In this document: positions 1-64,000 of the stretch, one piece after another | Numbering within the stretch: the stretch's first letter is position 1 | Layout of the letters: the number at the start of each line of letters is the position of its first letter | DNA from: Vulcanisaeta sp. JCM 16161 | GTDB taxonomy: Archaea; Thermoproteota; Thermoprotei; Thermoproteales; Thermocladiaceae | Direction of reading: 5' to 3' | NCBI RefSeq assembly: GCF_001316285.1 | Contig: NZ_BBDO01000007.1 | Coordinates: forward strand, 62,001-126,000 | DNA: 64,000 bases | Program-made: the position numbers and the translations under genes | Notes under the pieces: model-generated | Told to the model about the DNA's origin: nothing | The model's input: only the letters and a program-made list of their open reading frames with translations | Database searches by the model: none

Positions 1-1
1 C

Positions 2-554
2 CCACCGGCTGAGTATGAGAGGGTGGTAGCAGTCGCCGCAACGAGCGAGGGATTGAGTAGGTGGGAGATTGGTCGCCATAGGTGGCTGATTTACTGGCAA
101 TGTGGAACATGTCGAGGGAGGGCTTTAGGCAACTGTATGATCAAGTACCTGGTGGTAAGCCATCGTTTGAGGAGGCCTTTAGATTAACGGGTGGAAACCC
201 ATCATTACTAGCTAGGCTATACAGGGAGTCCTGGGACACGAACCTAGTCGCGAGGAAACTCGTTGAGGAGAAGAGGGTCACGCCGGGATTCGTGGCTAAA
301 TGGAGGAACTACCTTAAGGATATAATTGATGACCCAGACGCACTATGGCGCCCTGACGTACCCGAGGAATTAATCAATGAATTAACCAGGAGAAACCTAA
401 TACTTTACTTCATGCCGGACCGCGATGCAAGGCTGTGGATTGATGAACCACCGCCGGAGAAGGATCCGGAATTGGGGATTGTAGGTACGTGGCTTGGCAA
501 ACACCGCTACATAGGGAGGCTGTCAGGATTGTTCTTGAGGGTGCCGGGAAGTGA
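2..554 (+). CDS. AAA+ ATPase paralog 1 (5' end outside window, frameshifted)
   Basis: C-terminal half of an archaeal AAA-type ATPase; its P-loop lies before the window. From base 2 the frame reads PPAEYERVVAVAATSEG, the sensor-like stretch shared by all paralogs here. Near base 83 the frame breaks at TGGCT, where intact paralogs have TGGGCT (Trp-Ala), and resumes as ADLLAMWNMSREGF. A second single-base loss near 487 hides the normal tail (GRYVAWQTPLHREAV). Joined this way, it stops at 552-554 and overlaps the next paralog's GTG (551) in a GTGA junction, so it belongs to the same operon. Function unknown. The family resembles prokaryotic STAND/ATPase proteins of Thermoproteales. Both breaks are probably sequencing indels. 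Confidence 0.75.
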
Positions 555-1645
555 GGAGGGTTATACTCGACTTCGCCAACACTAAAGTCGAGTTCGCCGA
601 TAGAGAGCTCGCAATTAAGCAGGTCGAGGAGTGGGCTGATAAGGGCACGTACCCAGTCCAGGTTATCTATGGGCCTGAGGGCTGTGGTAAGACTGCCTGG
701 TTGCTTCAGTCTGTTGAGTTGCTTAAGGAGCTTGGCTTCGAGGTTATTTACGTTAACCCAATTAATAAGTTCACCATAGCTGAGTTCGGCATTGAGGGTT
801 TAAGGAATAGGTTCCTAAAGCTCGTTGAGGAGGCGATTAGTCAGAATGTATTGGCTAGGATTGCGTGGATAGCCTATGATACAGCCTATGAATTGGTTAA
901 GGTGACGAGGGGCAGGGTTGCGATCATTGTTGATGATGCATTCCAGGTGATTGGCGTTAAGGAGTCGGCAATGTACGTTAAGGCGCTGCTAAATTTGATA
1001 GAGTATCCACCTGAGCATTACGAGAGGATAATTACGATTGCTGCAACCAGTGAAGGATCCTCGAGGTTCGAGGTTGGTAAGCATAGGTGGGCTAACACGC
1101 TGGCCATGTGGAACCTGGGTAAGGAGGGATTCAAGCAATTATACGAGCAAGTGCCAGGCAGTAAGCCTAGCCTTGACGAGGCCTGGAAATTAACGGGTGG
1201 AAACCCAGGAATTCTAGAGGAGCTTTACAGGGCGAATTGGGATGTTGATAAGGTCATTGATAGGCTTATTGAGGGGAAGAGGCTTATGGCGTTCATAACC
1301 TCACTCAACCCCAGCGAGAGGGAGCTCATAATGAGGGCCCTAGACGACCCAGACATATTGATGAGTGGAAAAGGGATACCGCTACTCAACAGGCTAATCG
1401 AATTAAACCTAGCCCTAGACATACCCAGTAGGAAGCCATACCTATGGGTTGATGAGCCACCGCCAGAGAGGGACTTGGAACTTGGTATTGGACGCTATGT
1501 GGCTTGGCAGAGTCCATTACACAGAGAAGCCGTGAAGAGGGCGTTAGAGGCACCTAGCAGTAGGTTAATGGCCATGGTTACGGCGCCTATTGATTGCGAA
1601 TTGACGTGGGATTTTAAGCACCATAGACGTGGTGGAAAGGTTTGA
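551..1645 (+). CDS. AAA+ ATPase paralog 2
   Basis: A 364-residue P-loop ATPase. It starts at a GTG overlapping the previous stop and encodes MRR at the N-terminus, like its paralogs. Walker A GPEGCGKT is near residues 41-48, Walker B VAIIVDDAF near 125-133, and a TIAATSEG sensor-like strand follows. The C-terminal half carries the paralog-specific helical region (TGGNPGILEEL) and the shared YVAWQSPLHREAV signature. After that signature it has about 25 extra residues not found in the other copies, possibly a read-through caused by a lost base near the end. It is probably a cytoplasmic regulator or defence-type ATPase. Partner and substrate cannot be inferred. Confidence 0.85.
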   Translation: MRRVILDFANTKVEFADRELAIKQVEEWADKGTYPVQVIYGPEGCGKTAWLLQSVELLKELGFEVIYVNPINKFTIAEFGIEGLRNRFLKLVEEAISQNVLARIAWIAYDTAYELVKVTRGRVAIIVDDAFQVIGVKESAMYVKALLNLIEYPPEHYERIITIAATSEGSSRFEVGKHRWANTLAMWNLGKEGFKQLYEQVPGSKPSLDEAWKLTGGNPGILEELYRANWDVDKVIDRLIEGKRLMAFITSLNPSERELIMRALDDPDILMSGKGIPLLNRLIELNLALDIPSRKPYLWVDEPPPERDLELGIGRYVAWQSPLHREAVKRALEAPSSRLMAMVTAPIDCELTWDFKHHRRGGKV

Positions 1646-1682
1646 TTAAACCCTTTAGAAAGCCATCAATAATTGGCGGTGT

Positions 1683-2897
1683 ATGAGGAGACTCACTATT
1701 AGGAATATTGGTCCAATTAGTAAGGCCGATATTGAGATAACGCCCTGGGTTATCATAGTCGGTGGTAACGCCTCGGGGAAAACCATAATATCAACAATTC
1801 ACTACCTAACCCTCTTCCAATCAGCACCGTCAATGCCCTGGAGAATTAACCTAGGCACCATTAGAGCGGGGGTGCAGGAGACCTCAATAAGTGTTAAGGA
1901 ATTGATAGAAGAAAACCGTGAATTATTCAAGCAATTATTAACCAATGAGATAAGGAGATTATTCAATGCGGAGCCACATGGGCTGGTTAAGATCGGTGAG
2001 GATGAGGGTAGGATAGAGGTAATTACTGACTCGTTGGTGTTAAGCGTCATTATTGATAGGCGGGGTAATGCCGTGGGGTTTGACGTGAATGGTGATAGGA
2101 AGTTGAGCGTAATCATAGAATACGCAAAGAGCAACTACACACAATGCATCTCAAGTGGAGTTGTTGAGGATGGCCAGTACAGGGTCTCAGTCATGGGTAG
2201 CAACACCGACTGCGCGGCGCACATAATAGGGTCTTACGTACTGAGCCGGGCATTTGGCGATACATGGTCCCCAGCCGCCTTCCTAGCCACTGAGAGGATC
2301 GCCATCTTAGCCCTGCACCCAGGCATTATGAGGCTAATCCTAACTCCAGAACCAGTGACCATAAGCAAACCATTACCATTATTAATGGACTTCCTAAGGT
2401 GGATTGCGCCCGGTGAGTATAGGGAGGAATTGAGTGGGTTGACAATAACATACCAACCAAGCGCAATAACGATTAGATCTGGTGGAGGTAACATACCGCC
2501 ATCGCTGGTCTCGACCGGGATATACCAAGCATTCGCAATAGAGGCTGTGGCGAGGAACCCCATCGTGAGGACGATGATTATTGAAGAGCCGGAAATAAAC
2601 CTACACGCAGACGCCGAAATAAGGATGGTGAGGTACCTAGCCAGTATAAGGGATAAGAACATGTTCGTAACAACGCACAGCGAGTGGATGGTGATGGGCA
2701 TAGCCCATGAATTAAATAGGCAGGGGAGGCTAAAGGATCTAAGGATCTACGAGATTAGGAATGGCAATGTCGTTGAAGTACCCATTGGGAAGAATGGCGA
2801 GGTGGAGGCCCTAGAAACAATAACGCCGGTCCGGGAAGAATACCTAAGGGAAATTATTGAGGAGGTGCTCAGTAATGAGCAAGGTAATAACCATTAA
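1683..2897 (+). CDS. ABC-type / OLD-like ATPase (AAA_15/AAA_21)
   Basis: A 404-residue SMC/ABC-like ATPase of the class found in OLD, Septu and PARIS-type defence modules. Walker A GGNASGKT lies at residues 27-34 after an N-terminal MRRLTIRNIGPI strand. The ABC signature region (VSTGIYQAF) comes near 280, Walker B with D-loop MIIEEPEINLHA near 298-309, and the H-loop TTHSE near 330. No TOPRIM or other nuclease domain is visible after the ATPase, so a nuclease would have to be supplied in trans. Its 3' end overlaps the next small gene, implying translational coupling. It sits inside the tandem ATPase array and is unrelated in fold class to those paralogs. Confidence 0.85.
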   Translation: MRRLTIRNIGPISKADIEITPWVIIVGGNASGKTIISTIHYLTLFQSAPSMPWRINLGTIRAGVQETSISVKELIEENRELFKQLLTNEIRRLFNAEPHGLVKIGEDEGRIEVITDSLVLSVIIDRRGNAVGFDVNGDRKLSVIIEYAKSNYTQCISSGVVEDGQYRVSVMGSNTDCAAHIIGSYVLSRAFGDTWSPAAFLATERIAILALHPGIMRLILTPEPVTISKPLPLLMDFLRWIAPGEYREELSGLTITYQPSAITIRSGGGNIPPSLVSTGIYQAFAIEAVARNPIVRTMIIEEPEINLHADAEIRMVRYLASIRDKNMFVTTHSEWMVMGIAHELNRQGRLKDLRIYEIRNGNVVEVPIGKNGEVEALETITPVREEYLREIIEEVLSNEQGNNH

Positions 2898-3261
2898 TGG
2901 AAACATCGCATGCATTAAATACGACTTAGTATGTGGCAAGGGCGTAGACGCACTATGCACGGACTACACAAAGGCACCAACAAGCGATAATATATACCTA
3001 GTCGAGATTAAGGGCAAGAACCTAACCAATGCGATAGAGAATATCGAGAAGACCCTGAAGAGAGATCCCAACACAGGCTGTGGGCTTGTATTAAAACCCC
3101 GAGAAGTATTCATAGTGTATGACGGGAACACACCCAAGAGTCAGCAGTATGAGTCGTTAAAGATCCAATTAATGGTTAAGTACAAACTCGTTATAAGTGA
3201 AATACCATTTAATGAAGCCAATAAACACCCAATACCAAGCACAGCATTAACGCTAGGCTGA
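2875..3261 (+). CDS. small PD-(D/E)xK-like partner protein
   Basis: A 128-residue protein with its ATG at 2875, after an AGGAGGTG ribosome-binding site inside the preceding ATPase gene; an in-frame TTG at 2857 is less likely. The segment YDLVCGKGVDALCTDY followed by IYLVEIKGK resembles the D...(D/E)xK core of PD-(D/E)xK nucleases: an acidic residue, then a beta strand ending VEIKGK, then a helix (NLTNAIENIEKTL). It overlaps the ABC-type ATPase gene by 23 bases, so the two probably act together as an ATPase/effector module. The nuclease assignment is an inference from the motif only. No database search was possible. Confidence 0.6.
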   Translation: MSKVITINGNIACIKYDLVCGKGVDALCTDYTKAPTSDNIYLVEIKGKNLTNAIENIEKTLKRDPNTGCGLVLKPREVFIVYDGNTPKSQQYESLKIQLMVKYKLVISEIPFNEANKHPIPSTALTLG

Positions 3262-3442
3262 GAAACCTAAAGTAAAACCATGAAGCCCTCGAAAGACCAT
3301 TACTGAAACCAACCAGTGAGGATTACATGGCCGTGATCGCCGCGACAATCCTCGTAAAGGAGCCAATAAATAAAGTTGAGGAGCTTGAGCTAGGGACAAA
3401 GCGGAATTAAGGGCATCAGTAAGGCAAATGTACCAGGACACG
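3262..3442. other. gene remnant between module and next ATPase
   Basis: About 180 bases without an intact gene. On the plus strand, roughly 3310-3410 reads as a short open stretch (DYMAVIAATILVKEP then VEELELG) ending in TAA. It looks like the C-terminal tail of a lost gene, of unknown family. Confidence 0.35.
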
Positions 3443-4455
3443 ATGAGGAGGATTAGGCTTAGCTTCGCCAATACCCAGGTGGAATTCGTTGATAGGGAGA
3501 AAGCCCTTGGACAGGTTAGGGATTGGGCTGAGAAGGGCACTTTCCCGGTGCAAGTTGTTTATGGTCCTGAGGGTTGTGGCAAGACTGCCTGGCTCCTACA
3601 GTCTGTGGAACTCCTTAAGGAACTCGGCTTCGACGTTATCTACATCAATATACCCAACAAGGAGGTTCTTGCTGAGTTCAGTATCACTGATTTACGGAGT
3701 AGGTTCCTCACACTGGCGAGAGAAGCCATTGCCCAGAACGCCCTTGGTAAATTGGCTTGGCTGGCCTTCGACATGGCCAAGGAGTTAATTAAATTAACGA
3801 GGGGCAAAATAGCGGTCATCGTTGATGATGCATTCCAGGTAATCGGCGTTAAGGAGTCGGCATTGTATGTAAAGGCACTGCTAAACCTCATTGAATACCC
3901 ACCGGAAATGTACGAGAGGATAATTACGATAGCAGCAACGAGCGAGGGCGTCTCAAGGCGCGAGATCGGCAGACACACGTGGCTGAGATAATGCCGATAT
4001 GGAACATGCCCAGGGAAGGATTCAGGCAACTCTATGAGCAGGTGCCCGGAGATAAGCCGGGCTTCGAGGAGGTATGGAGGTTGACCGGTGGAAACCCGAG
4101 GATTCTCGAGGAATTATACAGGGCTGGTTGGAACACCGACAGGGTGATTGAGGGGTTCATTAGGGGGAGGGGCATCGACATACTCATTAACTCATTAAGC
4201 GGTAGCGAGAAGCGCGTATTGGCGGAGACTGTGGATGACCCAGACGCATTATTCACGAGGGAGGGAGTACCGTTAATGGACAAATTAATAGAACTGAACC
4301 TGGTACTCGACATATCGGACAGGAAGCCATACCTATGGATTGATGAACCACCGCCAGAGAAGGATCCTGAGCTGGGCATTGGTAGGCGTGTTGCGTGGCA
4401 AACGCCACTACACAGGGAAGCCATCAGGAGGGCATTAGAGGGTGTTAGGCCATGA
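3443..4455 (+). CDS. AAA+ ATPase paralog 3 (frameshifted)
   Basis: Full-length paralog apart from one frame break. I choose the ATG at 3443, which gives the conserved MRRIRL N-terminus and starts ATGAGGAGG like its neighbours. Walker A GPEGCGKT, Walker B IAVIVDDAF and TIAATSEG are present in the first part. The frame breaks near 3980 at TGGCT where the family has TGGGCT, exactly the same alignment position as in paralog 1. The second part (from about 3979) continues with MPIWNMPREGF and ends in the HREAIRRALEG tail. The stop overlaps the next ATG (4452). If the break is real, the protein splits into an ATPase core and a C-terminal domain. Confidence 0.8.
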
Positions 4456-5471
4456 GGAGGATTAAACTGCCCCTAGCACAGGGACTACAGGTTGACTTCG
4501 TTGATAGGGATCTTGCCCTTAGGCGTGTTGAGGATTGGGTTGATAGGGGTATGAGGCTTGTGGAGGTGGTCTACGGACCAGAGGGCTGCGGAAAAACCGC
4601 ATGGCTCCTTCAATCAGCGGAGTTGCTCAGAGAATTGGGCTTTGACGTTGTTTACGTTAATCCCATTGATAGGGAGGTCCTCGCCGAGTTTAGTGTTAAG
4701 GAGTTGAGGGGGGAGTTCATGAGGCTTGTTAGGGAGGTCATTAGCCAAAATGCCCTTGGTAGGTTGGCTTGGTTGGCCTTCGACATGGCTAAGGAGTTGA
4801 TTAAGGCAACAAGAGGCAAAATAGCCGTAATAGTTGACGACGCCTTCCAAATACTCGGCGTAAAGGAATCAGCAATATACGTAAAGGCTTTGTTGAACCT
4901 AATCGAATACCCACCCGAGAGGTATGAGAAAATACTAACCATAGTAGCCACCAGTGAGGGCGTTTCGAGGCGTGAAATAGGTAGGCATGAGTGGGCAAAC
5001 CTAAGACCCATGTGGAACATGGCGAGGGAGGGCCTCAAGCAACTATACGAACAAATACCGGGAAGTAAGCCGGGCTTCGAGGAGGTTTGGAAAATAACCG
5101 GAGGTAACCCAAGGATGCTGGGGAGCCTTTATGAGGCTAATTGGGACGTTAATAAGGTGGTTAATGATATAATTAACAGGAAGAGGCTGAGAACATTTGT
5201 ATCAACCCTCCCAGGCAACGAAAGAGCCTGGCTTTTAGAGGCTGTTGAGGATCCAGATACGTTATTCACTAGGGAGAGGATACCCCTAATGGATAGGCTC
5301 GTCGAATTAAACCTAATAATCGACGACATACCCGAAAGAGATGAATACCAATGGGTTGATGAGCCACCGCCTGGGAGGGACTTGGAGCTGGGCATTGGGA
5401 AGTACGTCGCATGGCAAAGCCCACTCCACAGAGAGGCCGTTAGAAGAACGCTGGAGGAGGTTAGGCCGTGA
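4452..5471 (+). CDS. AAA+ ATPase paralog 4
   Basis: Intact 339-residue paralog. Walker A GPEGCGKT near residues 43-50, Walker B IAVIVDDAF near 125-133, then TIVATSEG and the YVAWQSPLHREAV tail. It starts with an ATG overlapping the stop of paralog 3 and its own stop overlaps the GTG of paralog 5, so four genes form one transcription unit. Bases 4704-4915 are identical to 5717-5928 in the next gene, including all synonymous sites, while flanking sequence has diverged. This points to recent gene conversion. The C-terminal region between about residues 215 and 300 is the most divergent part relative to the other copies. Confidence 0.88.
   Translation: MRRIKLPLAQGLQVDFVDRDLALRRVEDWVDRGMRLVEVVYGPEGCGKTAWLLQSAELLRELGFDVVYVNPIDREVLAEFSVKELRGEFMRLVREVISQNALGRLAWLAFDMAKELIKATRGKIAVIVDDAFQILGVKESAIYVKALLNLIEYPPERYEKILTIVATSEGVSRREIGRHEWANLRPMWNMAREGLKQLYEQIPGSKPGFEEVWKITGGNPRMLGSLYEANWDVNKVVNDIINRKRLRTFVSTLPGNERAWLLEAVEDPDTLFTRERIPLMDRLVELNLIIDDIPERDEYQWVDEPPPGRDLELGIGKYVAWQSPLHREAVRRTLEEVRP
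4704..4915 (+). repeat. gene-conversion tract, copy A
   Basis: 212 bases identical to 5717-5928 (offset 1013), spanning the codons from just after the P-loop domain to beyond Walker B. I compared the two base by base and saw no difference inside the tract; the first mismatch downstream is at 4916/5929. Identical third codon positions, next to diverged flanks, indicate recent recombination between the tandem genes. Confidence 0.85.
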
Positions 5472-6472
5472 GGAGGATCAGACTCAGATTCGCAGGTAGG
5501 GAAGTCGAGTTCGTTAATAGGGAGCAAGCCCTCAGGCTCATTGAGGATTGGGCCGAGAGGGGCACATACCCTGTTCAGGTGGTTTATGGTCCTGAGGGTT
5601 GTGGCAAGACTGCCTGGCTCCTACAGTCTGCTGAATTCCTTAAGGAGCTTGGCTTTGAGGTGATTTACGTAAACCCAATTAATAAGGAGGTTCTTGCTGA
5701 GTTGAGCATTGTTGATTTGAGGGGGGAGTTCATGAGGCTTGTTAGGGAGGTCATTAGCCAAAATGCCCTTGGTAGGTTGGCTTGGTTGGCCTTCGACATG
5801 GCTAAGGAGTTGATTAAGGCAACAAGAGGCAAAATAGCCGTAATAGTTGACGACGCCTTCCAAATACTCGGCGTAAAGGAATCAGCAATATACGTAAAGG
5901 CTTTGTTGAACCTAATCGAATACCCACCAGAAAGCTACGAAAGGATAGTCACCATAGCAGCCACGAGTGAGGGCGTTAGCCTGAGGGAGATCGGACGCCA
6001 CAGGTGGGCCTGGTCAACCCCCATGTGGAACATGGCGAAGGACAGCTTTAAACAATTATACGATCAAATACCCAGCAACAAGCCACCATTCGAAGAGGTC
6101 TGGAAAACAACCGGAGGGAACCCAGCAATGCTAGAGAATCTATACAAAGTTGACTGGAACATAGACGAGGTAGTGAACAAGCTCATTAAGGAGAAGGACC
6201 TATCACACAGCTTCATTAAGAAGTGGTCAAACCACCTAGGGGAGGCCGTTAATGACCCTGACTACCTATGGTTCAACGCGCCCGAGGAACTAATTAATGA
6301 GCTCATCGAGAGAAACCTCATCCTATACTTCCTACCCAAGAGAGACCCAAACCAGTGGATAGACCAACCACCACCAGAGAGGGACCCAGAACTCGGTATT
6401 GGGAAGTATGTGGCATGGCAAACACCGCTACACAGGGAGGCAGTGAGAAAAGCGCTACGGGAATTAACATGA
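5468..6472 (+). CDS. AAA+ ATPase paralog 5
   Basis: Intact 334-residue paralog and last gene of the array. Walker A GPEGCGKT at 41-48 and Walker B IAVIVDDAF at 123-131. Its C-terminal module (around KKWSNHLGEAVNDPDYLW and APEELINELIERN) resembles paralog 1 rather than paralog 4, while its core is identical to paralog 4 over 212 bases. The gene is therefore a mosaic, with one ATPase core and exchangeable C-terminal modules. It starts with GTGAGGAGG overlapping the previous stop. Function unknown. Confidence 0.88.
   Translation: MRRIRLRFAGREVEFVNREQALRLIEDWAERGTYPVQVVYGPEGCGKTAWLLQSAEFLKELGFEVIYVNPINKEVLAELSIVDLRGEFMRLVREVISQNALGRLAWLAFDMAKELIKATRGKIAVIVDDAFQILGVKESAIYVKALLNLIEYPPESYERIVTIAATSEGVSLREIGRHRWAWSTPMWNMAKDSFKQLYDQIPSNKPPFEEVWKTTGGNPAMLENLYKVDWNIDEVVNKLIKEKDLSHSFIKKWSNHLGEAVNDPDYLWFNAPEELINELIERNLILYFLPKRDPNQWIDQPPPERDPELGIGKYVAWQTPLHREAVRKALRELT
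5717..5928 (+). repeat. gene-conversion tract, copy B
   Basis: Partner of 4704-4915, with 212 identical bases inside paralog 5. A second, shorter shared tract covers the P-loop codons: about 46 identical bases near 3559 in paralog 3 and 5586 in paralog 5. Confidence 0.85.
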
Positions 6473-6515
6473 TGACCTCGATCAGACTAGGCCCGAGGCG
6501 CCAACGAGACAATGA

Positions 6516-6525
6516 CTATTTAAAC
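6516..6525 (+). promoter_or_regulatory. TATA box (box A) of PaREP1 gene
   Basis: CTATTTAAAC lies 24-33 bases before the ATG at 6549, the spacing expected of an archaeal promoter driving a leaderless transcript. No ribosome-binding site is visible in between. Confidence 0.6.
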
Positions 6526-6548
6526 CCATGGCAATTAAATGAACCAGC

Positions 6549-7106
6549 ATGAACACAGAAGCCCTTGAGAGGCCTTTGCCTAAGCCGAGTATGGAGGACT
6601 ACATTAATGCTAGGCTTTTGGAGGCCTTGATCGAGGCTAGATTGGCCCTTGAGTTCCTAGGCAAGGGCTTGGTGAGGAACGCGGCCGGCAAGGCCTTCCA
6701 GGCATGGAGGGCCTTGTTGGCTGCCTTACTGAGGCTCGAGCTTGATAAGCTAATCCAGGTTGCAAGGACTGAGGAGGAGAGGAATTGGCTAGTCAATAGG
6801 GCTGTTCCAAGGGTTCCAACAACGAGGATGGTTAGGCTATCACAAATGCTCGAGGAGGTTGGCCATGAGAGGCTGTCATTCATAACCGACAGGGCGCTCA
6901 ACCTACATGATTATCAATACAATGGGCCAGACCCAGACCTAGCCCTATCAAAATTCAGGGATAGGCAGGAGGCGGCAACAGCAGTAATAAGCCTCATAAG
7001 GGAGTTGATAAAACGAATAGAGGAGCTGAAGGGCAGAGTAAAGTGGAACGAAGAACTGGAAAAGGCGCTCAAGGAACTCAAGGATCTATTGGGCGTTCCA
7101 TCATAA
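6549..7106 (+). CDS. PaREP1 family protein (HEPN-like), copy 1
   Basis: 185-residue member of the archaeal PaREP1 family, recognisable from GLVRNAAGKAFQAWRALLAAL, VGHERLSF and the HDYQYNGPDPDLALSKF block. PaREP1 belongs to the HEPN/KNTase_C-like helical proteins. Many HEPN proteins are RNases or nucleotidyltransferase partners, but I see no clear RxxxxH dyad here, so activity is not claimed. The last 40 residues are highly charged and probably coiled coil. A paralog on the minus strand (33943-34504) shares the first 50 bases exactly. The gene follows the ATPase array with its own promoter. Confidence 0.85.
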   Translation: MNTEALERPLPKPSMEDYINARLLEALIEARLALEFLGKGLVRNAAGKAFQAWRALLAALLRLELDKLIQVARTEEERNWLVNRAVPRVPTTRMVRLSQMLEEVGHERLSFITDRALNLHDYQYNGPDPDLALSKFRDRQEAATAVISLIRELIKRIEELKGRVKWNEELEKALKELKDLLGVPS

Positions 7107-7203
7107 GTACTGTGGCTATTGTAGCTGGTATGCTGGACCGAAGACACTTAATATTATATTACATTAAATAAGGCGTATCTAACGAAATACCTGACAGGCT
7201 TAA

Positions 7204-7852
7204 ATGTCATCATTATTCTATAGGATTGGTGTTTACATAGCAAGTAAGTTGGGGCTTTATGAAGAGAGAAACATTAAATATTATTTAATAATGAATAGAT
7301 ATATTAGGGATAGTAAGTTAATCCTTGATGCAGGTTGCGGCGGCGGCTTCTTTAGCAGAACATTGAGCAATCAGGGACATGTTGTTATAGCATTGGATAT
7401 TGAGTATAACGTTGTTAAAAACGTGATTGGGAATAACATTGAACGAATCCAAGCAGATGCGCAAATGATGCCCTTTAGGGATAACTCCGTAAACAGTATA
7501 CTTGCAATATCACTTATTGAACATTTACCACAACCTAATAAATTCATTCAAGAATCACAAAGAATACTTAAGAGAGGCAGTTATTTAATAATACAAATAC
7601 CGAATTTACAATACATAATAGAACCACACACTAAATGGCCAATAATATACGTATTACCTAATAAATTAAGGCAGGTAATAGCCATAAAGCAGGGCTATTA
7701 CATAAACTTCGAAGTAACGATAAAAAAACATAATAAAGCAAGCACAACAAAAGAAACTACAATTAATAAAAACATACGACATATACCATAGCACAATAAT
7801 GAAACTATTACCCTGGCCGCCATCTAAAATTCTAATATTCAAGAAACCATGA
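7204..7852 (+). CDS. class I SAM-dependent methyltransferase
   Basis: About 216 residues. Motif I LDAGCGGGF lies near residues 41-49, followed by an acidic residue after strand 2 (ALDIEYN), motif DAQMMPF and the SLIEHLPQP post-motif typical of UbiE/Met_tra_11-type methyltransferases. One reading frame ends at 7791, but a lost base in the seven-A run near 7728 restores a longer frame with a natural tail ending FKKP at 7852. That tail overlaps the next ATG (7849). The gene opens the glycan island and probably methylates a sugar or lipid intermediate. The substrate is unknown. Confidence 0.7.
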
Positions 7853-8091
7853 GGATAATCCACGTAGCCCCTCTCTACACGCCTGTTATTGGTGGTGTTG
7901 AGGATGTGGTTAAGCATATAGCCGAGTACATGGCTAGGAGGGGGCATGAGGTTTATGTAGTGACCTATAATAGGCTTAGGAGGGGTGGTGTTGGCTCACT
8001 GCCCAGGGAGGAGTTGATTAATGGTGTTAAGGTCATTAGGCTCAAGCCAACCATAACCTGGAGCCGTGAATCGCATGAATCTAAGCGGTGA
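7849..8091 (+). pseudogene. truncated GT4 glycosyltransferase (N-terminal fragment)
   Basis: 80 residues equivalent to the first quarter of a GT-B/GT4 glycosyltransferase: MRIIHVAPLYTPVIGGVEDVV then EYMARRGHEVYVVT and EELINGVKVIRLKP. It stops abruptly and the next gene begins within 20 bases, so the catalytic C-terminal domain is absent rather than frameshifted. The fragment is very like the N-terminus of the full GT4 at 8990. It is a deletion remnant. Confidence 0.75.
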
Positions 8092-8109
8092 AAGGTAGAG
8101 GTGGATAGC

Positions 8110-8993
8110 ATGAGCGATTCACTATGCGTGTTAATACCGTCATACAATAGGGCAAATATTATAGGGTTGACATTACCCACATGGCTTAGGTCAAGGTGGG
8201 TATCCAGGGCTATTATCGTTGCCGAGTCAATGAGGGAGGAGGAAGTTGGCAAGTATGAGGAGGTCTTATCTAAATTAAATAAGGCTTATAATGGTAAAAT
8301 AACATATGTATTAGGCAGGGGAAGGTCAGGCTCAGTAAACGCGAGAAACAAACTACTGAAACTTGCCACGGAATGCAACTGCAGATACGCAGTAATGGCT
8401 GATGATGACTACGTATTACCAAGCCCAGAATACCCGGCTAGGATGGCTAGGTGGCTTAGGATAAAGGACGTAGGGGCGGTTGGAGGCAGGGTAGTTATGG
8501 TGAATAAACGCATGGTAGACCCAGACTTCTTCCTAAACGCGCCAATACCGATAGCAGACGCATTAACAAAGATACTCGGCTATATTCTCCTAGACGTAAG
8601 AAATGGGCCAAGATACGCCGAATACTTAACACCCTTCTACATGATTAAACAGGATCTAATTGGCAAAGTCCAGTATAGCGGGGAATACCTAGGCACCGCC
8701 TTCAGGGAGGAGAGTGATGTTCACGAGCAAATTAAACGACTAGGCTATAGGCTAATCATCGATCCCCAGGTCTACGTATACCACCTGGGTCTAGAATATG
8801 GAGGAAACAGGCAGAAATGCCGATGAGGGATAGGATGTACTGGAAGGCGAGAAACCATACGAGGTTCATAAGGAAGTGGTTTAGGCAACCGTTAGAAACC
8901 TGGTACCTAATAACCGGCGCCTTAATACTAACACTATACAGACCCTGGCACCTACCAGCAATATTAAAGGGAGTACGTGAAGGGTTAAGATGA
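8110..8993 (+). CDS. GT2 family glycosyltransferase
   Basis: About 294 residues once one break near 8815 is repaired. The N-terminus LCVLIPSYNRANI is the GT-A nucleotide-binding start, and MADDDYVLP carries the DxD-type metal-binding motif. A second acidic patch (FREESDVHEQI) matches the acceptor/ED motif, followed by the usual VYVYHLG strand. After the frameshift the C-terminus reads MPMRDRMYWKARNHTRF and a hydrophobic stretch. I choose the ATG at 8110 (MSDSLCVL) over an upstream GTG. The stop overlaps the ATG of the next glycosyltransferase. It likely acts on the cytoplasmic face of the membrane in glycan assembly. Confidence 0.75.
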
Positions 8994-10125
8994 AGATAAT
9001 ACACGTACACCACCACTACTGGCCCGTGATTGGTGGCTTGGAAAACGCCGTTAAGGCACTAGCTGAGGAGCAGGCTAGGCTTGGCCACGAGGTGCACGTG
9101 GTGGCAAGCACTTATGGGGCTGCGAATAGGCCTAGGGAGGAGGTCATAAATGGTGTGCACGTGCATAGGGTTAAGGCGATTAGGCTAGCCGGCTACCCAG
9201 ACTTAACCTACCACTGGAGTACCCTGACATAATTAGGAATGCAGACATTGTGCACGGGCACAGCCAAAACAGCCTATTCACAATGAAGATGCTCGAGCAT
9301 GCCAAGAGGCACAGCGTAAAGACAGCCATGCACTTCATGGCAGTGGACGCCCTAAACGACCACCCAAACCCACTGGTTAAACTCATAGGTTCAAAGTACT
9401 CAAGCAAGATGACGAGGAAGGCCCTGAAGGAGTTTGACATATATATGGTGAGGAGCCTAAGAGATAAGGAATTATTAACGAGTAAATACGGTGCAAATGC
9501 TGATAATATTTATTACGTGCCAGATGGCATAAGCAACGAGCTACTAAACACTGAGTACTTGGGTGATCAGTTTAGGGAATCGAGAAATATAACGAGCGAC
9601 TACGTTCTGTATATAGGCAGGTTACACCCACTAAAGGGCATTGAATACCTAATAAGGGCTATGAGAATCGTGAACAACGAGGTTAAGGACTCGCTGTTAA
9701 TAATTATTGGACCTGGAGATCAAAGACCGTACATCGACCTAACCAATAAACTAGGCATAAGGGATAGAGTCCTCTTCCTAGGCTACGTAAGTGACAGGGA
9801 GAAAATAGGCGCCCTAGACGCATCAACAGCCCTAGTATTACCAAGCATAAGCAACTATGTCGAAGTATACCCAATGGTAATCAGCGAAGCATGGGCAAGG
9901 CAAAAACCAGTAATAGCAACAACGGTCGGCGGAATACCGTACAGGGTTAAGAACATGGAGAACGGAATACTGGTGCCACCAAGGGATGTAAAGGCCCTGG
10001 CAAACGCGATAATCACAATACTCACGGACAAGGAACTAGCGAGAAAACTAGGAGCAAGGGGCAGGGTAAATATTAAGAGTTGGAACGAAATAGCCAGGGA
10101 GGCGCTTAAGCTCTATGAGAAATAG
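8990..10125 (+). CDS. GT4 family glycosyltransferase
   Basis: About 378 residues, interrupted by one frame break near 9220. N-terminal domain: [21 protein letters not shown] and HEVHVVAS. C-terminal domain: [15 protein letters not shown], then [19 protein letters not shown] and the sugar-nucleotide-binding GGIPYRV, with NGILVPP. This is the PimA/WecG-like retaining GT-B architecture (GT4). It overlaps the epimerase gene at its 3' end (10115-10125), showing operon organisation. Donor sugar not predictable. Confidence 0.78.
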
Positions 10126-11073
10126 GGCAGTACTGGTCACAGGCGGCGCAGGCTTCATAGGAAGCCACATCGTCGATAAACTAATCAACGAGGGTCACAG
10201 TGTGAGGGTCATAGACAACCTAAGCACGGGCAGGTTAGAAAACCTGAAACACCTCGAGGGTAACCCAAACCTAGAATTCATAAAGGGAGACCTAAAAAAA
10301 CGAGTCAGACGCAGAGGAGGCGGTTAGGGGAGTCGACGCGGTATTCCACTTCGCGGCAAACCCGGAGGTTAGGTTAAGCACCACGAATCCAAGGACACAC
10401 TTCGAGGAGAACGTGGTGGCAACCTTCAACCTACTCGAGGCAATGAGGAAATTTGGGGTCAGGGAGTTAATCTTCGCATCATCAAGCTCGGTATACGGCG
10501 AGCCAGAGGAAATACCCGTGGGTGAAGAAGCCCCGGTGAGGCCGGTATCGGTCTATGGGCTAGTAAGGCGGCCTGCGAGGACCTGATACACGCCTACAGT
10601 AGCTTTACGGCATTAAGGCCGTGATACTCAGGTACGCCAACATAGTAGGGCCCAGGCTAAGGCATGGCGTAACCTATGACCTACTAATGAAGCTCAGGAA
10701 GAACACGAGCGAACTCGAGGTCCTCGGCGACGGGACCCAGGTCAGGAGCTACCTATATATCGACGACGCTGTGGAGGCAACAATGCTTGCTTGGAAATAC
10801 TCCACGGGCAATTACGAGGTTTACAACGTGGGTAATGAGGACTGGATAACAGTAAACGACATAGTAGGCGTAATACTCAACGAACTAAAACTAAGCAACG
10901 TGAAGATAATGCACAAGCCTGTTCTACACGGCGTGGGCTGGCCAGGAGACGTGAAGAGGATAGCCCTAAGGATAGATAGACTCAGGGCGATCGGCTTCAA
11001 GCCTAGGCACAACTCTATTGAGGCTGTTAAATTAACGATTAGATCGTTACTGAATATATCTAATCTTGAGTAG
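10115..11073 (+). CDS. NAD-dependent nucleotide-sugar epimerase (GalE-like)
   Basis: Extended SDR enzyme, broken by about three single-base losses (near 10300, 10565 and 10615). The N-terminal Rossmann motif [12 protein letters not shown] binds NAD. Between 10320 and 10570 the other frame carries [26 protein letters not shown] and a VYG.SKAA active-site region (YxxxK). The last part reads [26 protein letters not shown] and YNVGNEDW. This order matches UDP-glucose 4-epimerase/WbpP-type enzymes. It supplies an activated sugar to the surrounding glycosyltransferases. Confidence 0.78.
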
Positions 11074-11079
11074 TTACCT

Positions 11080-12787
11080 GTGAATTTATTGCAATTACTT
11101 AATCAACCCATTGTACAATACACATTACTACTCTATATAGTATGGATTGTAATATTAATCATAAATGTATTTGTGAAAAGCCGAAGAAATAAGTCGATAG
11201 GCAATAAGTATGTATTGATATCATTAATGGTGATTTATATTATTGGTTCATTAATCTTGACGGAGAAGGCCTTACTTCATGTATTCCCGATATTTAACTC
11301 TATCATATTAGGGTTCACAGTATGGTTAATACTGAGTATGAATATAAGCAGCACTAATAACAAAGATAACGATAAACTCCTTCTATTACTCGTTATCCTA
11401 CTGAATTTAATCCCCTACACAATAGTTAACCTATATAATTCATACCCACTGGGTGATGATGTTAGATTCACAGCAGGTTTTGCAACAGCCATTTCAGAAA
11501 ACGGTAAGTGGATACCGCTTAAGTACTTTGAGAATGATTATTACCAGCCATTTGATGCTGAACCTGCACTAACATACATGGTAGCCTCAGTAATGGGAGT
11601 CTCACTGCTAAATGTGCCTATTTACTACCTATTTCTTAAATATACACTATATATTACATATTTATTAAGTACCTACCTGATAATAATTAACTACCTACAT
11701 AATAAAAAAAAGCCGCATACCTAGCATTAATGCTATTCTCTATAACGCCGCCAATAAGCCTAACGCAAATAGTGGCACAAGGCGTCTCAATAATACTGGC
11801 ATTAATGACTATAGCCATCCTACCTAGAATTGAAGACACCATTAATAAAGCCGTATTATTAGGCGTGATTTCGTTTATAGGCGTAATATTTCACGCAACA
11901 TACGTTCTAGTCATATTGGCATTCTTATTACCAATGCTCATAAGAAATAATGCACTAACGCAAAGCACCTTAAGAAGCTCACTATTGATACCATCATTAA
12001 TAGGCATAGGGTACTGGGCATTCACATACGCAGGGATAGCAGTCTTTGAAGGAATACCACCATCAATAACGAACTTCATAAACTTCCTACTAGGCTTAGA
12101 AAAATCCTACAGTACGGCCTGGACGCGTGGTACGGCGCTGGCACACAGAAATTCCTCGTCTCATGGGCGCTTGTGCCGCTATGGGAGCGGCAATGCTTAC
12201 GTACTCAATAATTAATGGTATAATCAAGGTAATAAGGCAAAAGAAAGTTGGAATAAACTATGTAGAGGCAATGGGGTTACTGGGCCTTATAGGTACTATA
12301 CTGAACTTTTTTTGCAAGGCAATCAACAGGGCTTGGAGGAAGGTACTTCTACTGGCTCTATCTGTTAATACTGATATACGTGGCATATTATATTGCCGCT
12401 AAACTGAAGAATAACATACTCGTAATATCACTCACAATAATATTAATAGGAATCATAGGATTCTACGCAATCCAGGACCCAACACACTCAGCAAATACAT
12501 TCGTCTTAGGCATAGGCTGGGCGAACAACTACTCATGGAAAATCTCAAACATTATAGCGCAATTATTGCCCACGAACACGGCATTACTAAGCGACCCAAG
12601 AATCGGAACACCCCTATTCTTCTACTCATTCATATACAATATAAACATTACTGGTCCCCTCAAAGGACAGCCCTACCTCATAGCAATAGGCCTAGATAAC
12701 ATAGGGCAAAGGGTATTCATACCAAGCAATTCATCAAGTATCGTACTTAAATTCTCGAGGAAATATGAAGTAATATACGAATCATAG
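11080..12787 (+). CDS. polytopic membrane protein, GT-C-like glycosyltransferase
   Basis: About 565 residues after repair of at least three indels (near 11715, 12120 and 12310-12390). Many hydrophobic segments of 18-22 residues are visible from residue 14 onward. An acidic loop PLGDDVRFTAGF follows the early helices, as in GT-C transferases whose catalytic acidic residues sit in the first extracellular loop. The C-terminal 60 residues form a soluble beta-rich tail. It probably transfers lipid-linked sugars or moves glycans across the membrane. Base composition is more AT-rich than neighbouring genes, suggesting separate acquisition. Confidence 0.55.
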
Positions 12788-12791
12788 CATT

Positions 12792-13957
12792 ATGAGATTT
12801 CTTTACGTTTCGCACGGTGATTTCTTCAATAGGCATGAGCTTGGTTTCGCTGCTGCGCTTGCTGAGTTGGGTAGTGTTGATGTGCTTGATCTCAAGGTTA
12901 GTTTAAGCACCAGGGTTATTAGGGTTGGTAGTGATAATGAGGTTAAATCGGTGAATCTCGTGGGATCTAGCGAACCTGTGTCAATTAAGTCTTTGTTCCT
13001 TAATTGGAGGTTAAGTGATTCCCTGCGGAGACTTATTAAGGATGAGTATGACGTGATTTTTGCAGCTCCCAGGGTGCCTATTTTCTTCCTTCGTAGGCTG
13101 GGCATGAAGTTACCTGTGGTGTTGAGGTTGTGGAGCATTAGGCTGCTAAGTTCAGGGATAACATTAGGTTTGGTTCATACGAGGATATTGCCATATTCAT
13201 ACCCAGTGTTATGGCTAACATGACGTATATGGCTATGGCAAATGCCTCAATAAGCGTTGATCATGCCACGTACGAATTCGCCAGAAAAATATATCCAATA
13301 CTTCGCCGTAGGCTATTCAAGCTCTACCCACCATACGGTTACCTAGTTCAGGACGAGCCCAATAAAATTGATGAGCTTGCGCTCGCTAAATTAGACCGTA
13401 TTAAAGATGATTACGTATTAGGCTTCACAAGCCTTAGCAAGACTGGAGCGTATCTTAAGTTCGAGGCAAGGCCGCATGCAATAGTCCTATACTTAATTGC
13501 CAAGAGACTTAGGAATATAAATGTCGTAATGGCAGGTAGTTCACTTAATGATTGGAATAGGGTATTTCCAGGGATTAAGCCTCCTCCAAACCTGCACTTA
13601 ATCGATGGTGGTTTTTCAGACAAAATACTAGGTACGCTATATTCAAGGGCTAGATTAGTCATTATACCAATCACGAACAGAAGCATATCAAATAGATTGC
13701 TAGAAGCATTGTTCTTCAGTAAGGCAGTAATAACGTCTGAAGTCGTTAAGTTCATACACCCGGAATTAAGGCATAAAGAGCATGTCTATATTTCAAACTG
13801 GGACACAATAGTTGAGGATACAATTAAGTTAATGAATGATTGGGATATGATTAAAAGGCTTGAGAAGGGCGCCAGAGAAGCATACGTGAGGTACTTTTCA
13901 ACTAAGATTAATTTGAGATTCGTGGATAAATTACTTAAGGCGTTCGACATAGTATGA
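12792..13957 (+). CDS. GT4-like glycosyltransferase
   Basis: About 388 residues with one break near 13140-13215. The N-terminus MRFLYVSHGDFFNRHELGF is the GT-B nucleotide-fold start. The C-terminal half includes LGFTSLSKTGAYLKF, then VVMAGSSLNDW, the family's IIPITNRSISNRLLEALFF active-site helix and a terminal REAYVRYF. The usual EG..P..EA motif is modified to NRLLEALF, so the assignment is less firm than for its neighbours. Its stop overlaps the ATG of the fragment at 13954. Confidence 0.65.
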
Positions 13958-14286
13958 AAATATCGATACTCCACGCATCGCACATATTGAATCCAACACC
14001 ACCTAGTGGCTATGGAGGGATAGAACTCGTTGTGGACACATTGGCGAGGTATCAATTGAAGGAGGGGTTGAATGTAAAGGTTCTAGGAATTACGAACCCC
14101 ACAAATGTATATGAGTATGAAATAATCCCTACCTTTAAGGAACCGGTTAAAAAGCCATTGACCTGGCACAAAATTAAGTACATGGTTAAGTTACTTAAGG
14201 AGTCAGTAAATGTCGATACAGTTCATTTACATGTTCAATAGCTTACACCAATAGCGTTAATTATCAGAGCAGGAAGCATCACATAG
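13954..14286 (+). pseudogene. GT4 glycosyltransferase N-terminal fragment
   Basis: Reads MKISILHASHIL, then SGYGGIELVVDTLARYQ, the standard start of a GT4 enzyme, up to VDTVHLHVQ. There it meets an in-frame TAG (14239-14241) and continues 14 further codons (LTPIALIIRAGS) before a second stop. The whole catalytic half is missing, and 14290-14405 shows only short degenerate frames. It is a decayed glycosyltransferase. Confidence 0.65.
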
Positions 14287-14407
14287 CTAGAGAGAAAGGC
14301 TGGAAATGCTTAGACCTAAGATATACTGCATTGAAAATGAGAAATGCCGTGTCATAGAAGGAGAGAATATGGTTTGTGAAGTTAACTAATAGGTCGTTAT
14401 TAATTAC

Positions 14408-15574
14408 ATGAGGCTTAAGGTGCTTGTAGTCTCTGAACTTTGGTGGCCTGAGGGTGGGGGTGGTGTTTTGGCTACGTACTTTATTACGAAATTGTTGAGC
14501 GAGCATGCGGATGTCACCGTCGTTACTGGTTCTAGGAGGGTTGAGCCTATTAGGGGTGTGAGGTTTGTCTTTGAGCCGTTATTATCGGTAAGGGCTAAGC
14601 CACTACTTTGGGTTAACCTACTAAGGCTTGCAGGGAGGAGCTACTTCATTAAGCTCGTTAGGGATGCTGACGTCGTTTATATTCCTAGGTTAGCTTACCC
14701 GCTTATTCCCATTGTTAAGGGTTTTGGTAGGAGTTGTTGTTCATGTTCATGATCACCAACATTTCCTACTCCTCGGTTGTGTTTAGTGATAGGGAGGTTA
14801 GGGGCGTTTTTGATGATGTTGCTACGAGTGTTAGGCTTGAGTTGCTTGAGAATAGGAGTTTGTTTAGGGCCTTGGTTGGTGGCCTCTTGACGCCTGTTAA
14901 TTCCCTTGTTAGACTTTGGCTTAGGGATGTCGACGCCATCATCTGCATCTAATTACTTGGCTAACGTCATTGGCGGTAGGTTCCCTGAGTTGAGGGGTAG
15001 GTTAAGGGTTGTTTATAACCCGGTCCTTGATGCCCCACCTACCGTTTCCAAGGAGGATTCCAGGGCTTTCCTCTATGTCGGTGGTGATAGCTATATTAAG
15101 GGCTTTCACGTCTTGATGGATGCAGTGGCTCGTGCATTGGGTAAGGGTTTGGAGTTTAGGCTTTTTATTGCGGGGAGTGTTCGTGGTAAGTTAGGTGGTA
15201 ACGGGTTTGTGAGTTTCCTCGGTCGTTTAAGCCACAGCGATGTACTTAGGCTTCATGGTGGGGTTAGGGCCTTAGTATTTCCCTCAATTGTTCATGAGCC
15301 CTTACCAACGGCTGTTGTTGAGTCTATGCTCGTGGGTACATTACCCATTGCTTCCCGTGTTGGTGGTGTTCCCGAGATTTTGCGGGGAACACCTGCCGAG
15401 GGTTTAATGTTTAGCCCTGGCGATGTTGATGGGCTTGTTGATAGGATGGAGCAGGTGCTTTCGATGTCTCGTGAGGAGGTTGTTGATGCTGGGTTGAAAC
15501 TTAGGAGACATGCATTGAGGCTCTTTGATGTTGATGAGGTTAGGGCTAGGCTCATGAAGGTATTCATTGGGTGA
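14408..15574 (+). CDS. GT4 family glycosyltransferase
   Basis: About 389 residues joined across breaks near 14730 and 14945. N-terminal domain: VLVVSELWWPEGGGGVLATY. C-terminal domain: FLYVGGDSYIKGFHVLMDA, FLGRLSHSDVLRLHG, then the E..PTAVVESM motif (HEPLPTAVVESMLVG) and GGVPEILRG. The gene is markedly richer in GTT/GGT codons than the glycosyltransferases at 11-13 kb. It is tightly followed by the propeller gene at 15579. Likely role in surface glycan synthesis. Confidence 0.75.
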
Positions 15575-15578
15575 TTTT

Positions 15579-16579
15579 ATGATTGTCAGGCATTTACAGG
15601 TGTTGAGTGCCAGCTCATTTAATGGCTCATTATTTGCATTAATTAAGAAGGGACGTGATCTTGCATTGGCTTTATTAGGCAGTGGCTTGAGTGTTAAGGA
15701 TGAAGTTTACGTGTTTAGTGGGTCTCATGGGTTTATTCTGTGGGGTGATGGTCGTGAATTTCTCGTTGGTGTTGATGATTCGTTATTCCTTGTTCGTGGT
15801 AATGAGGCTAGGCCTGTGCTTAGGCTGGGCCTGGTAACTTCTTCTGGCATGCGGTTGAGGTTGGTGGTAAGGTCTTTATTCATGAGTATGGTGAGCCCCC
15901 GACTGGCATTTACGTGAGTGAGGATCTTGAGCATTGGGTTAAGGTTGTCGATAATAAGGCTGTTGATGAGTACTCAAGGCACTTCCACTTCATTGGTTAT
16001 GACCCGTATAGGGATTGGCTAGTGGCTACCCTCGGTGATGCCAACCCCATTAGGGTTGTGTACTCACCTGACCTTGGTAGGACGTGGAGGCGCTTATACG
16101 TTGGCCCCTGGCAGTTCGTGCCCTTTATCGCCCTTGGGGATAGGCTTGTCTTCGGTATGGATAGTGGAGTTGCTAGGGGTGGTGTAGGGGTTTATTACCC
16201 AAATAGTGATCGCTGGAGCTTTAGGTTTTTGAGGTTTGTTCATGGACGCGCCTCGGTTGTTCAATTCTCGTCACTGATTAAGGTTAATGACCTCTGGGTC
16301 GCGGCGCTCGGCTCTCCCCAGGTCTTTGTCGCCTCTAGGGATTTGAACAATTGGTTCCTGCTCTACGCTGAGGGTTATAGCACTGATTATAATCATCACA
16401 TGGGCGTTATACCAGCCGGTGATTCCGTGATCGGCTTTACCGGTGAGTCCATAGTCCTGTTTAATGTTGATGAGCTAGGTAATTACTTTAACCCGCCTCC
16501 CGCTGTCATTACCTACCTCGGCATTACTGATAGGGTTAAGGGCCTTGGCTTCAGGGTTAAGCGCCTATTTAGGCGATAG
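15579..16579 (+). CDS. sialidase-like beta-propeller protein (BNR/Asp-box)
   Basis: About 333 residues joined across one break near 15850-15900. Repeating beta-strand blades are visible, with an Asp-box (SPDLGRTWRRL) and a second similar turn (VSEDLEHWVKV). These are the SxDxGxTW repeats of BNR/sialidase propellers. No signal peptide is seen, and the catalytic residues of true sialidases cannot be identified. It lies between a GT4 gene and an epimerase in the same direction with almost no spacing, so it probably acts in the glycan pathway as a binding or processing protein. Confidence 0.55.
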
Positions 16580-16581
16580 TC

Positions 16582-17498
16582 ATGAGGATTCTCATAACCG
16601 GTGGTGCGGGCTTTATTGGACATAACCTGGCCATATACCTCGCTGAGAGGGGTTTTGACGTCACTGTCTTGGATAGCCTTGAGAGATCTACGGAGTTCGC
16701 CGTCAATAGGCTTAGGGAGCGTGGCATACCCATTATTAAGGCTGATATTAGGAACCTCGGTGATTGCGGCGGGTTTGATGTGGTTGTTCATGCTGCAGCC
16801 TACGTTAGTGTGCCCGAGTCTGTTGTTAGGCCCATTGATTATATTGAGAATAATGTCGTGGGCACAGCTAAGGTAGCTCATGAGTGTGGTAGGGTCAGTG
16901 CGAGGATTATCTACCTGAGCTCAGCGGCGGTCTATGGAAACCCAATTAAGTTGCCTATTCCTGAGGATCACCCGATAAACCCGCTATCGCCATATGGCTT
17001 AAGTAAGTACCTCGGTGAGTTGGTGATCAGAAACTTTAGTAAGGTTTACGGGTTTAGGTACGTGATTCTTAGGCTTTTTAATGTCTATGGGCCTGGTCAG
17101 AACCCGGCCTACGCAGGCGTTATCTCTAGCTTTATCGAGAGGGCCTTAGGGGTGAGCCACTGGTTATTTATGGCGATGGTGAGCAGACTAGGGACTTCAT
17201 ATACGTGAATGACGTGGCCGAGGTTATACTGAGGATCATTGAGAGCGATTTGTTTGATAACGGGATTTATAATATTGGTACTGGGAGGCCGACTACAATA
17301 AATGAGTTGGCGAGGATCGTTATGGAGGTTCTCGGTAGGGATGATTTGAGGATTATTCACGAGAAGGAGAGGCCCGGGGACATAAGGCATAGTTACGCTG
17401 ATGTTAACAGGCTAGTATCGAATTTTAAAATAACTTTTACATCGTTAAATAAGGGCTTAAGAATTATGTTGAACGATATGAATACGCTGTATTCATAG
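16582..17498 (+). CDS. NAD-dependent epimerase/dehydratase
   Basis: About 306 residues with one break near 17150-17205. Features: Rossmann motif [13 protein letters not shown] at the N-terminus, VVHAAAYVSVPESV, SSAAVYGNPIKLP, the YGLSKYLGE active site (YxxxK), LRLFNVYGPGQ, and in the second frame the YNIGTGRPTTINELA strand with a final adenine-site region. It is an extended SDR typical of UDP-sugar 4-epimerases (GalE/RmlB superfamily). It is distinct from the copy at 10115, sharing only family-level similarity. Confidence 0.78.
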
Positions 17499-17547
17499 TA
17501 TGAAATGTAATAATGATGTCTTTCATTATAGTTAATAAGAGGTAATT

Positions 17548-18204
17548 ATGAAAGTTCGTAATTTAAGTAATACATTAATATTCGTAGGCTTGGTAGGTAG
17601 CGGTAAATCGACACAAATAAGCTTGTTAAAGAGATTTATTAGTAAAAATAATTTGTGTGTTAAAGATACGTATTTAAAAACTGTATTTATATTTACGCCT
17701 TTATTTCTGGGTCTTTTTAGGCGTTTTCTTACGAATAGAGGTATTAAGATTATTCATAAGATCGCTGTTGAGCTTGATTTAATTCTCAACGTATTTGTTT
17801 TACCGTTACTGAAAGCGTTGAAATGCGTATTTTGTAAAGGGTGTTTGGTCTTAGTTGAGGAGCATTTTCCTGGTAGTATTGTTGATTATTACCATGCATC
17901 TTTAATTCTGGGGATAAAAATGTCTTTAATTCGAATATTAATACGTATGATGTATACTCTTTTTAATAGGGATTTGAAGAATGCTACAACTATTATTTTA
18001 TTCAGTGATTTTAAGACCCTCAAAAATCGTTGGAGGAAAAGGGGGTCTAGGGATGAGGCGGTTACTTATCTTTATGTACAATTGCTCGTATTTAATGCAT
18101 GGAACAAATTATTCCCTACAATAAGTATTAATAATTCTAATCTAGGTATTTATGAAACAGCCTTTAATATCATTGTGAACCTGAAAAGACGGAAAATATT
18201 ATGA
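17548..18204 (+). CDS. P-loop kinase, thymidylate-kinase-like
   Basis: 218 residues. An N-terminal Walker A GLVGSGKST (14-22) is followed by a lid and base region loosely like dTMP kinases; LVEEHFPGSIVDYYHA may hold the equivalent of the DR(Y/F) motif. The protein is longer and more hydrophobic than true Tmk, and the gene is AT-rich. In glycan clusters such P-loop proteins are often annotated as thymidylate-kinase-like, and I would not claim a dTMP substrate. It overlaps the next gene's ATG (18201). Confidence 0.55.
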   Translation: MKVRNLSNTLIFVGLVGSGKSTQISLLKRFISKNNLCVKDTYLKTVFIFTPLFLGLFRRFLTNRGIKIIHKIAVELDLILNVFVLPLLKALKCVFCKGCLVLVEEHFPGSIVDYYHASLILGIKMSLIRILIRMMYTLFNRDLKNATTIILFSDFKTLKNRWRKRGSRDEAVTYLYVQLLVFNAWNKLFPTISINNSNLGIYETAFNIIVNLKRRKIL

Positions 18205-19417
18205 GAATACTCGTAATTGCTCCTGTTGATTTGAGGTTGCGTGAAGGGACTTCGGCGAGGGTTATAAATATGATAAAGCATAGTAGTGGGTATGTTGAGC
18301 ACATATATCTTGCATCTAAGGGTTTGAGTGGTGAACTTTCTATTCCTAATTTAACATTTCTTAAAATTTCATACGTTAGACCCTTGTTTCTCATACCAAT
18401 GAGTTACGTATATACGGCGTTGAAATCATACTCATCCTCCTTATTTGCAGGAATGATTATAAAGAGTATTAGAGGTGTGTTGAAAAAATGTTGATATTAT
18501 TCATGTGCATACACTCGCGGGTTTGCCCTTAGTTCCTAAGAATGACGTACCTATATTATTAGATCTTCACGGTCTTTTCGAATTAACCCCCGTGGCTGCG
18601 AGCTTCTCCTTAAGGGACAAACTTGTTGTAGAGCTCCTCAGGATAATCGAAAAAGTTGTCTTAATGAACTTGAATAGTTATGGCGATCAAATCTATATAA
18701 TTGCTCAATCTCCTTACATTAAGAAATACATCATTAAGAGATTTGGGATTCCTGAGCATAGGGTCTTTGTGGTACCTGATGGAATTGACTTATCCTTGGT
18801 TCCAATTTTTAATGAGACGAGGAGGTTGAAAATACGTGAGAAATTGAACCTTATAGATAGATACGTCATGGCATATGCTGGTACACCTTCGTATTATCAC
18901 GGATTTCATGATTTACTACGCGCATTTAAGTACGTACATCAAGTTTATGAAAAGTCGCATCTTTTATTAATGGTTCCTAATAAAAAATATTGTAATAAAT
19001 CAATTAAGGAAATATGACGTAGATTTATCCTACGTTACTGTATTAGAAAATATACGTAAACCATGGTATTACGAAATTCTATATGCCTCCGATGTTCTTA
19101 TATTGCCACATAGAGGAAATACGCAATTTGATTTTATTTATTCTAATAAATTATTAGATTATATAGTGACCGGTAGGGTTATCGTGGGTTACGATTTAAT
19201 GCCTGTCAGGGATATGCTAGCTAGATATCCATTAAAAATTCTGGCGAAACCAAATGATCCCAAGGCCCTAGCAGAGGCTATTCTAGAAGGTCGAGCATTT
19301 AGAGATTCTTACGTAGATGGAAAACAATATATTAGGGGCTATGAGTGGAGCATCCTTGCAAAAGAGATTGTTAATATCTATAAATATTTGTTGGAAAATC
19401 AAGGAAAAATAATTTAA
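18201..19417 (+). CDS. GT4-like glycosyltransferase
   Basis: About 405 residues across breaks near 18495 and 19015. N-terminal domain MRILVIAPVDLRLREGTSAR, then HTLAGLPLV and LDLHGLFELTP. C-terminal domain MAYAGTPSYYHGFHDLLRAF, the DVLILPHRGNTQFDF strand, SNKLLDYIVTGRVIVG in place of the canonical E..EA motif, and LAKPNDPKALAEAI. This is GT-B architecture with a variant active-site helix, as in the gene at 12792. It converges on the GT2 gene on the minus strand. Confidence 0.65.
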
Positions 19418-19466
19418 ATTAAATAAGTACTGCATTTATATACATGGAAATTCTTCAAAGATAATA

Positions 19467-20479
19467 TCATGCGGCATTATAATTCTTTCTTTTTTTAAAC
19501 TTTATAGGTACCAAATACGTAAAAGCCTCGATAAAATTCACCTTAACATAAGGTGCGCAGTATAAGTTTAAAGACTTACCAAAAAGTGAAATAGCCTCTT
19601 CACCTAATTTCAATCCCTCAATAAGTGCGCGATATTTATTATGACTAAGAAGCTTGTATATTCTTCGCTCAGTCATTAATATATTATAAATCCAGGAATA
19701 TTTATACTTCGTTTCAACAAGCTTGCTCAACGCTATGTGAGCTCTATAGCCATAATATTCCGAAGACATGCTTATGGTTTTTCCATGGTAATGAATACCG
19801 CATGCGATAGGAACGTATTTAACCCCGAATCCCCTATTCCATAAGGCTAATCCTAGGACGTAATCATCAAAGAACAAAAATGCGCTATCTATAAAGGGCT
19901 TCCCATGCGGCATTACTTGTTTGACACTACTTACTCTAGTGACCATGTAAGCACCATCAGCATACGTGGTGTAATACTCATTTATAACGCCAGAGCATGA
20001 CTGATCCAAAGCCCCGTGACATATGCCCTTAGCAACCCATAGTTCATTTACCCACCCTCCTGCTGAGTATATTGTTTTGCCGTCTCCGTAATAGATTAAC
20101 CCGCTTACGCTCCCACCTTCTCGTCTCCTTCCATGTGTTCTATTAGTTTGGTTAATGATTCTGGCGTTGTTATGAGGTCGTTGTTTGCGAAGGCCACGTA
20201 CTTCGAATCCGGGTCCCTGGCATCCCAACCAATGTTCATACCGCCTGCATAGCCCAAGTTTCTATCATTGCGAATGACCTTAACCCTCACGTTGCTCGGT
20301 CTCCTCTCCTCAACAAACCTCTTAATACGCTCAAAACTACCGTCAGTCGAGGCATTATCAACAACAATCAACTCGTAATCACCAAAGTCGAGGTTAAGGA
20401 AAGACTCAAGACTCCTCAAAGCAATATCAATAAAACCCATACTATTGTAGTTCAGCCAGATCACTGAGGCCTTAACCAT
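19467..20479 (-). CDS. GT2 family glycosyltransferase (rhamnosyltransferase-like)
   Basis: About 337 residues, read from 20479 downward with one break near 20108. It has ASVIWLNYNSMGFID, VVDNASTDGSFE, LGYAGGMNIGW and AFANNDLITTPESL (the DxD-equivalent NND). In the second frame come FFDDYVLGLALWNRGF (acidic acceptor motif) and GIHYHGKTIS. This is the WbbL/GT2 rhamnosyltransferase pattern. Start taken at the ATG at 20479. It is oriented opposite to its neighbours and ends about 50 bases from the GT4 gene at 18201. Confidence 0.75.
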
Positions 20480-20541
20480 TTATTTAGTGGTTATGGTAAT
20501 GTTATTAAAGGGTTATCTCTATTTTACTATTCGTTGATTTT

Positions 20542-21687
20542 ATGAGAATTGTCTTTGTTGGATGGGATGTAGGTATTGCCGGTGGTAATAGGGCTATTTT
20601 TGAGGTTGCCAATAGGCTTAGTGAGCGTGGGCATAGCGTCAATATTGTGGCGCTTGGTGGTGATCATTCGTGGTTTAATGTTAAGGTCCCAGTGCATTAT
20701 ATCAATGTACCACCTATGCTCGATAGGTTACTCCTTGTATATAGGGTAGCCAGGGGTAAGCTACGTAGGAGGTATAAGGCACTTGATACTGAAGGCTTCG
20801 CTAAAAGGCTTGGCTTTCACGCCGATTTAATCAGGCTACTCGCTGAGCATTTACCAAATGCTGATGTCTACATAGCTACCTGGTACCCAACAGCCTTGTC
20901 TGTTTGGCTCGGCTCTAGGGATGGTTCTAAGAGGCTATTTTTCATGCAAGACTTTCCCGAACTTGTTAAGGATGCTGATGGTGATTATGGTCTTAGGCTA
21001 TTTAAACTCGTACTTTCATTACCATTTACATTTGTCGCTAATTCGAATTTTGCGAGGAACTTGATTCTAGAGAGTAACCCTAGCGCCAGGGTCTACGTAT
21101 CCGGTGTTGGTGTTGACACAAGCATCTTTTACCCAAGGAGGGTTAGGGTCATTGATTCCAAGGGTAGGCATGTTGTCATGGCAATAATTAGGGGCGGGTG
21201 GTATAAAGGCGCTGACGTAGCTGTAAAGACGCTCAATGAGTTGAATAAGAAATTGCCAATAATGGGCTTACTCGTTGGCGATAAAAACATAATAAATAAC
21301 ATCCTTAGTAAAATTAAGCCTGAATTCCCATACACAATATTCAGTAATGTTAACGATGATGAGCTTGCAAGGCTATACTCGAGCGCAGACCTATTCCTGT
21401 ACACATCATATGTTGAGGGCTTTGGCTTGCCTCCGCTTGAGGCCATGGCTTGCGGTACTCCGGTCGTGATGACCGATGCCAAGGGTAATAGGGACTATGC
21501 AGTTAATGGGTATAATGGCATTGTCGTTGAGCCTGGGAATATAGAGGCGCTTGCCAACGCTGCCTACCAAGTACTCACAAACCAAGAACTAAGGGATAAG
21601 CTAATCCAGGGAGGGTTGGAAACAGCAAGGAAATGGACGTGGGATAGGGTTGTGGATGTTCTTGAGAATGCGATGAGAGAGGCATGA
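20542..21687 (+). CDS. GT4 family glycosyltransferase (intact)
   Basis: Intact 381-residue enzyme, one of the few unbroken genes in the island. N-terminus: MRIVFVGWDVGIAGGNRAI. C-terminal domain: SSADLFLYTSYVEGFGLPPLEAMACGTPV, which carries the conserved EGFGLPPLEAMACG active site, plus NGIVVEPGNIEALA. Length and motif order match WbaZ/RfaB-like retaining GT4 transferases. It overlaps the next GT2 start by four bases (ATGA), indicating co-translation. Confidence 0.88.
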   Translation: MRIVFVGWDVGIAGGNRAIFEVANRLSERGHSVNIVALGGDHSWFNVKVPVHYINVPPMLDRLLLVYRVARGKLRRRYKALDTEGFAKRLGFHADLIRLLAEHLPNADVYIATWYPTALSVWLGSRDGSKRLFFMQDFPELVKDADGDYGLRLFKLVLSLPFTFVANSNFARNLILESNPSARVYVSGVGVDTSIFYPRRVRVIDSKGRHVVMAIIRGGWYKGADVAVKTLNELNKKLPIMGLLVGDKNIINNILSKIKPEFPYTIFSNVNDDELARLYSSADLFLYTSYVEGFGLPPLEAMACGTPVVMTDAKGNRDYAVNGYNGIVVEPGNIEALANAAYQVLTNQELRDKLIQGGLETARKWTWDRVVDVLENAMREA

Positions 21688-22631
21688 ATATGAGGGTTTC
21701 GGTTATTGTTGCTGCATATGGTAGGAGGAAGTTTTTAATGGATGCGTTAAGGAGTATTGCCAATCAATCTAAGCCTCCTGATGAGGTTTTTGTTGTTAAA
21801 AATTTCCTAGATAGAGAGGTTGATGATTACATCTCTAGGAATGGTTGGGTAAGTATTGAGAATGATGCGGTTAATTATGGTGAATTCATAGTACCTGCAG
21901 TTGAGGAAGCCAGAGGTGATGTAATTACATTCCTAGAGGATGATGACGTATTTGAGAGGGAGAAGATAGCGGTGATTAGGAGGGTCTTCCAACGGCGGGA
22001 AGTAAGCTACTTTCATAATGCCAGGTCATACATTATTGAAAGACCTACTCTAAATCCCGCCGAGGTACTTGGTATAATTAGGTTCTTAGAAGGCATAACG
22101 CCTAAACGTGATGTCGCTATTAATGCATTTGATAATGGTGTAGATAGATATATCGTTAAGTATAGGGATGTTGTATCTACGGTTAGCCTAATGAGCGTTA
22201 GGTCTAAGTGCATTAAGGGACGGATTAAGGAGCTGAAGAAAATTAAGATTAGTATTGAGTCATTCATACCCGCCATAGCCAGCGAATGCGGTCTCCTGTA
22301 TCATACAGCCTTAAGACTAACGCGCTATAGGATCCATAGCAGTTCCTCAATCGCATTCACGAGAAGGGATGAATTGCGCGTACTTAGGAATTATGCCAGG
22401 GCTATTCAGGACCATGAAATCGTAATAAAAATGTTAAGTCATGAGAATAAATTAAGAAATGCAATTAGGTACCTTCAATCCGAGGCTAAGCTAATATTAC
22501 TACGTGCAGGGTTAATAACATTTAAGTCATTATCGTTTAAGGATGTTAAAGGCCCGTGCATGTATAATGTGAGGAGTTGTCCATGGATTATGAAGCTTAT
22601 CGTAAAGAGTTTAACTAAGGAAATACATTAA
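21684..22631 (+). CDS. GT2 family glycosyltransferase
   Basis: 315 residues, intact. It opens MRVSVIVAAYGRRKFL and has ALRSIANQSKPPDEVFVV and the metal-binding ITFLEDDDVFERE. The C-terminal 200 residues are unlike common GT2 C-termini and rich in basic residues. The ATG at 21684 overlaps the previous stop; a second ATG lies two codons later. The acceptor is unknown. Confidence 0.78.
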   Translation: MNMRVSVIVAAYGRRKFLMDALRSIANQSKPPDEVFVVKNFLDREVDDYISRNGWVSIENDAVNYGEFIVPAVEEARGDVITFLEDDDVFEREKIAVIRRVFQRREVSYFHNARSYIIERPTLNPAEVLGIIRFLEGITPKRDVAINAFDNGVDRYIVKYRDVVSTVSLMSVRSKCIKGRIKELKKIKISIESFIPAIASECGLLYHTALRLTRYRIHSSSSIAFTRRDELRVLRNYARAIQDHEIVIKMLSHENKLRNAIRYLQSEAKLILLRAGLITFKSLSFKDVKGPCMYNVRSCPWIMKLIVKSLTKEIH

Positions 22632-22645
22632 TTGTCTCGCTATTA

Positions 22646-23675
22646 ATGAATGCGATGGTATTAAGAACTATCAAGGTAGTCCTAGCCATTCTAAAGTCTA
22701 AGCCACTTTTCAGGAATTATTATGGTTCTCTTTTTAAGTACGGCTTGTCTAGGTTTGGGTTGGTAGGTGTAGGGGACTTGGCTATTAGGTGTTTTGATGG
22801 TTCTGAGATGCGTGTTGACCCGCGCATGTTTAGTTCGGTAATTCATCTATACCTTGATGGTGTGATTAATGGTATTGATTGCGTGAAAGGCGCATCAAGA
22901 CGGTTAATGGCTCCCTAGTCCCTATTGACGAGTTCGTATTAGGCAGTGCCGTTGAGGTCGCCTTAAGAAATGGCTGGGGCTATGACTCAATGGTCGGTAC
23001 TGGTTTAAGGGTGGTGTTAGGTTTAGGCATATGCATTGGCCCATAATTGAGACCTTTGACTTAGGCCAATACGACTTCATGAACGTCGATGGTAGGGTTG
23101 TCCTCGACATCGGAGCCTTCGTTGGTGACACGGCTATTTACTTCACAATGAGGGGTGCAAGGCTCGTGCATGCTGTAGAGCCACTACCAAGCAATTACGA
23201 GGAAATGCTACAGAACATTACACTAAATGGACTGGATAATAGGGTAATTCCCATGAAGTTGCTAATAGGCTATGGTGAGCGTAGGGTGAGTATGCCGCAT
23301 AGCACTGATGTTAACCTTAGGGGTGGTTCCGTTAGTGAGGTGTTGAGGGTTCCCCATGGCGGTTATGAGTATGTTGACGTAATGCCACTGAGGGAGTTAT
23401 ACGAGGCGTTATCCATTAAGCCTGATGTGCTTAAGCTTGATTGTGAGGGTTGTGAATTTGACGTTATACTCAATGATTATGAGACCATTAGGAGGTTTAA
23501 TGAGATAGTCTTTGAGTATCACTCATACATAACTGGGCGTAGTGTTGGTGAATTAATGAGTATACTCAGTAAAGATTTCAGATGTAGCTTCGTTAATGAT
23601 GAGTTTTACAGGAAGTACTATAGTAATTTCTCGAGGGATGAGTTGGGCATGATTCATTGTGTAAAAGCTACCTAG
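22646..23675 (+). CDS. FkbM family methyltransferase
   Basis: About 343 residues with breaks near 22880 and 23025. The first part contains an N-terminal extension. The second part has the methyltransferase core VVLDIGAFVGDTAIYF (motif I), HAVEPLPSNYEEML, then KPDVLKLDCEGCEFDVI, the hallmark of the FkbM family, and IVFEYHSY. FkbM enzymes O-methylate sugars and similar acceptors using S-adenosylmethionine. Its position at the end of the glycosyltransferase run suggests methylation of surface sugars. Confidence 0.78.
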
Positions 23676-23685
23676 CCAGTCTTAT

Positions 23686-24542
23686 CTACGCCATGTCCTT
23701 CACATGGTCAAAGTGCTTAATACCGATTGGCCTATAGCCGTAGTCGCCTAGGTAGTTTATTACGTCGATTGTTCTGACCTGGTCTGTGTGGACCTCGATG
23801 ATAAGCTTATCAATTGGCCCCTTACTTAGTGCGTTCCTCGAGCCCATTAGTACCCTCATTTCATAACCCTCAACATCAATCTTCATAATGTCTATGCGGT
23901 CAATAACCTTACCGAAAAAAAATGCCTAGACCTACTCAGCACGTAGTCTAAAGTCACGACAGGTACATCATAATACTTAATTAAACCAAGGTTACCAATT
24001 GGTTCTTAATTAAGTGATCCTTGATGAGTGATGATGCCTCGACATTACTCCTCGGTATGTAAAGCCTTGCAATGCTTATCGAATCCCGAGCGCGTATGGC
24101 AATGCCTAATGTTCCTAGCCCTATTTAACTCAATATTGCTCCTCAACCACCTATAAGTCTCTGGGTTTGGCTCAAAGGCTATGACAAGTCCATCATCGCC
24201 GATAAGCCTTTAGGCCCACAGTGAGTATATGCCAATGTACGCACCAGCATCAACAACGACGTCGCCCCTGGCCGGTATGAAGTCCCTATGAAGTGAATAC
24301 TCCATCCTCTCAAACATGTCTGGTATGTTTATGCTAAGTGTGTCGAGGTTATTAATGAAGACTTTAACACCAAGGGGTAATGCCATAACTGGGTGTTTGA
24401 TTAAGCCATAGGTAATTAACGGTTCGATTAATCGTGCCCTAAGCCATAAATCATCACCAAACCTAATAACCTGGGGGAGACTCCTTAAAAGAGCCCTTAT
24501 GAAACTAATCACATAGGCATATAGTGCATGTGAAGACCGCAT
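23686..24542 (-). CDS. FkbM family methyltransferase (frameshifted)
   Basis: Read from 24542 downward, about 285 residues. The N-terminal part ends with VVVDAGAYIGIYSLWA (SAM-binding motif I). The middle, about 23890-24210, needs at least two indel repairs, and the C-terminal part reads MKIDVEGYEMRVLMG and LIIEVHTDQV (the FkbM KxDVEGxE signature). It converges with the FkbM gene at 22646, leaving about 10 bases between stops. The middle has enough breaks that real decay is possible. Confidence 0.65.
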
Positions 24543-24581
24543 TATTAAGCCTAACGCATGCCATTATCATAGAGGCATTAA

Positions 24582-24695
24582 TACAGCACAAGAGCCATAG
24601 ACAAAGACCCACAGGACACCTCGAAATCCCTCACACTAGGAGGACTAGGCGCTATGTACGTACAAGGATGGCTAATAAGAAAGAGGTGTGGTTAA
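24582..24695 (+). pseudogene. C-terminal remnant at left flank of the replicon
   Basis: An open 37-codon stretch (YSTRAIDKDPQDTSK then LGGLGAMYVQGWLIRKR) ends in TAA. It has no start codon of its own and reads like the tail of a lost membrane-associated protein. It marks a degraded junction between the glycan island and the polymerase operon. Confidence 0.3.
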
Positions 24696-24743
24696 TGATT
24701 TTGTGTTAACCTCTTATTTCAGGTGTTAATATCCTTGGCTTAG

Positions 24744-26951
24744 CTATGTTGTTAGGTGGTTGAATAGTCCTGAGTCCCTTATTGTTTTTGCGCTTAGTTT
24801 CTCAATGTCCTGCCTTGTGACCTCTACTAGGTTTGTAACCTTAGCCATTATCTTGCCAACCTTCTTGTCGTAGGTTATGCTTACTCTGGCGATAACGGGC
24901 TTGTTATTGACTAGGAAGGCGAAGGACTTCATGTCTCCTTGCGTCTCGATTGGTAGGTAGAGCGTGTCTATGAAGGCATCCAAGTCAATGGGTTCGCCAT
25001 TGATTGCCCTACCCCTCACGTCGATGATGACGCCCTTGCCGTTTGCAACTGCCAAGTACGCGATTGCCGGGAACCTGGTCCTGTCAACACTGCTTATTGC
25101 CCTACCCTCACTCGTGTATAGCAGGTCCCTGTAGCTGATGCTGTGCTCGATGAATAGGTCCTCAAGGCCTGCACTGCCCACGAACTGCTTGATCAAGTCA
25201 TCAAGCCTAGAATCACCAAGAAGGATTGCCCTAACCCAGTCCCTATATGCCCCGTACCTCAAGCCCCTGGGCAGGTCACGTGGCTTCAGTGCCCCTCCCT
25301 TGATGACTAACTCGTCATTCTTCATCTTTATGTATGTCTTCTCCGCTGCACCACCTGCCTTACTCCTCGGTATGTAGACTATGTCCCAAACACTCTCCAG
25401 CTTCATCTCCATGAGTGGGCCATAGGTCCTGTGGAGGTAGTCATTAATCCCCTCAAGGAGCTTATTGGCATCCCTGCCATTAAGCTCGATGTACATCGAG
25501 TCAGTGTCACCATAGATTGGGCTGTACCTGCTCCACAAGTCGTCAAATATTGCCTGCGTCCTCTGGGCTATGTATGCGGCGACCCACTCATTAACCATGC
25601 CAATACCGCTCTTGCCAAAGATGCCATATGCTGAATTAACCAATATCTTCACTGCCTGGTCAGGGGCCTCGCCAAATGCTGCCTTCAATGCCTTTGTTGC
25701 CCTCCTAGCCCTGTAGAGGCTGGCCAGTACTTTATGAACAAGCCCGTTTGGTTCGAAGCATATCCTCCTCGTCCCGGCAGAAGTCCTCACTGGGAAGCCG
25801 TCCTGGCACTCCCTAATGTTTATTGGGTCCACATTATCCTGTGTGTAGAGGCTTGGGTACATGGCACTGAAGTCATACTCCGCAACACTCCTGAACAAGC
25901 CGTGTGCCCTAGCCCTAGTCTTGTCACCAGCCTCGTAGCTGAACTCCCTCTCCCTATCCTGAAGCACGATGCCGTTAAACTCAAGCCACCTGTGGATAAG
26001 GGCCTCAGCGAGGTGCCCCGGAGAGGCTGACTCAGCTACTTGGTTAATTACCATGGGGTTCGACCCAGTGATGGCGCCAAGGGCCTGAAGCACGGGTAAC
26101 CACCTCTGTGCCAGTGCGTATGTGACCATCACGTCAAAGCCCAAGTAAACCTCCAACTCACTCCTACTTAGCTGGTTGACCCTGCCCTGCATCGACTTGA
26201 GCCTCAGTAGCTCCGCCTCAGTAATGCCCAAGTCCCTGTGGATACCCAACTGAATCGCCACGTCATACAGCTTACTAGCCTCCTCCTGAATCCCGAGGCT
26301 TGACTTGAAGCCCGACTCAACGAACACGTAGAGGTCCATCAACGGCTTGATACCATGCTCGGTATTCAGTGCGTACCTGCTCCTCTCGTACATCGGTAGG
26401 TACTTGTAGTCAAAGCCCCAGGTGTTGTAGCCGACTGCCACGTCGAACTCCTCGGTAACGAGGTCGTGCACGTCGTTTGTTATTGTGATGTCTTCGCCAT
26501 CGATTGTGTAGCCGATGATGGGCTCGCCATTAATGACCTCAACATCGAGGGTCAGTACCCTGGGCATCCTACCCAGTGCATCCCTAATGACCGAGTCAAT
26601 ACTGCCCAGCATGTTCTCAATGGCTGCCCTACTCCTGAGTGTCCTGTCAATGCTGTTCCTAAGGCTGAACTTAATATATGATTGTCCAACCAAGTAGCCC
26701 CTCCTGATGTATGCATCCCTCACGCTGGGCACGTACGTGGGTGAGGAAACCCTAACCAGGTAAACAACCTTGTCACTCTCCCTGTAGCCAATGCCGTCCC
26801 ACGTGAATGCCGTTAGGCTTGTATCCTCAATGCCAATGACATTCCTCACCTTGACAGGCCTCGAATCACTAATCACGTAGAAGTATGGGTAGAACACCTC
26901 AACCTCCCCATCCTCCTTAACGAAAATGTTCTTAGTGACGTAGAACCTCAT
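24744..26951 (-). CDS. B-family DNA polymerase
   Basis: 735 residues, intact. The 3'-5' exonuclease is complete: Exo I LDVEV (D136, E138), Exo II GYNTWGFDY (174-182) and Exo III YLGFD (269-273). Polymerase motifs: A DFSAMYP (360-366), B KILVNSAYG (435-443), C YGDTDS (480-485), then a K-rich RSKAGG..EKTYI and IKGGALKPRD thumb/KxY-type region. Only about 70 residues separate motifs A and B, leaving no room for the TPR1/TPR2 insertions of protein-primed polymerases, so I read it as RNA/DNA-primed. It is shorter than cellular crenarchaeal PolB1/PolB3 (about 780-880 residues) and is most like polymerases of mobile elements. The ATG overlaps the primase stop (ATGA). It is the last gene of the operon. 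Confidence 0.9.
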   Translation of the reverse strand: MRFYVTKNIFVKEDGEVEVFYPYFYVISDSRPVKVRNVIGIEDTSLTAFTWDGIGYRESDKVVYLVRVSSPTYVPSVRDAYIRRGYLVGQSYIKFSLRNSIDRTLRSRAAIENMLGSIDSVIRDALGRMPRVLTLDVEVINGEPIIGYTIDGEDITITNDVHDLVTEEFDVAVGYNTWGFDYKYLPMYERSRYALNTEHGIKPLMDLYVFVESGFKSSLGIQEEASKLYDVAIQLGIHRDLGITEAELLRLKSMQGRVNQLSRSELEVYLGFDVMVTYALAQRWLPVLQALGAITGSNPMVINQVAESASPGHLAEALIHRWLEFNGIVLQDREREFSYEAGDKTRARAHGLFRSVAEYDFSAMYPSLYTQDNVDPINIRECQDGFPVRTSAGTRRICFEPNGLVHKVLASLYRARRATKALKAAFGEAPDQAVKILVNSAYGIFGKSGIGMVNEWVAAYIAQRTQAIFDDLWSRYSPIYGDTDSMYIELNGRDANKLLEGINDYLHRTYGPLMEMKLESVWDIVYIPRSKAGGAAEKTYIKMKNDELVIKGGALKPRDLPRGLRYGAYRDWVRAILLGDSRLDDLIKQFVGSAGLEDLFIEHSISYRDLLYTSEGRAISSVDRTRFPAIAYLAVANGKGVIIDVRGRAINGEPIDLDAFIDTLYLPIETQGDMKSFAFLVNNKPVIARVSITYDKKVGKIMAKVTNLVEVTRQDIEKLSAKTIRDSGLFNHLTT

Positions 26952-27940
26952 GAACCCTCACCTGGGCACCTCAGATCCTCGGGTATCTCATGCCCATTGC
27001 ACCTCTCCCTCACTGTTTTGCATGAGATGGGTAACCTGCCCTGGCTAATCCAGTGCTCGTACGCGTACTTAATATGATACCTAGTCCTTTCCTCATTAAA
27101 GTCACTCGCTGCCTTGAACACATCCACAATCTCATCCTCACTATGACCCAGGTAGAGGAGCCATTCTGCTATTGCCAACCTGCCGTAGTGGCAAAGCTCA
27201 CCTGTCTTCCTTAGGTACTCAATCAATTGTTGGACCAATTGGGCAGTTTCTTCGTGGCATCCCTACTACTCCTAACCACCCTAGAAATGAGCTTGGGTCG
27301 ACCTTCTTCGCTGGTGGCTTAACGTCCTCGAAGAGGATCCTTGAGGGAACCCTATTAATTATTAATTTGTTTATTACACTGAAGTCGAGGCTTAGGAACT
27401 TGCCTACATTCCCAGTCCTTGGGTGTGGCGTGCCGGGTACCCTAAAGGCGTGCTTCGCCTCAGTGACTGCCATGTCCATGCCGAGTTCATCAAGGAGCTT
27501 GACCCAGGGCCTCCTAAGCTCTGCACTCGCCACGACGGGCTCGAGTAGGTAATTGATGAAGTATAGGGACTTGTTTCCATTCCACCAAATGGTCGGCATT
27601 AAATTCAGTATTGGCCTCAGTGAGTCCCTCCTCTCCCTAGCCCAGTTAACCACGCACTCGAGCCTACTCTCGGCGTCCTCACATTCGTCAATGTCGGCCT
27701 CGAAGACAACCACATCCCTAAACACGCAGTCCTCATCCAAAGCCAGTGAGTAGCACTGCCAAACACCGATTATTTCACCATCCCTAACAAGCCTAAGGGC
27801 GTCATCCCTACCAATGGGTAGCTTACCCGTGAGCCACGTGTTACCTGCCAGTAGTTATAACGCCTATAGCCCCAGGTCAATGAGTTAATGAACATGTTTA
27901 TCACATCCACATCAACCCTAGAGTTGATCTTTGACCTCAT
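26948..27940 (-). CDS. archaeo-eukaryotic primase, PriS-like core plus PriL-like Fe-S domain (frameshifted)
   Basis: Joined from three frames, about 330 residues, with ATG at 27940 and breaks near 27843 and 27235. The AEP catalytic strand reads VVFEADIDECED (DxD). The second motif region NGNKSLYFINY has Tyr where most AEPs have His, and AFRVPGTPHPRTG is the PriS-type 'R.PGS.H.KTG' motif. After the second break comes a domain like the C-terminal domain of PriL: LCHYGRLAIAEWLLYLG, DFNEERTRYHIKYAYEH, then ISCKTVRERC and RCPG. With Cys in RRNCP before the break, this supplies the cysteines of a 4Fe-4S site. PriS-PriL fusions are known from the Thermococcus plasmid pTN2. It should prime the adjacent polymerase. 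Confidence 0.72.
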
Positions 27941-28232
27941 CCCACCTCACCTTTTCCCTCCACTTACCCTTACTCCCTTCAGTCCCTCTTGACCCACTTT
28001 CAACCCCTATCTTATCTGAACCTTGTTCAGAAGACCCCGGGGTTAAACTAACGCTCTCTACACCCTCTACGCCCACCTGTTCTGGAGTATATTTATTTTG
28101 TCTCTTCTCATCTAGAACTGAACGACCAGTCTCGGAACTGGGGTTTAGATTGCCTATATATGCGCCCCCGGTGGGCGTAGTGGGTGTTGGGGCGTTTAAA
28201 TTACCCCGGGTCTCTTCTGTACTTTTTTTCAT
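27918..28232 (-). CDS. small low-complexity linker protein of the replicon
   Basis: 104 residues rich in Ser, Thr, Gly, Pro, Glu and Lys (for example APTPTTPTGG and GSEQ-type stretches) with a charged C-terminus WREKVRWDEVKDQL. It is probably intrinsically disordered. Its start lies inside the 3' end of the helicase gene (32-base overlap) and its stop overlaps the primase start, so it is part of the operon. It could be a disordered tether between helicase and primase, or the C-terminal tail of the helicase after an unnoticed frameshift. No homology recognised. Confidence 0.55.
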   Translation of the reverse strand: MKKSTEETRGNLNAPTPTTPTGGAYIGNLNPSSETGRSVLDEKRQNKYTPEQVGVEGVESVSLTPGSSEQGSDKIGVESGSRGTEGSKGKWREKVRWDEVKDQL

Positions 28233-30114
28233 TGTCTACGTGGAGGTCGAACAGGATTGAAAGTAACTCATCAAGTGTAAACCTATAACCATGCTCATCG
28301 CCAATTTCCATTTTACTCCTCCCAAGTAGCTGCCTTGGTGTTCCAATGCCGTTCCTGTTTCTAGCACTGGGAAACGCATGGTACAGTAAGTAAACGACCA
28401 CGCTGTTCCTCCTCAGTAATTCATTTATAATATCAATAAACACATCATCAATTATTGGGCTCCTCCTCCTGCATTGCTGCTTATCAATCTCGCTAACATC
28501 ACCAAGTTCCTCACCATTCTCGCAAATGAGGCTAATTACCCTCCTCCTTATTTCAATCGACTCATCGCTCCACCTTGGCTCCTTAAACACGACCCTGGCC
28601 CTGTCTGCGTTCCTTACCAATGCCTGGAGCCTGTCAGCAGCCGTCTTGATCTGTATGCCTAAGCCCTCGAGCCAATCCTCAAACGCAGCCCTAATCCTCG
28701 TAACGTCCCTTTCCCTTATTGACTTGTCAATCTCCTCCTCAATAACGAGCCTCCTATGCCTACCCGCCTCCTCACGCTCACTCGCAAGTGCGTATAGTGC
28801 GTCCTCAACATCGCTGAAGTCAATACCGAACTCCCTGGTTATGAAGCCCCACAGGCTCGCCGCAAACCATAGGAAGTTGAGGTACTTATCCCTCGTCTTC
28901 TCCGTCTCCTGCTTCATGAGCATTAGCAACTCATTGCCGTAGTTGCTCACGATGTGGTTGAGCACGAGGAGCATGTTCGGCATTTCGATACTGTAGAGTA
29001 TCTTTCTTAGCTCAGCACCGTTCGGCCTAGCCTCATTCATATTAATCAGCACCAACCTCCTATCCAGAATTGCAATTGCCCTCGCCCTATTCCCCTCACC
29101 CATCGCCCTAATGACTTCGTTGTACACATCCACCTCGCCCTCCGCGTTCGTGATTATGAACGCCATCCTCATGATTGGCATCCTCTCCCTCAGGCCTGGC
29201 CCGTACTGCCTAGCCCTAGCGAGGCTCACGGACTTATCGCTCGCGGCGCCCATCTGCAGGATTAGGTTCACGACCTTGTCATTCATTATCACGTCGTCAA
29301 AGACCACGGGTAGTGTGGACTCAGTCATCAAGCCAAGCAGTCTCGGCAGGGTCTCGGTGACGTGCGTGCCCTCCGTGATCAATGTGACCCTATCCCCAAC
29401 GCCGAGGGTCTCAACCAACGTGTTGAAGAGCGTTGTCTTGTTAATGTTTGGGTAGCCGAACACGATTGGTACGGGCGTGTCGGAGTTCCTCATGAAAGAC
29501 CTATACGGCTGAAACAACGCGTATGAGTAATACAAACCAGCGATTCGCAGCGGCACCGCCGGGTTGCGGAAGGCGCCCTTAACCTCGTCAAGTAATTTCC
29601 TGATCTTCCCGAGCTCATTAACGACCTCCTCCCTACTCGCTTTCTTGACTTCAACACCCGCGTAGCCGGGCTCCCAGTAGATGCCCCTCGCTGGGTCGTA
29701 GATGAAGCCAACCGTGAAGTGGAATGACGCCACGTACTTAGTTGCTAGTACCGTGCGTAGCCTATCAATGACGTCACGCCTCGCGGTAACGCCAATCGTC
29801 AGTAGTCCCTCCGTCAACGCGGTGCTCGAGTAGTCAAACACGTACGTCTCGACACCGCCTCCATTCCTAATCCTCGCAACGTAGAAGTCGGCGTGAAGCA
29901 CGGCATCGCTGATGCGCATTAGGTCGATGAGGTTGTTCAGCTTGTACACCGTGTCAACAACGAGACACCTAAGCCTCGTGTAGAGCTTTCCATTCCTAGT
30001 GATCGCTCCATTGACTGCGCAGTCCTCGGTGAGAAAGCCGACAACCCCCTCATGGTACGCGTCCCTCTCCCTAAAGACGACGAGGTGGAGCACGCCATCA
30101 GGGCCCCTCACCAC
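28201..30114 (-). CDS. SF3-like / AAA+ replicative helicase
   Basis: 637 residues, intact. Walker A sits at 220-228 as GYPNINKTT: the usual GKT glycine is Asn, giving NKT. Walker B is PVVFDDV (269-275). The strand MAFIITNAE (317-325) ends in Asn, as motif C of superfamily 3 helicases does, and LDRRLVLI further on may carry an arginine finger. The N-terminal 200 residues have no recognised domain; the C-terminal 250 are helical and charged. SF3 helicases partner AEP primases in many plasmids and viruses, which fits the two genes downstream. The GTG at 30114 overlaps the preceding gene's stop. Confidence 0.68.
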   Translation of the reverse strand: MVRGPDGVLHLVVFRERDAYHEGVVGFLTEDCAVNGAITRNGKLYTRLRCLVVDTVYKLNNLIDLMRISDAVLHADFYVARIRNGGGVETYVFDYSSTALTEGLLTIGVTARRDVIDRLRTVLATKYVASFHFTVGFIYDPARGIYWEPGYAGVEVKKASREEVVNELGKIRKLLDEVKGAFRNPAVPLRIAGLYYSYALFQPYRSFMRNSDTPVPIVFGYPNINKTTLFNTLVETLGVGDRVTLITEGTHVTETLPRLLGLMTESTLPVVFDDVIMNDKVVNLILQMGAASDKSVSLARARQYGPGLRERMPIMRMAFIITNAEGEVDVYNEVIRAMGEGNRARAIAILDRRLVLINMNEARPNGAELRKILYSIEMPNMLLVLNHIVSNYGNELLMLMKQETEKTRDKYLNFLWFAASLWGFITREFGIDFSDVEDALYALASEREEAGRHRRLVIEEEIDKSIRERDVTRIRAAFEDWLEGLGIQIKTAADRLQALVRNADRARVVFKEPRWSDESIEIRRRVISLICENGEELGDVSEIDKQQCRRRSPIIDDVFIDIINELLRRNSVVVYLLYHAFPSARNRNGIGTPRQLLGRSKMEIGDEHGYRFTLDELLSILFDLHVDNEKKYRRDPG

Positions 30115-30440
30115 GGCATAGGCCTCACGGCCCTGCTATCCACGAAGCCCCACAGCGCGTCCCTGGCCCTCGCAACCTCAATGAATATTGAGAACTTGGC
30201 ATCAGGCGCCCTCTTGGCGTCTAGGTCCTTCAATAGTGAGTAGGCGCTGAGGAACTCACTGGTTACGTACCCCAGGGCACCACTGTCCATGCCATGCCTC
30301 CTCACGTAATCCCTGGCGAGTCCCGCAATGAATGCCTGCTCCACCTCGCTCAGGGTGTTCGGCCCAGGCGCATTAACGGCGCTGTAGGCGCCACCAACAC
30401 CCTCCTCAATCCCCCAATTATTCGTGTTCGCCGAGGCCAT
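30108..30440 (-). CDS. unknown small protein of the replicon
   Basis: 110 residues. A Gly/Asn-rich N-terminus precedes a helical part (TLSEVEQAFIAGLARDYVRR and FSIFIEVARARDALWGFV). No family recognised. Its ATG follows the GGGGTGA stop region of the upstream gene by four bases, and its stop overlaps the helicase GTG. It is therefore co-expressed with the helicase and may be a loader or origin-binding factor; that is speculation from position only. Confidence 0.65.
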   Translation of the reverse strand: MASANTNNWGIEEGVGGAYSAVNAPGPNTLSEVEQAFIAGLARDYVRRHGMDSGALGYVTSEFLSAYSLLKDLDAKRAPDAKFSIFIEVARARDALWGFVDSRAVRPMPW

Positions 30441-30443
30441 GAC

Positions 30444-30907
30444 TCACCCCTCGTTAGCCCCCATACCGAGGTGATGAGTGAGTGCCCACCTAACGTGGCG
30501 CATCAAGCACTTGAAGGCATGGTCACCAACCTCCCCATACAGCCTCCCCACATCATCGCCATTGAGTAGGTCCAGGGCAACACTGCAGTGGGGGCGCCCC
30601 TGGGTGCCGGGGAGCAGTGACTTAACGCAAATGCATGGAGCAGTCCATGTATGTACCTCTCGGGGCTGTGCCCAACGTCGTAATCGGCAACGAAGACCCA
30701 GGCCAGGCCAGGGCCGCCCGACCTAACCAGCAATGAGGCGTGGGTTACCGTGTCATAACTATCAATCACCAGTATAATCGGTGCATAGCCCTCAAACTCA
30801 TTGAGTAATTCTACGTAGAGGTCCCAACCACTTTTGCCGCAATCCCCAGAGGCAATGCACGACTCATCACCCGGCCTATCTGGGTAATCGCGGGACCGCA
30901 TCATCAA
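30444..30907 (-). CDS. possible P-loop protein of the replicon (frameshifted)
   Basis: About 154 residues. The frame opening at 30907 is natural up to about 30615, then must switch (one lost base near the CTGCTCCCC run) to read LLPGTQGRPHCSVALDLL, CLMRHVRWALTHHLG and a stop at 30444. That stop is immediately before the next ATG. An ASGDCGKSGWDLY segment resembles Walker A, and APIILVIDSYD resembles Walker B, so a small RecA-like fold is possible but unproven. The ATG at 30907 overlaps the upstream gene. Confidence 0.55.
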
Positions 30908-31464
30908 GGGTCACCACCGATGTGCCACTTCTCGTACATTGGGTACGTGCAGTGATTCGTCACGTTGCACTCAATACTCCTCCACTCATACTCAATGGCC
31001 TCGCTATACGTTACCACTTCCCTCACGCACCTCCTGTTCGGTTTACCCAGGAAGACGCGCAGCGGTTCATTGGAGAGCCAGTAGTTCTCCGCAAGTACGT
31101 TTAATCGCCTCGGTATGTAGATCGCGGGCCACCACCGGTAAGTCGTGACCCTGGCGATGAACCTATCGAGCAACTCATTACCCTCATCAACAATGATAAC
31201 CAGGACACGCACACCACGGAGCGCGCTTAGGAATTCCGACACAAAGTCATCACCCCTCAGCGGCTTAGCAATGTAGTGGTTACCATTCTTGATCAAACCA
31301 AGCCTAAGCGGTTTCCTCCTATCTAACCACTCATTTAGTACTATGTTATATAGAAGCAATAGGGCCAGTGGACGCCCAACACCAACCACGCCGCCTGGCT
31401 TAATACTATTAATCAACCCTACGATTGAGTTCCTCATGCATCCTATATCGAATATGTTGACCAT
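30904..31464 (-). CDS. first gene of the replicon operon, unknown
   Basis: 186 residues, intact. GGVVGVGRPLALLLLYN followed by VRVLVIIVDEGNELLDRF looks like a degenerate nucleotide-binding fold: a glycine-rich loop without the Walker lysine, then a hydrophobic strand ending DE. Similar patterns occur in the following gene, and the two may be diverged relatives. The C-terminus contains five cysteines (for example RSIECNVTNHC), possibly metal-binding. It starts at the ATG at 31464 with a weak TATA-like TAATTAAG about 27 bases upstream, so it probably opens the seven-gene unit. Confidence 0.65.
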   Translation of the reverse strand: MVNIFDIGCMRNSIVGLINSIKPGGVVGVGRPLALLLLYNIVLNEWLDRRKPLRLGLIKNGNHYIAKPLRGDDFVSEFLSALRGVRVLVIIVDEGNELLDRFIARVTTYRWWPAIYIPRRLNVLAENYWLSNEPLRVFLGKPNRRCVREVVTYSEAIEYEWRSIECNVTNHCTYPMYEKWHIGGDP

Positions 31465-31689
31465 ACGACGGAACCCAGGAAGGGGGCTTAATTAGAAGGG
31501 GGTCTGAATTACATCCCTAAGATAAATATCAAAAATAATCTATAAATATTTAAATAAATCTGACAATAAATCTTTTATATTTACCAAAGGATCTGGCTGC
31601 TAATTAGTAATTTAGGTAGATAAAAGACAAACCTGGCAGGACACCGTGTAAGATAATGCTTTTCCACTCCTAGGCTGAACATCGCAGTC
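31465..31689. other. AT-rich intergenic region, candidate promoter/origin of the replicon
   Basis: About 225 bases without a gene. Bases 31520-31605 are strikingly AT-rich (runs such as ATAAATATTTAAATAAAT) compared with the flanks. The region holds the probable minus-strand operon promoter (TAATTAAG at 31488-31495). An AT-rich tract upstream of a replication operon is a reasonable place for an origin, but I see no clear iterons. Confidence 0.4.
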
Positions 31690-32217
31690 CTAGTCATTGG
31701 CACGCCCAGGGAGGATTCGGGGAGCGCTATGGATAGGCTTGGTTGGTGCTGGGGTTCTTGGGGTTAATCCTAGGACTCTCGATGATGAGAGTGATGAAGT
31801 CGTTGTTGACTTTGTGGCTAGGTTGATACGTGGGTTCCTTGGTAGGGGTTTCTCTAGGGTTGTCTTTATTCCGTTTGGTTTTTGGTAGTTTTAAGGGTAG
31901 GTTCTTCGATGATGATCTTGATTATTGCCGAGATGCTCAAGTCCAGGGTTCCTGGACCTAGGGTAATCAATGAGGGGTTGAGCCCGCTGCAGGTTCTTTG
32001 CCTATTTAATTACCTGGATCATGTGATTGCCATGAGGCATCATGCCGCGGTATTCGCATTGTTGGCAGGCAAATCAGTGACTGTTATTGTTTACGATACG
32101 AAAATCATGGAGCTCATTAAAAGGTTTAGGGGAGGTGGGGTTAAGACGGTGTTCACACCTGCGGATTCATGGCGGATACCCGCGAGGGGTGAGGAACCGT
32201 TCAGGCCCAAACCCTAG
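31690..32217 (+). pseudogene. polysaccharide pyruvyl transferase, 5'-truncated and frameshifted
   Basis: Two frames joined near 31885. The first reads IGLVGAGVLGVNPR and VVVDFVARLIRGFLGRGF; the second reads NEGLSPLQVLCLF, DHVIAMRHHAAVFALLAG and VIVYDTKIMELIKRF. The D.VI..R.HA and Y..K motifs are those of the WcaK/CsaB pyruvyltransferase family, which adds ketal pyruvate to sugars. The N-terminal third is not found upstream. It lies just beyond the replicon's right side and belongs functionally to the glycan island on the left side. Confidence 0.62.
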
Positions 32218-32277
32218 TCTTCTTTATTAAGGGTAGATTTAATAATGGGGTGTTAGTTAACTAATAGGGTGTTAGTA

Positions 32278-33351
32278 ATGTTGTTTGATGATAGGCCTAA
32301 GGAGTTGAGGAGTGACTTATTTGATAGGGATAATGAGTTGAGGAGGCTTCACTCGGTGGTCTCGGAGCCGTTGGTCGTGATTACCGGTATTAGGAGGATT
32401 GGGAAGACTTCCGTGTTGAGGGTTTTCCTCAATGAGGCTGGGATTCCCTATGCGTTGATTGACGCCAGGGCCCCGTTAACGTCATATAGGGTATTGTACA
32501 CGATGTTCTCGGATGCTTTGACGCAGCTCGTTAGGCGTGGGGTGGGGAGGGATGTGCTGAGGCACATAACCGGGGTTTCAATACTGGGATTCAGCGTTTC
32601 CCTATCCTGGGAGCCAGGGGGAGGGCTCCATTGATGCGTATCCTAGATGAGGTTAATGATAGTGGTAGGGTTATCATAGCCATTGATGAGGCCCAGAACC
32701 TTAGGGGTAGGTTAGGTAATGAATTATTGTCATTAATGGCGCACTGCTACGACTACTGCAGGAACGTCACATTCATAGTAACCGGCTCCGAGGCAGGCCT
32801 ACTCAACGACTTCCTAAGGATTGATGACCCTGAGTCGCCACTCTACGGTAGGCACGTGGAGGAGGTTAGGATTGAGAGGTTTAGTAGGGAATTGTCCCTG
32901 GACTTCCTCAGGGAGGGGTTTAGGCAGGTGGGCATTAATCCACCGGTCGAGGTGCTTGAGTACGCAGTGGATAAGCTGGATGGCGTTGTTGGTTGGTTAA
33001 CCGAGTTCGGCCACAGGTGCGCAATGATTGGTGAGGCTAGGGCGTCAATAGTAGATGACGTACTTGAACTAGCCGCCAGGGCCACCATTAATGAGTTGAG
33101 CCACTTCTCCAGGGAGTACGTGACAGTCCTCGAGGCGATTGCCAAGGGCTATGAGAGGTGGGGGGAGATTAAGGGTTACCTTGAGGAGAGGAGGAAGAGG
33201 GTCATATACGATGCGGAGCTGAGGAGGTACCTAACGGCGCTTGAGAAGAGGAGCTACATAGCCAGGGTGGATAGGTAGGTACGCCATAATAGACCCGGTG
33301 GTTAAAAACGCATTAATTAAATTAAGGAGGATTAACACCGCCAAGCAATAA
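32278..33351 (+). CDS. archaeal ATPase (PF01637-like) with winged-helix C-terminus
   Basis: About 358 residues, with breaks near 32628 and 33275. Walker A ITGIRRIGKTSVLR comes early, Walker B VIIAIDEAQNLRG in the second frame, then FIVTGSEAGLL (sensor) and the GRHVEEVRIERFSRE block typical of archaeal ATPases. The C-terminus has a winged-helix-like region (YDAELRRYLTALEKRSYI), and repair of the last break adds a tail YAIIDPVVKNALIKLRR ending at 33351. I start at the ATG at 32278. It is a different family from the array at 0.5-6.5 kb. Function unknown; relatives occur with mobile and repeat-family genes. Confidence 0.78.
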
Positions 33352-33401
33352 TGCAAACAAAGTATTTTAACCACGGTAGTTGAAATCACTTGGTGTACGC
33401 C

Positions 33402-33769
33402 ATGGGTTCCGTGGCCGTTAATGCGGTTGTTCGTGGACCTGGCGGTAAGGTTAGGTTAAGGGCCTTAGTCGACACGGGCTTCTACGGCGACATCATCACC
33501 ACCCGGACAGGGTTCAGGGCCTGGGCGTGGAGTTTAGGCATGAGAGGGTTAGGAGGCTGCCCGACGGCAGGGCCGCCAGGGTTAGGTACGGTATTGGTGA
33601 GGTTGAGGTTTTGGGTGAGGTGACGGGCGGCGACATTGAGGTTTGGCCAGACCTTAAGCTACCCACGGGCGTGGACGCGCTACTGGGCGTAACCGCGCTG
33701 GAGAAGCCGGGGTTTAGGGTTGATCCAAAAACTGGGAGGCTGGAAAGGGTTGAATTATACCTCCTATAA
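33402..33769 (+). CDS. retropepsin-like (clan AA) aspartic protease, copy 1
   Basis: About 123 residues once one lost base near 33506 is restored. The first part has RLRALVDTGFYGDIITT, whose LVDTG is the catalytic Asp-Thr-Gly of retroviral-type proteases. The second part reads RVRYGIGEVEVLGEVTGG, then LLGVTALEKPGFRVDP, matching the 'LLG...L...G..vd' end of small archaeal aspartyl proteases. Such proteins act as dimers. It lies head-to-tail with a PaREP1 gene on the opposite strand. A homologous protease/PaREP1 pair follows 1.2 kb downstream. Confidence 0.68.
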
Positions 33770-33942
33770 TTGAGCCTCTGAGCATCGTTCAGCATCCTAA
33801 CCCTTCCACACAAACTTTAGCATATCGATAACCTACCCTAATAGGACCCACCTGCCCAGGTCTTCGGCTAGGGTTTACCAGCCTAGCCCTTACGAACTTA
33901 CCATGTCCAAGCACCTCAAATCGTTAATGAGGCGACGCATCA

Positions 33943-34504
33943 TTACGGCTTAACCACCTTATCAATCTCCTCCTTTAGTTCCTTTAGTGTGTTTTCGAGC
34001 TCGTCACTCCACTTTGTCCTTGGTTTAAGTTCCTCAACCCTTCTTATTAACTCCCCTATCAGCTTTACCACGGCCACCGCGGCCTCCTCCCTATCCCTGA
34101 ACTTTGATAGGGCTAGGTCTGGGTCCGGCCCGTTGTACTGGTAATCATGTAGTTCCAGGGCTGTGCTTGTGGCGAAGTATAATCCCCCATGGCCAACCTC
34201 CTCAAGCATTTGTGATAGCCTAACCATCCTCGTTGTTGGTACCCTAGCACAGCCCTATTAATCAACCATTGCCTCTCCTCCTCGGTCTTGGCCGCTTGAA
34301 TCAGTTTATCAAGCTCGAGCTCAGTAAGGCAGCCAACAAGGCCCTCCATGCCTGGAAGACCTTACCAGCAGCATCCCTAACAAGGCCCCTACCCAGGAAC
34401 TCAAGGGCCAATCTAGCCTCGATCAAGGCCTCCAAAAGCCTCGCACCCACATAATCCTCCATACTCGGCTTAGGCAAAGGCCTCTCAAGGGCTTCTGTGT
34501 TCAT
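33943..34504 (-). CDS. PaREP1 family protein, copy 2 (frameshifted)
   Basis: Read from 34504 downward. The N-terminus MNTEALERPLPKPSMEDY is identical in protein and DNA to copy 1 at 6549, diverging after about 50 bases and becoming similar again. It contains AGKVFQAWRALLAALL, then after a break near 34320 ELDKLIQAAKTEEERQWL, and after another near 34240 MVRLSQMLEEVGHGG and HDYQYNGPDPDLALSKF. About 187 residues when joined. A TTTAAAC box lies about 30 bases upstream of the start. Its close match to copy 1, 28 kb away in inverted orientation, shows dispersal or gene conversion. Confidence 0.78.
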
Positions 34505-34629
34505 TGGTGTTGTTTTGCTTGGCTTGTTTAAATGCTTGGCGTTGGGTATTGTCTCGTGGTGTGGTGGTTCATGGTTTTGATGTGTTGGGTTTCTGTAAGT
34601 CTTATTAAGGGGTTGTGGTCCTTGTTTAT

Positions 34630-35140
34630 GTGGGTTTTGTTGTTGAGTTGCCCGAGGTGCTTGTTAGGGAGTTGGTAGGTTGGGTGTTGATGTTGAGGGC
34701 TTCGTCATAGACAGCGTATTGGCCAGGCTCAGGCTGGACCCGGGCACAGAGCTCGAGGTCCACCTAGAGCTCGCCGGGAGGTTCCTTAACGAGGGTGAGG
34801 CATTGATTGATAGGGACCTGTGCGGGCCAGCGAGAAGCTTTACAGGGCGGCTGAGGAGGCTGTTAAGGCTATTGCCATCGCCCTGAACCTTGATGAGGCT
34901 AGGGCGGCGTTGGAGCAGGGTAGGTGGACTGCCGCGTTGTTGTTTAGGGCCGTGGACTCAATAAGCGATAGATTGGGAAGGGAGGAGGTCAGGCTCTGGT
35001 GGGGTAGGGCATGGTTCCTACACGTGGAGGGATTTCACGAGGTGAGGCTAAGCCAAGGCCAGGTAAGGAGGGATTTGAAGTACGTGGAGTCCCTGGTAAG
35101 GCTGGCCCAGGAATGCTACCGAGAAGGGAGTAGGAAATGA
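34630..35140 (+). CDS. PaREP1-type HEPN-like protein, second subfamily (frameshifted)
   Basis: About 170 residues with breaks near 34675 and 34820. Start taken as GTG at 34630, giving VVELPEVLVRELV then DVEGFVIDSVLARL. The core after the second break, ASEKLYRAAEEAVKAIA, followed by GRWTAALLFRAVD and WFLHVEGFHEVRL, is the characteristic PaREP1/HEPN pattern of this subfamily. It differs from copies 1-3. It is followed by a retropepsin-like gene in the same orientation 119 bases downstream. The function is not known. Confidence 0.68.
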
Positions 35141-35285
35141 ATTAGGGTGGCCTTTGGACGTGAGCGTCACAGCAGTTATATGTGCGTGGCATCACGGCTC
35201 CACCTATAAACGTTTATTGATTGCCTTGCATTTTTGTTTGTGTTGGGTTTATTAGGGGTTGTGGTTAATACCTTCAGGGAATGTT

Positions 35286-35692
35286 ATGGGCTTGGTTAGG
35301 GCTGACGTCACGCTCATAGGTGTTAAGGGTTCCAGGAGCGTTACTGCGCTCGTTGATACTGGGGCGGCTGTTACGGTGGTGGATAGGCTTTGGCCGAGGA
35401 GGTTGGGGTCGCGTACACGGGTAGGAGGAGGGCTTTGGTCACGGCGTTTGGGCATAGGGTTGAGGGTGAGGTGGCGATTATTAGGGAGCTTTTGATTGAG
35501 GGCGAGGTACTCGATTACGAGAGGGTCCTGGTCCTCGAATTAAGCGAGGGCGTTAAGGAGACACTTAGGAACGCTGGCGTGAGTGACTCGGTGATAATTG
35601 GCTTAACAACCATAGAGGCTGCGGGCTTAATACCCGACACAGTAACTGGTAGGCTTAGGAAGACCGAGGCATTCCTATTCACAACCCATTAA
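35286..35692 (+). CDS. retropepsin-like (clan AA) aspartic protease, copy 2
   Basis: About 136 residues across one break near 35395. ATG at 35286 (MGLVRADVTLIGVKG) is preferred to an upstream TTG. The catalytic motif is TALVDTGAAVTVVDR. The second part has RALVTAFGHRVEGEV, DYERVLVLELSEG and VIIGLTTIEAAGLIPD, the substrate-flap and 'IIG...LE..G' regions of clan AA. It resembles copy 1 at motif level but is clearly diverged. It is adjacent to PaREP1-type genes on both sides. Confidence 0.7.
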
Positions 35693-35724
35693 CCCGAAGC
35701 ATGCGGCAACCAACGACGCCCAAC

Positions 35725-36277
35725 CTACTTAATACTCCCTCTCAATTCGTTTAGTGCATTCTCGAGTTCGTCATTCCACTTTATTCTCGTTTTCAATTCC
35801 TCAATCCTCCTCATTAACTCCTTTATGAGTAGTTTTACGTCTATCGCGGCCTCCTGCCTATTCCTGTACTTGTTTAGTGTCGTGTCTGGTCCGTTGTATT
35901 GGTAGTTGTGTAGTTTCAGGGCTATCGCAGTTCACGGTAATACCCTGATGCCCCACCTCCTCGAGCAATTGCGATAGTGCCCTCATCCTGCTCGTGGAAT
36001 CCTCGGAACAGCCCTACCCACGAGCCACCTACGCCCCTCATCAGTTCTCACCACCTTCAGCAACTTATCAAGCACAAGCCTCAATAAGGCAAGCCAGGAA
36101 AACCCTCCAAGACCGAAACACCCTACCAGCCACATCCCTAACAAGGCCCTTGCCTAGGAACTCAGGGGCAAACCAAGCCTCAACCAAAGCCTTAAGAAGC
36201 CTCACACCAACGTAATCCTCAGTGGTTGGCTTAAGCAAGGGCTTCTCGAGGGATTCCGCATCCACAAACTTGCTCAT
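35725..36277 (-). pseudogene. PaREP1 family, decayed copy 3
   Basis: The first 69 residues (ESLEKPLLKPTTEDYVGVR and FLGKGLVRDVAGRVF) match copies 1 and 2. Then several frame changes occur: the region 35880-36060 still reads pieces such as LHNYQYNGPD and the 3' end reads a charged tail ending ELRGSIK. More breaks per length than the sequence average, plus changed conserved residues, make this likely a true pseudogene. A TATTTAAG box about 20 bases before the start is retained. Confidence 0.6.
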
Positions 36278-36523
36278 CTCATCGCTTCCTTAAATACTTA
36301 TTAATGGGATGATTCGTCCGAGAGGTTGGGGAATCAGTGTGCCCGGGCAGGGTTGCGTCGTGGGTGGAGGTGCCTGTGGTTGGGGTTGCATTATTATTAA
36401 CGGCATTTGAATGGGATGCGTTTCCTCCTTCTTACTGCCTCATGCCTTTCCCTGATTTATACGGGTTTAAATAAGTCAGGTATTGTTTTGGTGTTTGTTG
36501 ATTATTGGTACGTCATTGAGTAG

Positions 36524-36804
36524 TTAGTCCTGTGCGGTGGGTATTACGGTTATTATCCTAATCCTCTCGCCATTATGTTTAATGGATGTGTAGATTATTA
36601 TGACCGTGACATTACTACACCTATTAATTGGCATGCATAGGATGCTTTGATTATTCTGGTTTTTACGTACTCTCCATTGCATGCATGTTCTATTGCCTTT
36701 ACAATCTCCTGCCCAAAGTCGTCAATGCAGACCCCACCGGACCTGAGCTCATGAATTCTTAACCGTAGTCTCTGCTCGGCATGAACCGTCAACTCGAACA
36801 TCAT
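36524..36804 (-). CDS. DUF4258-like small protein (toxin-like fold), frameshifted
   Basis: About 93 residues from the ATG at 36804, with a break near 36640. It starts MMFELTVHAEQRLRLR, the 'HA..R...R' opening of DUF4258/BrnT-type proteins. It continues through GEYVKTRI and, in the shifted frame, NVTVIIIYTSIKHNGERIRIITVIPTAQD, with the typical final beta strands. The start lies two bases after the stop of the gene at 36807, so the two are co-transcribed. RNase-toxin activity is a family-level possibility, not shown here. Confidence 0.5.
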
Positions 36805-36806
36805 TT

Positions 36807-37250
36807 TTATCGCCAAAATACTGACCAATTGAGTACTATGCATGGTGAACAGAATTGATCCCTATAATCTGGGTAGAAGGATATGTTCGTTGGTTTAATT
36901 ATGACCTCCTTCTCACTCCCATCACCTAATTTAAGCCTCAAAACACCATCATTAACTACCTCAATCCTCTCGGCCTTGGCGGGTCGACCCATCACGATGA
37001 CCGGGTTACATTGGGGACCCGGTCTTGGCTCGTTGATCTTCGTCGAGACTAGTACGTTCACCCATATTGAGTAGTTATTCTCGTACTTAAGGACCTTAAG
37101 CACCACCGGCATTGCCGTAATCGTTAACTCCTCATCAACAACCAGGGCCTTAATGACCATGGGCTTTATCGAGACTAATAGACATACTAAGCAATGAAGC
37201 CAATCAAGAAATAAATACCTTATACCTAGTGTTATCCATGTCCTCGGCAT
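36807..37250 (-). CDS. hypothetical protein, possibly membrane-anchored
   Basis: About 147 residues from the ATG at 37250; an internal ATG at 37160 would remove the hydrophobic N-terminus. The longer form has a hydrophobic stretch (LFLDWLHCLVCLLVSI) that could be a membrane anchor, followed by a beta-rich region with DGVLRLKLGDGSEKEVIIK. No family recognised. It is immediately upstream of the DUF4258-like gene and may be its partner. Confidence 0.5.
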   Translation of the reverse strand: MPRTWITLGIRYLFLDWLHCLVCLLVSIKPMVIKALVVDEELTITAMPVVLKVLKYENNYSIWVNVLVSTKINEPRPGPQCNPVIVMGRPAKAERIEVVNDGVLRLKLGDGSEKEVIIKPTNISFYPDYRDQFCSPCIVLNWSVFWR

Positions 37251-37305
37251 CAAACACCCATGACCTATCCAGGGATACGCAATAGAAAAGGCCAATAAAC
37301 ACTGC

Positions 37306-38316
37306 CTAAGTCATCCCCAACGCCCTCTTGACGGCTTCCCTATGAAGCGGTGATTGCCAGGCCACGTATTTACCTATCCCAAGCTCTAGATCCCTCTCGG
37401 GTGGTGGGGCGTCAATCCATAGGTTGTCGTCTCGCCACTCCGGTATTTCCAGGGCTAGGTTTAGTTCGATTAACCTATTCATCAGTGGTATCCCCTCCCT
37501 ACCCATGAGCACGTCCGGATCCTCCAACGCCCTAATCAATAACTCCCTGTCATTAGGCCCTAGTGATGCTATGAATGCCCTAACGCCCTTTTTATCAATC
37601 AACTCCCTCACCACGGCATCACCATTCCAGTTATTTTCATAGAGCCTCTCGAGAATCCTCGGGTTCCCACCCGTCAGTTTCCAAACTTCCTCAAATGGCG
37701 GCTTATCGCCGGGCACTTGCTCGTACAATTGCCTAAACCCATCCCTACCCATGTTCCACATCGCTAATAAATCAGCCCATTCATGCCTACCAATCTCACG
37801 CCTCGAAACACCCTCACTCGTAGCCACAATCGTGACTATCCTCTCATAGGGCCTCGGCGGATGCTCTAAAATACCCAGGAGACCCTTAACGTATATTGCG
37901 GCCCTGTCCAGGCCTATCGCTTGGAATGCGTCGTCAATTATTATTGCGATTTTTCCACGGCCAAGGCTTATTGCCTCCCTCACAACATCAATTACCGACC
38001 AAGCAACACCACCCCAGGATAACCGCGATGTAGCCTCCCTAACCAGGTTGATTAACCTATCCCTGAGGCTTTGTACGCCAATCTCAATCGCGAACTCCTC
38101 CTCGATTGGGTTTAGGTAGATCACGTCGAAACCACGCTCCCCAAGCAACTCCACAGACTGCCTAAGCCACGCGGTTTTTCCGCAGCCCTCAGGGCCGTAG
38201 ACCACCTTCGGGAATCCAGTACCCCTATTAGCCCAATACTCAATGCGCTTAAGGGCAAGGTACCTATCGGTGAATTCAATGATTAAATTGGCGAAGCCCA
38301 GCCTAATCCTCTTCAC
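37306..38316 (-). CDS. AAA+ ATPase paralog 6 (intact, dispersed copy)
   Basis: 336 residues, intact, from GTG at 38316 (MKRIRLGFANL). It is the same family as the array at 0.5-6.5 kb: Walker A GPEGCGKTAW, Walker B IAIIIDDAF, TIVATSEG, TGGNPRILERL and the YVAWQSPLHREAV tail. It keeps TGGGCT at the position where paralogs 1 and 3 have lost a G, which gives the reference reading there. It stands alone, 31 kb from the array and on the other strand, beside PaREP1 remnants as the array also is. Confidence 0.88.
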   Translation of the reverse strand: MKRIRLGFANLIIEFTDRYLALKRIEYWANRGTGFPKVVYGPEGCGKTAWLRQSVELLGERGFDVIYLNPIEEEFAIEIGVQSLRDRLINLVREATSRLSWGGVAWSVIDVVREAISLGRGKIAIIIDDAFQAIGLDRAAIYVKGLLGILEHPPRPYERIVTIVATSEGVSRREIGRHEWADLLAMWNMGRDGFRQLYEQVPGDKPPFEEVWKLTGGNPRILERLYENNWNGDAVVRELIDKKGVRAFIASLGPNDRELLIRALEDPDVLMGREGIPLMNRLIELNLALEIPEWRDDNLWIDAPPPERDLELGIGKYVAWQSPLHREAVKRALGMT

Positions 38317-38489
38317 GGTGTAATTCCCTGCCTCCTTCCTTTTTAGCCTTTGGTATTATCCAATACGGTGCTTGGGAAGGCCTAGGCTATGCGTGTTACC
38401 ACTTATTCACTTAGATATTAAGGCCTAACGAAGTAATTACGCCTATTATGCAATGACGAAGAGCCCACTAAGCATTAGGCCTAGCGTAA

Positions 38490-38665
38490 ATAGTGTTTTA
38501 ACGCCCTGTCCGTCCATGCGTATGGTTCTACATAGCCAGCCTTCTTCATGAGCCATCTGCCTCCTCAGCCCCGGTGACCTAGTCAACTTATCGATTCCGA
38601 GCCTAAGCAGGGCAGAAAAATGCCCTCCATGCCGGGAACGCCTTATCCGTGGCATCCCTTTGACT
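38490..38665 (-). pseudogene. PaREP1 remnant
   Basis: Short minus-strand fragment reading DKAFPAWRAFF, then ALLRLGIDKLT and an EE.W region, aligned to the middle of PaREP1 (AGKAFQAWRALLAALLRLELDKLI). No start and no C-terminal half remain. Confidence 0.6.
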
Positions 38666-38669
38666 TAAG

Positions 38670-39293
38670 TTAATGTTGATTAACCGTTCGTGAGTACTTC
38701 CTAATTAGCTCATCATAGTCAACCTCCCTGAGCATTGGTCGATTAACCTATACTCTCCCTCCCTAACCTTCTCAATGAAGTTATAATTAATTAGGGCGTT
38801 TAGTGCGTTCACGAGTTCTCTGTCACTAATTCCCTGTTGAGTCTCGTCATCACGGCTAGCTTAATGTCCCTCCACCTATTCACAAACCTCAACACCGATA
38901 GTATGGCTAGGTAGAGCGCCCTGTTTGCCTTATCCTCGAGGAAGTGCTCAAGCTCAGTAATCATCATTTTAACGCCCTCATTAACCGTCTTCCTCAGGGA
39001 ATCCTTGAGGCCCATTCCCCTAACCCCATGGTAATTACCAAATAGTGTTAGCCAACCAACTATGTCATCAAGCCTGTTGATGACGGTGTCAAAGGCGCTG
39101 AATCGAATACCCAACTCATTAAACCCCTTCTCAGGAACTCCCTGGATAACTCATTTATTACCACCCTCATTAGGCTAGTCTTACCAATACCACGCTGACC
39201 ACTAATGACAACCCAATTACCAGCCCTAACCTGTCTCTTAACATACTCAACCTCCTCATCCCTAACCTCCTTCGGGTGCAGGTCAAAGTGCAC
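38670..39293 (-). pseudogene. archaeal ATPase with internal deletion
   Basis: The N-terminus from 39293 has DLHPKEVRDEEVEYV and Walker A ISGQRGIGKTSLMRV, but about residue 50 it passes directly (INELSREFLRRGF) into the C-terminal region, skipping Walker B and the whole ATPase core. A frame change near 39110 then gives RLDDIVGWLTLFGN and a winged-helix end (DRELVNALNALINYNFIEKV). The 3' end, repaired, is DYDELIRKYS before the stop at 38670. Compared with the intact relative at 32278, the junction falls at an ELS/RE sequence present in both parts, suggesting deletion between short repeats. Confidence 0.68.
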
Positions 39294-39387
39294 TGAAGAC
39301 CCAGCAGTTAAAAGGTATCTCTTTATTAATGAGGTCCCGAGCCAGGTAGATTAATTTATTGACTGACCCGGTACGAGCATTATGGTG

Positions 39388-40303
39388 TTAATCCCTACGT
39401 AATGACTCGATGGCCTTCCTTAGTCTGAACTCCATCCTCTTCATGTATAGTGCCATCGTCGCCATCCCAAGGAATTGTAGGCCTATGAGGGTTAGCATTA
39501 TGGCAACCAACCCCTTCAGGTAGTACTTAATGCCGTAGAATATGTACCAATAACCGACATAGCGCCGAGGAGAAGCCTGGTATGAGGAGGAGTGCGCCTA
39601 GTAGGAATAGTATTAGCATTGGGTTGTACCTAGTGGTTAGCAGGACCATGTCCCTAAAGATCCTCAGCCCATCCACCACACCCAGCTTCTTCTTACCAAC
39701 CCTGGGCCTATACTCAATGGGGATCTCCCTAACCACCCTGCCCGTGCTGATCATATGCGCGGCTATGTGTGCCTCAATACTGAAGCCGCCTACCTCCGCA
39801 ACCGCGTCCCTAAGGGACTCAACCCTGACGATGTACATGCCGCTGAGCACGTCATGAAGCTTCGTGTCAAATAGTAGGTTGAAGACCCAGGTAAGTAGCC
39901 TATTACCAAGCCTGTAGATTGGGCCCTGGCTACAGGGTAGTGGTTTCCTGACGCCTATCACCTCGTCAGCCCCAGTCCTCATTACCTCCCTAACCATCTC
40001 CGGGATGTACCTGGCTGGGTATGAGTAGTCGCCATCCATGACGAGCATGTATGGCGTATTCACGTACTTAAGCGCGGTCCAAATGGCGTCAGCCTTACCC
40101 CTACCCTCCTGCTGAACAACCCTAACGCCGTACCTCACAGCCACGTCTACGGTGCCATCAGTACTACCACCATCGACGACCAAGACCCTCTCCCTGGGAA
40201 CACCAACGCTCAACACCTCATCAAGGACCAGGCCAATGCCCTTAACCTCATCCCGCGTGGGTATGACCACAGTGACCAGGCCCAGCAATTCATCACCGGC
40301 CAT
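39388..40303 (-). CDS. GT2 glycosyltransferase, dolichyl-phosphate mannose synthase-like
   Basis: About 305 residues from 40303, with one break near 39555. It has VTVVIPTRDEVKGIG, VLVVDGGSTDGTVD, VMDGDYSYPARYIPEM (DxD metal site) and EIPIEYRPRVGKKKLG, the standard DPM1/GtrB order. The C-terminus holds two hydrophobic segments: LILFLLGALLLIP before the break, and YYLKGLVAIMLTLIGLQFLG after it. It is thus a membrane-anchored polyprenyl-phosphate sugar transferase. Such enzymes make lipid-linked mannose or glucose for N-glycosylation. Confidence 0.82.
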
Positions 40304-40505
40304 ATGAATTATTAATCCAGTTTATGGAAGCACAATTAAGTATTACTGCAAACACCAAGCCACCACAGCACTGATCAAAGAAATGATCAGCACAAAGCCA
40401 GCGACAATCACGCGTCATAACCCCCTCCCATCATCACCCACTAACTACCCAATACACCAAGACTAAAAACCAAACCCCACCACAGAACAACCAAGGCAGC
40501 GAAAG

Positions 40506-40514
40506 CCTTAAAAG
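40506..40514 (+). promoter_or_regulatory. box A promoter of tRNA-Met
   Basis: CCTTAAAAG lies 23-31 bases before the tRNA 5' end (40537), the normal position of an archaeal TATA box. Confidence 0.65.
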
Positions 40515-40536
40515 CATAAGGAAGGACCCATAAAAC

Positions 40537-40629
40537 AGCGGGGTAGGGTAGCCTGGTAGCCTGCGGGCTCATAACCCCGAGAACCCAATCGGGTCGGGAA
40601 GTCCCCGGTTCAAATCCGCCCCGCTACCA
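40537..40629 (+). tRNA. initiator-type tRNA-Met (CAT), probable intron
   Basis: Acceptor AGCGGGG pairs with CCCCGCT before A and an encoded CCA. The A1-U72 pair and the GGG of the anticodon stem (GCGGG-CTCATAA) are initiator features. The gene is 93 bases including CCA, about 17 more than a normal tRNA. The excess lies after the anticodon loop, where AACCCAATCGGGT can fold as a hairpin, so an intron is likely; Thermoproteales tRNAs often carry them at non-standard sites. The T-arm 5' strand CCCGG expects CCGGG after the TTCAAAT loop, but the sequence gives only CCG, so two bases are probably missing through sequencing error. A T-run (40633-40640) follows as terminator. Confidence 0.85.
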
Positions 40630-40846
40630 AGACTTTTTTTCATAAATTTATTGATTATTTTATGAAAATTTCTATGAATAAATAATCCTTAAATTCATTA
40701 ACAGTTACTAGGTTTTACGGCATAAGCACTAATAATATTCACGTCTATGAATTTTTAATCTTAATACCGCGGGTTTGCTTCATATCGGCAATGTGCCTAT
40801 CTTTTCCTTAGTGATTTATTAATTATTTTGAGATTATGGTTATAGT

Positions 40847-42402
40847 ATGTTTATTGCTCGGTGTCGAGAGACCGCAACCATGGAAATAGATGAGGGATTA
40901 GTTAGGAAGAATAGATTCTGTCGTGGTGGAAGGGGTGGACTTAAGTGCAGCGGTGAGGTAGAGGATCAGGAAACTATTAATAGAGTTATCGCCCTATTAA
41001 TTGAGGCGCTTAGGCGATTAATTAATTGGTGTGTTTGGGATCAATGGTGGATAGGTGAGAAGGAGAAGGAGTTGCTGAGGCTTAGGAATGATGCCGAGAC
41101 CAAATTTAGAGGTAGATATAGCGATGATGTAGTTGATGATTTGTTAAAGGTCATTGATGGGTTCATACAGTACATTGCCGAATTTAGGAAGTATTGGATT
41201 GAGAATAATATTGGGGATGAAATTAAGAAATTAATTGAGGATTTAAGAAACGGTAAAGCCGATGTGGTCATTAGAAGTACGGGCAAGGCGCTGACAATTA
41301 GTGCGTATGGTAAATACGCGATATTAGAGGTGAGTAGATTAGGCGGTATGAGGGTTCGTTTGATATTTAGGAAGATTAGGGGTGTAACCATTGACGTGCC
41401 GGATATCTTCAGGAAGGTAATGGGTAGGGATGAGTATGAGGATTTTACTAAGATACTGCAGGGATTACGGAGGGGATTTGCGGAGACTGATGAAGGTGTA
41501 GATGGAGTTAGGCCTAGAATGGGGACTGCTCAGACGTGGCAGGTCATTCTTTGGTCGCTATTATACCAGGTAGGGTTCGTGCATTTATAAATGCCGTTGA
41601 TGTTAATGTAGAAGGCGTAGCCATGGTGTGGCAACTAAGGGCCAATAGCCATAAATCGCTTAGGAATAGTACGTATGAAGTACTTAACGATAAAGAGACA
41701 TTGATGGCATTTATGTTAACCGCAGTTCTCGGTGATGGTTACGCATATATCACGGATAAACCAAGAATTAAACTTGTAATTGGTACCGCCAAGTTCAGGA
41801 GGTGGGAACCAATCCTTAACCAATTAAGTAATATAGGCTTCAAATGGAGTCCGCAACCAGGCCGAGATGCAGTACAAATAACGTTTACCGCAGGTTACGC
41901 AATAGACATGGCTCAGGCAATGATTAACATCGCACCACCCATATTGAGAGACATCTTAGACGTACTCAGCATAGAGAAATGGCAAAGGATGAAGAAAATA
42001 GCCAATATGGAGGTTAGGTTTAGGCTTGGTGAGTCGCGGGTTTTGGTTGGTGGTGAGCCGTTCACTGTGGCTGTTAGTAGGGGTTCGGTTAGGTTGTTGC
42101 GTAAGGTTAGGGATTGGGCCGGGGTTTATAGGGTTCTTGAGGTGTTGAGGGGTGGTTACGGTGAGGACTTTGTTTCTCAGGTTAAGGTTCATAGGAGTGG
42201 TGGGTATATTGTCATTGCTATACCTGCGAGGCTCATTGAGGGTCGTGAGGATATTAGGGCGCAGGTTATTAGTGTGCTTTGTAGGAAGTACTGGAGGACT
42301 AGTGATGATAGTAGGAGGATGGAGGTGGTTAGGGCATTGAGTAGGTTTGCGTCTTTGGAGACCATCAGCGCCTGCCTAGGTAATGCTTCACAACCCCATT
42401 AA
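40847..42402 (+). CDS. PaREP2b family protein (frameshifted)
   Basis: About 518 residues with one break near 41565. I recognise the Pyrobaculum repeat family PaREP2b from STGKALTISAYGKYA, IFRKVMGRDEYEDF, MGTAQTWQVILWSLLYP, INAVDVNVEGVAMVWQLRA and MKKIANMEVRFRLGES. The stretch LMAFMLTAVLGDGYAYI resembles a LAGLIDADG signature of homing endonucleases, but only one such motif is clear, so nuclease activity is not claimed. The C-terminus seems short; open reading continues in other frames to about 42500, so the end may be lost to an indel. It sits next to tRNA-Met. Confidence 0.7.
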
Positions 42403-42753
42403 TCGCCATACGGCACTTCCTCCAGGCGCATTCCTGTGCCGGTGCGTATACCCTGGATGTGTGGATTACTTTCTATTTCTATTCAACCTTGAATAGGTGA
42501 ATTCACTCACCATACCTATCCCACCGCCTAAAACTGATAGTTACCGCCAAAACAATGCCCATCTCGTGGAAACCATAGTCAATACCATGCCACGGCGATG
42601 TAGGTGTTTTTCTGGGTACTACGTTTATTAATTGCCATTAATTTCCACGTTCTAGATGGCACTTCTTGCCCTAGCTTCGAAATTCAGCCTTATGCTTGCC
42701 ATTACCTGTTTGCCGGGTAGAGAATATCTTATGGTTGAGCCGCACCGTTATTA
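42403..42753. other. intergenic region before the NAD operon
   Basis: 351 bases. The first 100 or so may still encode the tail of the PaREP2b protein in another frame (to a TAG near 42497). The remainder shows no gene, no strong repeat and no recognised RNA. A leader or promoter of the nad operon must lie near 42700-42750, but I see no convincing TATA box. Confidence 0.35.
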
Positions 42754-43674
42754 ATGGGCAATGAGGACCTGGTTAATGAGGTACTGTCCCTAAAGCGTGA
42801 GAGGAATGCGGTAATACTGGCCCATAATTACATGGATTACGATATACAGGTTGTTGCGGATTTCATTGGTGACTCGTACGACCTGGCGCTTAGGGCTATG
42901 GAGACTAAGGCCGAGGTCATCGTATTCGCCGGCGTTAGGTTCATGGCTGAGCAAGCAAGCGCTCAATTACGATAGGACCGTCCTCGCCCCAGACCCCGGT
43001 GCCGGTTGTACAATAGCCGATGCCCTCAATGCGGATATGCTAAGGCGTGCTAGGGAGGAGTACCCCAACGCACCCGTGGTCCTCTACGTTAATAGTAACG
43101 CCGATGTTAAGGCATTGGCTGATTACATCGTTACGTCATCGACCGCCATTAAGGTCGTTAAGAAATTAAGTAGTGACGTGGTAATCTTCGGCCCAGACTC
43201 TAATTTAGCAGACTACGTCGCTCACATGACCGGTAAGAGGATAATTAAGGTCCCTCCCAACGGTAAGTGCATAGTTCATGCCAGTTACACGGTTGACATG
43301 GTGAGGGAGGCTAGGGCTAAATACCCGGGAGCCAAGGTGATGATACACCCAGAGGCACCCCTTAATGTGCTAAGGATGGCCGACTTCGTAGGGTCCACGA
43401 ACCAGATGATTGAGTACGCCAGGGATAGTGGTTATGACGAATTCGTGGTTGGTACGGAAATAGGAATGCTAAATGCCCTGAGGATTAAGGTGCCCAATAA
43501 AACGTTTCATCCATTAACGACAGGCCCAAGTGCTAAGTGCCCATTCATGGCAATGGTGACTCTCGATAAGGTCTATAGGTCGCTCCGAGACATGGTTCAT
43601 AAGGTTGAGATACCGAAATCAACCGCCGACGCCATAAGGGAGGCCTTCGAAAGGACTCGAAAACTCCTTGAGGG

Positions 43675-43678
<4 letters not shown>
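42754..43678 (+). CDS. nadA: quinolinate synthase
   Basis: About 308 residues across one break near 42965 (a lost base between AEQAS and LNYDR). It condenses iminoaspartate with dihydroxyacetone phosphate to quinolinate. The three 4Fe-4S cysteines are present: PDPGAGCTIADAL, PPNGKCIVH and GPSAKCPFMA. Other family landmarks are AVILAHNYMDYDIQ, DFIGDSYDLA and LNVLRMADFVGST. Its stop overlaps the GTG of nadB (43675). The break is certainly an error or a very recent lesion, since everything downstream is conserved. Confidence 0.92.
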
Positions 43679-45119
<1,441 letters not shown>

Positions 45120-45123
<4 letters not shown>

Positions 45124-45947
45124 TTGAGGAGTTGTACATAAATAGGCTCCTCAGCTACCTGGAGGAGGACGTATATCCGGAGGACATAACTAGTAGGTTT
45201 CTTGAGGGTATTAGGGCTAGGGGCATTGTTAAGTCTAGGGATGAGGGAATAATCGCTGGGCTTAGGTTCATAATACCATTCCTCAGATACCTCGGTTTTG
45301 AGGTAATCACGTATAAGCGTGATGGTGAGGTAATACGTAAGGGCGACACGATAATGGAGATAGTCGGTGACGCGGGCAGGTTGTTAACCGTTGAACGATT
45401 AACCCTGAACTTCCTCTCAAGGCTTTCGGGTATCGCCACCGCCACAAGCACCATGGTTAGGTTAGCTAGGTCCGTTAACCCAACGGTTAGGATCGCAGGG
45501 ACGAGAAAGACAACGCCTGGGTTTAGGGTGTTTGAGAAATACGCAATAGAAATTGGGGGAGGCGACCCACATAGGTTCAACCTTGCGGATGCCGTGTTAA
45601 TTAAGGATAACCACATAGCAATTTACGGAGACCTCGAGAAACTCATTAAAGTAATTAAGGAGAGGACGAGCTTCACGAAGAAGATTGAGGTTGAGGTTTC
45701 CACGTATGAGGATGCGATTAAGGCCTATAGCTGGTGCGGATGCCATACTGCTTGACAATATGAGACCAAGCGATATAATACCGATAGTTAATGAATTAAA
45801 GGGAAGGGTGATACTCGAGGCAAGCGGTGCATAACACCTGACAACGTGGTTGAATACGCAAGGACAGGCGTTGACGTAATATCCAGCGGCTACATAACGC
45901 ATAGTGCCCGATCAATAGACCTAACAATGGATGCGGAGAGTATTTAA
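45120..45947 (+). CDS. nadC: nicotinate-nucleotide pyrophosphorylase (quinolinate phosphoribosyltransferase)
   Basis: About 276 residues, with breaks near 45735 and 45830. It converts quinolinate plus PRPP to nicotinate mononucleotide, completing de novo NAD synthesis after NadA and NadB. The first part has [38 protein letters not shown] and [11 protein letters not shown]. Repair of the breaks restores [19 protein letters not shown] and [10 protein letters not shown] up to TAA at 45945-45947. I use the ATG at 45120, overlapping nadB's stop, instead of an upstream start. Confidence 0.9.
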
Positions 45948-45976
45948 ACGATTTAAAAATTGAATATAGTGCCCTC

Positions 45977-47524
45977 CTATTTACTGTACATCTGCCTTAG
46001 TTTATATCTCTGTATTTTTCCGCTCTCTGTCTTTGGTAGTGAGTCTACGAATACTACCTCGTGCAGATGCACGTGCTTTGAGTAATTCTCCCTAACGAAG
46101 TTATTAATTCCTTAGCCAGTTCATCGCTTGGCTTATAACCTGGCTTTAACACAACGAAGGCCTTAAATACGTGGCCCCTAACCGGGTCCTCAAATGCCAC
46201 CGCGGCCGACTCAAGGACTGCCGGGTGCTTTATCAATACGCTCTCTATCTCGAATGGACCTACCCTATAACCCGATACCTTAACCACATCGTCCTGCCTA
46301 CCTATGAACCACACATACCCATCTTCATCGATCCTCGCAGTATCTCCGGTTAAGTACCACTCGCCCCTGAAGGCATTCCTTGTTCTCTCCGGTGCATTTA
46401 TGTAACCCATGAAGCAGAATCCCTCGGACGTAGTCCTAACGGCTAGTGTGTCATCAATAACAGTTACCTCATAGCCAGGTGCTGGTAGTCCCATACTACC
46501 GGGTTTAAGCTCTGCCTCGTAGCCCCAGCCATTATAAACAACCATACCAACCTCGGACTGTCCATAATGATCCTTAACCGGGACACCCAGCCTTTCCTGG
46601 AACCACTTAATCACCTCTGGATTGAGCGGTTCACCTGCCGAGCTAAGCTTCCTAACCCTCAGGTTATACCTACCTATGTCCTTTACGGTACCCATGATTA
46701 ACCTATAAGCCGTTGGTGCAAAGGTGAAGTTCGTAACCCTCAACTCCTCAAGCAATCTAAGCGTATCCTCGGGGGAGAAGGGCTTGTCGAGGAAGACAAC
46801 GGGCTTTCCAAACATTAATGGACCTATAACTCCGTAGTAAAGTCCATAGGCCCAACCAGGATCTGCGCCGTTCCAGAACACGTCACCCTCCTCGAGACCA
46901 ATGCCATACTTCATATAGACATACGTATTGTACAGCAGTCTGTAATTCACCATGGCGCCCTTAGGCTCGCCCGTGGTCCCCGACGTATATATTAAAATGG
47001 CCATCTCATTCAAATCGGGTTCCCTAACCTCCTTAACCGGCTCGGCACTAAGGGTTTCATCAAAAGAGATTGCCCTACCGACCTTACCTGGGAAGGACAC
47101 AAGCTTCACATTCAAGTCCTTAACCTTCTCATACTGATCCTCCTGAATAAACAATACACTCGGTCTTCTATCCTTAATCCTCGCCTCTATGGCAAGCGGG
47201 CCGAATGCCGTGAACAATGGTTGATAAACACCACCTACAATCCATGTCGCTAGGAGCACGATAACCTGCTCAGCCTTCTTAGAAGCCAACACAGTAACTA
47301 CATCTCCAGCCTAACGCCATTATCCTAAGCCAACCAGCCAGCCTAAGGGCCTTCTCAGTAACCTCATAAAAACTCATTACCTGCCTATTCCAATCCTTAT
47401 CAAACCTAATAACAGCAGGGTCACTACTCCCTCTCAAGAACGTACGTATCAACCCACCATTACCCGTAAAGTAGTTCCTAACCTCATTCCACGAAAATGT
47501 TTTTACTAAATCTGCGTACTTCAT
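45977..47524 (-). CDS. AMP-forming acyl-CoA synthetase (acetyl-CoA synthetase-like)
   Basis: About 515 residues from 47524, breaks near 47290 and 46110. The P-loop-like AMP-binding signature YTSGTTGEPKG and the A5 motif DHYGQSEVG are present. So are A7 WYLTGDTARIDEDGYVWFIGR (Y/F.TGD), A8 DVVKVSGYRVGPFEIE and, after the last break, the A10 lysine motif PKTESGKIQRY. The order matches ANL-family acyl-CoA ligases. It activates a short or medium acid with ATP and CoA. An AT-rich promoter region (47525-47726) separates it from the divergent hydrolase gene. Confidence 0.85.
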
Positions 47525-47726
47525 ACATTATTTTTTTATAAAAATCCTTAATAAGCATTATCCTCTTTTTATAACTCTACACTTGAAGAAGAAATAAAGT
47601 ACTAGGACATGGCACGTTATTCTTACGATCTAATGTTTAAGGGAGTGAAGTGATGAATTAAGTTATATAGCACTATATAGTTACTGTTCAAGTCGCATAA
47701 ATTAATCACTTAATTGCGAAATAGCC

Positions 47727-48440
47727 ATGCCGTTTACCACGTCTAAGGATGGTACTCGGATTTATTATGAAGTTATTGGTAGTGGTGAACCGCTCGTATT
47801 AATACAAGGCTTTAGTTGGGACCTAACCACCTGGCACTTCCAATGGGAGTTGGCTTATAAATTTAGGCTCGTCCTACTTGATAATAGAAGTGTTGGGCTT
47901 TCCGATAAACCTGTTGATTCATACTCCATGGATAGATGATAGAGGATGTTTATAGCGTTGTTAGCGCATTAAATCTAAAGAATATTAAAGAATATTCACC
48001 TACTTAGCTTCTCAATGGGTGGTATGATAGCCCAGGGCTTCGCACTTAAGTATGGCGATCTTATTAAGTCATTAATCCTAGTATCAACAATGCCTAGGCC
48101 GTTAATAGCCGTGAGTGTTAGTGCCGAGTTCATATCATTACTTAAGAGTCAATATAATGAATACGGCTTCTTCAAGTCACAACTGGAGTTGGCGTTTAGT
48201 GAACAATGGATTAGGAGAAGTCCTGACGTCTTTGAGAATTTCGTAAGGCTTAGGTATAACCTAAGAATGCCATTACATGCCTATCTCGGTCAATTAGCAG
48301 CAATACTGGCGACTAATTATGTCGATAAGCTGGGCAGTATTAATGTACCAACGACGATAATGCATGGCAACGCGGATCCGGTCACGCAATCTATATTGAG
48401 AGACCAAGTGACTTCAATAGGAGTGTTGAGGAGCACGTAA
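47727..48440 (+). pseudogene. alpha/beta hydrolase, broken and 3'-truncated
   Basis: The first frame reads GTRIYYEVIGSGEPLVLIQGF with an oxyanion-hole strand and the LLDNRSVGLSDKP motif (DxRGxG-type, here DNRSVG). After breaks near 47937 and 47995 it continues LLSFSMGGMIAQGFAL, whose SxSMGG carries the nucleophile serine. The part with the acid residue (HGNADPVT) is present, but the region with the catalytic histidine is not. Instead the sequence passes, in another frame, into FNRSVEEHVKLVNEN and ends at 48490, like the tail of a different protein. A deletion fusion is the simplest reading. Confidence 0.65.
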
Positions 48441-48597
48441 AATTAGTTAACGAGAATAGATTTAGGAGGGAGGGGCCAATAATCATTTAGGGGTTCGTAG
48501 ATGTTTTAAATCATGAACCCATGTAATTTTTCCTGTTTGTTTTAATTATTCACGTGTAGTATGTTTTAAATGGGCCTTAAACCATGCTTGCCATTGT

Positions 48598-49797
48598 ATG
48601 GACCTTATCTATGGACGGAGCACTAGGTGGGTATTGTCCTTACTGCCGTACAGCGTTGCCATCGGTCCACTGAGTACCTTAATTACTCTCGAGATTGCCT
48701 CATTGAGGGGAGGTCCTGTTGATGTTGGTTATGCCATGCTGCGGGCTCTGCGGCAGGGATCATCGCACCACTGCTGTGGGGCTTCCTGCTTGATAGGTAT
48801 GGCAGTAAGGAGGTGCTTGCCCTGGGCTTCCTCGGCACGGCCTCTTCATCCTAGCCCTAACCTACGCGCCCAATATTCCGCAGATAGCCCTTTACTACGC
48901 CGCATCATCGCTGTTCTCCTCCGCCGTTGGTGTTTCCACGAGCTTTATCCTAGTTAAATCCTCGAGTAGGTATAGGCTCAATGAGTCATATTCCTGCTCA
49001 ACTTCATTAGTTCGTTGGGTTACCTCATTGGTGATGTCTTGGCTGCCGTATTGTCAGGCTTCATGGTCACTAAATCCATATTACTCATCATGGGCTTACT
49101 GCCAATCATCTCCTTCGCTTGGTCGTTAATTTCCGTGCCGCGGGTCAGTAACGGTAGGAGACAAATAATGGGTAGCGTCGGGTTTGAGAGGCGTATCCAT
49201 AATGTTGAATTGGGTGAATTAGTCACCCTTTACTCTGCGTTGATTATTTTCTACTTCTCATCTGGCATCTTCAATACGCTCTATCCCTATGGACTGAGGA
49301 GTGGTGGCCTATCGAGGAGTTGGGTGATGGCGATAATCTCCGTTGGCATGGGAGTTCAAATAATCGGTTATGTGATTACACCGCGCATGATACGCATGCT
49401 TGGTGGTAATGCGAGGGCCTCATCACGCGCATTAATACTGAGGGGACTATCATACTTCCTAATTGGCTTAACATCAACGACGCCTGAGGCCATGATTATT
49501 ACGGGATTAACGCTATACCCACTGGCCGCGGGTATCGCCTTCTCAACCTTTTACACGGCATCAAGCGTGATGGTCTTTGAGAGGCTTGGTAGTGGTGAGG
49601 AGGGTAGGGGTCTCGGAGCCTACAACTTCATCACGGGCTCTGCATACCTAGCTGGGTCGTTGGCGTCTGGTTACTTGGCTGATTCCGTGGGCATTGGTGG
49701 TAGTTACATGATCGCTGGTGCGATGCTTTGGGTTTCGTCATACCTATTTGAGCATATGCACAGGAGTGAGGGAGTTAAGAACGTACTTAATCCCTAG
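48598..49797 (+). CDS. major facilitator superfamily transporter (frameshifted)
   Basis: About 400 residues. The N-terminal half (48598-49010) needs several indel repairs; fragments such as LLPYSVAIGPLSTLI, VGYAMLRA and a GFLLDRYGSKEV-type loop show the MFS motif A region. The C-terminal half from 49015 is open and shows six hydrophobic segments (for example LLIMGLLPIISFAW and VMAIISVGMGVQIIGY) with a charged central loop. It is a 12-helix secondary transporter in the cytoplasmic membrane. Substrate unknown. Confidence 0.72.
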
Positions 49798-49895
49798 GCT
49801 TATTTTCCCATATTTCACGGTTAGGGCAATAACCATGTCTTAGTGGCATAAACCTCCGGGTTTAACTTTAAAGGTAGTATTGCTGGTGCTTTATC

Positions 49896-51802
49896 GTGAC
49901 CATTAAGGGTGTTAATGGGGTTGTAGGCTTCGTTAACCTCTCGACTGGTGAGGTCAAGAAGATACAGGTGCCCGATGAGGTTTATAGGAATTTCCTAGGC
50001 GGTTATGGGCTGGGCGTCTGGTTCCTATATACTCACATGAAGCCTAGGGTTGACCCACTCGGCCCCGACAACATACTGGGCATAATATCGGGCCTACTAA
50101 ACGCCAGTGGCATTCCAATGACTGGCAGGTCCATGGCCGTCGGTAAGTCACCACTGACTGGTGGTTGGGGTGACTCAAACGCCGGCGGTAGGTTTGGGCC
50201 TAAGCTTATGGAGCCGGCCTAGACGCAATATTCGTCACGGGCGTTTCCGAGAAGCCCGTCTACATACTAATTGATAATGGCAATATTCATATAGAGAGCG
50301 CAGCTGATCTCTGGGGTAAGACGACTAGGGAGACTGAGGATGAATTAAAGCGTAGGCATAGGGGCGCTCAGGTGGTTAGTATTGGGCCTGCTGGTGAGAG
50401 ATTGCAGTTGATTGCGGCGATTATTAATGAGTATGGTAGGGCATATGGCAGGTCGGGTCTTGCTGCTGTGATGGGTAGTAAGAGGTTGAAGGCTATAGTG
50501 CGGTCGGTGATAAGAAGCCGGAAATACACGATAGGGACCTACTGAGGCAAAGGATTAAGGAGATGCTTGATGCCCTAAAAACAACTAGGGCGAGGGCCTA
50601 CGAGATTTGGCATAAGTACGGGACAATATCCACATTAGACACGAGCGTTCTCTCCGGCGACACGCCGATTAAGAATTGGGCGGGCATTGGCGTTAGGGAT
50701 TACGGGACCAAGAACCTCGAGAAGTTCGGCACAAACACGGTCATTAAGGATAATGTCAAGCCCTATGGCTGCGCAAGCTGCCCGGTGGCCTGCGGCGCAT
50801 GGATTAGGAGAAACACTAGGTACGGCCTTGTTGAGGGGCATAGGCTTGAGTATGAGACAGCTCCCTATTTGGACCAGCCCTACTAAATGCTGATCAGGAC
50901 TCCGTGGTTTACGTAGGCGAGCTCTGCAACATGTACGGGCTTGACACAATATCGACCGCGAATGTCGTGGGCTTCGCCTTCGAGCTATACGAGAAGGGTA
51001 TACTGACTGAGAAGGACGTCGGTTTCCCACTGAGGTGGGGTGATCCTGATGCCGTGGTTAAGCTCGTAGAGTTAATAGCTAAGGCCGAGGGTATCGGCAA
51101 AATACTTGGGCAGGGCGTTAAGAGGGCCGCCGAGATAATCGGTAAGGGCGCCGAGCAGTACGCAATGCATGTTGGTGGTCAGGAACTACCGTCACACCAC
51201 CCGCAGTTCCTGCCTGGACTAGCCATTACATACACGGCGGATCCAACACCTGGCAGACACACTGCAGGCGGTGTCCACTTCTGGGGCGAGGGCGGTAAGA
51301 GGCTTTGGGCGCCGTTTGATATCGGCATGGACCTGGGCGCATCGCCAAAGTATGATTATAGTGATAAGGCCGTAAGGCAGCCATAATAGCCATGTCCACG
51401 CAAGTCGAGAATTCCCTAGGCTTCTGCCAATTTGCTTCGCAGGTCATTTATAGGACGCTGCCATACATAGACCTGATATATGCCGTGACTGGCATGAAGT
51501 ATACACCGCAGGAACTGCTTAAGGTTGGCCATAGGATACACACGCTTAGGCAATTATTCAATGTTAGGGAGGGTATTAACCCTAAGAAGGACTTCAAGCT
51601 ACCCAAGAGGGTTCTCGAGCCATTCCCAGAGGGCCCACTTGCCGGCGTTAAGTTGACTGAGGAGGATGTGGAGAGAATGAGAGAACAGTACTGGGAGACA
51701 CTTGGCTGGGACCCGAGCACTGGCTACCCAAGGAGGAGGACCGTTGAAGAACTTGGACTCGCCGAGATAGCCGGCGACATCATAAATGTCCTGCCTCCAT
51801 GA
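49896..51802 (+). CDS. aldehyde ferredoxin oxidoreductase (AOR family)
   Basis: About 637 residues, with breaks near 50220, 50510, 50885 and 51388. It starts at GTG (MTIKGVNGVVGF). N-terminal AOR landmarks are FLGGYGLGVW, PLGPDNILGI and GRSMAVGKSPLTGGWGDSNAGG, which binds the tungstopterin. The Fe-S cluster motif CASCPVAC appears in the third frame, and AEQYAMHVGGQELPSHHPQ and the C-terminal SLGFCQF (fourth cysteine) follow. These tungsten enzymes oxidise aldehydes to acids with ferredoxin. Multiple paralogs are usual in hyperthermophiles and the aldehyde cannot be predicted. Confidence 0.85.
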
Positions 51803-51860
51803 TCATTTTACCTAATTAATACAATAGGTTTAAAAACGGTAATTCCCTAACCACAACCTC

Positions 51861-52727
51861 GTGCTTCGAGGAAGCATCATAACCGTATTATCAACGAACG
51901 AACAAGAAGCCATTAAACTAGCATCAATGCTAGGCAAGAGGGATAGGGGCGAGGAGAGGGTTTATTACAGGAAGATTGGTGAGCTTGTTCGTAGCGTCTT
52001 AATACCAAGCCCAAGCAGTATCCTTGACGAGGCCATAGCTCTGTCAATATCGAGCTCCTTCTACTTCAGAGTTAATAATGAGGTTACTTGGCTCGATGGC
52101 GAGAAGGCGTTACTGCTTGAAGCCTCTGGAATACCTGGCGTTGTTCTTGCAGATGACGCTAACCTATTCATGAGGTACTTCGGCGAGTTAAGTATCTCTA
52201 AATTCGTCTCTGAATTTAGGGAGCTTGACCCTGAAGTACCTGACAGGGGTATCGTCTACGTTGATAGGGCATTTAATGTCAGGGGTGTTGGTGTCGTAGT
52301 ACTCGGCTATGCGTTGACCCAGGTGTCCGTTCATGATGAGTTCATTGCCTACCCAATGAATTTGGAGGTTGAGGTTAGGAGCATACAGGTTCTTGACGAG
52401 GATCAAGACTCCGTGCTGCCAGGAACTCGCGTTGGTTTAGCGCTTAGGAATGTTAGGCTTGAGGATATTGAGGGGGTGCAGGCGTTGGTTAGGCCTGGTA
52501 CGAAATTCATAAACTCCATCAATGATTTCAGCAGGTTTAAGTGGAGCGATGATGCTAGGGAGGTTCACGTGGTGTTTAACGGCATTAAGGTCATGGGTAA
52601 GGTCGAGGGCAACAACATCACCCTAGCCAGGGAGTTGCCCATGGCTAGTGGTAGAGCATTGGTAATAAATGTTAATGCCAGGCCCAGGAGACCAAGGATA
52701 ATGGGTTACGCCATAATCAACGCCTAA
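51861..52727 (+). CDS. EF1A/SelB-like protein lacking a GTPase domain
   Basis: 288 residues, intact. The C-terminal 170 residues are elongation-factor domains 2 and 3: VVLGYALTQVSVHDEFIAYP, VRSIQVLDEDQDSVLPGTRVGLALRNVRLEDI. The N-terminal 115 residues have no Walker A, DxxG or NKxD, so GTP binding is not expected in the usual way. Similar 'EF-Tu domain 2' proteins occur in several archaea; their role is not established and may be in translation or tRNA handling. It overlaps the convergent CoA transferase gene by about 11 bases. Confidence 0.7.
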   Translation: MLRGSIITVLSTNEQEAIKLASMLGKRDRGEERVYYRKIGELVRSVLIPSPSSILDEAIALSISSSFYFRVNNEVTWLDGEKALLLEASGIPGVVLADDANLFMRYFGELSISKFVSEFRELDPEVPDRGIVYVDRAFNVRGVGVVVLGYALTQVSVHDEFIAYPMNLEVEVRSIQVLDEDQDSVLPGTRVGLALRNVRLEDIEGVQALVRPGTKFINSINDFSRFKWSDDAREVHVVFNGIKVMGKVEGNNITLARELPMASGRALVINVNARPRRPRIMGYAIINA

Positions 52728-54189
52728 CAGCCTTCTCAACAACCTCTAATAGGCCCATGCGCCCATCCCTAAACACTAATTCATCCATTGGCTGTAGGTT
52801 CTTTGAGATTATGGCTTAAACTCCATCTTAGCCAGTATGTCCCTCTCAATATCAACACCTGGTGCGTACTCCTCAAGGACCAAGCCCTCACCCGTTAACC
52901 TGAAAACCGCCCTCTCGGTTATGTAAAGGACTTCCTTACCCATCTTAAGGCCGAGCCCGGCATTAAAGCCCACCTTATATGGTCTCCTCACAAACTTTAT
53001 TATTGGCCCATCCCTAACTATGGCAAGCCTACCATTAATCACGGCAATATCCCTCTTACCCGCCGTGAAATGCCGCCCTCATACATTATGAATTGATCCG
53101 GCATTGGCAGTATCGCCTTGGGCGATACTGCAACTCCAAAATCATCATCGCTAAGTGCGATTCCACCCCAGGGCCCGACTCAACGGTTGTGACCACGTAA
53201 TCCACAATACCCTCACTCCTTATTATCCTCGCGGCCAGGCGGGTATCCCAATGCCGAGGTTAACGGCTATTGGCCTACCCAACCTCTCCACAAGTCTCAC
53301 AAACTCAAGCACAACCCTCCTGGCTATTACATACTCGAAGTCAGGTTTGTCATTATTGGGTAAACACGCATTACTAATTACAACGCGGCCGCAAATACTT
53401 GGATCATACTTAACACTGGCCGATTGGGTGTGGTACTCAGGTGGTGAGATCACTACGTAGTCGATTAATGGTCTTGGGACATGGACATCCCTGGGATTAA
53501 CAAACCTACTAACATAGAGCAACTGGGCAATCACAGTGCCAGGGTTTGGCCGGCCTTAACGGCCTGGGTTATCGCCAAGACAGACCCATAAATCGCCTCA
53601 TCACTCATCGTTAAATTACCAAACTCATCAGCGGTGCTACCCCTAATCAACCAACCCTAGGCTTTGGGCAGTCGTAGATAGGTACTCATCACCATTAACA
53701 CTAACTAATTCAACCCTGCACGTCCTCCTCTCCCTGGCCAAGTCATTTAAGTAAATACCGTCCTGCCTAGGGTCAAGGAATGTCCCAAGGCCAACCTTGG
53801 TTATTGTAGGTGTTCCAGAGGCCACACTCCTAAACCACCTAGTCGCAACACCAATGGGGAATGAGTAGGCCTCAACCCTATTCTCAATAACCAATCTTTG
53901 AAGTGATGGGGCCACGCCGAAGAACGTAATCATGAAACCCCTGATGAAACCAAAATCACCATCAATAAGCATACGCTCAGCAACTAAGTCAAGCCCACGC
54001 CCCCTAGACGCAGGCAATGAATCAGTAACTATTAACAAATCACGTGGATGCCCTGTCTCCCTATACTTCTCATAAAGCTTAATGAGTATGTACTCAGGGG
54101 GTTGTTGCCATGTTAAAGCCCGAAACCGCAATAACATCACCATCCCTAATAACATCCAATGCCCTACTAATATCCACGACCTTGTCCAT
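52717..54189 (-). CDS. acyl-CoA:acetate CoA-transferase-like, alpha and beta fused (frameshifted)
   Basis: About 495 residues from the ATG at 54189, with breaks near 54100, 53650, 53540, 53200, 53070 and 52810. The N-terminus MDKVVDISRALDVIRDGDVIAVSGF, read in short pieces, is the CoA-transferase opening, and ITKVGLGTFLDPRQDG is the alpha-type motif. The beta half holds IAVNLGIGIPA and, further on, RAVFRLTGEGLVLEEYAPGVD and a terminal MDELVFRDGRMGL. This is the YdiF/propionate CoA-transferase layout. Several breaks cluster here, but length and order are preserved. It converges on the EF1A-like gene. Confidence 0.7.
53107..53131. repeat. perfect 11-bp inverted repeat
   Basis: GCAGTATCGCC, then TTG, then GGCGATACTGC: an 11-bp perfect stem with a 3-base loop. 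It lies inside the coding sequence of the CoA transferase (VAVSPKAILP region). Confidence 0.6.
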
Positions 54190-54350
54190 GATCAGATGAA
54201 ATTAAATTCTCGAAATTTATACCTTTATAAAAATGCATTTTTGCCTAATCCCTTGACAAACTATACTTGAATAAGTATGCGTGAAAATAAATAAATAAAT
54301 GAGCACAACCACGAAACACAATCAACAAAAATGAAGATCGAAACAAAAAA

Positions 54351-54360
54351 GGTTAAAAAA
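54351..54360 (+). promoter_or_regulatory. box A promoter of tRNA-Leu
   Basis: GGTTAAAAAA lies 24-33 bases before the tRNA start at 54384, the expected archaeal TATA position. Confidence 0.6.
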
Positions 54361-54383
54361 GACCGTGAATACTAACTAACCCT

Positions 54384-54471
54384 GCGGGGGTGCCCGAGCC
54401 TGGTCAAAGGGGGCGGACTCAAGATCCGCTGGCGAAGGCCTGCGTGGGTTCGAATCCCACCCCCCGCACCA
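54384..54471 (+). tRNA. tRNA-Leu (CAA)
   Basis: Class II tRNA of 88 bases including encoded CCA. Acceptor GCGGGGG pairs with CCCCCGC. Anticodon arm GCGGA-CTCAAGA-TCCGC gives anticodon CAA. A long variable arm (TGGCGAAGGCCTGC region) is typical of tRNA-Leu, and the T-arm is GTGGG-TTCGAAT-CCCAC. All stems pair and no intron is present. Confidence 0.95.
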
Positions 54472-54492
54472 GGAATTGATTTATCACGAGAT

Positions 54493-54767
54493 CTAGATTA
54501 TTAAGTCATATTTTGCACAGTTGGTTTCATGTAATAGGCCTGCGTTGGTTAGTATTTCTGGGTGCTTTTTCCAATAGTATATTGCCATTAATACGCCTAT
54601 TATTAACAATGTAAAGCTGAATAATACTGCTACGTTATATGGATATGGTGGTAGTGGGTATACACTATAGAAGAATACTACGGCGCCCAAGATCGAGGCG
54701 ATTATGGGTACCAAACCATGCTTAAGCCAAGAGAACTGGCGCTGGGGGTGTTATTTGTGTTGGCGGT
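54493..54767 (-). pseudogene. amino-acid permease (APC-like), C-terminal fragment
   Basis: Open from about 54767 downward without a start codon: HPQRQFSWLKHGLVPII, then two hydrophobic helices (ILGAVVFFYSVYPLPPY and VAVLFSFTLLIIGVLMAIYYW) and a polar tail. The 'KHGLVPIIA' region and final two helices resemble APC-family amino-acid transporters. The first ten helices are absent; sequence upstream (54770-54900) is not related. It is a 3' remnant directly after tRNA-Leu, a common site for integration-related deletions. Confidence 0.55.
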
Positions 54768-54908
54768 GGTTCAATGATTGACCTTATTAAGTACGTTGGC
54801 ATAAACCTAGGTCTTAGGGCATGTCTATCCGAGGTGGGCTGAAAAATTGCTTAGGTATATTGGTGTTGTTTAGTCGTGATTAGCCATAATGCATGTTAAT
54901 AAATAATG

Positions 54909-54916
54909 CTTAAAAG
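54909..54916 (+). promoter_or_regulatory. box A promoter of the aminopropyltransferase gene
   Basis: CTTAAAAG lies 22-29 bases before an ATG at 54938, the expected spacing for a leaderless transcript. Confidence 0.5.
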
Positions 54917-54937
54917 TCGAGCGCAGTCACTCACGTG

Positions 54938-55866
54938 ATGAGCCTTGAAAAAAATGAGTAAGGAGGGTACGTGGTTTATTGAGTTTAATACTCCATTTAG
55001 TTACCATGTTAGGGGTATTAGGAGGGTTTTGTATAGTGGTGTTACTAAGTATCAGAGGATTGCCATTGTTGAGTTTGAGGACTTGGGTAAGGCATTGGTG
55101 CTCGATGGTAAGATACAAAGTTCGCTATATGATGAATTCGTTTATCACGAGTCACTCGTTCACCCAGCAATGATTACTCACCCACATCCGAGGAAGGTAC
55201 TCATTCTTGGCGGCGGTGAGGGTGCCACAGCTAGGGAGGTGCTTAAGCATAGGGGTGTTGAGGAGGTAATTATGGTCGATATTGATGATGAGGTAATTAG
55301 GCTTGTTAAGGAGTATTTACCAGAGATGAGTCAGGGCGCGTTTGATAATCCAAAACTTAAGCTCATACTTCAGGATGGTAGGAAATTCCTCGAGGAGTCA
55401 AGGGATAGGTATGACGTGATAGTACTGGACCTGACAGACCCGCTCGAGGGTGGTCCGTCATACCTACTATACACGATTGAGTTTTACAGCATTGTTAAGG
55501 ATAGCTGAGTGATGATGGTATAATGGTGACACAGGCGACATCAACATCATACTCACTCAGGACATTCGCCACGATCTACAGGACCGTTGCCTCGGTATTC
55601 CCAATAACCAGGGCTTACCAGGTATACATGCATTCCTACGATAGTACGTGGGGCTTCGTAATTGGGTCTAAGAGATACGACCCAGCGGCATTAACGCCGG
55701 ATGAGGTTAATAATAGGATTAGGGAGAGAATAGGTGGGGAGCTTAAGTTCTATGAGGGTGACATTCATAGGGCATTGTTCATACTGCCAAAGCACATAAG
55801 GCTGTGTTGAGTGATGAGTCAATAAAGCCGGCAACCGATAAAAACCCAACATTCCTACCAGCGTGA
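54938..55866 (+). CDS. speE: spermidine synthase-like aminopropyltransferase
   Basis: About 308 residues with breaks in the poly-A near 54949, near 55505 and near 55812. It transfers aminopropyl groups from decarboxylated SAM to a polyamine acceptor; archaeal members often use agmatine or cadaverine-type substrates. Motifs: VLILGGGEGATAREV (SAM-like binding), VIMVDIDDEVI, LILQDGRKFL and VIVLDLTDP, followed by GIMVTQATS and a tail ending NPTFLPA. The ATG at 54938 fits the TATA box; if the poly-A break is real, the ATG at 54954 would be used. Long polyamines stabilise nucleic acids in hyperthermophiles. Confidence 0.88.
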
Positions 55867-55978
55867 TTATTAATCCATTGTTAGTTAATTATTTAAGTTA
55901 ATGCGTAATTACTTGATAAATTTCTAAAAATATTCTAATAAAATTTATTAATATATTTCATAACTATTGATAATAAAT

Positions 55979-57308
55979 ATGAGTGGTGAGGACGTTAGTA
56001 GGGTTGTTCGTGAGCATTTATTTGGTACCTGGCGTAGGCAGAGGGGTTGGGAGCCATTGAATGTTGTTAGGGCTGATGGTGTTTACTTCTATGATTCCCA
56101 GGGCAGGAAGTACCTGGACTTCTCCTCGCAACTAGTCAATGTCAATCTTGGTTATGGTAATGAGAGCGTGATCAATGCAATCAAGAGGCAGTTAGAGACT
56201 CTGCAGTACATATCGCCGGCCTTCGCGACTGAGGCGAGGGCTAGGGCCGCCAGGGCATTGCTCGAGATAATGCCCGAGGGCCTTACCAAGTTCTTCTTCT
56301 CCACGTCAGGCACGGAGGCTAATGAGGCTGCGGTTAAGATCGCAAGGCTTTACAAGAAGCCTGCTTACAAAATAATTGTTAGGTATAGGTCGTACCACGG
56401 TTCAACACTTGCCTCAATATCAATGACGGGTGACTATAGGCGTTGGTTTGTGGAGCCACACACAATGCATGGCGTTGTTAGGGTACCTGAACCGTACTGC
56501 TATAGGTGCCCACTCGGTCTTAAATACCCCGAGTGTGGCTTGGCATGTGTTAATTACGTGGATTACGTAATCAAGAATGAGAAGAATGTTGCCGCAATAC
56601 TTGTTGAACCAATAACCGGTACTAACGGCGTTGTTGTTCCACCTAAGGAGTACCTGCCAACGCTTAAGAAGGTCGCTGAGGAGAATGACGTATTATTCAT
56701 TGCGGATGAGGTAATGACTGGTTGGGGCCGTGTCGGTGATTGGTGGGCCGTGAACCTATGGGGCGTTAAGCCTGACGTGCTTACAACGGCTAAGGGTGCG
56801 TCGGCCTCGTACGTACCCATTGGAATAACGGCTGTGAGTAAGAAAATAGCTGATTACTTCGAGGATGAGTTCTTCGCACATGGACATACCTTCGAGGCGC
56901 ACCCAGTCTCCCTGGCCGCAATACCCGCGGTCATTGAGGAGTACAGGAGGCTTGACTTGCTTAGTCATGTTAGGGCCATGGGCGAGTACCTTGCGAAGAG
57001 GCTTGAGGAGTTGAAGGAGAGACACAGGAGCATAGGCGACGTTAGGGTGTTGGCCTATTCTGGGCAATTGAATTTATTAAGGACAGCAGGAAGACCCCCT
57101 TTGGTACATACGACGATAAGTATAGGGGCGTGGCTACGCCAGTTGATAGGGTTGCTGCTGAGCTGCTTAGCATGGGTGTTTACGTGTTTAATGGTCCATC
57201 CTGGTTCATAATAGCGCCACCCTGATAATAACGAGGGAGCAGATTGATGAGGGTATTGAGAAGATAGATCAGGTAGTTAGGAAGCTCGATGAGCAATATC
57301 AGGGTTAG
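55979..57308 (+). CDS. class III PLP aminotransferase
   Basis: About 444 residues from the ATG at 55979, with breaks near 57050 and 57225. Motifs: FSTSGTEANEAAVKIAR, SYHGSTLASISMTG, ADEVMTGWGRVG and DVLTTAKGAS, whose Lys forms the PLP Schiff base. FAHGHTFEAHPVSLAA follows. A Cys-rich insertion (YCYRCPLGLKYPECGLAC, four cysteines) is characteristic of a taurine/omega-amino-acid-type subgroup. Adjacent to speE, it could act in polyamine or omega-amino acid metabolism. The upstream region 55867-55978 is very AT-rich and contains the promoter. Confidence 0.82.
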
Positions 57309-57316
57309 TGATTACG

Positions 57317-58159
57317 TTAATTCAATTTCCTACTAACAACCAGGAATGTGGTGGCCACATACTTAAATGGTATGTGCTTACCCAGAATATTATCAAGCGA
57401 GTAAAGCAGTGATGCCACTTTCGTGATTTTACCACCGCTCCACTGGTGTATCCTGGATGGGATTACATTGGATAGTACATGAATACCCTTCAGACTCACC
57501 ACCTCAAACCCGTAATTACTCAATATACTTAGTATTTCCTTAACAGTGAAGAACCTAAGCGGTATTGCCTCACTGCCATGGCCATACCAATAACCAACAT
57601 GGCCCTTACCACTAATTAAGCCCTTGAGGAAGCCCCTTATTGACACACCACCGAGCAACGCCTCATAAGCCATGTCGGGACAAACCAGGTTATCAACATC
57701 AAACAGTAAATAACCGCCACTACCTAGAACCCTTGAGACCTCCCTAAAGGCCTCCTCAGACCTCACAATATGATTGAACACACTACCGTAGGCAATGACA
57801 GCGTCAAAATAACCATCCCTAAACGGTAGCTTGACAGCATCACCCTGCACAGGATCGCTACACCTACTCGACCTGACACACTTAATGAGGGATGCACGGG
57901 ATATGTCGAGGCTAATTACGTGGTATCCACGTCTCCTAAGCAGCATCGTCCAAATACCAGTACCGCTTCCAAGGTCGAGAACCTTACTATGTATTTTAAC
58001 CCCATCGAAGTAATTCCTGAAGATTTCATACAACTCATTATATACATGCCTATAGTACTGGGAGAGTCTAAGGAAGACCCTTTCATAGACAGGGGCTAAT
58101 TCGTCATAGACTGTGCTTACAATTGATTCGTAACTAGATGATTGATCGTCACCCTCCAC
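57317..58159 (-). CDS. class I SAM-dependent methyltransferase
   Basis: 280 residues, intact. Motif I VLDLGSGTGIW, then VISLDISRASL, DAVKLPFRDGYFDAVIAYGSV (motifs II/III) and LGSGGYLLFDVDN. This is the Methyltransf_11/25 pattern. The C-terminal part (HIPFKYVATTFLVVSRKLN) completes the seven-strand sheet. It converges on the aminotransferase gene, with 8 bases between stops. Substrate unknown. Confidence 0.82.
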   Translation of the reverse strand: MEGDDQSSSYESIVSTVYDELAPVYERVFLRLSQYYRHVYNELYEIFRNYFDGVKIHSKVLDLGSGTGIWTMLLRRRGYHVISLDISRASLIKCVRSSRCSDPVQGDAVKLPFRDGYFDAVIAYGSVFNHIVRSEEAFREVSRVLGSGGYLLFDVDNLVCPDMAYEALLGGVSIRGFLKGLISGKGHVGYWYGHGSEAIPLRFFTVKEILSILSNYGFEVVSLKGIHVLSNVIPSRIHQWSGGKITKVASLLYSLDNILGKHIPFKYVATTFLVVSRKLN

Positions 58160-58339
58160 CTTAACCTCCCAATTAATGATTAAGTGTCTCTGGTTTAATA
58201 AAGTCTTCTACCGCATAAATATAATATATATCTCACATTTTTCATGGTTGTTTTGTAAAATATGTGTTAAAGAAGCTACATCATATGATGTTCCGTAGAA
58301 ATAAAAAATTTTATAAATCAACGACCTAGTAGGACTGCG

Positions 58340-59097
58340 ATGTCGCAAGACGCTGTTGAGGAGAGGATTAGGAGGGGATTATCACTTATTAACGCCTGCG
58401 ACAACAATGGGGTAACATGTAGGTTACTTGGTGGAGTTGCGGTAGTTACCTAGTACGTGATGTATACGCGGAAGCACCCATACTACTGCATGAGCCTAAG
58501 GATATTGATATAGCGGCGCATAGGAGGGATTCGGGTAGGCTTACGAGGATTTTTGAGGGGGTTGGTCTAAAGGCCGATGCTAGGTTTAATGCACTCCATG
58601 GTGCCGAGAGACTCAGGTTCTTTGACACGCTGATGAACGTGAGAGTTGATGTTTTCCTGGACATCTTTAGGGAGAGCCACGTAATAGAGCTTAAGGATAG
58701 GCTTGAGAGGTTCAGCCCAACACTACCACCGAGCGACCTACTAATGACCAAGTTCCAGATATGGGAGATTAATGAGAAGGACCTCAAGGACATAATAGCA
58801 ATGCTATACAAGTTTGAGCTAGGCGATAGGGATGACATGAATACCATAGATCTCGGTAGAATAATAGAATTAACATCAGACAACTGGGGATTATACAAGA
58901 CAACCACTGTTAACCTGGACAGGACAATAAATTACATGAATAATGCAGACCTGCCAAGTAAGGTCAAGGACAGGGTAATGAGCAATATAGATAGGTTAAG
59001 GCAATCAATAGAGAAGGCTCCAAAATCCATGAAGTGGAAGATGAGGGCTGCAATCGGTGAGAGGGTTAGGTGGTACGAGACACCTGAGGAGGCTTAA
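58340..59097 (+). CDS. nucleotidyltransferase-fold protein (AbiEii-like), frameshifted
   Basis: About 253 residues, one break near 58448. The first part has RLLGGVAVVT; the continuing frame reads PKDIDIAAHRRDSGRLTRIF, with the DxD metal pair after a GG(V)-type loop, and VRVDVFLDIF supplies the third acidic position. This is the arrangement of polymerase-beta-type nucleotidyltransferases such as AbiEii-type toxins and MNT proteins. The C-terminal half is helical. No antitoxin partner gene is visible next to it. It may be a stand-alone housekeeping or solitary toxin-like enzyme. Confidence 0.65.
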
Positions 59098-59192
59098 AAT
59101 TGCACTTTCTATTAAATTAAATGGAAAGAAGGATTTTCATTCGAAATAGAAAGATAAGGCATATAAAATCGTGTTAGTGTATTAGGAATTAC

Positions 59193-59771
59193 ATGGATTT
59201 TGATACAGCAAAGACACTAGCCGGCATAGGAGCTATACTGGCGGGCTTTGGCATGTTTACACATGGTATATTGACCATAGTAGGTATTGTACTATTCCTC
59301 ATAGGCATGATAAATCTAGCCGAGTACTTCAACGACGATGAACTCAAGTCAAATATTATTCATTGGTTCATATTCGCTCTAATAGCAGCTATCGTAATTG
59401 TGATTGGGGCATTCATATTCGTACTAAATGCGGGATTATTACTTAGTCACCTCTTAACACTAGCACAGCCAAACATCCCATACCCACAGTCATTACTGCC
59501 AACATTACTACCCATAATAGCAACGGCAGCAATAATCATGGCATTAGCAGGAGTGTTCTACGTAGTATCAGCAGTATACCTACGCAAGGCAATGAAGAAT
59601 ATATACACGCACACAGGCGAGAACCTCCTAAATACTGGCGGACTGCTCTACCTAATAGGCGCAGTATTAACATTCATAGTGATAGGCCTAGCAATAATCC
59701 TAGTGGCATGGATCATAATAGGCATTGCAATACTCACAGCAAAACCAATGGGCAAGACGCAAAATATTTAA
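59193..59771 (+). CDS. DUF996-family integral membrane protein
   Basis: 192 residues, intact. At least five hydrophobic segments: LAGIGAILAGFGMFTHGIL, then IVLFLIGMINLA, HWFIFALIAAIVIVIGAFIF, a third block around LLPIIATAAIIMALAGVFYVV, and a final FIVIGLAIILVAWIIIGIAI. Composition and length match DUF996 membrane proteins of Thermoproteales. Function unknown. Confidence 0.65.
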   Translation: MDFDTAKTLAGIGAILAGFGMFTHGILTIVGIVLFLIGMINLAEYFNDDELKSNIIHWFIFALIAAIVIVIGAFIFVLNAGLLLSHLLTLAQPNIPYPQSLLPTLLPIIATAAIIMALAGVFYVVSAVYLRKAMKNIYTHTGENLLNTGGLLYLIGAVLTFIVIGLAIILVAWIIIGIAILTAKPMGKTQNI

Positions 59772-59797
59772 TAGGAGCTTAAATAAGTAAACATTTA

Positions 59798-61291
59798 ATG
59801 GCACACCAAGGAATTAACATTATGACTATTCTAAATAATAATAGGTTATTACTTATTGTTGCCATAGCACTAATAATTCTTGATGCCTACATAATATACG
59901 TCCATACTCTAGGGAGTCCATTACCATACACAAAGGTGTTGGGAGACCTAGGCCCGTATATTGTAGTTAGCATCCATAATAATGACCTACTACTATATAG
60001 CGGAATACAAAAAGCATCATATACCACCAAGCACATGTACATCAATAAATACATTGTTAGTATCAAGGATTATGACATATCGAGTAATAGACAATTATGG
60101 GTTACGAGCATAACGGCCAACACAATAACAATATTAATGCCACAATTCGACATCATCAATAACACATTATTTATGTTAAGTTATGGTGAGTATTTAACCC
60201 ACCCACTTATCGAAACGATTATAAATGTAACGGTAATAAATATACCGACTGGAGACGTAATAAACTCCACGGCAATAGCAAGCACTTACTATCCCTTCAC
60301 AACTGGCATAATTGATAATTCCATATACCTATTCACATTCCCACCCACGGGAAAAGATATAATGAACCTCACATACTACGGGCTCATGGATCGACCTCCC
60401 TACGTGATCATGCTCTGGAACCGCACATTCACCAACATCTGTGGGCCATACAACACATCAGCTCATAAATATATACGTTTTCAATAATTACCTGCTCATA
60501 ACCATACCATGCAATTCATCATTACGCATATACCTACTCAATAAAACAAGCGGTGAACTAATAATGAGCACGCTCATAGCAATCAATAAAAGCGTAGTCC
60601 ATGTCTTTGGACTTCTCAATAACACGATCGTTTACAAATGCGGATCGCAAATATGTGGTCTAAACATAATTAATCACAGTATCTGGACGGTACCAATAAA
60701 TGGTGATTTAATATCAGTAGGCATTTATGGAAATAAGGCCTTAGCCCTGGTGCTTTTGAATAATACGATATGGCTAGACACCATTAATCAGGATGGGTCG
60801 TTAATACTACGTAAAAGCATATGGAGAGACCTAAGTGCGCTTAATTCGTATTGCTACATAGATGTTTACCAATATTCGGCAGGTATACTTCAATTAACGA
60901 GAAACATGTTCTTAATAACGGTGGGTCCCTTCGCCTTCAGCTCCTACAATCTAAATTATTATTGTTTACCTGTGCTGTACATGATCGTGAATATCAATAA
61001 TAGTGAAGAGGTGATGAGATTAATTAGGTTTGATTGGTCGGGAGGTATATACGGTATCATCCATCATTGTACATAGACTATGTGAGTAATCATAGCGTCA
61101 TATATTCGTTATGTAGCGGTGGTCACTGCATTAGGTACTTAACAACGCCTAATGCATTAATCAATGATTGGTGGTATTACGTAATCTTTGACTCGCAATA
61201 CCCAATAATCATGATAACAATAACATGGATAGCACTTATAGCAATTGTAGTAATAAAACCATACCTAACGAAGAATAAACTCAGAAATTAA
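59798..61291 (+). CDS. large membrane-anchored extracellular protein (frameshifted)
   Basis: About 498 residues joined across breaks near 60470 and 61055. N-terminal helix LLLIVAIALIILDAYIIYV, a long beta-rich region with repeated strand patterns (for example ITANTITILMPQFDII), and a C-terminal helix PIIMITITWIALIAIVVI with a short charged end. The middle has many Asn-x-Ser/Thr sites, typical of secreted archaeal proteins. It may be a beta-propeller anchored at both ends. No family recognised. Confidence 0.6.
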
Positions 61292-61463
61292 TGATGTAAC
61301 GCACATCTGCGAACAAGGAATTACTTAATTATTAATCAGCGCGTTGATAATATCAATATTGCCTACTCAATACAACTTAGGTGGTATGTGATCTACGGAA
61401 CACCACCAACAACCCAAAATTTAGTTAGGGATAAAAGGGGCGGGTTATGAGTAGATTAGTAAT

Positions 61464-62200
61464 ATGAGGCTTTCATACACATTGCTGATTATAGTGCTGG
61501 TTCTCATATCTTCAGTAACTACATACTATGCGTACCAATACCTAACGAAGCCGATATATTGCATGTGCCCCGCGGTATTTCTCAATGAGGTCTATAATAC
61601 TTACGTTTATTACAACAACAAATTGATCTATCACGAGTGGTATTTCGAGGCTTGGCCGACACCCTGTTGCGATAATTTCCCAGGGTTAAAACCACCAATA
61701 ACCTTCATCGGCATAGTTAACGAAACAACATGCATAGAAATAACGGGAATAACCCACCACCTGGTATCGTCAATTACACATGCATGATAGCCCACAGCGG
61801 TAATGCCATGATCATAATACCAACGAGGATAGTAGCCCAGGAGGATAGGGCGTGCAGTATTGAGAGGCTACTGCAGAGATTCCTCACTTATAACGAAATG
61901 GGCCTAGGCACACTGTATGGAAATACGCAAACCCTAATAACGGGCATACCAATCATTAAGGAGTTCATAGGCAATAACAGGGTCTTCCTAATCAGCCAGG
62001 AATTCATAACAAACACGACAAAGGCTAGCCACTACCTAATTGTTTACGTTTCGGGAATCGAATTAAAGATAAGCGTTGAATCAATAGGCATAAGGACTGG
62101 TATGACGCAGGAGATAGGAACAATAACCGTGCAGTACTACTACTCAACAAACATTAATGAGACCAACACAATAATCATAATGCTAACGCCAAGGCAGTGA
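61464..62200 (+). CDS. secreted or lipid-anchored protein (frameshifted)
   Basis: About 246 residues, one break near 61745. The N-terminal hydrophobic segment LLIIVLVLISSVTTYYA is a signal peptide or membrane anchor. Cysteine pairs follow (YCMCP and PCCDNF), and later VNYTCMIAHSG. Several Asn-x-Thr sites occur in the C-terminal part (FITNTTKAS and STNINETNT). It lies downstream of the DUF996 and propeller-like genes in the same direction; function unknown. Confidence 0.6.
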
Positions 62201-62221
62201 ACTATACATCAATGTTATTAC

Positions 62222-62644
62222 TCACGGCATAATCATACAGCTAAGGGCAATCCTCAACAAATCCCTGTAAAGCGCCTTAGCCAGGATTTCACGAAGAACA
62301 TCAATAGAGACCTGTGAATAATTATGCACGAGGACGTTCCTAAAGCCTATCATCCTCCTAAAGACCCTTGAGTCATCATCACTTATAATACTGACTTGGC
62401 CTAAGTAAATGGGTACCTCGGAGTACGTTGATGGTGCCTTAAGGCCCTTCTCAACCATTATGTGCGAGCCCATGTCGATTAACGCCTTTATTGCGATCTG
62501 AAGCATGTGTAATGTGGCGTTCAGTAGCACATAATCATTAATTAACTCATTAACGCCATACCTGGAGACCAGGGCATCGACCTCATCAACATTCCTCTTA
62601 ATAATAGCCAATAAATCACTTAAACGACCCACGCAACTCACCAA
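62222..62644 (-). CDS. HEPN domain protein (DUF86-like)
   Basis: About 140 residues from TTG at 62644, preceded by AGGAGGAGG. It carries the HEPN RxxxxHxY motif as RNVLVHNY, in GFRNVLVHNYSQV, the catalytic motif of the HEPN RNase/DUF86 group. Helices upstream (LLNATLHMLQIAIKALIDMG) are typical. An open frame continues further upstream to 62779, but that part belongs to the MNT partner. With the neighbouring MNT gene it forms the MNT/HEPN toxin-antitoxin arrangement, in which the nucleotidyltransferase modifies the HEPN toxin. Confidence 0.8.
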   Translation of the reverse strand: MVSCVGRLSDLLAIIKRNVDEVDALVSRYGVNELINDYVLLNATLHMLQIAIKALIDMGSHIMVEKGLKAPSTYSEVPIYLGQVSIISDDDSRVFRRMIGFRNVLVHNYSQVSIDVLREILAKALYRDLLRIALSCMIMP

Positions 62645-62655
62645 CCTCCTCCTAA

Positions 62656-63102
62656 TCAACCCATTAAATCCATTGGCCCGTAAAAACACTTGATAATCAC
62701 CGTAAAGGCTGGCTGCCCTAACAACCTCCCTAATGAATACCCCACGGTCACCAACGTAAACAGGCACGCCCTGCGTCAAAGCCTAAACCTAACCTCAAAG
62801 GGTAGCAATGGGTCATTAAGCACGGCAACGTCAACCCTATCCTCAGGAAAGCCCAGCGCCAGTGCAAGGTCGCTAACAAGCATGGGCAGCGCATCAATAA
62901 CGTTAACACCGTCCCTAAACATAACCGCAACATCCACATCACTAAGAGGACCAAACACACCATAAACCAGGGAACCGTAAAGCACGGCAAAGTGAATAAA
63001 ATCCTTATAATAATTATTAGTAATCACATCTCTAACAACACCCAACACCCTAAGGCACTCCTCACCACATACACCCATCAAAGCCAATAAAACAACAACC
63101 AA
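62656..63102 (-). CDS. MNT-type minimal nucleotidyltransferase (frameshifted)
   Basis: About 150 residues from 63102, with a break near 62776 and an uncertain 3' end near 62656. The signature GSLVYGVFGPLSDVDVAVMF (GS...G...SDxD) is the MNT active site; a third acidic residue lies in DRVDVAVL. After the break it continues GVPVYVGDRGVFIREVV, the usual MNT tail. It is the upstream partner of the HEPN gene. MNT antitoxins of this kind AMPylate the HEPN toxin in characterised systems. Confidence 0.75.
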
Positions 63103-63159
63103 TTTAAAAGGACTATTTATTGCTTAACAAATAAAACAACAACAACATTTTAAACAAAA

Positions 63160-63318
63160 CTACGAAACCTGCTGACCCTGACCAAGCCTATAAAGCAAAC
63201 GCCTATAATTACGACTATTCCTCCTCCTAGGAAAAAGATTCCTCCTAGGCTTAGGCGGAATCCTAGGCGTCTGACTCCTCACCTTGCCTGCCTTTGTAAG
63301 GCTGCCGTGACTAGGAAT
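63160..63318 (-). CDS. 30S ribosomal protein S30e
   Basis: 52 residues, found by reading the minus strand: [17 protein letters not shown], then [15 protein letters not shown] and a basic C-terminus, the highly conserved S30e sequence. It is one of the small basic ribosomal proteins shared by archaea and eukaryotes. The codon before Pro-Ser-His is ATT (63316-63318), where other S30e genes have ATG, GTG or TTG, and no ATG/GTG/TTG in this frame gives a better start. Either an AUU start is used or a base is wrong there. The stop is TAG at 63160-63162. Confidence 0.85.
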
Positions 63319-63393
63319 TGAAAATCACCCGTTAGTATTTGCTAAGCAGTCCTATTTAAGTGTTTCCTCATTAATTAAATGAGGATTATTGAT

Positions 63394-63606
63394 TTAACGA
63401 CGATTTTCCGCTTCATTAGTTGCGAGAGGAATTTTGTCAATGTCTATTCCCATTTCAAGGAGGAGGAACTTCGATATGTAGTGTTGCTTATCTGGCCAGT
63501 GTATTACGTAGGCCTGCCTGTACTTACCTTTAGTCTTTATTATTAATGTCCCATAATTACCACATTTGGGGCAGCGAATCCTTATGCCCGTGTTTATGTA
63601 GACCAT
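63394..63606 (-). CDS. small zinc-ribbon-like protein
   Basis: 70 residues, intact. RIRCPKCGNYGTLIIKTKG carries one CxxC knuckle; a second pair is not obvious, though His residues in VIHWPDKQHY could complete a site. Basic and small, it could bind nucleic acid. Its ATG (63604-63606) lies about 25 bases from a TATA box (complement of TTTATAAT near 63631-63638), consistent with a leaderless message, and is overlapped by an inverted repeat. Confidence 0.65.
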   Translation of the reverse strand: MVYINTGIRIRCPKCGNYGTLIIKTKGKYRQAYVIHWPDKQHYISKFLLLEMGIDIDKIPLATNEAENRR

Positions 63607-63625
63607 TGCACCTAATCTGGTGCAA
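63606..63625. promoter_or_regulatory. inverted repeat overlapping the zinc-ribbon gene start, candidate operator
   Basis: TTGCACC-TAATCT-GGTGCAA: perfect 7-bp arms around a 6-base spacer. It fills the space between the TATA box and the start codon of the minus-strand gene, the place where an archaeal repressor would block transcription. Confidence 0.55.
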
Positions 63626-63666
63626 GGGCTTTATAATGCTATCCTTTATTTAACGTTCAATTTTAC

Positions 63667-63686
63667 ATTACACCAATTGGGGTAAT
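63667..63686. promoter_or_regulatory. imperfect palindrome upstream of the 63718 gene
   Basis: ATTACACC-AATT-GGGGTAAT: 8-bp arms with one mismatch, directly before the TATA-like GCTTAAATACC (63687-63697). It could be an activator or repressor site. Confidence 0.4.
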
Positions 63687-63717
63687 GCTTAAATACCCGT
63701 GATTAAGTGCGTCAACC

Positions 63718-64000
63718 ATGGCCACAATTCAAGACCTAACGAAGGACCTGCATAGCTCAGAGATTAGGTTATCAGAACTTAACAACCTACTAACGAATTT
63801 AAGTAATGAGATAATAAATAATTGGGACGAAATAAAGCACAATAGCGTTAAGAGTGTACGAAATTCAGGATTAGGCACTAGGATGCACGAGTTAAGCGAG
63901 TCGTTCAAATTAAATATTGAGTTAGATGAGGTGAATATTGACCGCGATACCCTAAGGCAGGTCTTAGCAGGGCTCGCAATAAGTGACGTGTACTTAAGTG
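63718..64000 (+). CDS. hypothetical protein, 3' end outside window
   Basis: Open from the ATG at 63718 to the window edge, at least 94 residues: MATIQDLTKDLHSSEIR, then LLTNLSNEIINNW and DRDTLRQVLAGLAI. Acidic and mostly helical, probably coiled coil near the N-terminus. The TATA-like box at 63687-63697 gives the expected 21-31-base spacing for a leaderless start. No family recognised. Confidence 0.6.
   Translation, partial: MATIQDLTKDLHSSEIRLSELNNLLTNLSNEIINNWDEIKHNSVKSVRNSGLGTRMHELSESFKLNIELDEVNIDRDTLRQVLAGLAISDVYLS

Follow-up and report, generated by a model that had tools for sequence, protein, structure and literature searches.

The window, a stretch of 64,000 nucleotides from Vulcanisaeta sp. 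JCM 16161, carries a genuine operon of five genes on its minus strand at 24.7-31.5 kb, whose products include a primase, a P-loop ATPase and a family B DNA polymerase (PolB). The joint presence of these three in one operon, recognised in an initial annotation of the DNA, is borne out, and we found no publication describing the operon in the literature searched. It resembles the replication toolkit of a plasmid or virus (primer synthesis, a probable helicase and a polymerase) and seems to have been stranded by a mobile element and long retained. We consider it likely that this was the replication operon of such an element (an integrative plasmid or a virus), which was fixed in a glycan-gene island and then inherited with the chromosome; the copy in the window is most likely an old, immobile remnant that is still constrained.

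The initial annotation counted seven genes from minus-strand ORFs of 186, 134, 110, 637, 104, 56/173/96 and 735 aa, all of which do occur where it placed them. An intact copy in V. souniana (copy A, locus L125), however, spells out the same stretch as five ORFs of 200, 152, 851, 339 and 734 aa (5022-5624, 5621-6079, 6076-8631, 8609-9628 and 9625-11829 of that locus). Aligned with these, the 110-, 637- and 104-aa window ORFs are fragments of a single ATPase, and those of 56, 173 and 96 aa fragments of a single primase. The 110-aa 'unknown' and the 104-aa 'disordered protein' therefore lose their standing as genes: the first is part of the ATPase in V. souniana, and a metagenome protein (P0081) that is identical over the 637-aa ORF continues into the second. 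More than one window frame is needed for 8 of 14 V. distributa ORFs (matches above 60% identity, outside the ATPase/PaREP1 array), and frame breaks also hit housekeeping genes, so the surplus ORFs can be put down to frame changes that are common in the window sequence. Since these changes are general and the V. souniana primase is one ORF, programmed frameshifting in the primase is an unnecessary explanation. The proposed stop-to-start overlap of the genes holds in V. souniana, where all four junctions overlap (by 4, 4, 23 and 4 bases), but not throughout the window, which has gaps of 62 bases between the 134- and 110-aa ORFs and of 29 bases between the 56- and 173-aa ORFs.

Gene 5 (24744..26951, minus strand) is intact and encodes a PolB of 735 residues which, as first described, has the motifs of a proofreading enzyme. 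It matches PF00136 (4.4e-6) and carries DVE at 136, YNTWGFD at 175, YLGFD at 269, DFSAMYPS at 360, KILVNSAYG at 435, YGDTDS at 480 and KTYIK at 538, exonuclease and polymerase motifs that we take to be Exo I-III and motifs A, B, C and KxY. Motifs A and B are spaced by 75 residues, a short distance that presumably speaks against the TPR1/TPR2 inserts of protein-primed PolBs. On sequence grounds this PolB belongs to a family apart from the chromosomal PolBs: matches at E <= 1e-50 occur in 13 of the 81 genomes of the class (the next match stands at 1.2e-34), and in a tree built from 21 of 80 protein matches plus 15 chromosomal loci (of 16 requested, L111 alone yielded no row) the 15 chromosomal rows split off at 100/100. 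The PolB profile aligns to 5mdn (2.1e-38), identified in PMC7544198 as P. calidifontis PolB3.

Gene 4 (26948..27940, minus strand; 339 aa in V. souniana) encodes an AEP domain fused to a PriL-type C-terminal domain, and the early assignment of an AEP primase with a PriL-like domain is confirmed both by the AEP fold and by PF04104 (E 1.3e-10 among the window ORFs; in another scan 1.7e-9, 37.9 bits against a cut-off of 22.4). PF04104 was the only match in the Pfam scan of this short protein, which hence has no PriCT-1 match. Motif I lacks the DxD found in the relatives L171 and L172 and reads ExD (E82, D84), invariant in 10/10 rows; the motif II histidine is also absent, with KS-x-Y in 10/10 rows. 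Cysteines 259, 316, 323 and 334, candidate 4Fe-4S ligands, are kept in 7 of 11 rows, P0094 being truncated and P0095-P0097 lacking the full set. In PHROGs the primase matches phrog_9660, of unknown function (6.6e-5), while the other operon proteins that were scanned gave matches only above 0.03.

Gene 3 (27918..30440, minus strand; 851 aa in V. souniana) encodes a P-loop ATPase, with FGxPNxNKTT invariant in 6/6 alignment rows, and is a probable replicative helicase or initiator. Its proposed identity as an SF3-like helicase survives as far as the P-loop ATPase goes; membership of SF3 is possible but, as stated, not supported. Neither Pfam nor NCBIfam yields an SF3 match, nor is there any match to MCM or another cellular helicase family, and in hhalign against 24 SF3-comparison segments (ORF904 and 23 from 23 of the 30 loci of a DUF5906 search, one of which, L241, does not look SF3) only 23 columns align, at the P-loop alone and with a probability of 2.8%. 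The best profile match in the PDB stood at 0.11 and RuvB P-loops followed at 1.5-2.3, and a single-sequence search gave no match. We set aside the fold matches of the AlphaFold2 model, which at pLDDT 48 was too poor to use, and took as spurious the Pfam matches to PEPcase_2 (0.0034) and DUF1456 (0.73), each found in one of seven family members. The start of the ATPase is provisional: P0081 shares its first residue with the 637-aa ORF, so the break there may recur in an independent assembly. Among the 81 class genomes the ATPase was found in V. souniana only.

Genes 1 (30904..31464) and 2 (30440..30907), both on the minus strand, encode small proteins of no known family that would be accessory and might bind DNA. 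The first has 186 aa (200 aa in copy A); the second is intact at 152 aa in V. souniana, and in the window a 134-aa ORF (30503-30907) is followed by a 3' part that is out of frame. Upstream of gene 1, an AT-rich stretch (31500..31600, 24-26% GC), partly alike in V. souniana, is a candidate promoter or origin. In the window it includes three imperfect direct repeats of 20 nt; none was found in V. souniana.

The mobile origin suggested at the outset is well supported by comparison with a second V. souniana operon (copy B, ~2,086,800-2,092,444), which lies inside an integrative element of ~15.6 kb. Copy B opens with a short protein whose alignment to gene 1 is weak (30%) and has a similar primase and PolB, the latter 77% identical to that of the window, with a different ATPase of 720 aa. 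The element is bounded by a tRNA-Gly piece at 2,085,608 and by an intact tRNA-Gly at 2,101,146, the latter overlapped by a tyrosine integrase (PF00589, 42.4 bits against a cut-off of 27.1); the repeat comprises 24 + 18 exact bases, its left copy split by 29 bases, where shuffles gave 12-16. Among the cargo proteins scanned there was one Thermopsin match and otherwise neither a Pfam match under 0.01 nor a PHROG match under 0.1, so the element may be a virus or a plasmid. Similar settings recur among more distant relatives. From a search of genome contigs that returned 27 loci, we studied L001-L003; L002, a PolB relative, is flanked by a tRNA-Ser on one side and an integrase on the other, with an exact repeat of 61 bp (shuffles <=13), and its 1198-aa protein has a weak profile-level link (7.8e-5 among 17 proteins) to the ATPase family. 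The primase relative L171 combines an integrase with an exact 45-bp repeat of tRNA-Gln (shuffles <=13); L172 has no tRNA-derived repeat. The metagenome PolB P0016 and primase P0097 are both on contigs of length 8239, which only hints at linkage.

The window operon and copy A, by comparison, show neither integrase nor att repeats. As first noted, no integrase, transposase or capsid match occurs among the operon ORFs scanned, nor does an integrase or resolvase match occur among these or 16 other window ORFs. Direct repeats flanking the operon were not found, no exact repeat of at least 16 bases occurring within 10 kb of it or of copy A. A tRNA-borne insertion in the window was rejected, the nearest ARAGORN tRNA being ~9 kb away, as was a casposon (no Cas1 match in eight operon ORFs; inverted flank matches of at most 11 bases for the window and 12 bases for V. 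souniana). The left flank (24560..24709) has counterparts in four genomes of the order, V. souniana and V. distributa included (E <= 1e-9), and therefore lies outside the operon; on the right, the 5'-truncated pyruvyltransferase of the initial annotation is a C-terminal fragment of a polysaccharide pyruvyl transferase (31882..32217, plus strand).

It is unlikely, given these flanks, that the operon is a still-active replicon, excised by a recombinase acting in trans (in V. souniana perhaps that of the copy B element) or a plasmid caught while integrated. All five copy A genes are intact and constrained, copy B shows the integrase and tRNA repeats of such an element, and stretches of PolB have been exchanged between the two copies, as this reading would have it. 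However, both V. souniana PF00589 matches are >400 kb from copy A, and two species hold the operon in the same island. Additionally, the phage, plasmid and viral collections gave no match to the primase or ATPase. PolB relatives there are only weak or distant: no phage match, one weak bacterial match in plasmid collections, no confirmed hit in viral contigs by single-sequence search, and 145 confirmed by alignment (20-29% identity among 80 of the 145). We suppose that no free form exists today.

Under the favoured reading, a mobile element's operon would have been fixed in the variable island before the split of the window species and V. souniana, passed on since as part of the chromosome, and lost from sister species or absent there. 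Copy A occupies the same island in the same order, and the operon has probably been inherited since that split. Between window and copy A the dS of its genes (0.87-1.40) falls inside the range of core genes of the same species pair (0.84-2.48; matches <120 codons or with dN/dS >0.6 skipped, some genes listed twice), although with dS near saturation this is a weak test of vertical inheritance. As read from these alignments, the operon is under purifying selection, with dN/dS of 0.15 for PolB, 0.16 for the primase, 0.35 for the ATPase and gene 2 and 0.44 for gene 1; dN is higher in the element (0.17-0.41) than in core genes (0.04-0.19). The initial annotation had held that vertical inheritance at this place in all relatives would tell against an integrated replicon. 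The shared island and core-like dS in V. souniana go that way, but the operon was not found in V. distributa or V. moutnovskia, and the five other related genomes examined showed none. By core-gene DNA identity V. distributa is closer to the window (80-88%, one gene 74%) than V. souniana is (71-84%); its lack of the operon means that loss or transfer has to be assumed. In the PolB tree, moreover, the two V. souniana copies cluster with each other to the exclusion of the window, a pattern that is not that of simple vertical descent of copy A. Exchange between the copies is likely, since they have stretches up to 97% alike; the middle of the window primase is 72% identical to A and 48% to B. V. 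souniana has ~1 kb extra beyond PolB, so the junctions differ.

While the element was mobile, origin opening or unwinding would have fallen to the ATPase, and primers would have been made and passed on by the AEP-PriL fusion for extension by the proofreading PolB. The closest known systems each share part of this set. PolpTN2 of the Thermococcus plasmid pTN2 is likewise an AEP fused to a PriL-like domain and adjoins a helicase gene (PMC3973330, PMC5862659), and its motif II histidine is also replaced, by Gln, yet it is active (PMC5862659). The Vulcanisaeta-type primase, however, has 339 aa against ~923 and no sign of PriCT-1 or of a winged helix at its C terminus; pTN2 has an SF1 helicase, and the host PolB is suggested to extend its primers, whereas here PolB is within the operon. 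Sulfolobales plasmids of the pRN1 ORF904 type also combine AEP priming and a P-loop ATPase in one replicon (PMC3973330), but pRN1 has a fused AEP-SF3 protein and no PolB among its three annotated genes. A HelPrimPolB replicase such as GP55 of lactococcal phage 1706, which is described with its homologues from phages of bacteria (PMC7544198, PMC12205980), has the same order of helicase, AEP primase and family B polymerase. Unlike our overlapping separate genes, it is one polypeptide, has an unrelated helical domain where our primase has the PriL-type domain, and has a helicase stated to be SF3.

A rather improbable reading is that a foreign replisome core was long kept as a working chromosomal operon, able to copy DNA independently of the host primase and polymerases; the operon would then be an unfused archaeal counterpart of HelPrimPolB, with the ATPase as initiator. 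Quite improbable is domestication, with selection maintaining the operon for some use by the host, such as damage-tolerant or local DNA synthesis. The low dN/dS of PolB and primase agrees with it, and 8 of 45 genomes of the order retain a short PolB from this family, which indicates that the family can become a lasting chromosomal gene, but the ATPase matched in just one of 81 class genomes (V. souniana) and the operon holds no host partner gene. That these are instead duplicated chromosomal replication genes is most improbable: the PriL-type domain does resemble cellular PriL, but PolB is far outside the chromosomal clade, the primase is one fused protein with motifs I and II altered, the ATPase belongs to no cellular helicase family and copy B sits within an integrative element.

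The finding bears on a divergent, apparently active branch of Thermoproteales PolBs which a 2014 survey grouped with an integrated-element PolB (IgnAgg-E3 and ArcSul-E1 being tyrosine-recombinase elements) and whose mobile origin it left open, with no conserved neighbours reported (PMC4104785). Our PolB family, which may correspond to that branch, is now linked within one operon to a primase and an ATPase. The same family sits in integrative elements with an integrase and tRNA repeats (copy B and L002) and includes the short PolBs of the eight genomes. With the activities predicted here, the operon provides compact thermophile candidates for a replisome of three proteins, which could be tested in vitro.

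The minus-strand replication genes at 24.7-31.5 kb of the window, whose ORF coordinates in the initial annotation were confirmed by our ORF listing, had been counted there as seven separate genes. An intact counterpart on the Vulcanisaeta souniana chromosome (G021, 2,432,148 bp; locus L125), which we call copy A, instead reads the same stretch as five ORFs of 200, 152, 851, 339 and 734 aa, with overlaps of 4, 4, 23 and 4 bases at the junctions. Judged by this comparison of sequences, the 110-, 637- and 104-aa ORFs of the window are pieces of one ATPase and the 56-, 173- and 96-aa ORFs pieces of one primase. These breaks may represent decay of the window's copy of the operon. They are not peculiar to it, since 8 of the 14 V. 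distributa ORFs lying outside the ATPase array are also broken in the window, which they hit in at least two frames; one 637-aa V. distributa ORF maps as five pieces at 92-98% identity. Assembly error is the likely source. Across the whole window conserved genes often change frame, which suggests an error-rich assembly, so that readings of the window based on ORFs call for caution. The array itself, of archaeal ATPase paralogues with PaREP1 genes (window 82-6472 and 37306-38316; PF01637 in the one ATPase scanned), is present in V. souniana and V. distributa too.

Two of the window ORFs match curated families, namely PolB and the large primase subunit, while family searches with the ATPase gave no convincing match. 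Its conserved FGxPNxNKTT is a P-loop with Asn in the usual Gly position, and a conserved DDV is Walker-B-like. By eye, the motif order P-loop, DD, hhN, RR resembles that of SF3 helicases; alignment with the SF3 profile was confined to the P-loop. We infer a helicase from the position of the gene ahead of primase and polymerase. Among 81 genomes of the class the ATPase matched V. souniana alone, and a protein search gave seven hits, among them two from V. souniana and a metagenome copy of the window's own sequence. The operon would work in the manner of the HelPrimPolB replicases, of which it is not a member; its primase is similar in plan to PolpTN2.

The operon PolB has the expected exonuclease and polymerase motifs, and its family profile matched 13 of the 81 class genomes at E <= 1e-50, the next match being a chromosomal PolB at 1.2e-34. 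In a tree of 52 rows, whose deepest joins are unsure given the long branches and uneven composition flagged by the program, 15 chromosomal rows split off (support 100/100), and the window grouped with copy A and with copy B, a second, related set in V. souniana (100/99). Eight short PolBs of 550-585 aa (L115-L122, from eight other genomes of the order) clustered together (100/100), nested in a 32-row set of the mobile-element family that includes the window (99/98). Our script's Exo I and II patterns were unmatched in their N-terminal parts; these are probably domesticated polymerases. At L127:9956-12184 (genome G030) a full-length PolB of this family (43-45% identity) stands alone, next to a PaREP1-like gene and with no primase or ATPase of the operon's kind alongside.

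More distant relatives occur in two integrative elements. In a Thermoproteaceae MAG (L002:492-11422, with an exact 61-bp repeat), a 1198-aa protein and then a PolB relative lie between tRNA-Ser and a tyrosine integrase; the former carries a P-loop and a DFD motif and, by eye, is possibly a fusion of archaeo-eukaryotic primase (AEP) and ATPase. In the second (L171:3028-12776), tRNA-Gln and an exact 45-bp repeat of it (the shuffle script's own count ends at 39; shuffles reached 12-13) enclose genes for an AEP-PriL primase, a UvrD-like helicase and a tyrosine integrase. A further locus, the operon at L172:7955-14271, encodes proteins of 129, 976 and 106 aa, a 389-aa AEP-PriL and then a serine resolvase, without PolB; a search there for a tRNA-derived repeat found none.

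The operon sits in the same variable glycan-gene island in the window and V. souniana, with shared blocks collinear save for one inverted glycosyltransferase. Its DNA had no match in the stretches fetched from five related genomes, V. distributa, V. moutnovskia, G019, G022 and G027 (for the last, a contig of just 9.8 kb), genomes where PolB matches were at chromosomal level or absent. Sequence of the left flank is present elsewhere in the order; for the region upstream on the right, matches were confined to 4 of 45 genomes of the order and were short and weak. For the pair of window and V. souniana, the five genes have a synonymous divergence of 0.87-1.40, inside the span of 0.84-2.48 for core genes, values close to saturation; amino-acid divergence was above that of core genes, and dN/dS was 0.15-0.44. 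Two observations disagree with simple vertical descent: in core genes the window is closer to V. distributa, a species without the operon, than to V. souniana, and in the tree PolB A and PolB B group to the exclusion of the window. An exchange of sequence between the two copies, which have stretches as much as 97% alike, would account for the latter; we invoke it because the middle of the window primase is 72% alike to A versus 48% to B.

Copy B has a similar primase (split) and PolB (broken near the N terminus, 77% identical to that of the window), but a different ATPase, of 720 aa. A tyrosine integrase (PF00589, 42.4 bits) about 7 kb beyond it overlaps an intact tRNA-Gly (2,101,146-2,101,224), and on the opposite side, at 2,085,608, lies a partial copy of this tRNA (24 and 18 exact bases, 29 between), exceeding the longest matches of 12-16 bases in 20 shuffles. 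Copy B is therefore part of an integrative element some 15.6 kb long (V. souniana ~2,085,608-2,101,224; L126:5609 to L131:1324). The cargo of this element includes a Thermopsin-like protein, along with several others that matched no family. The integrase and tRNA-Gly repeat leave the other alternatives as likely as before, slightly lower the already improbable one of domestication, in which the host uses the operon, and slightly raise the reading that we favour with reasonable confidence, namely that the window carries a five-gene replication operon of a mobile element, probably stranded and still constrained.
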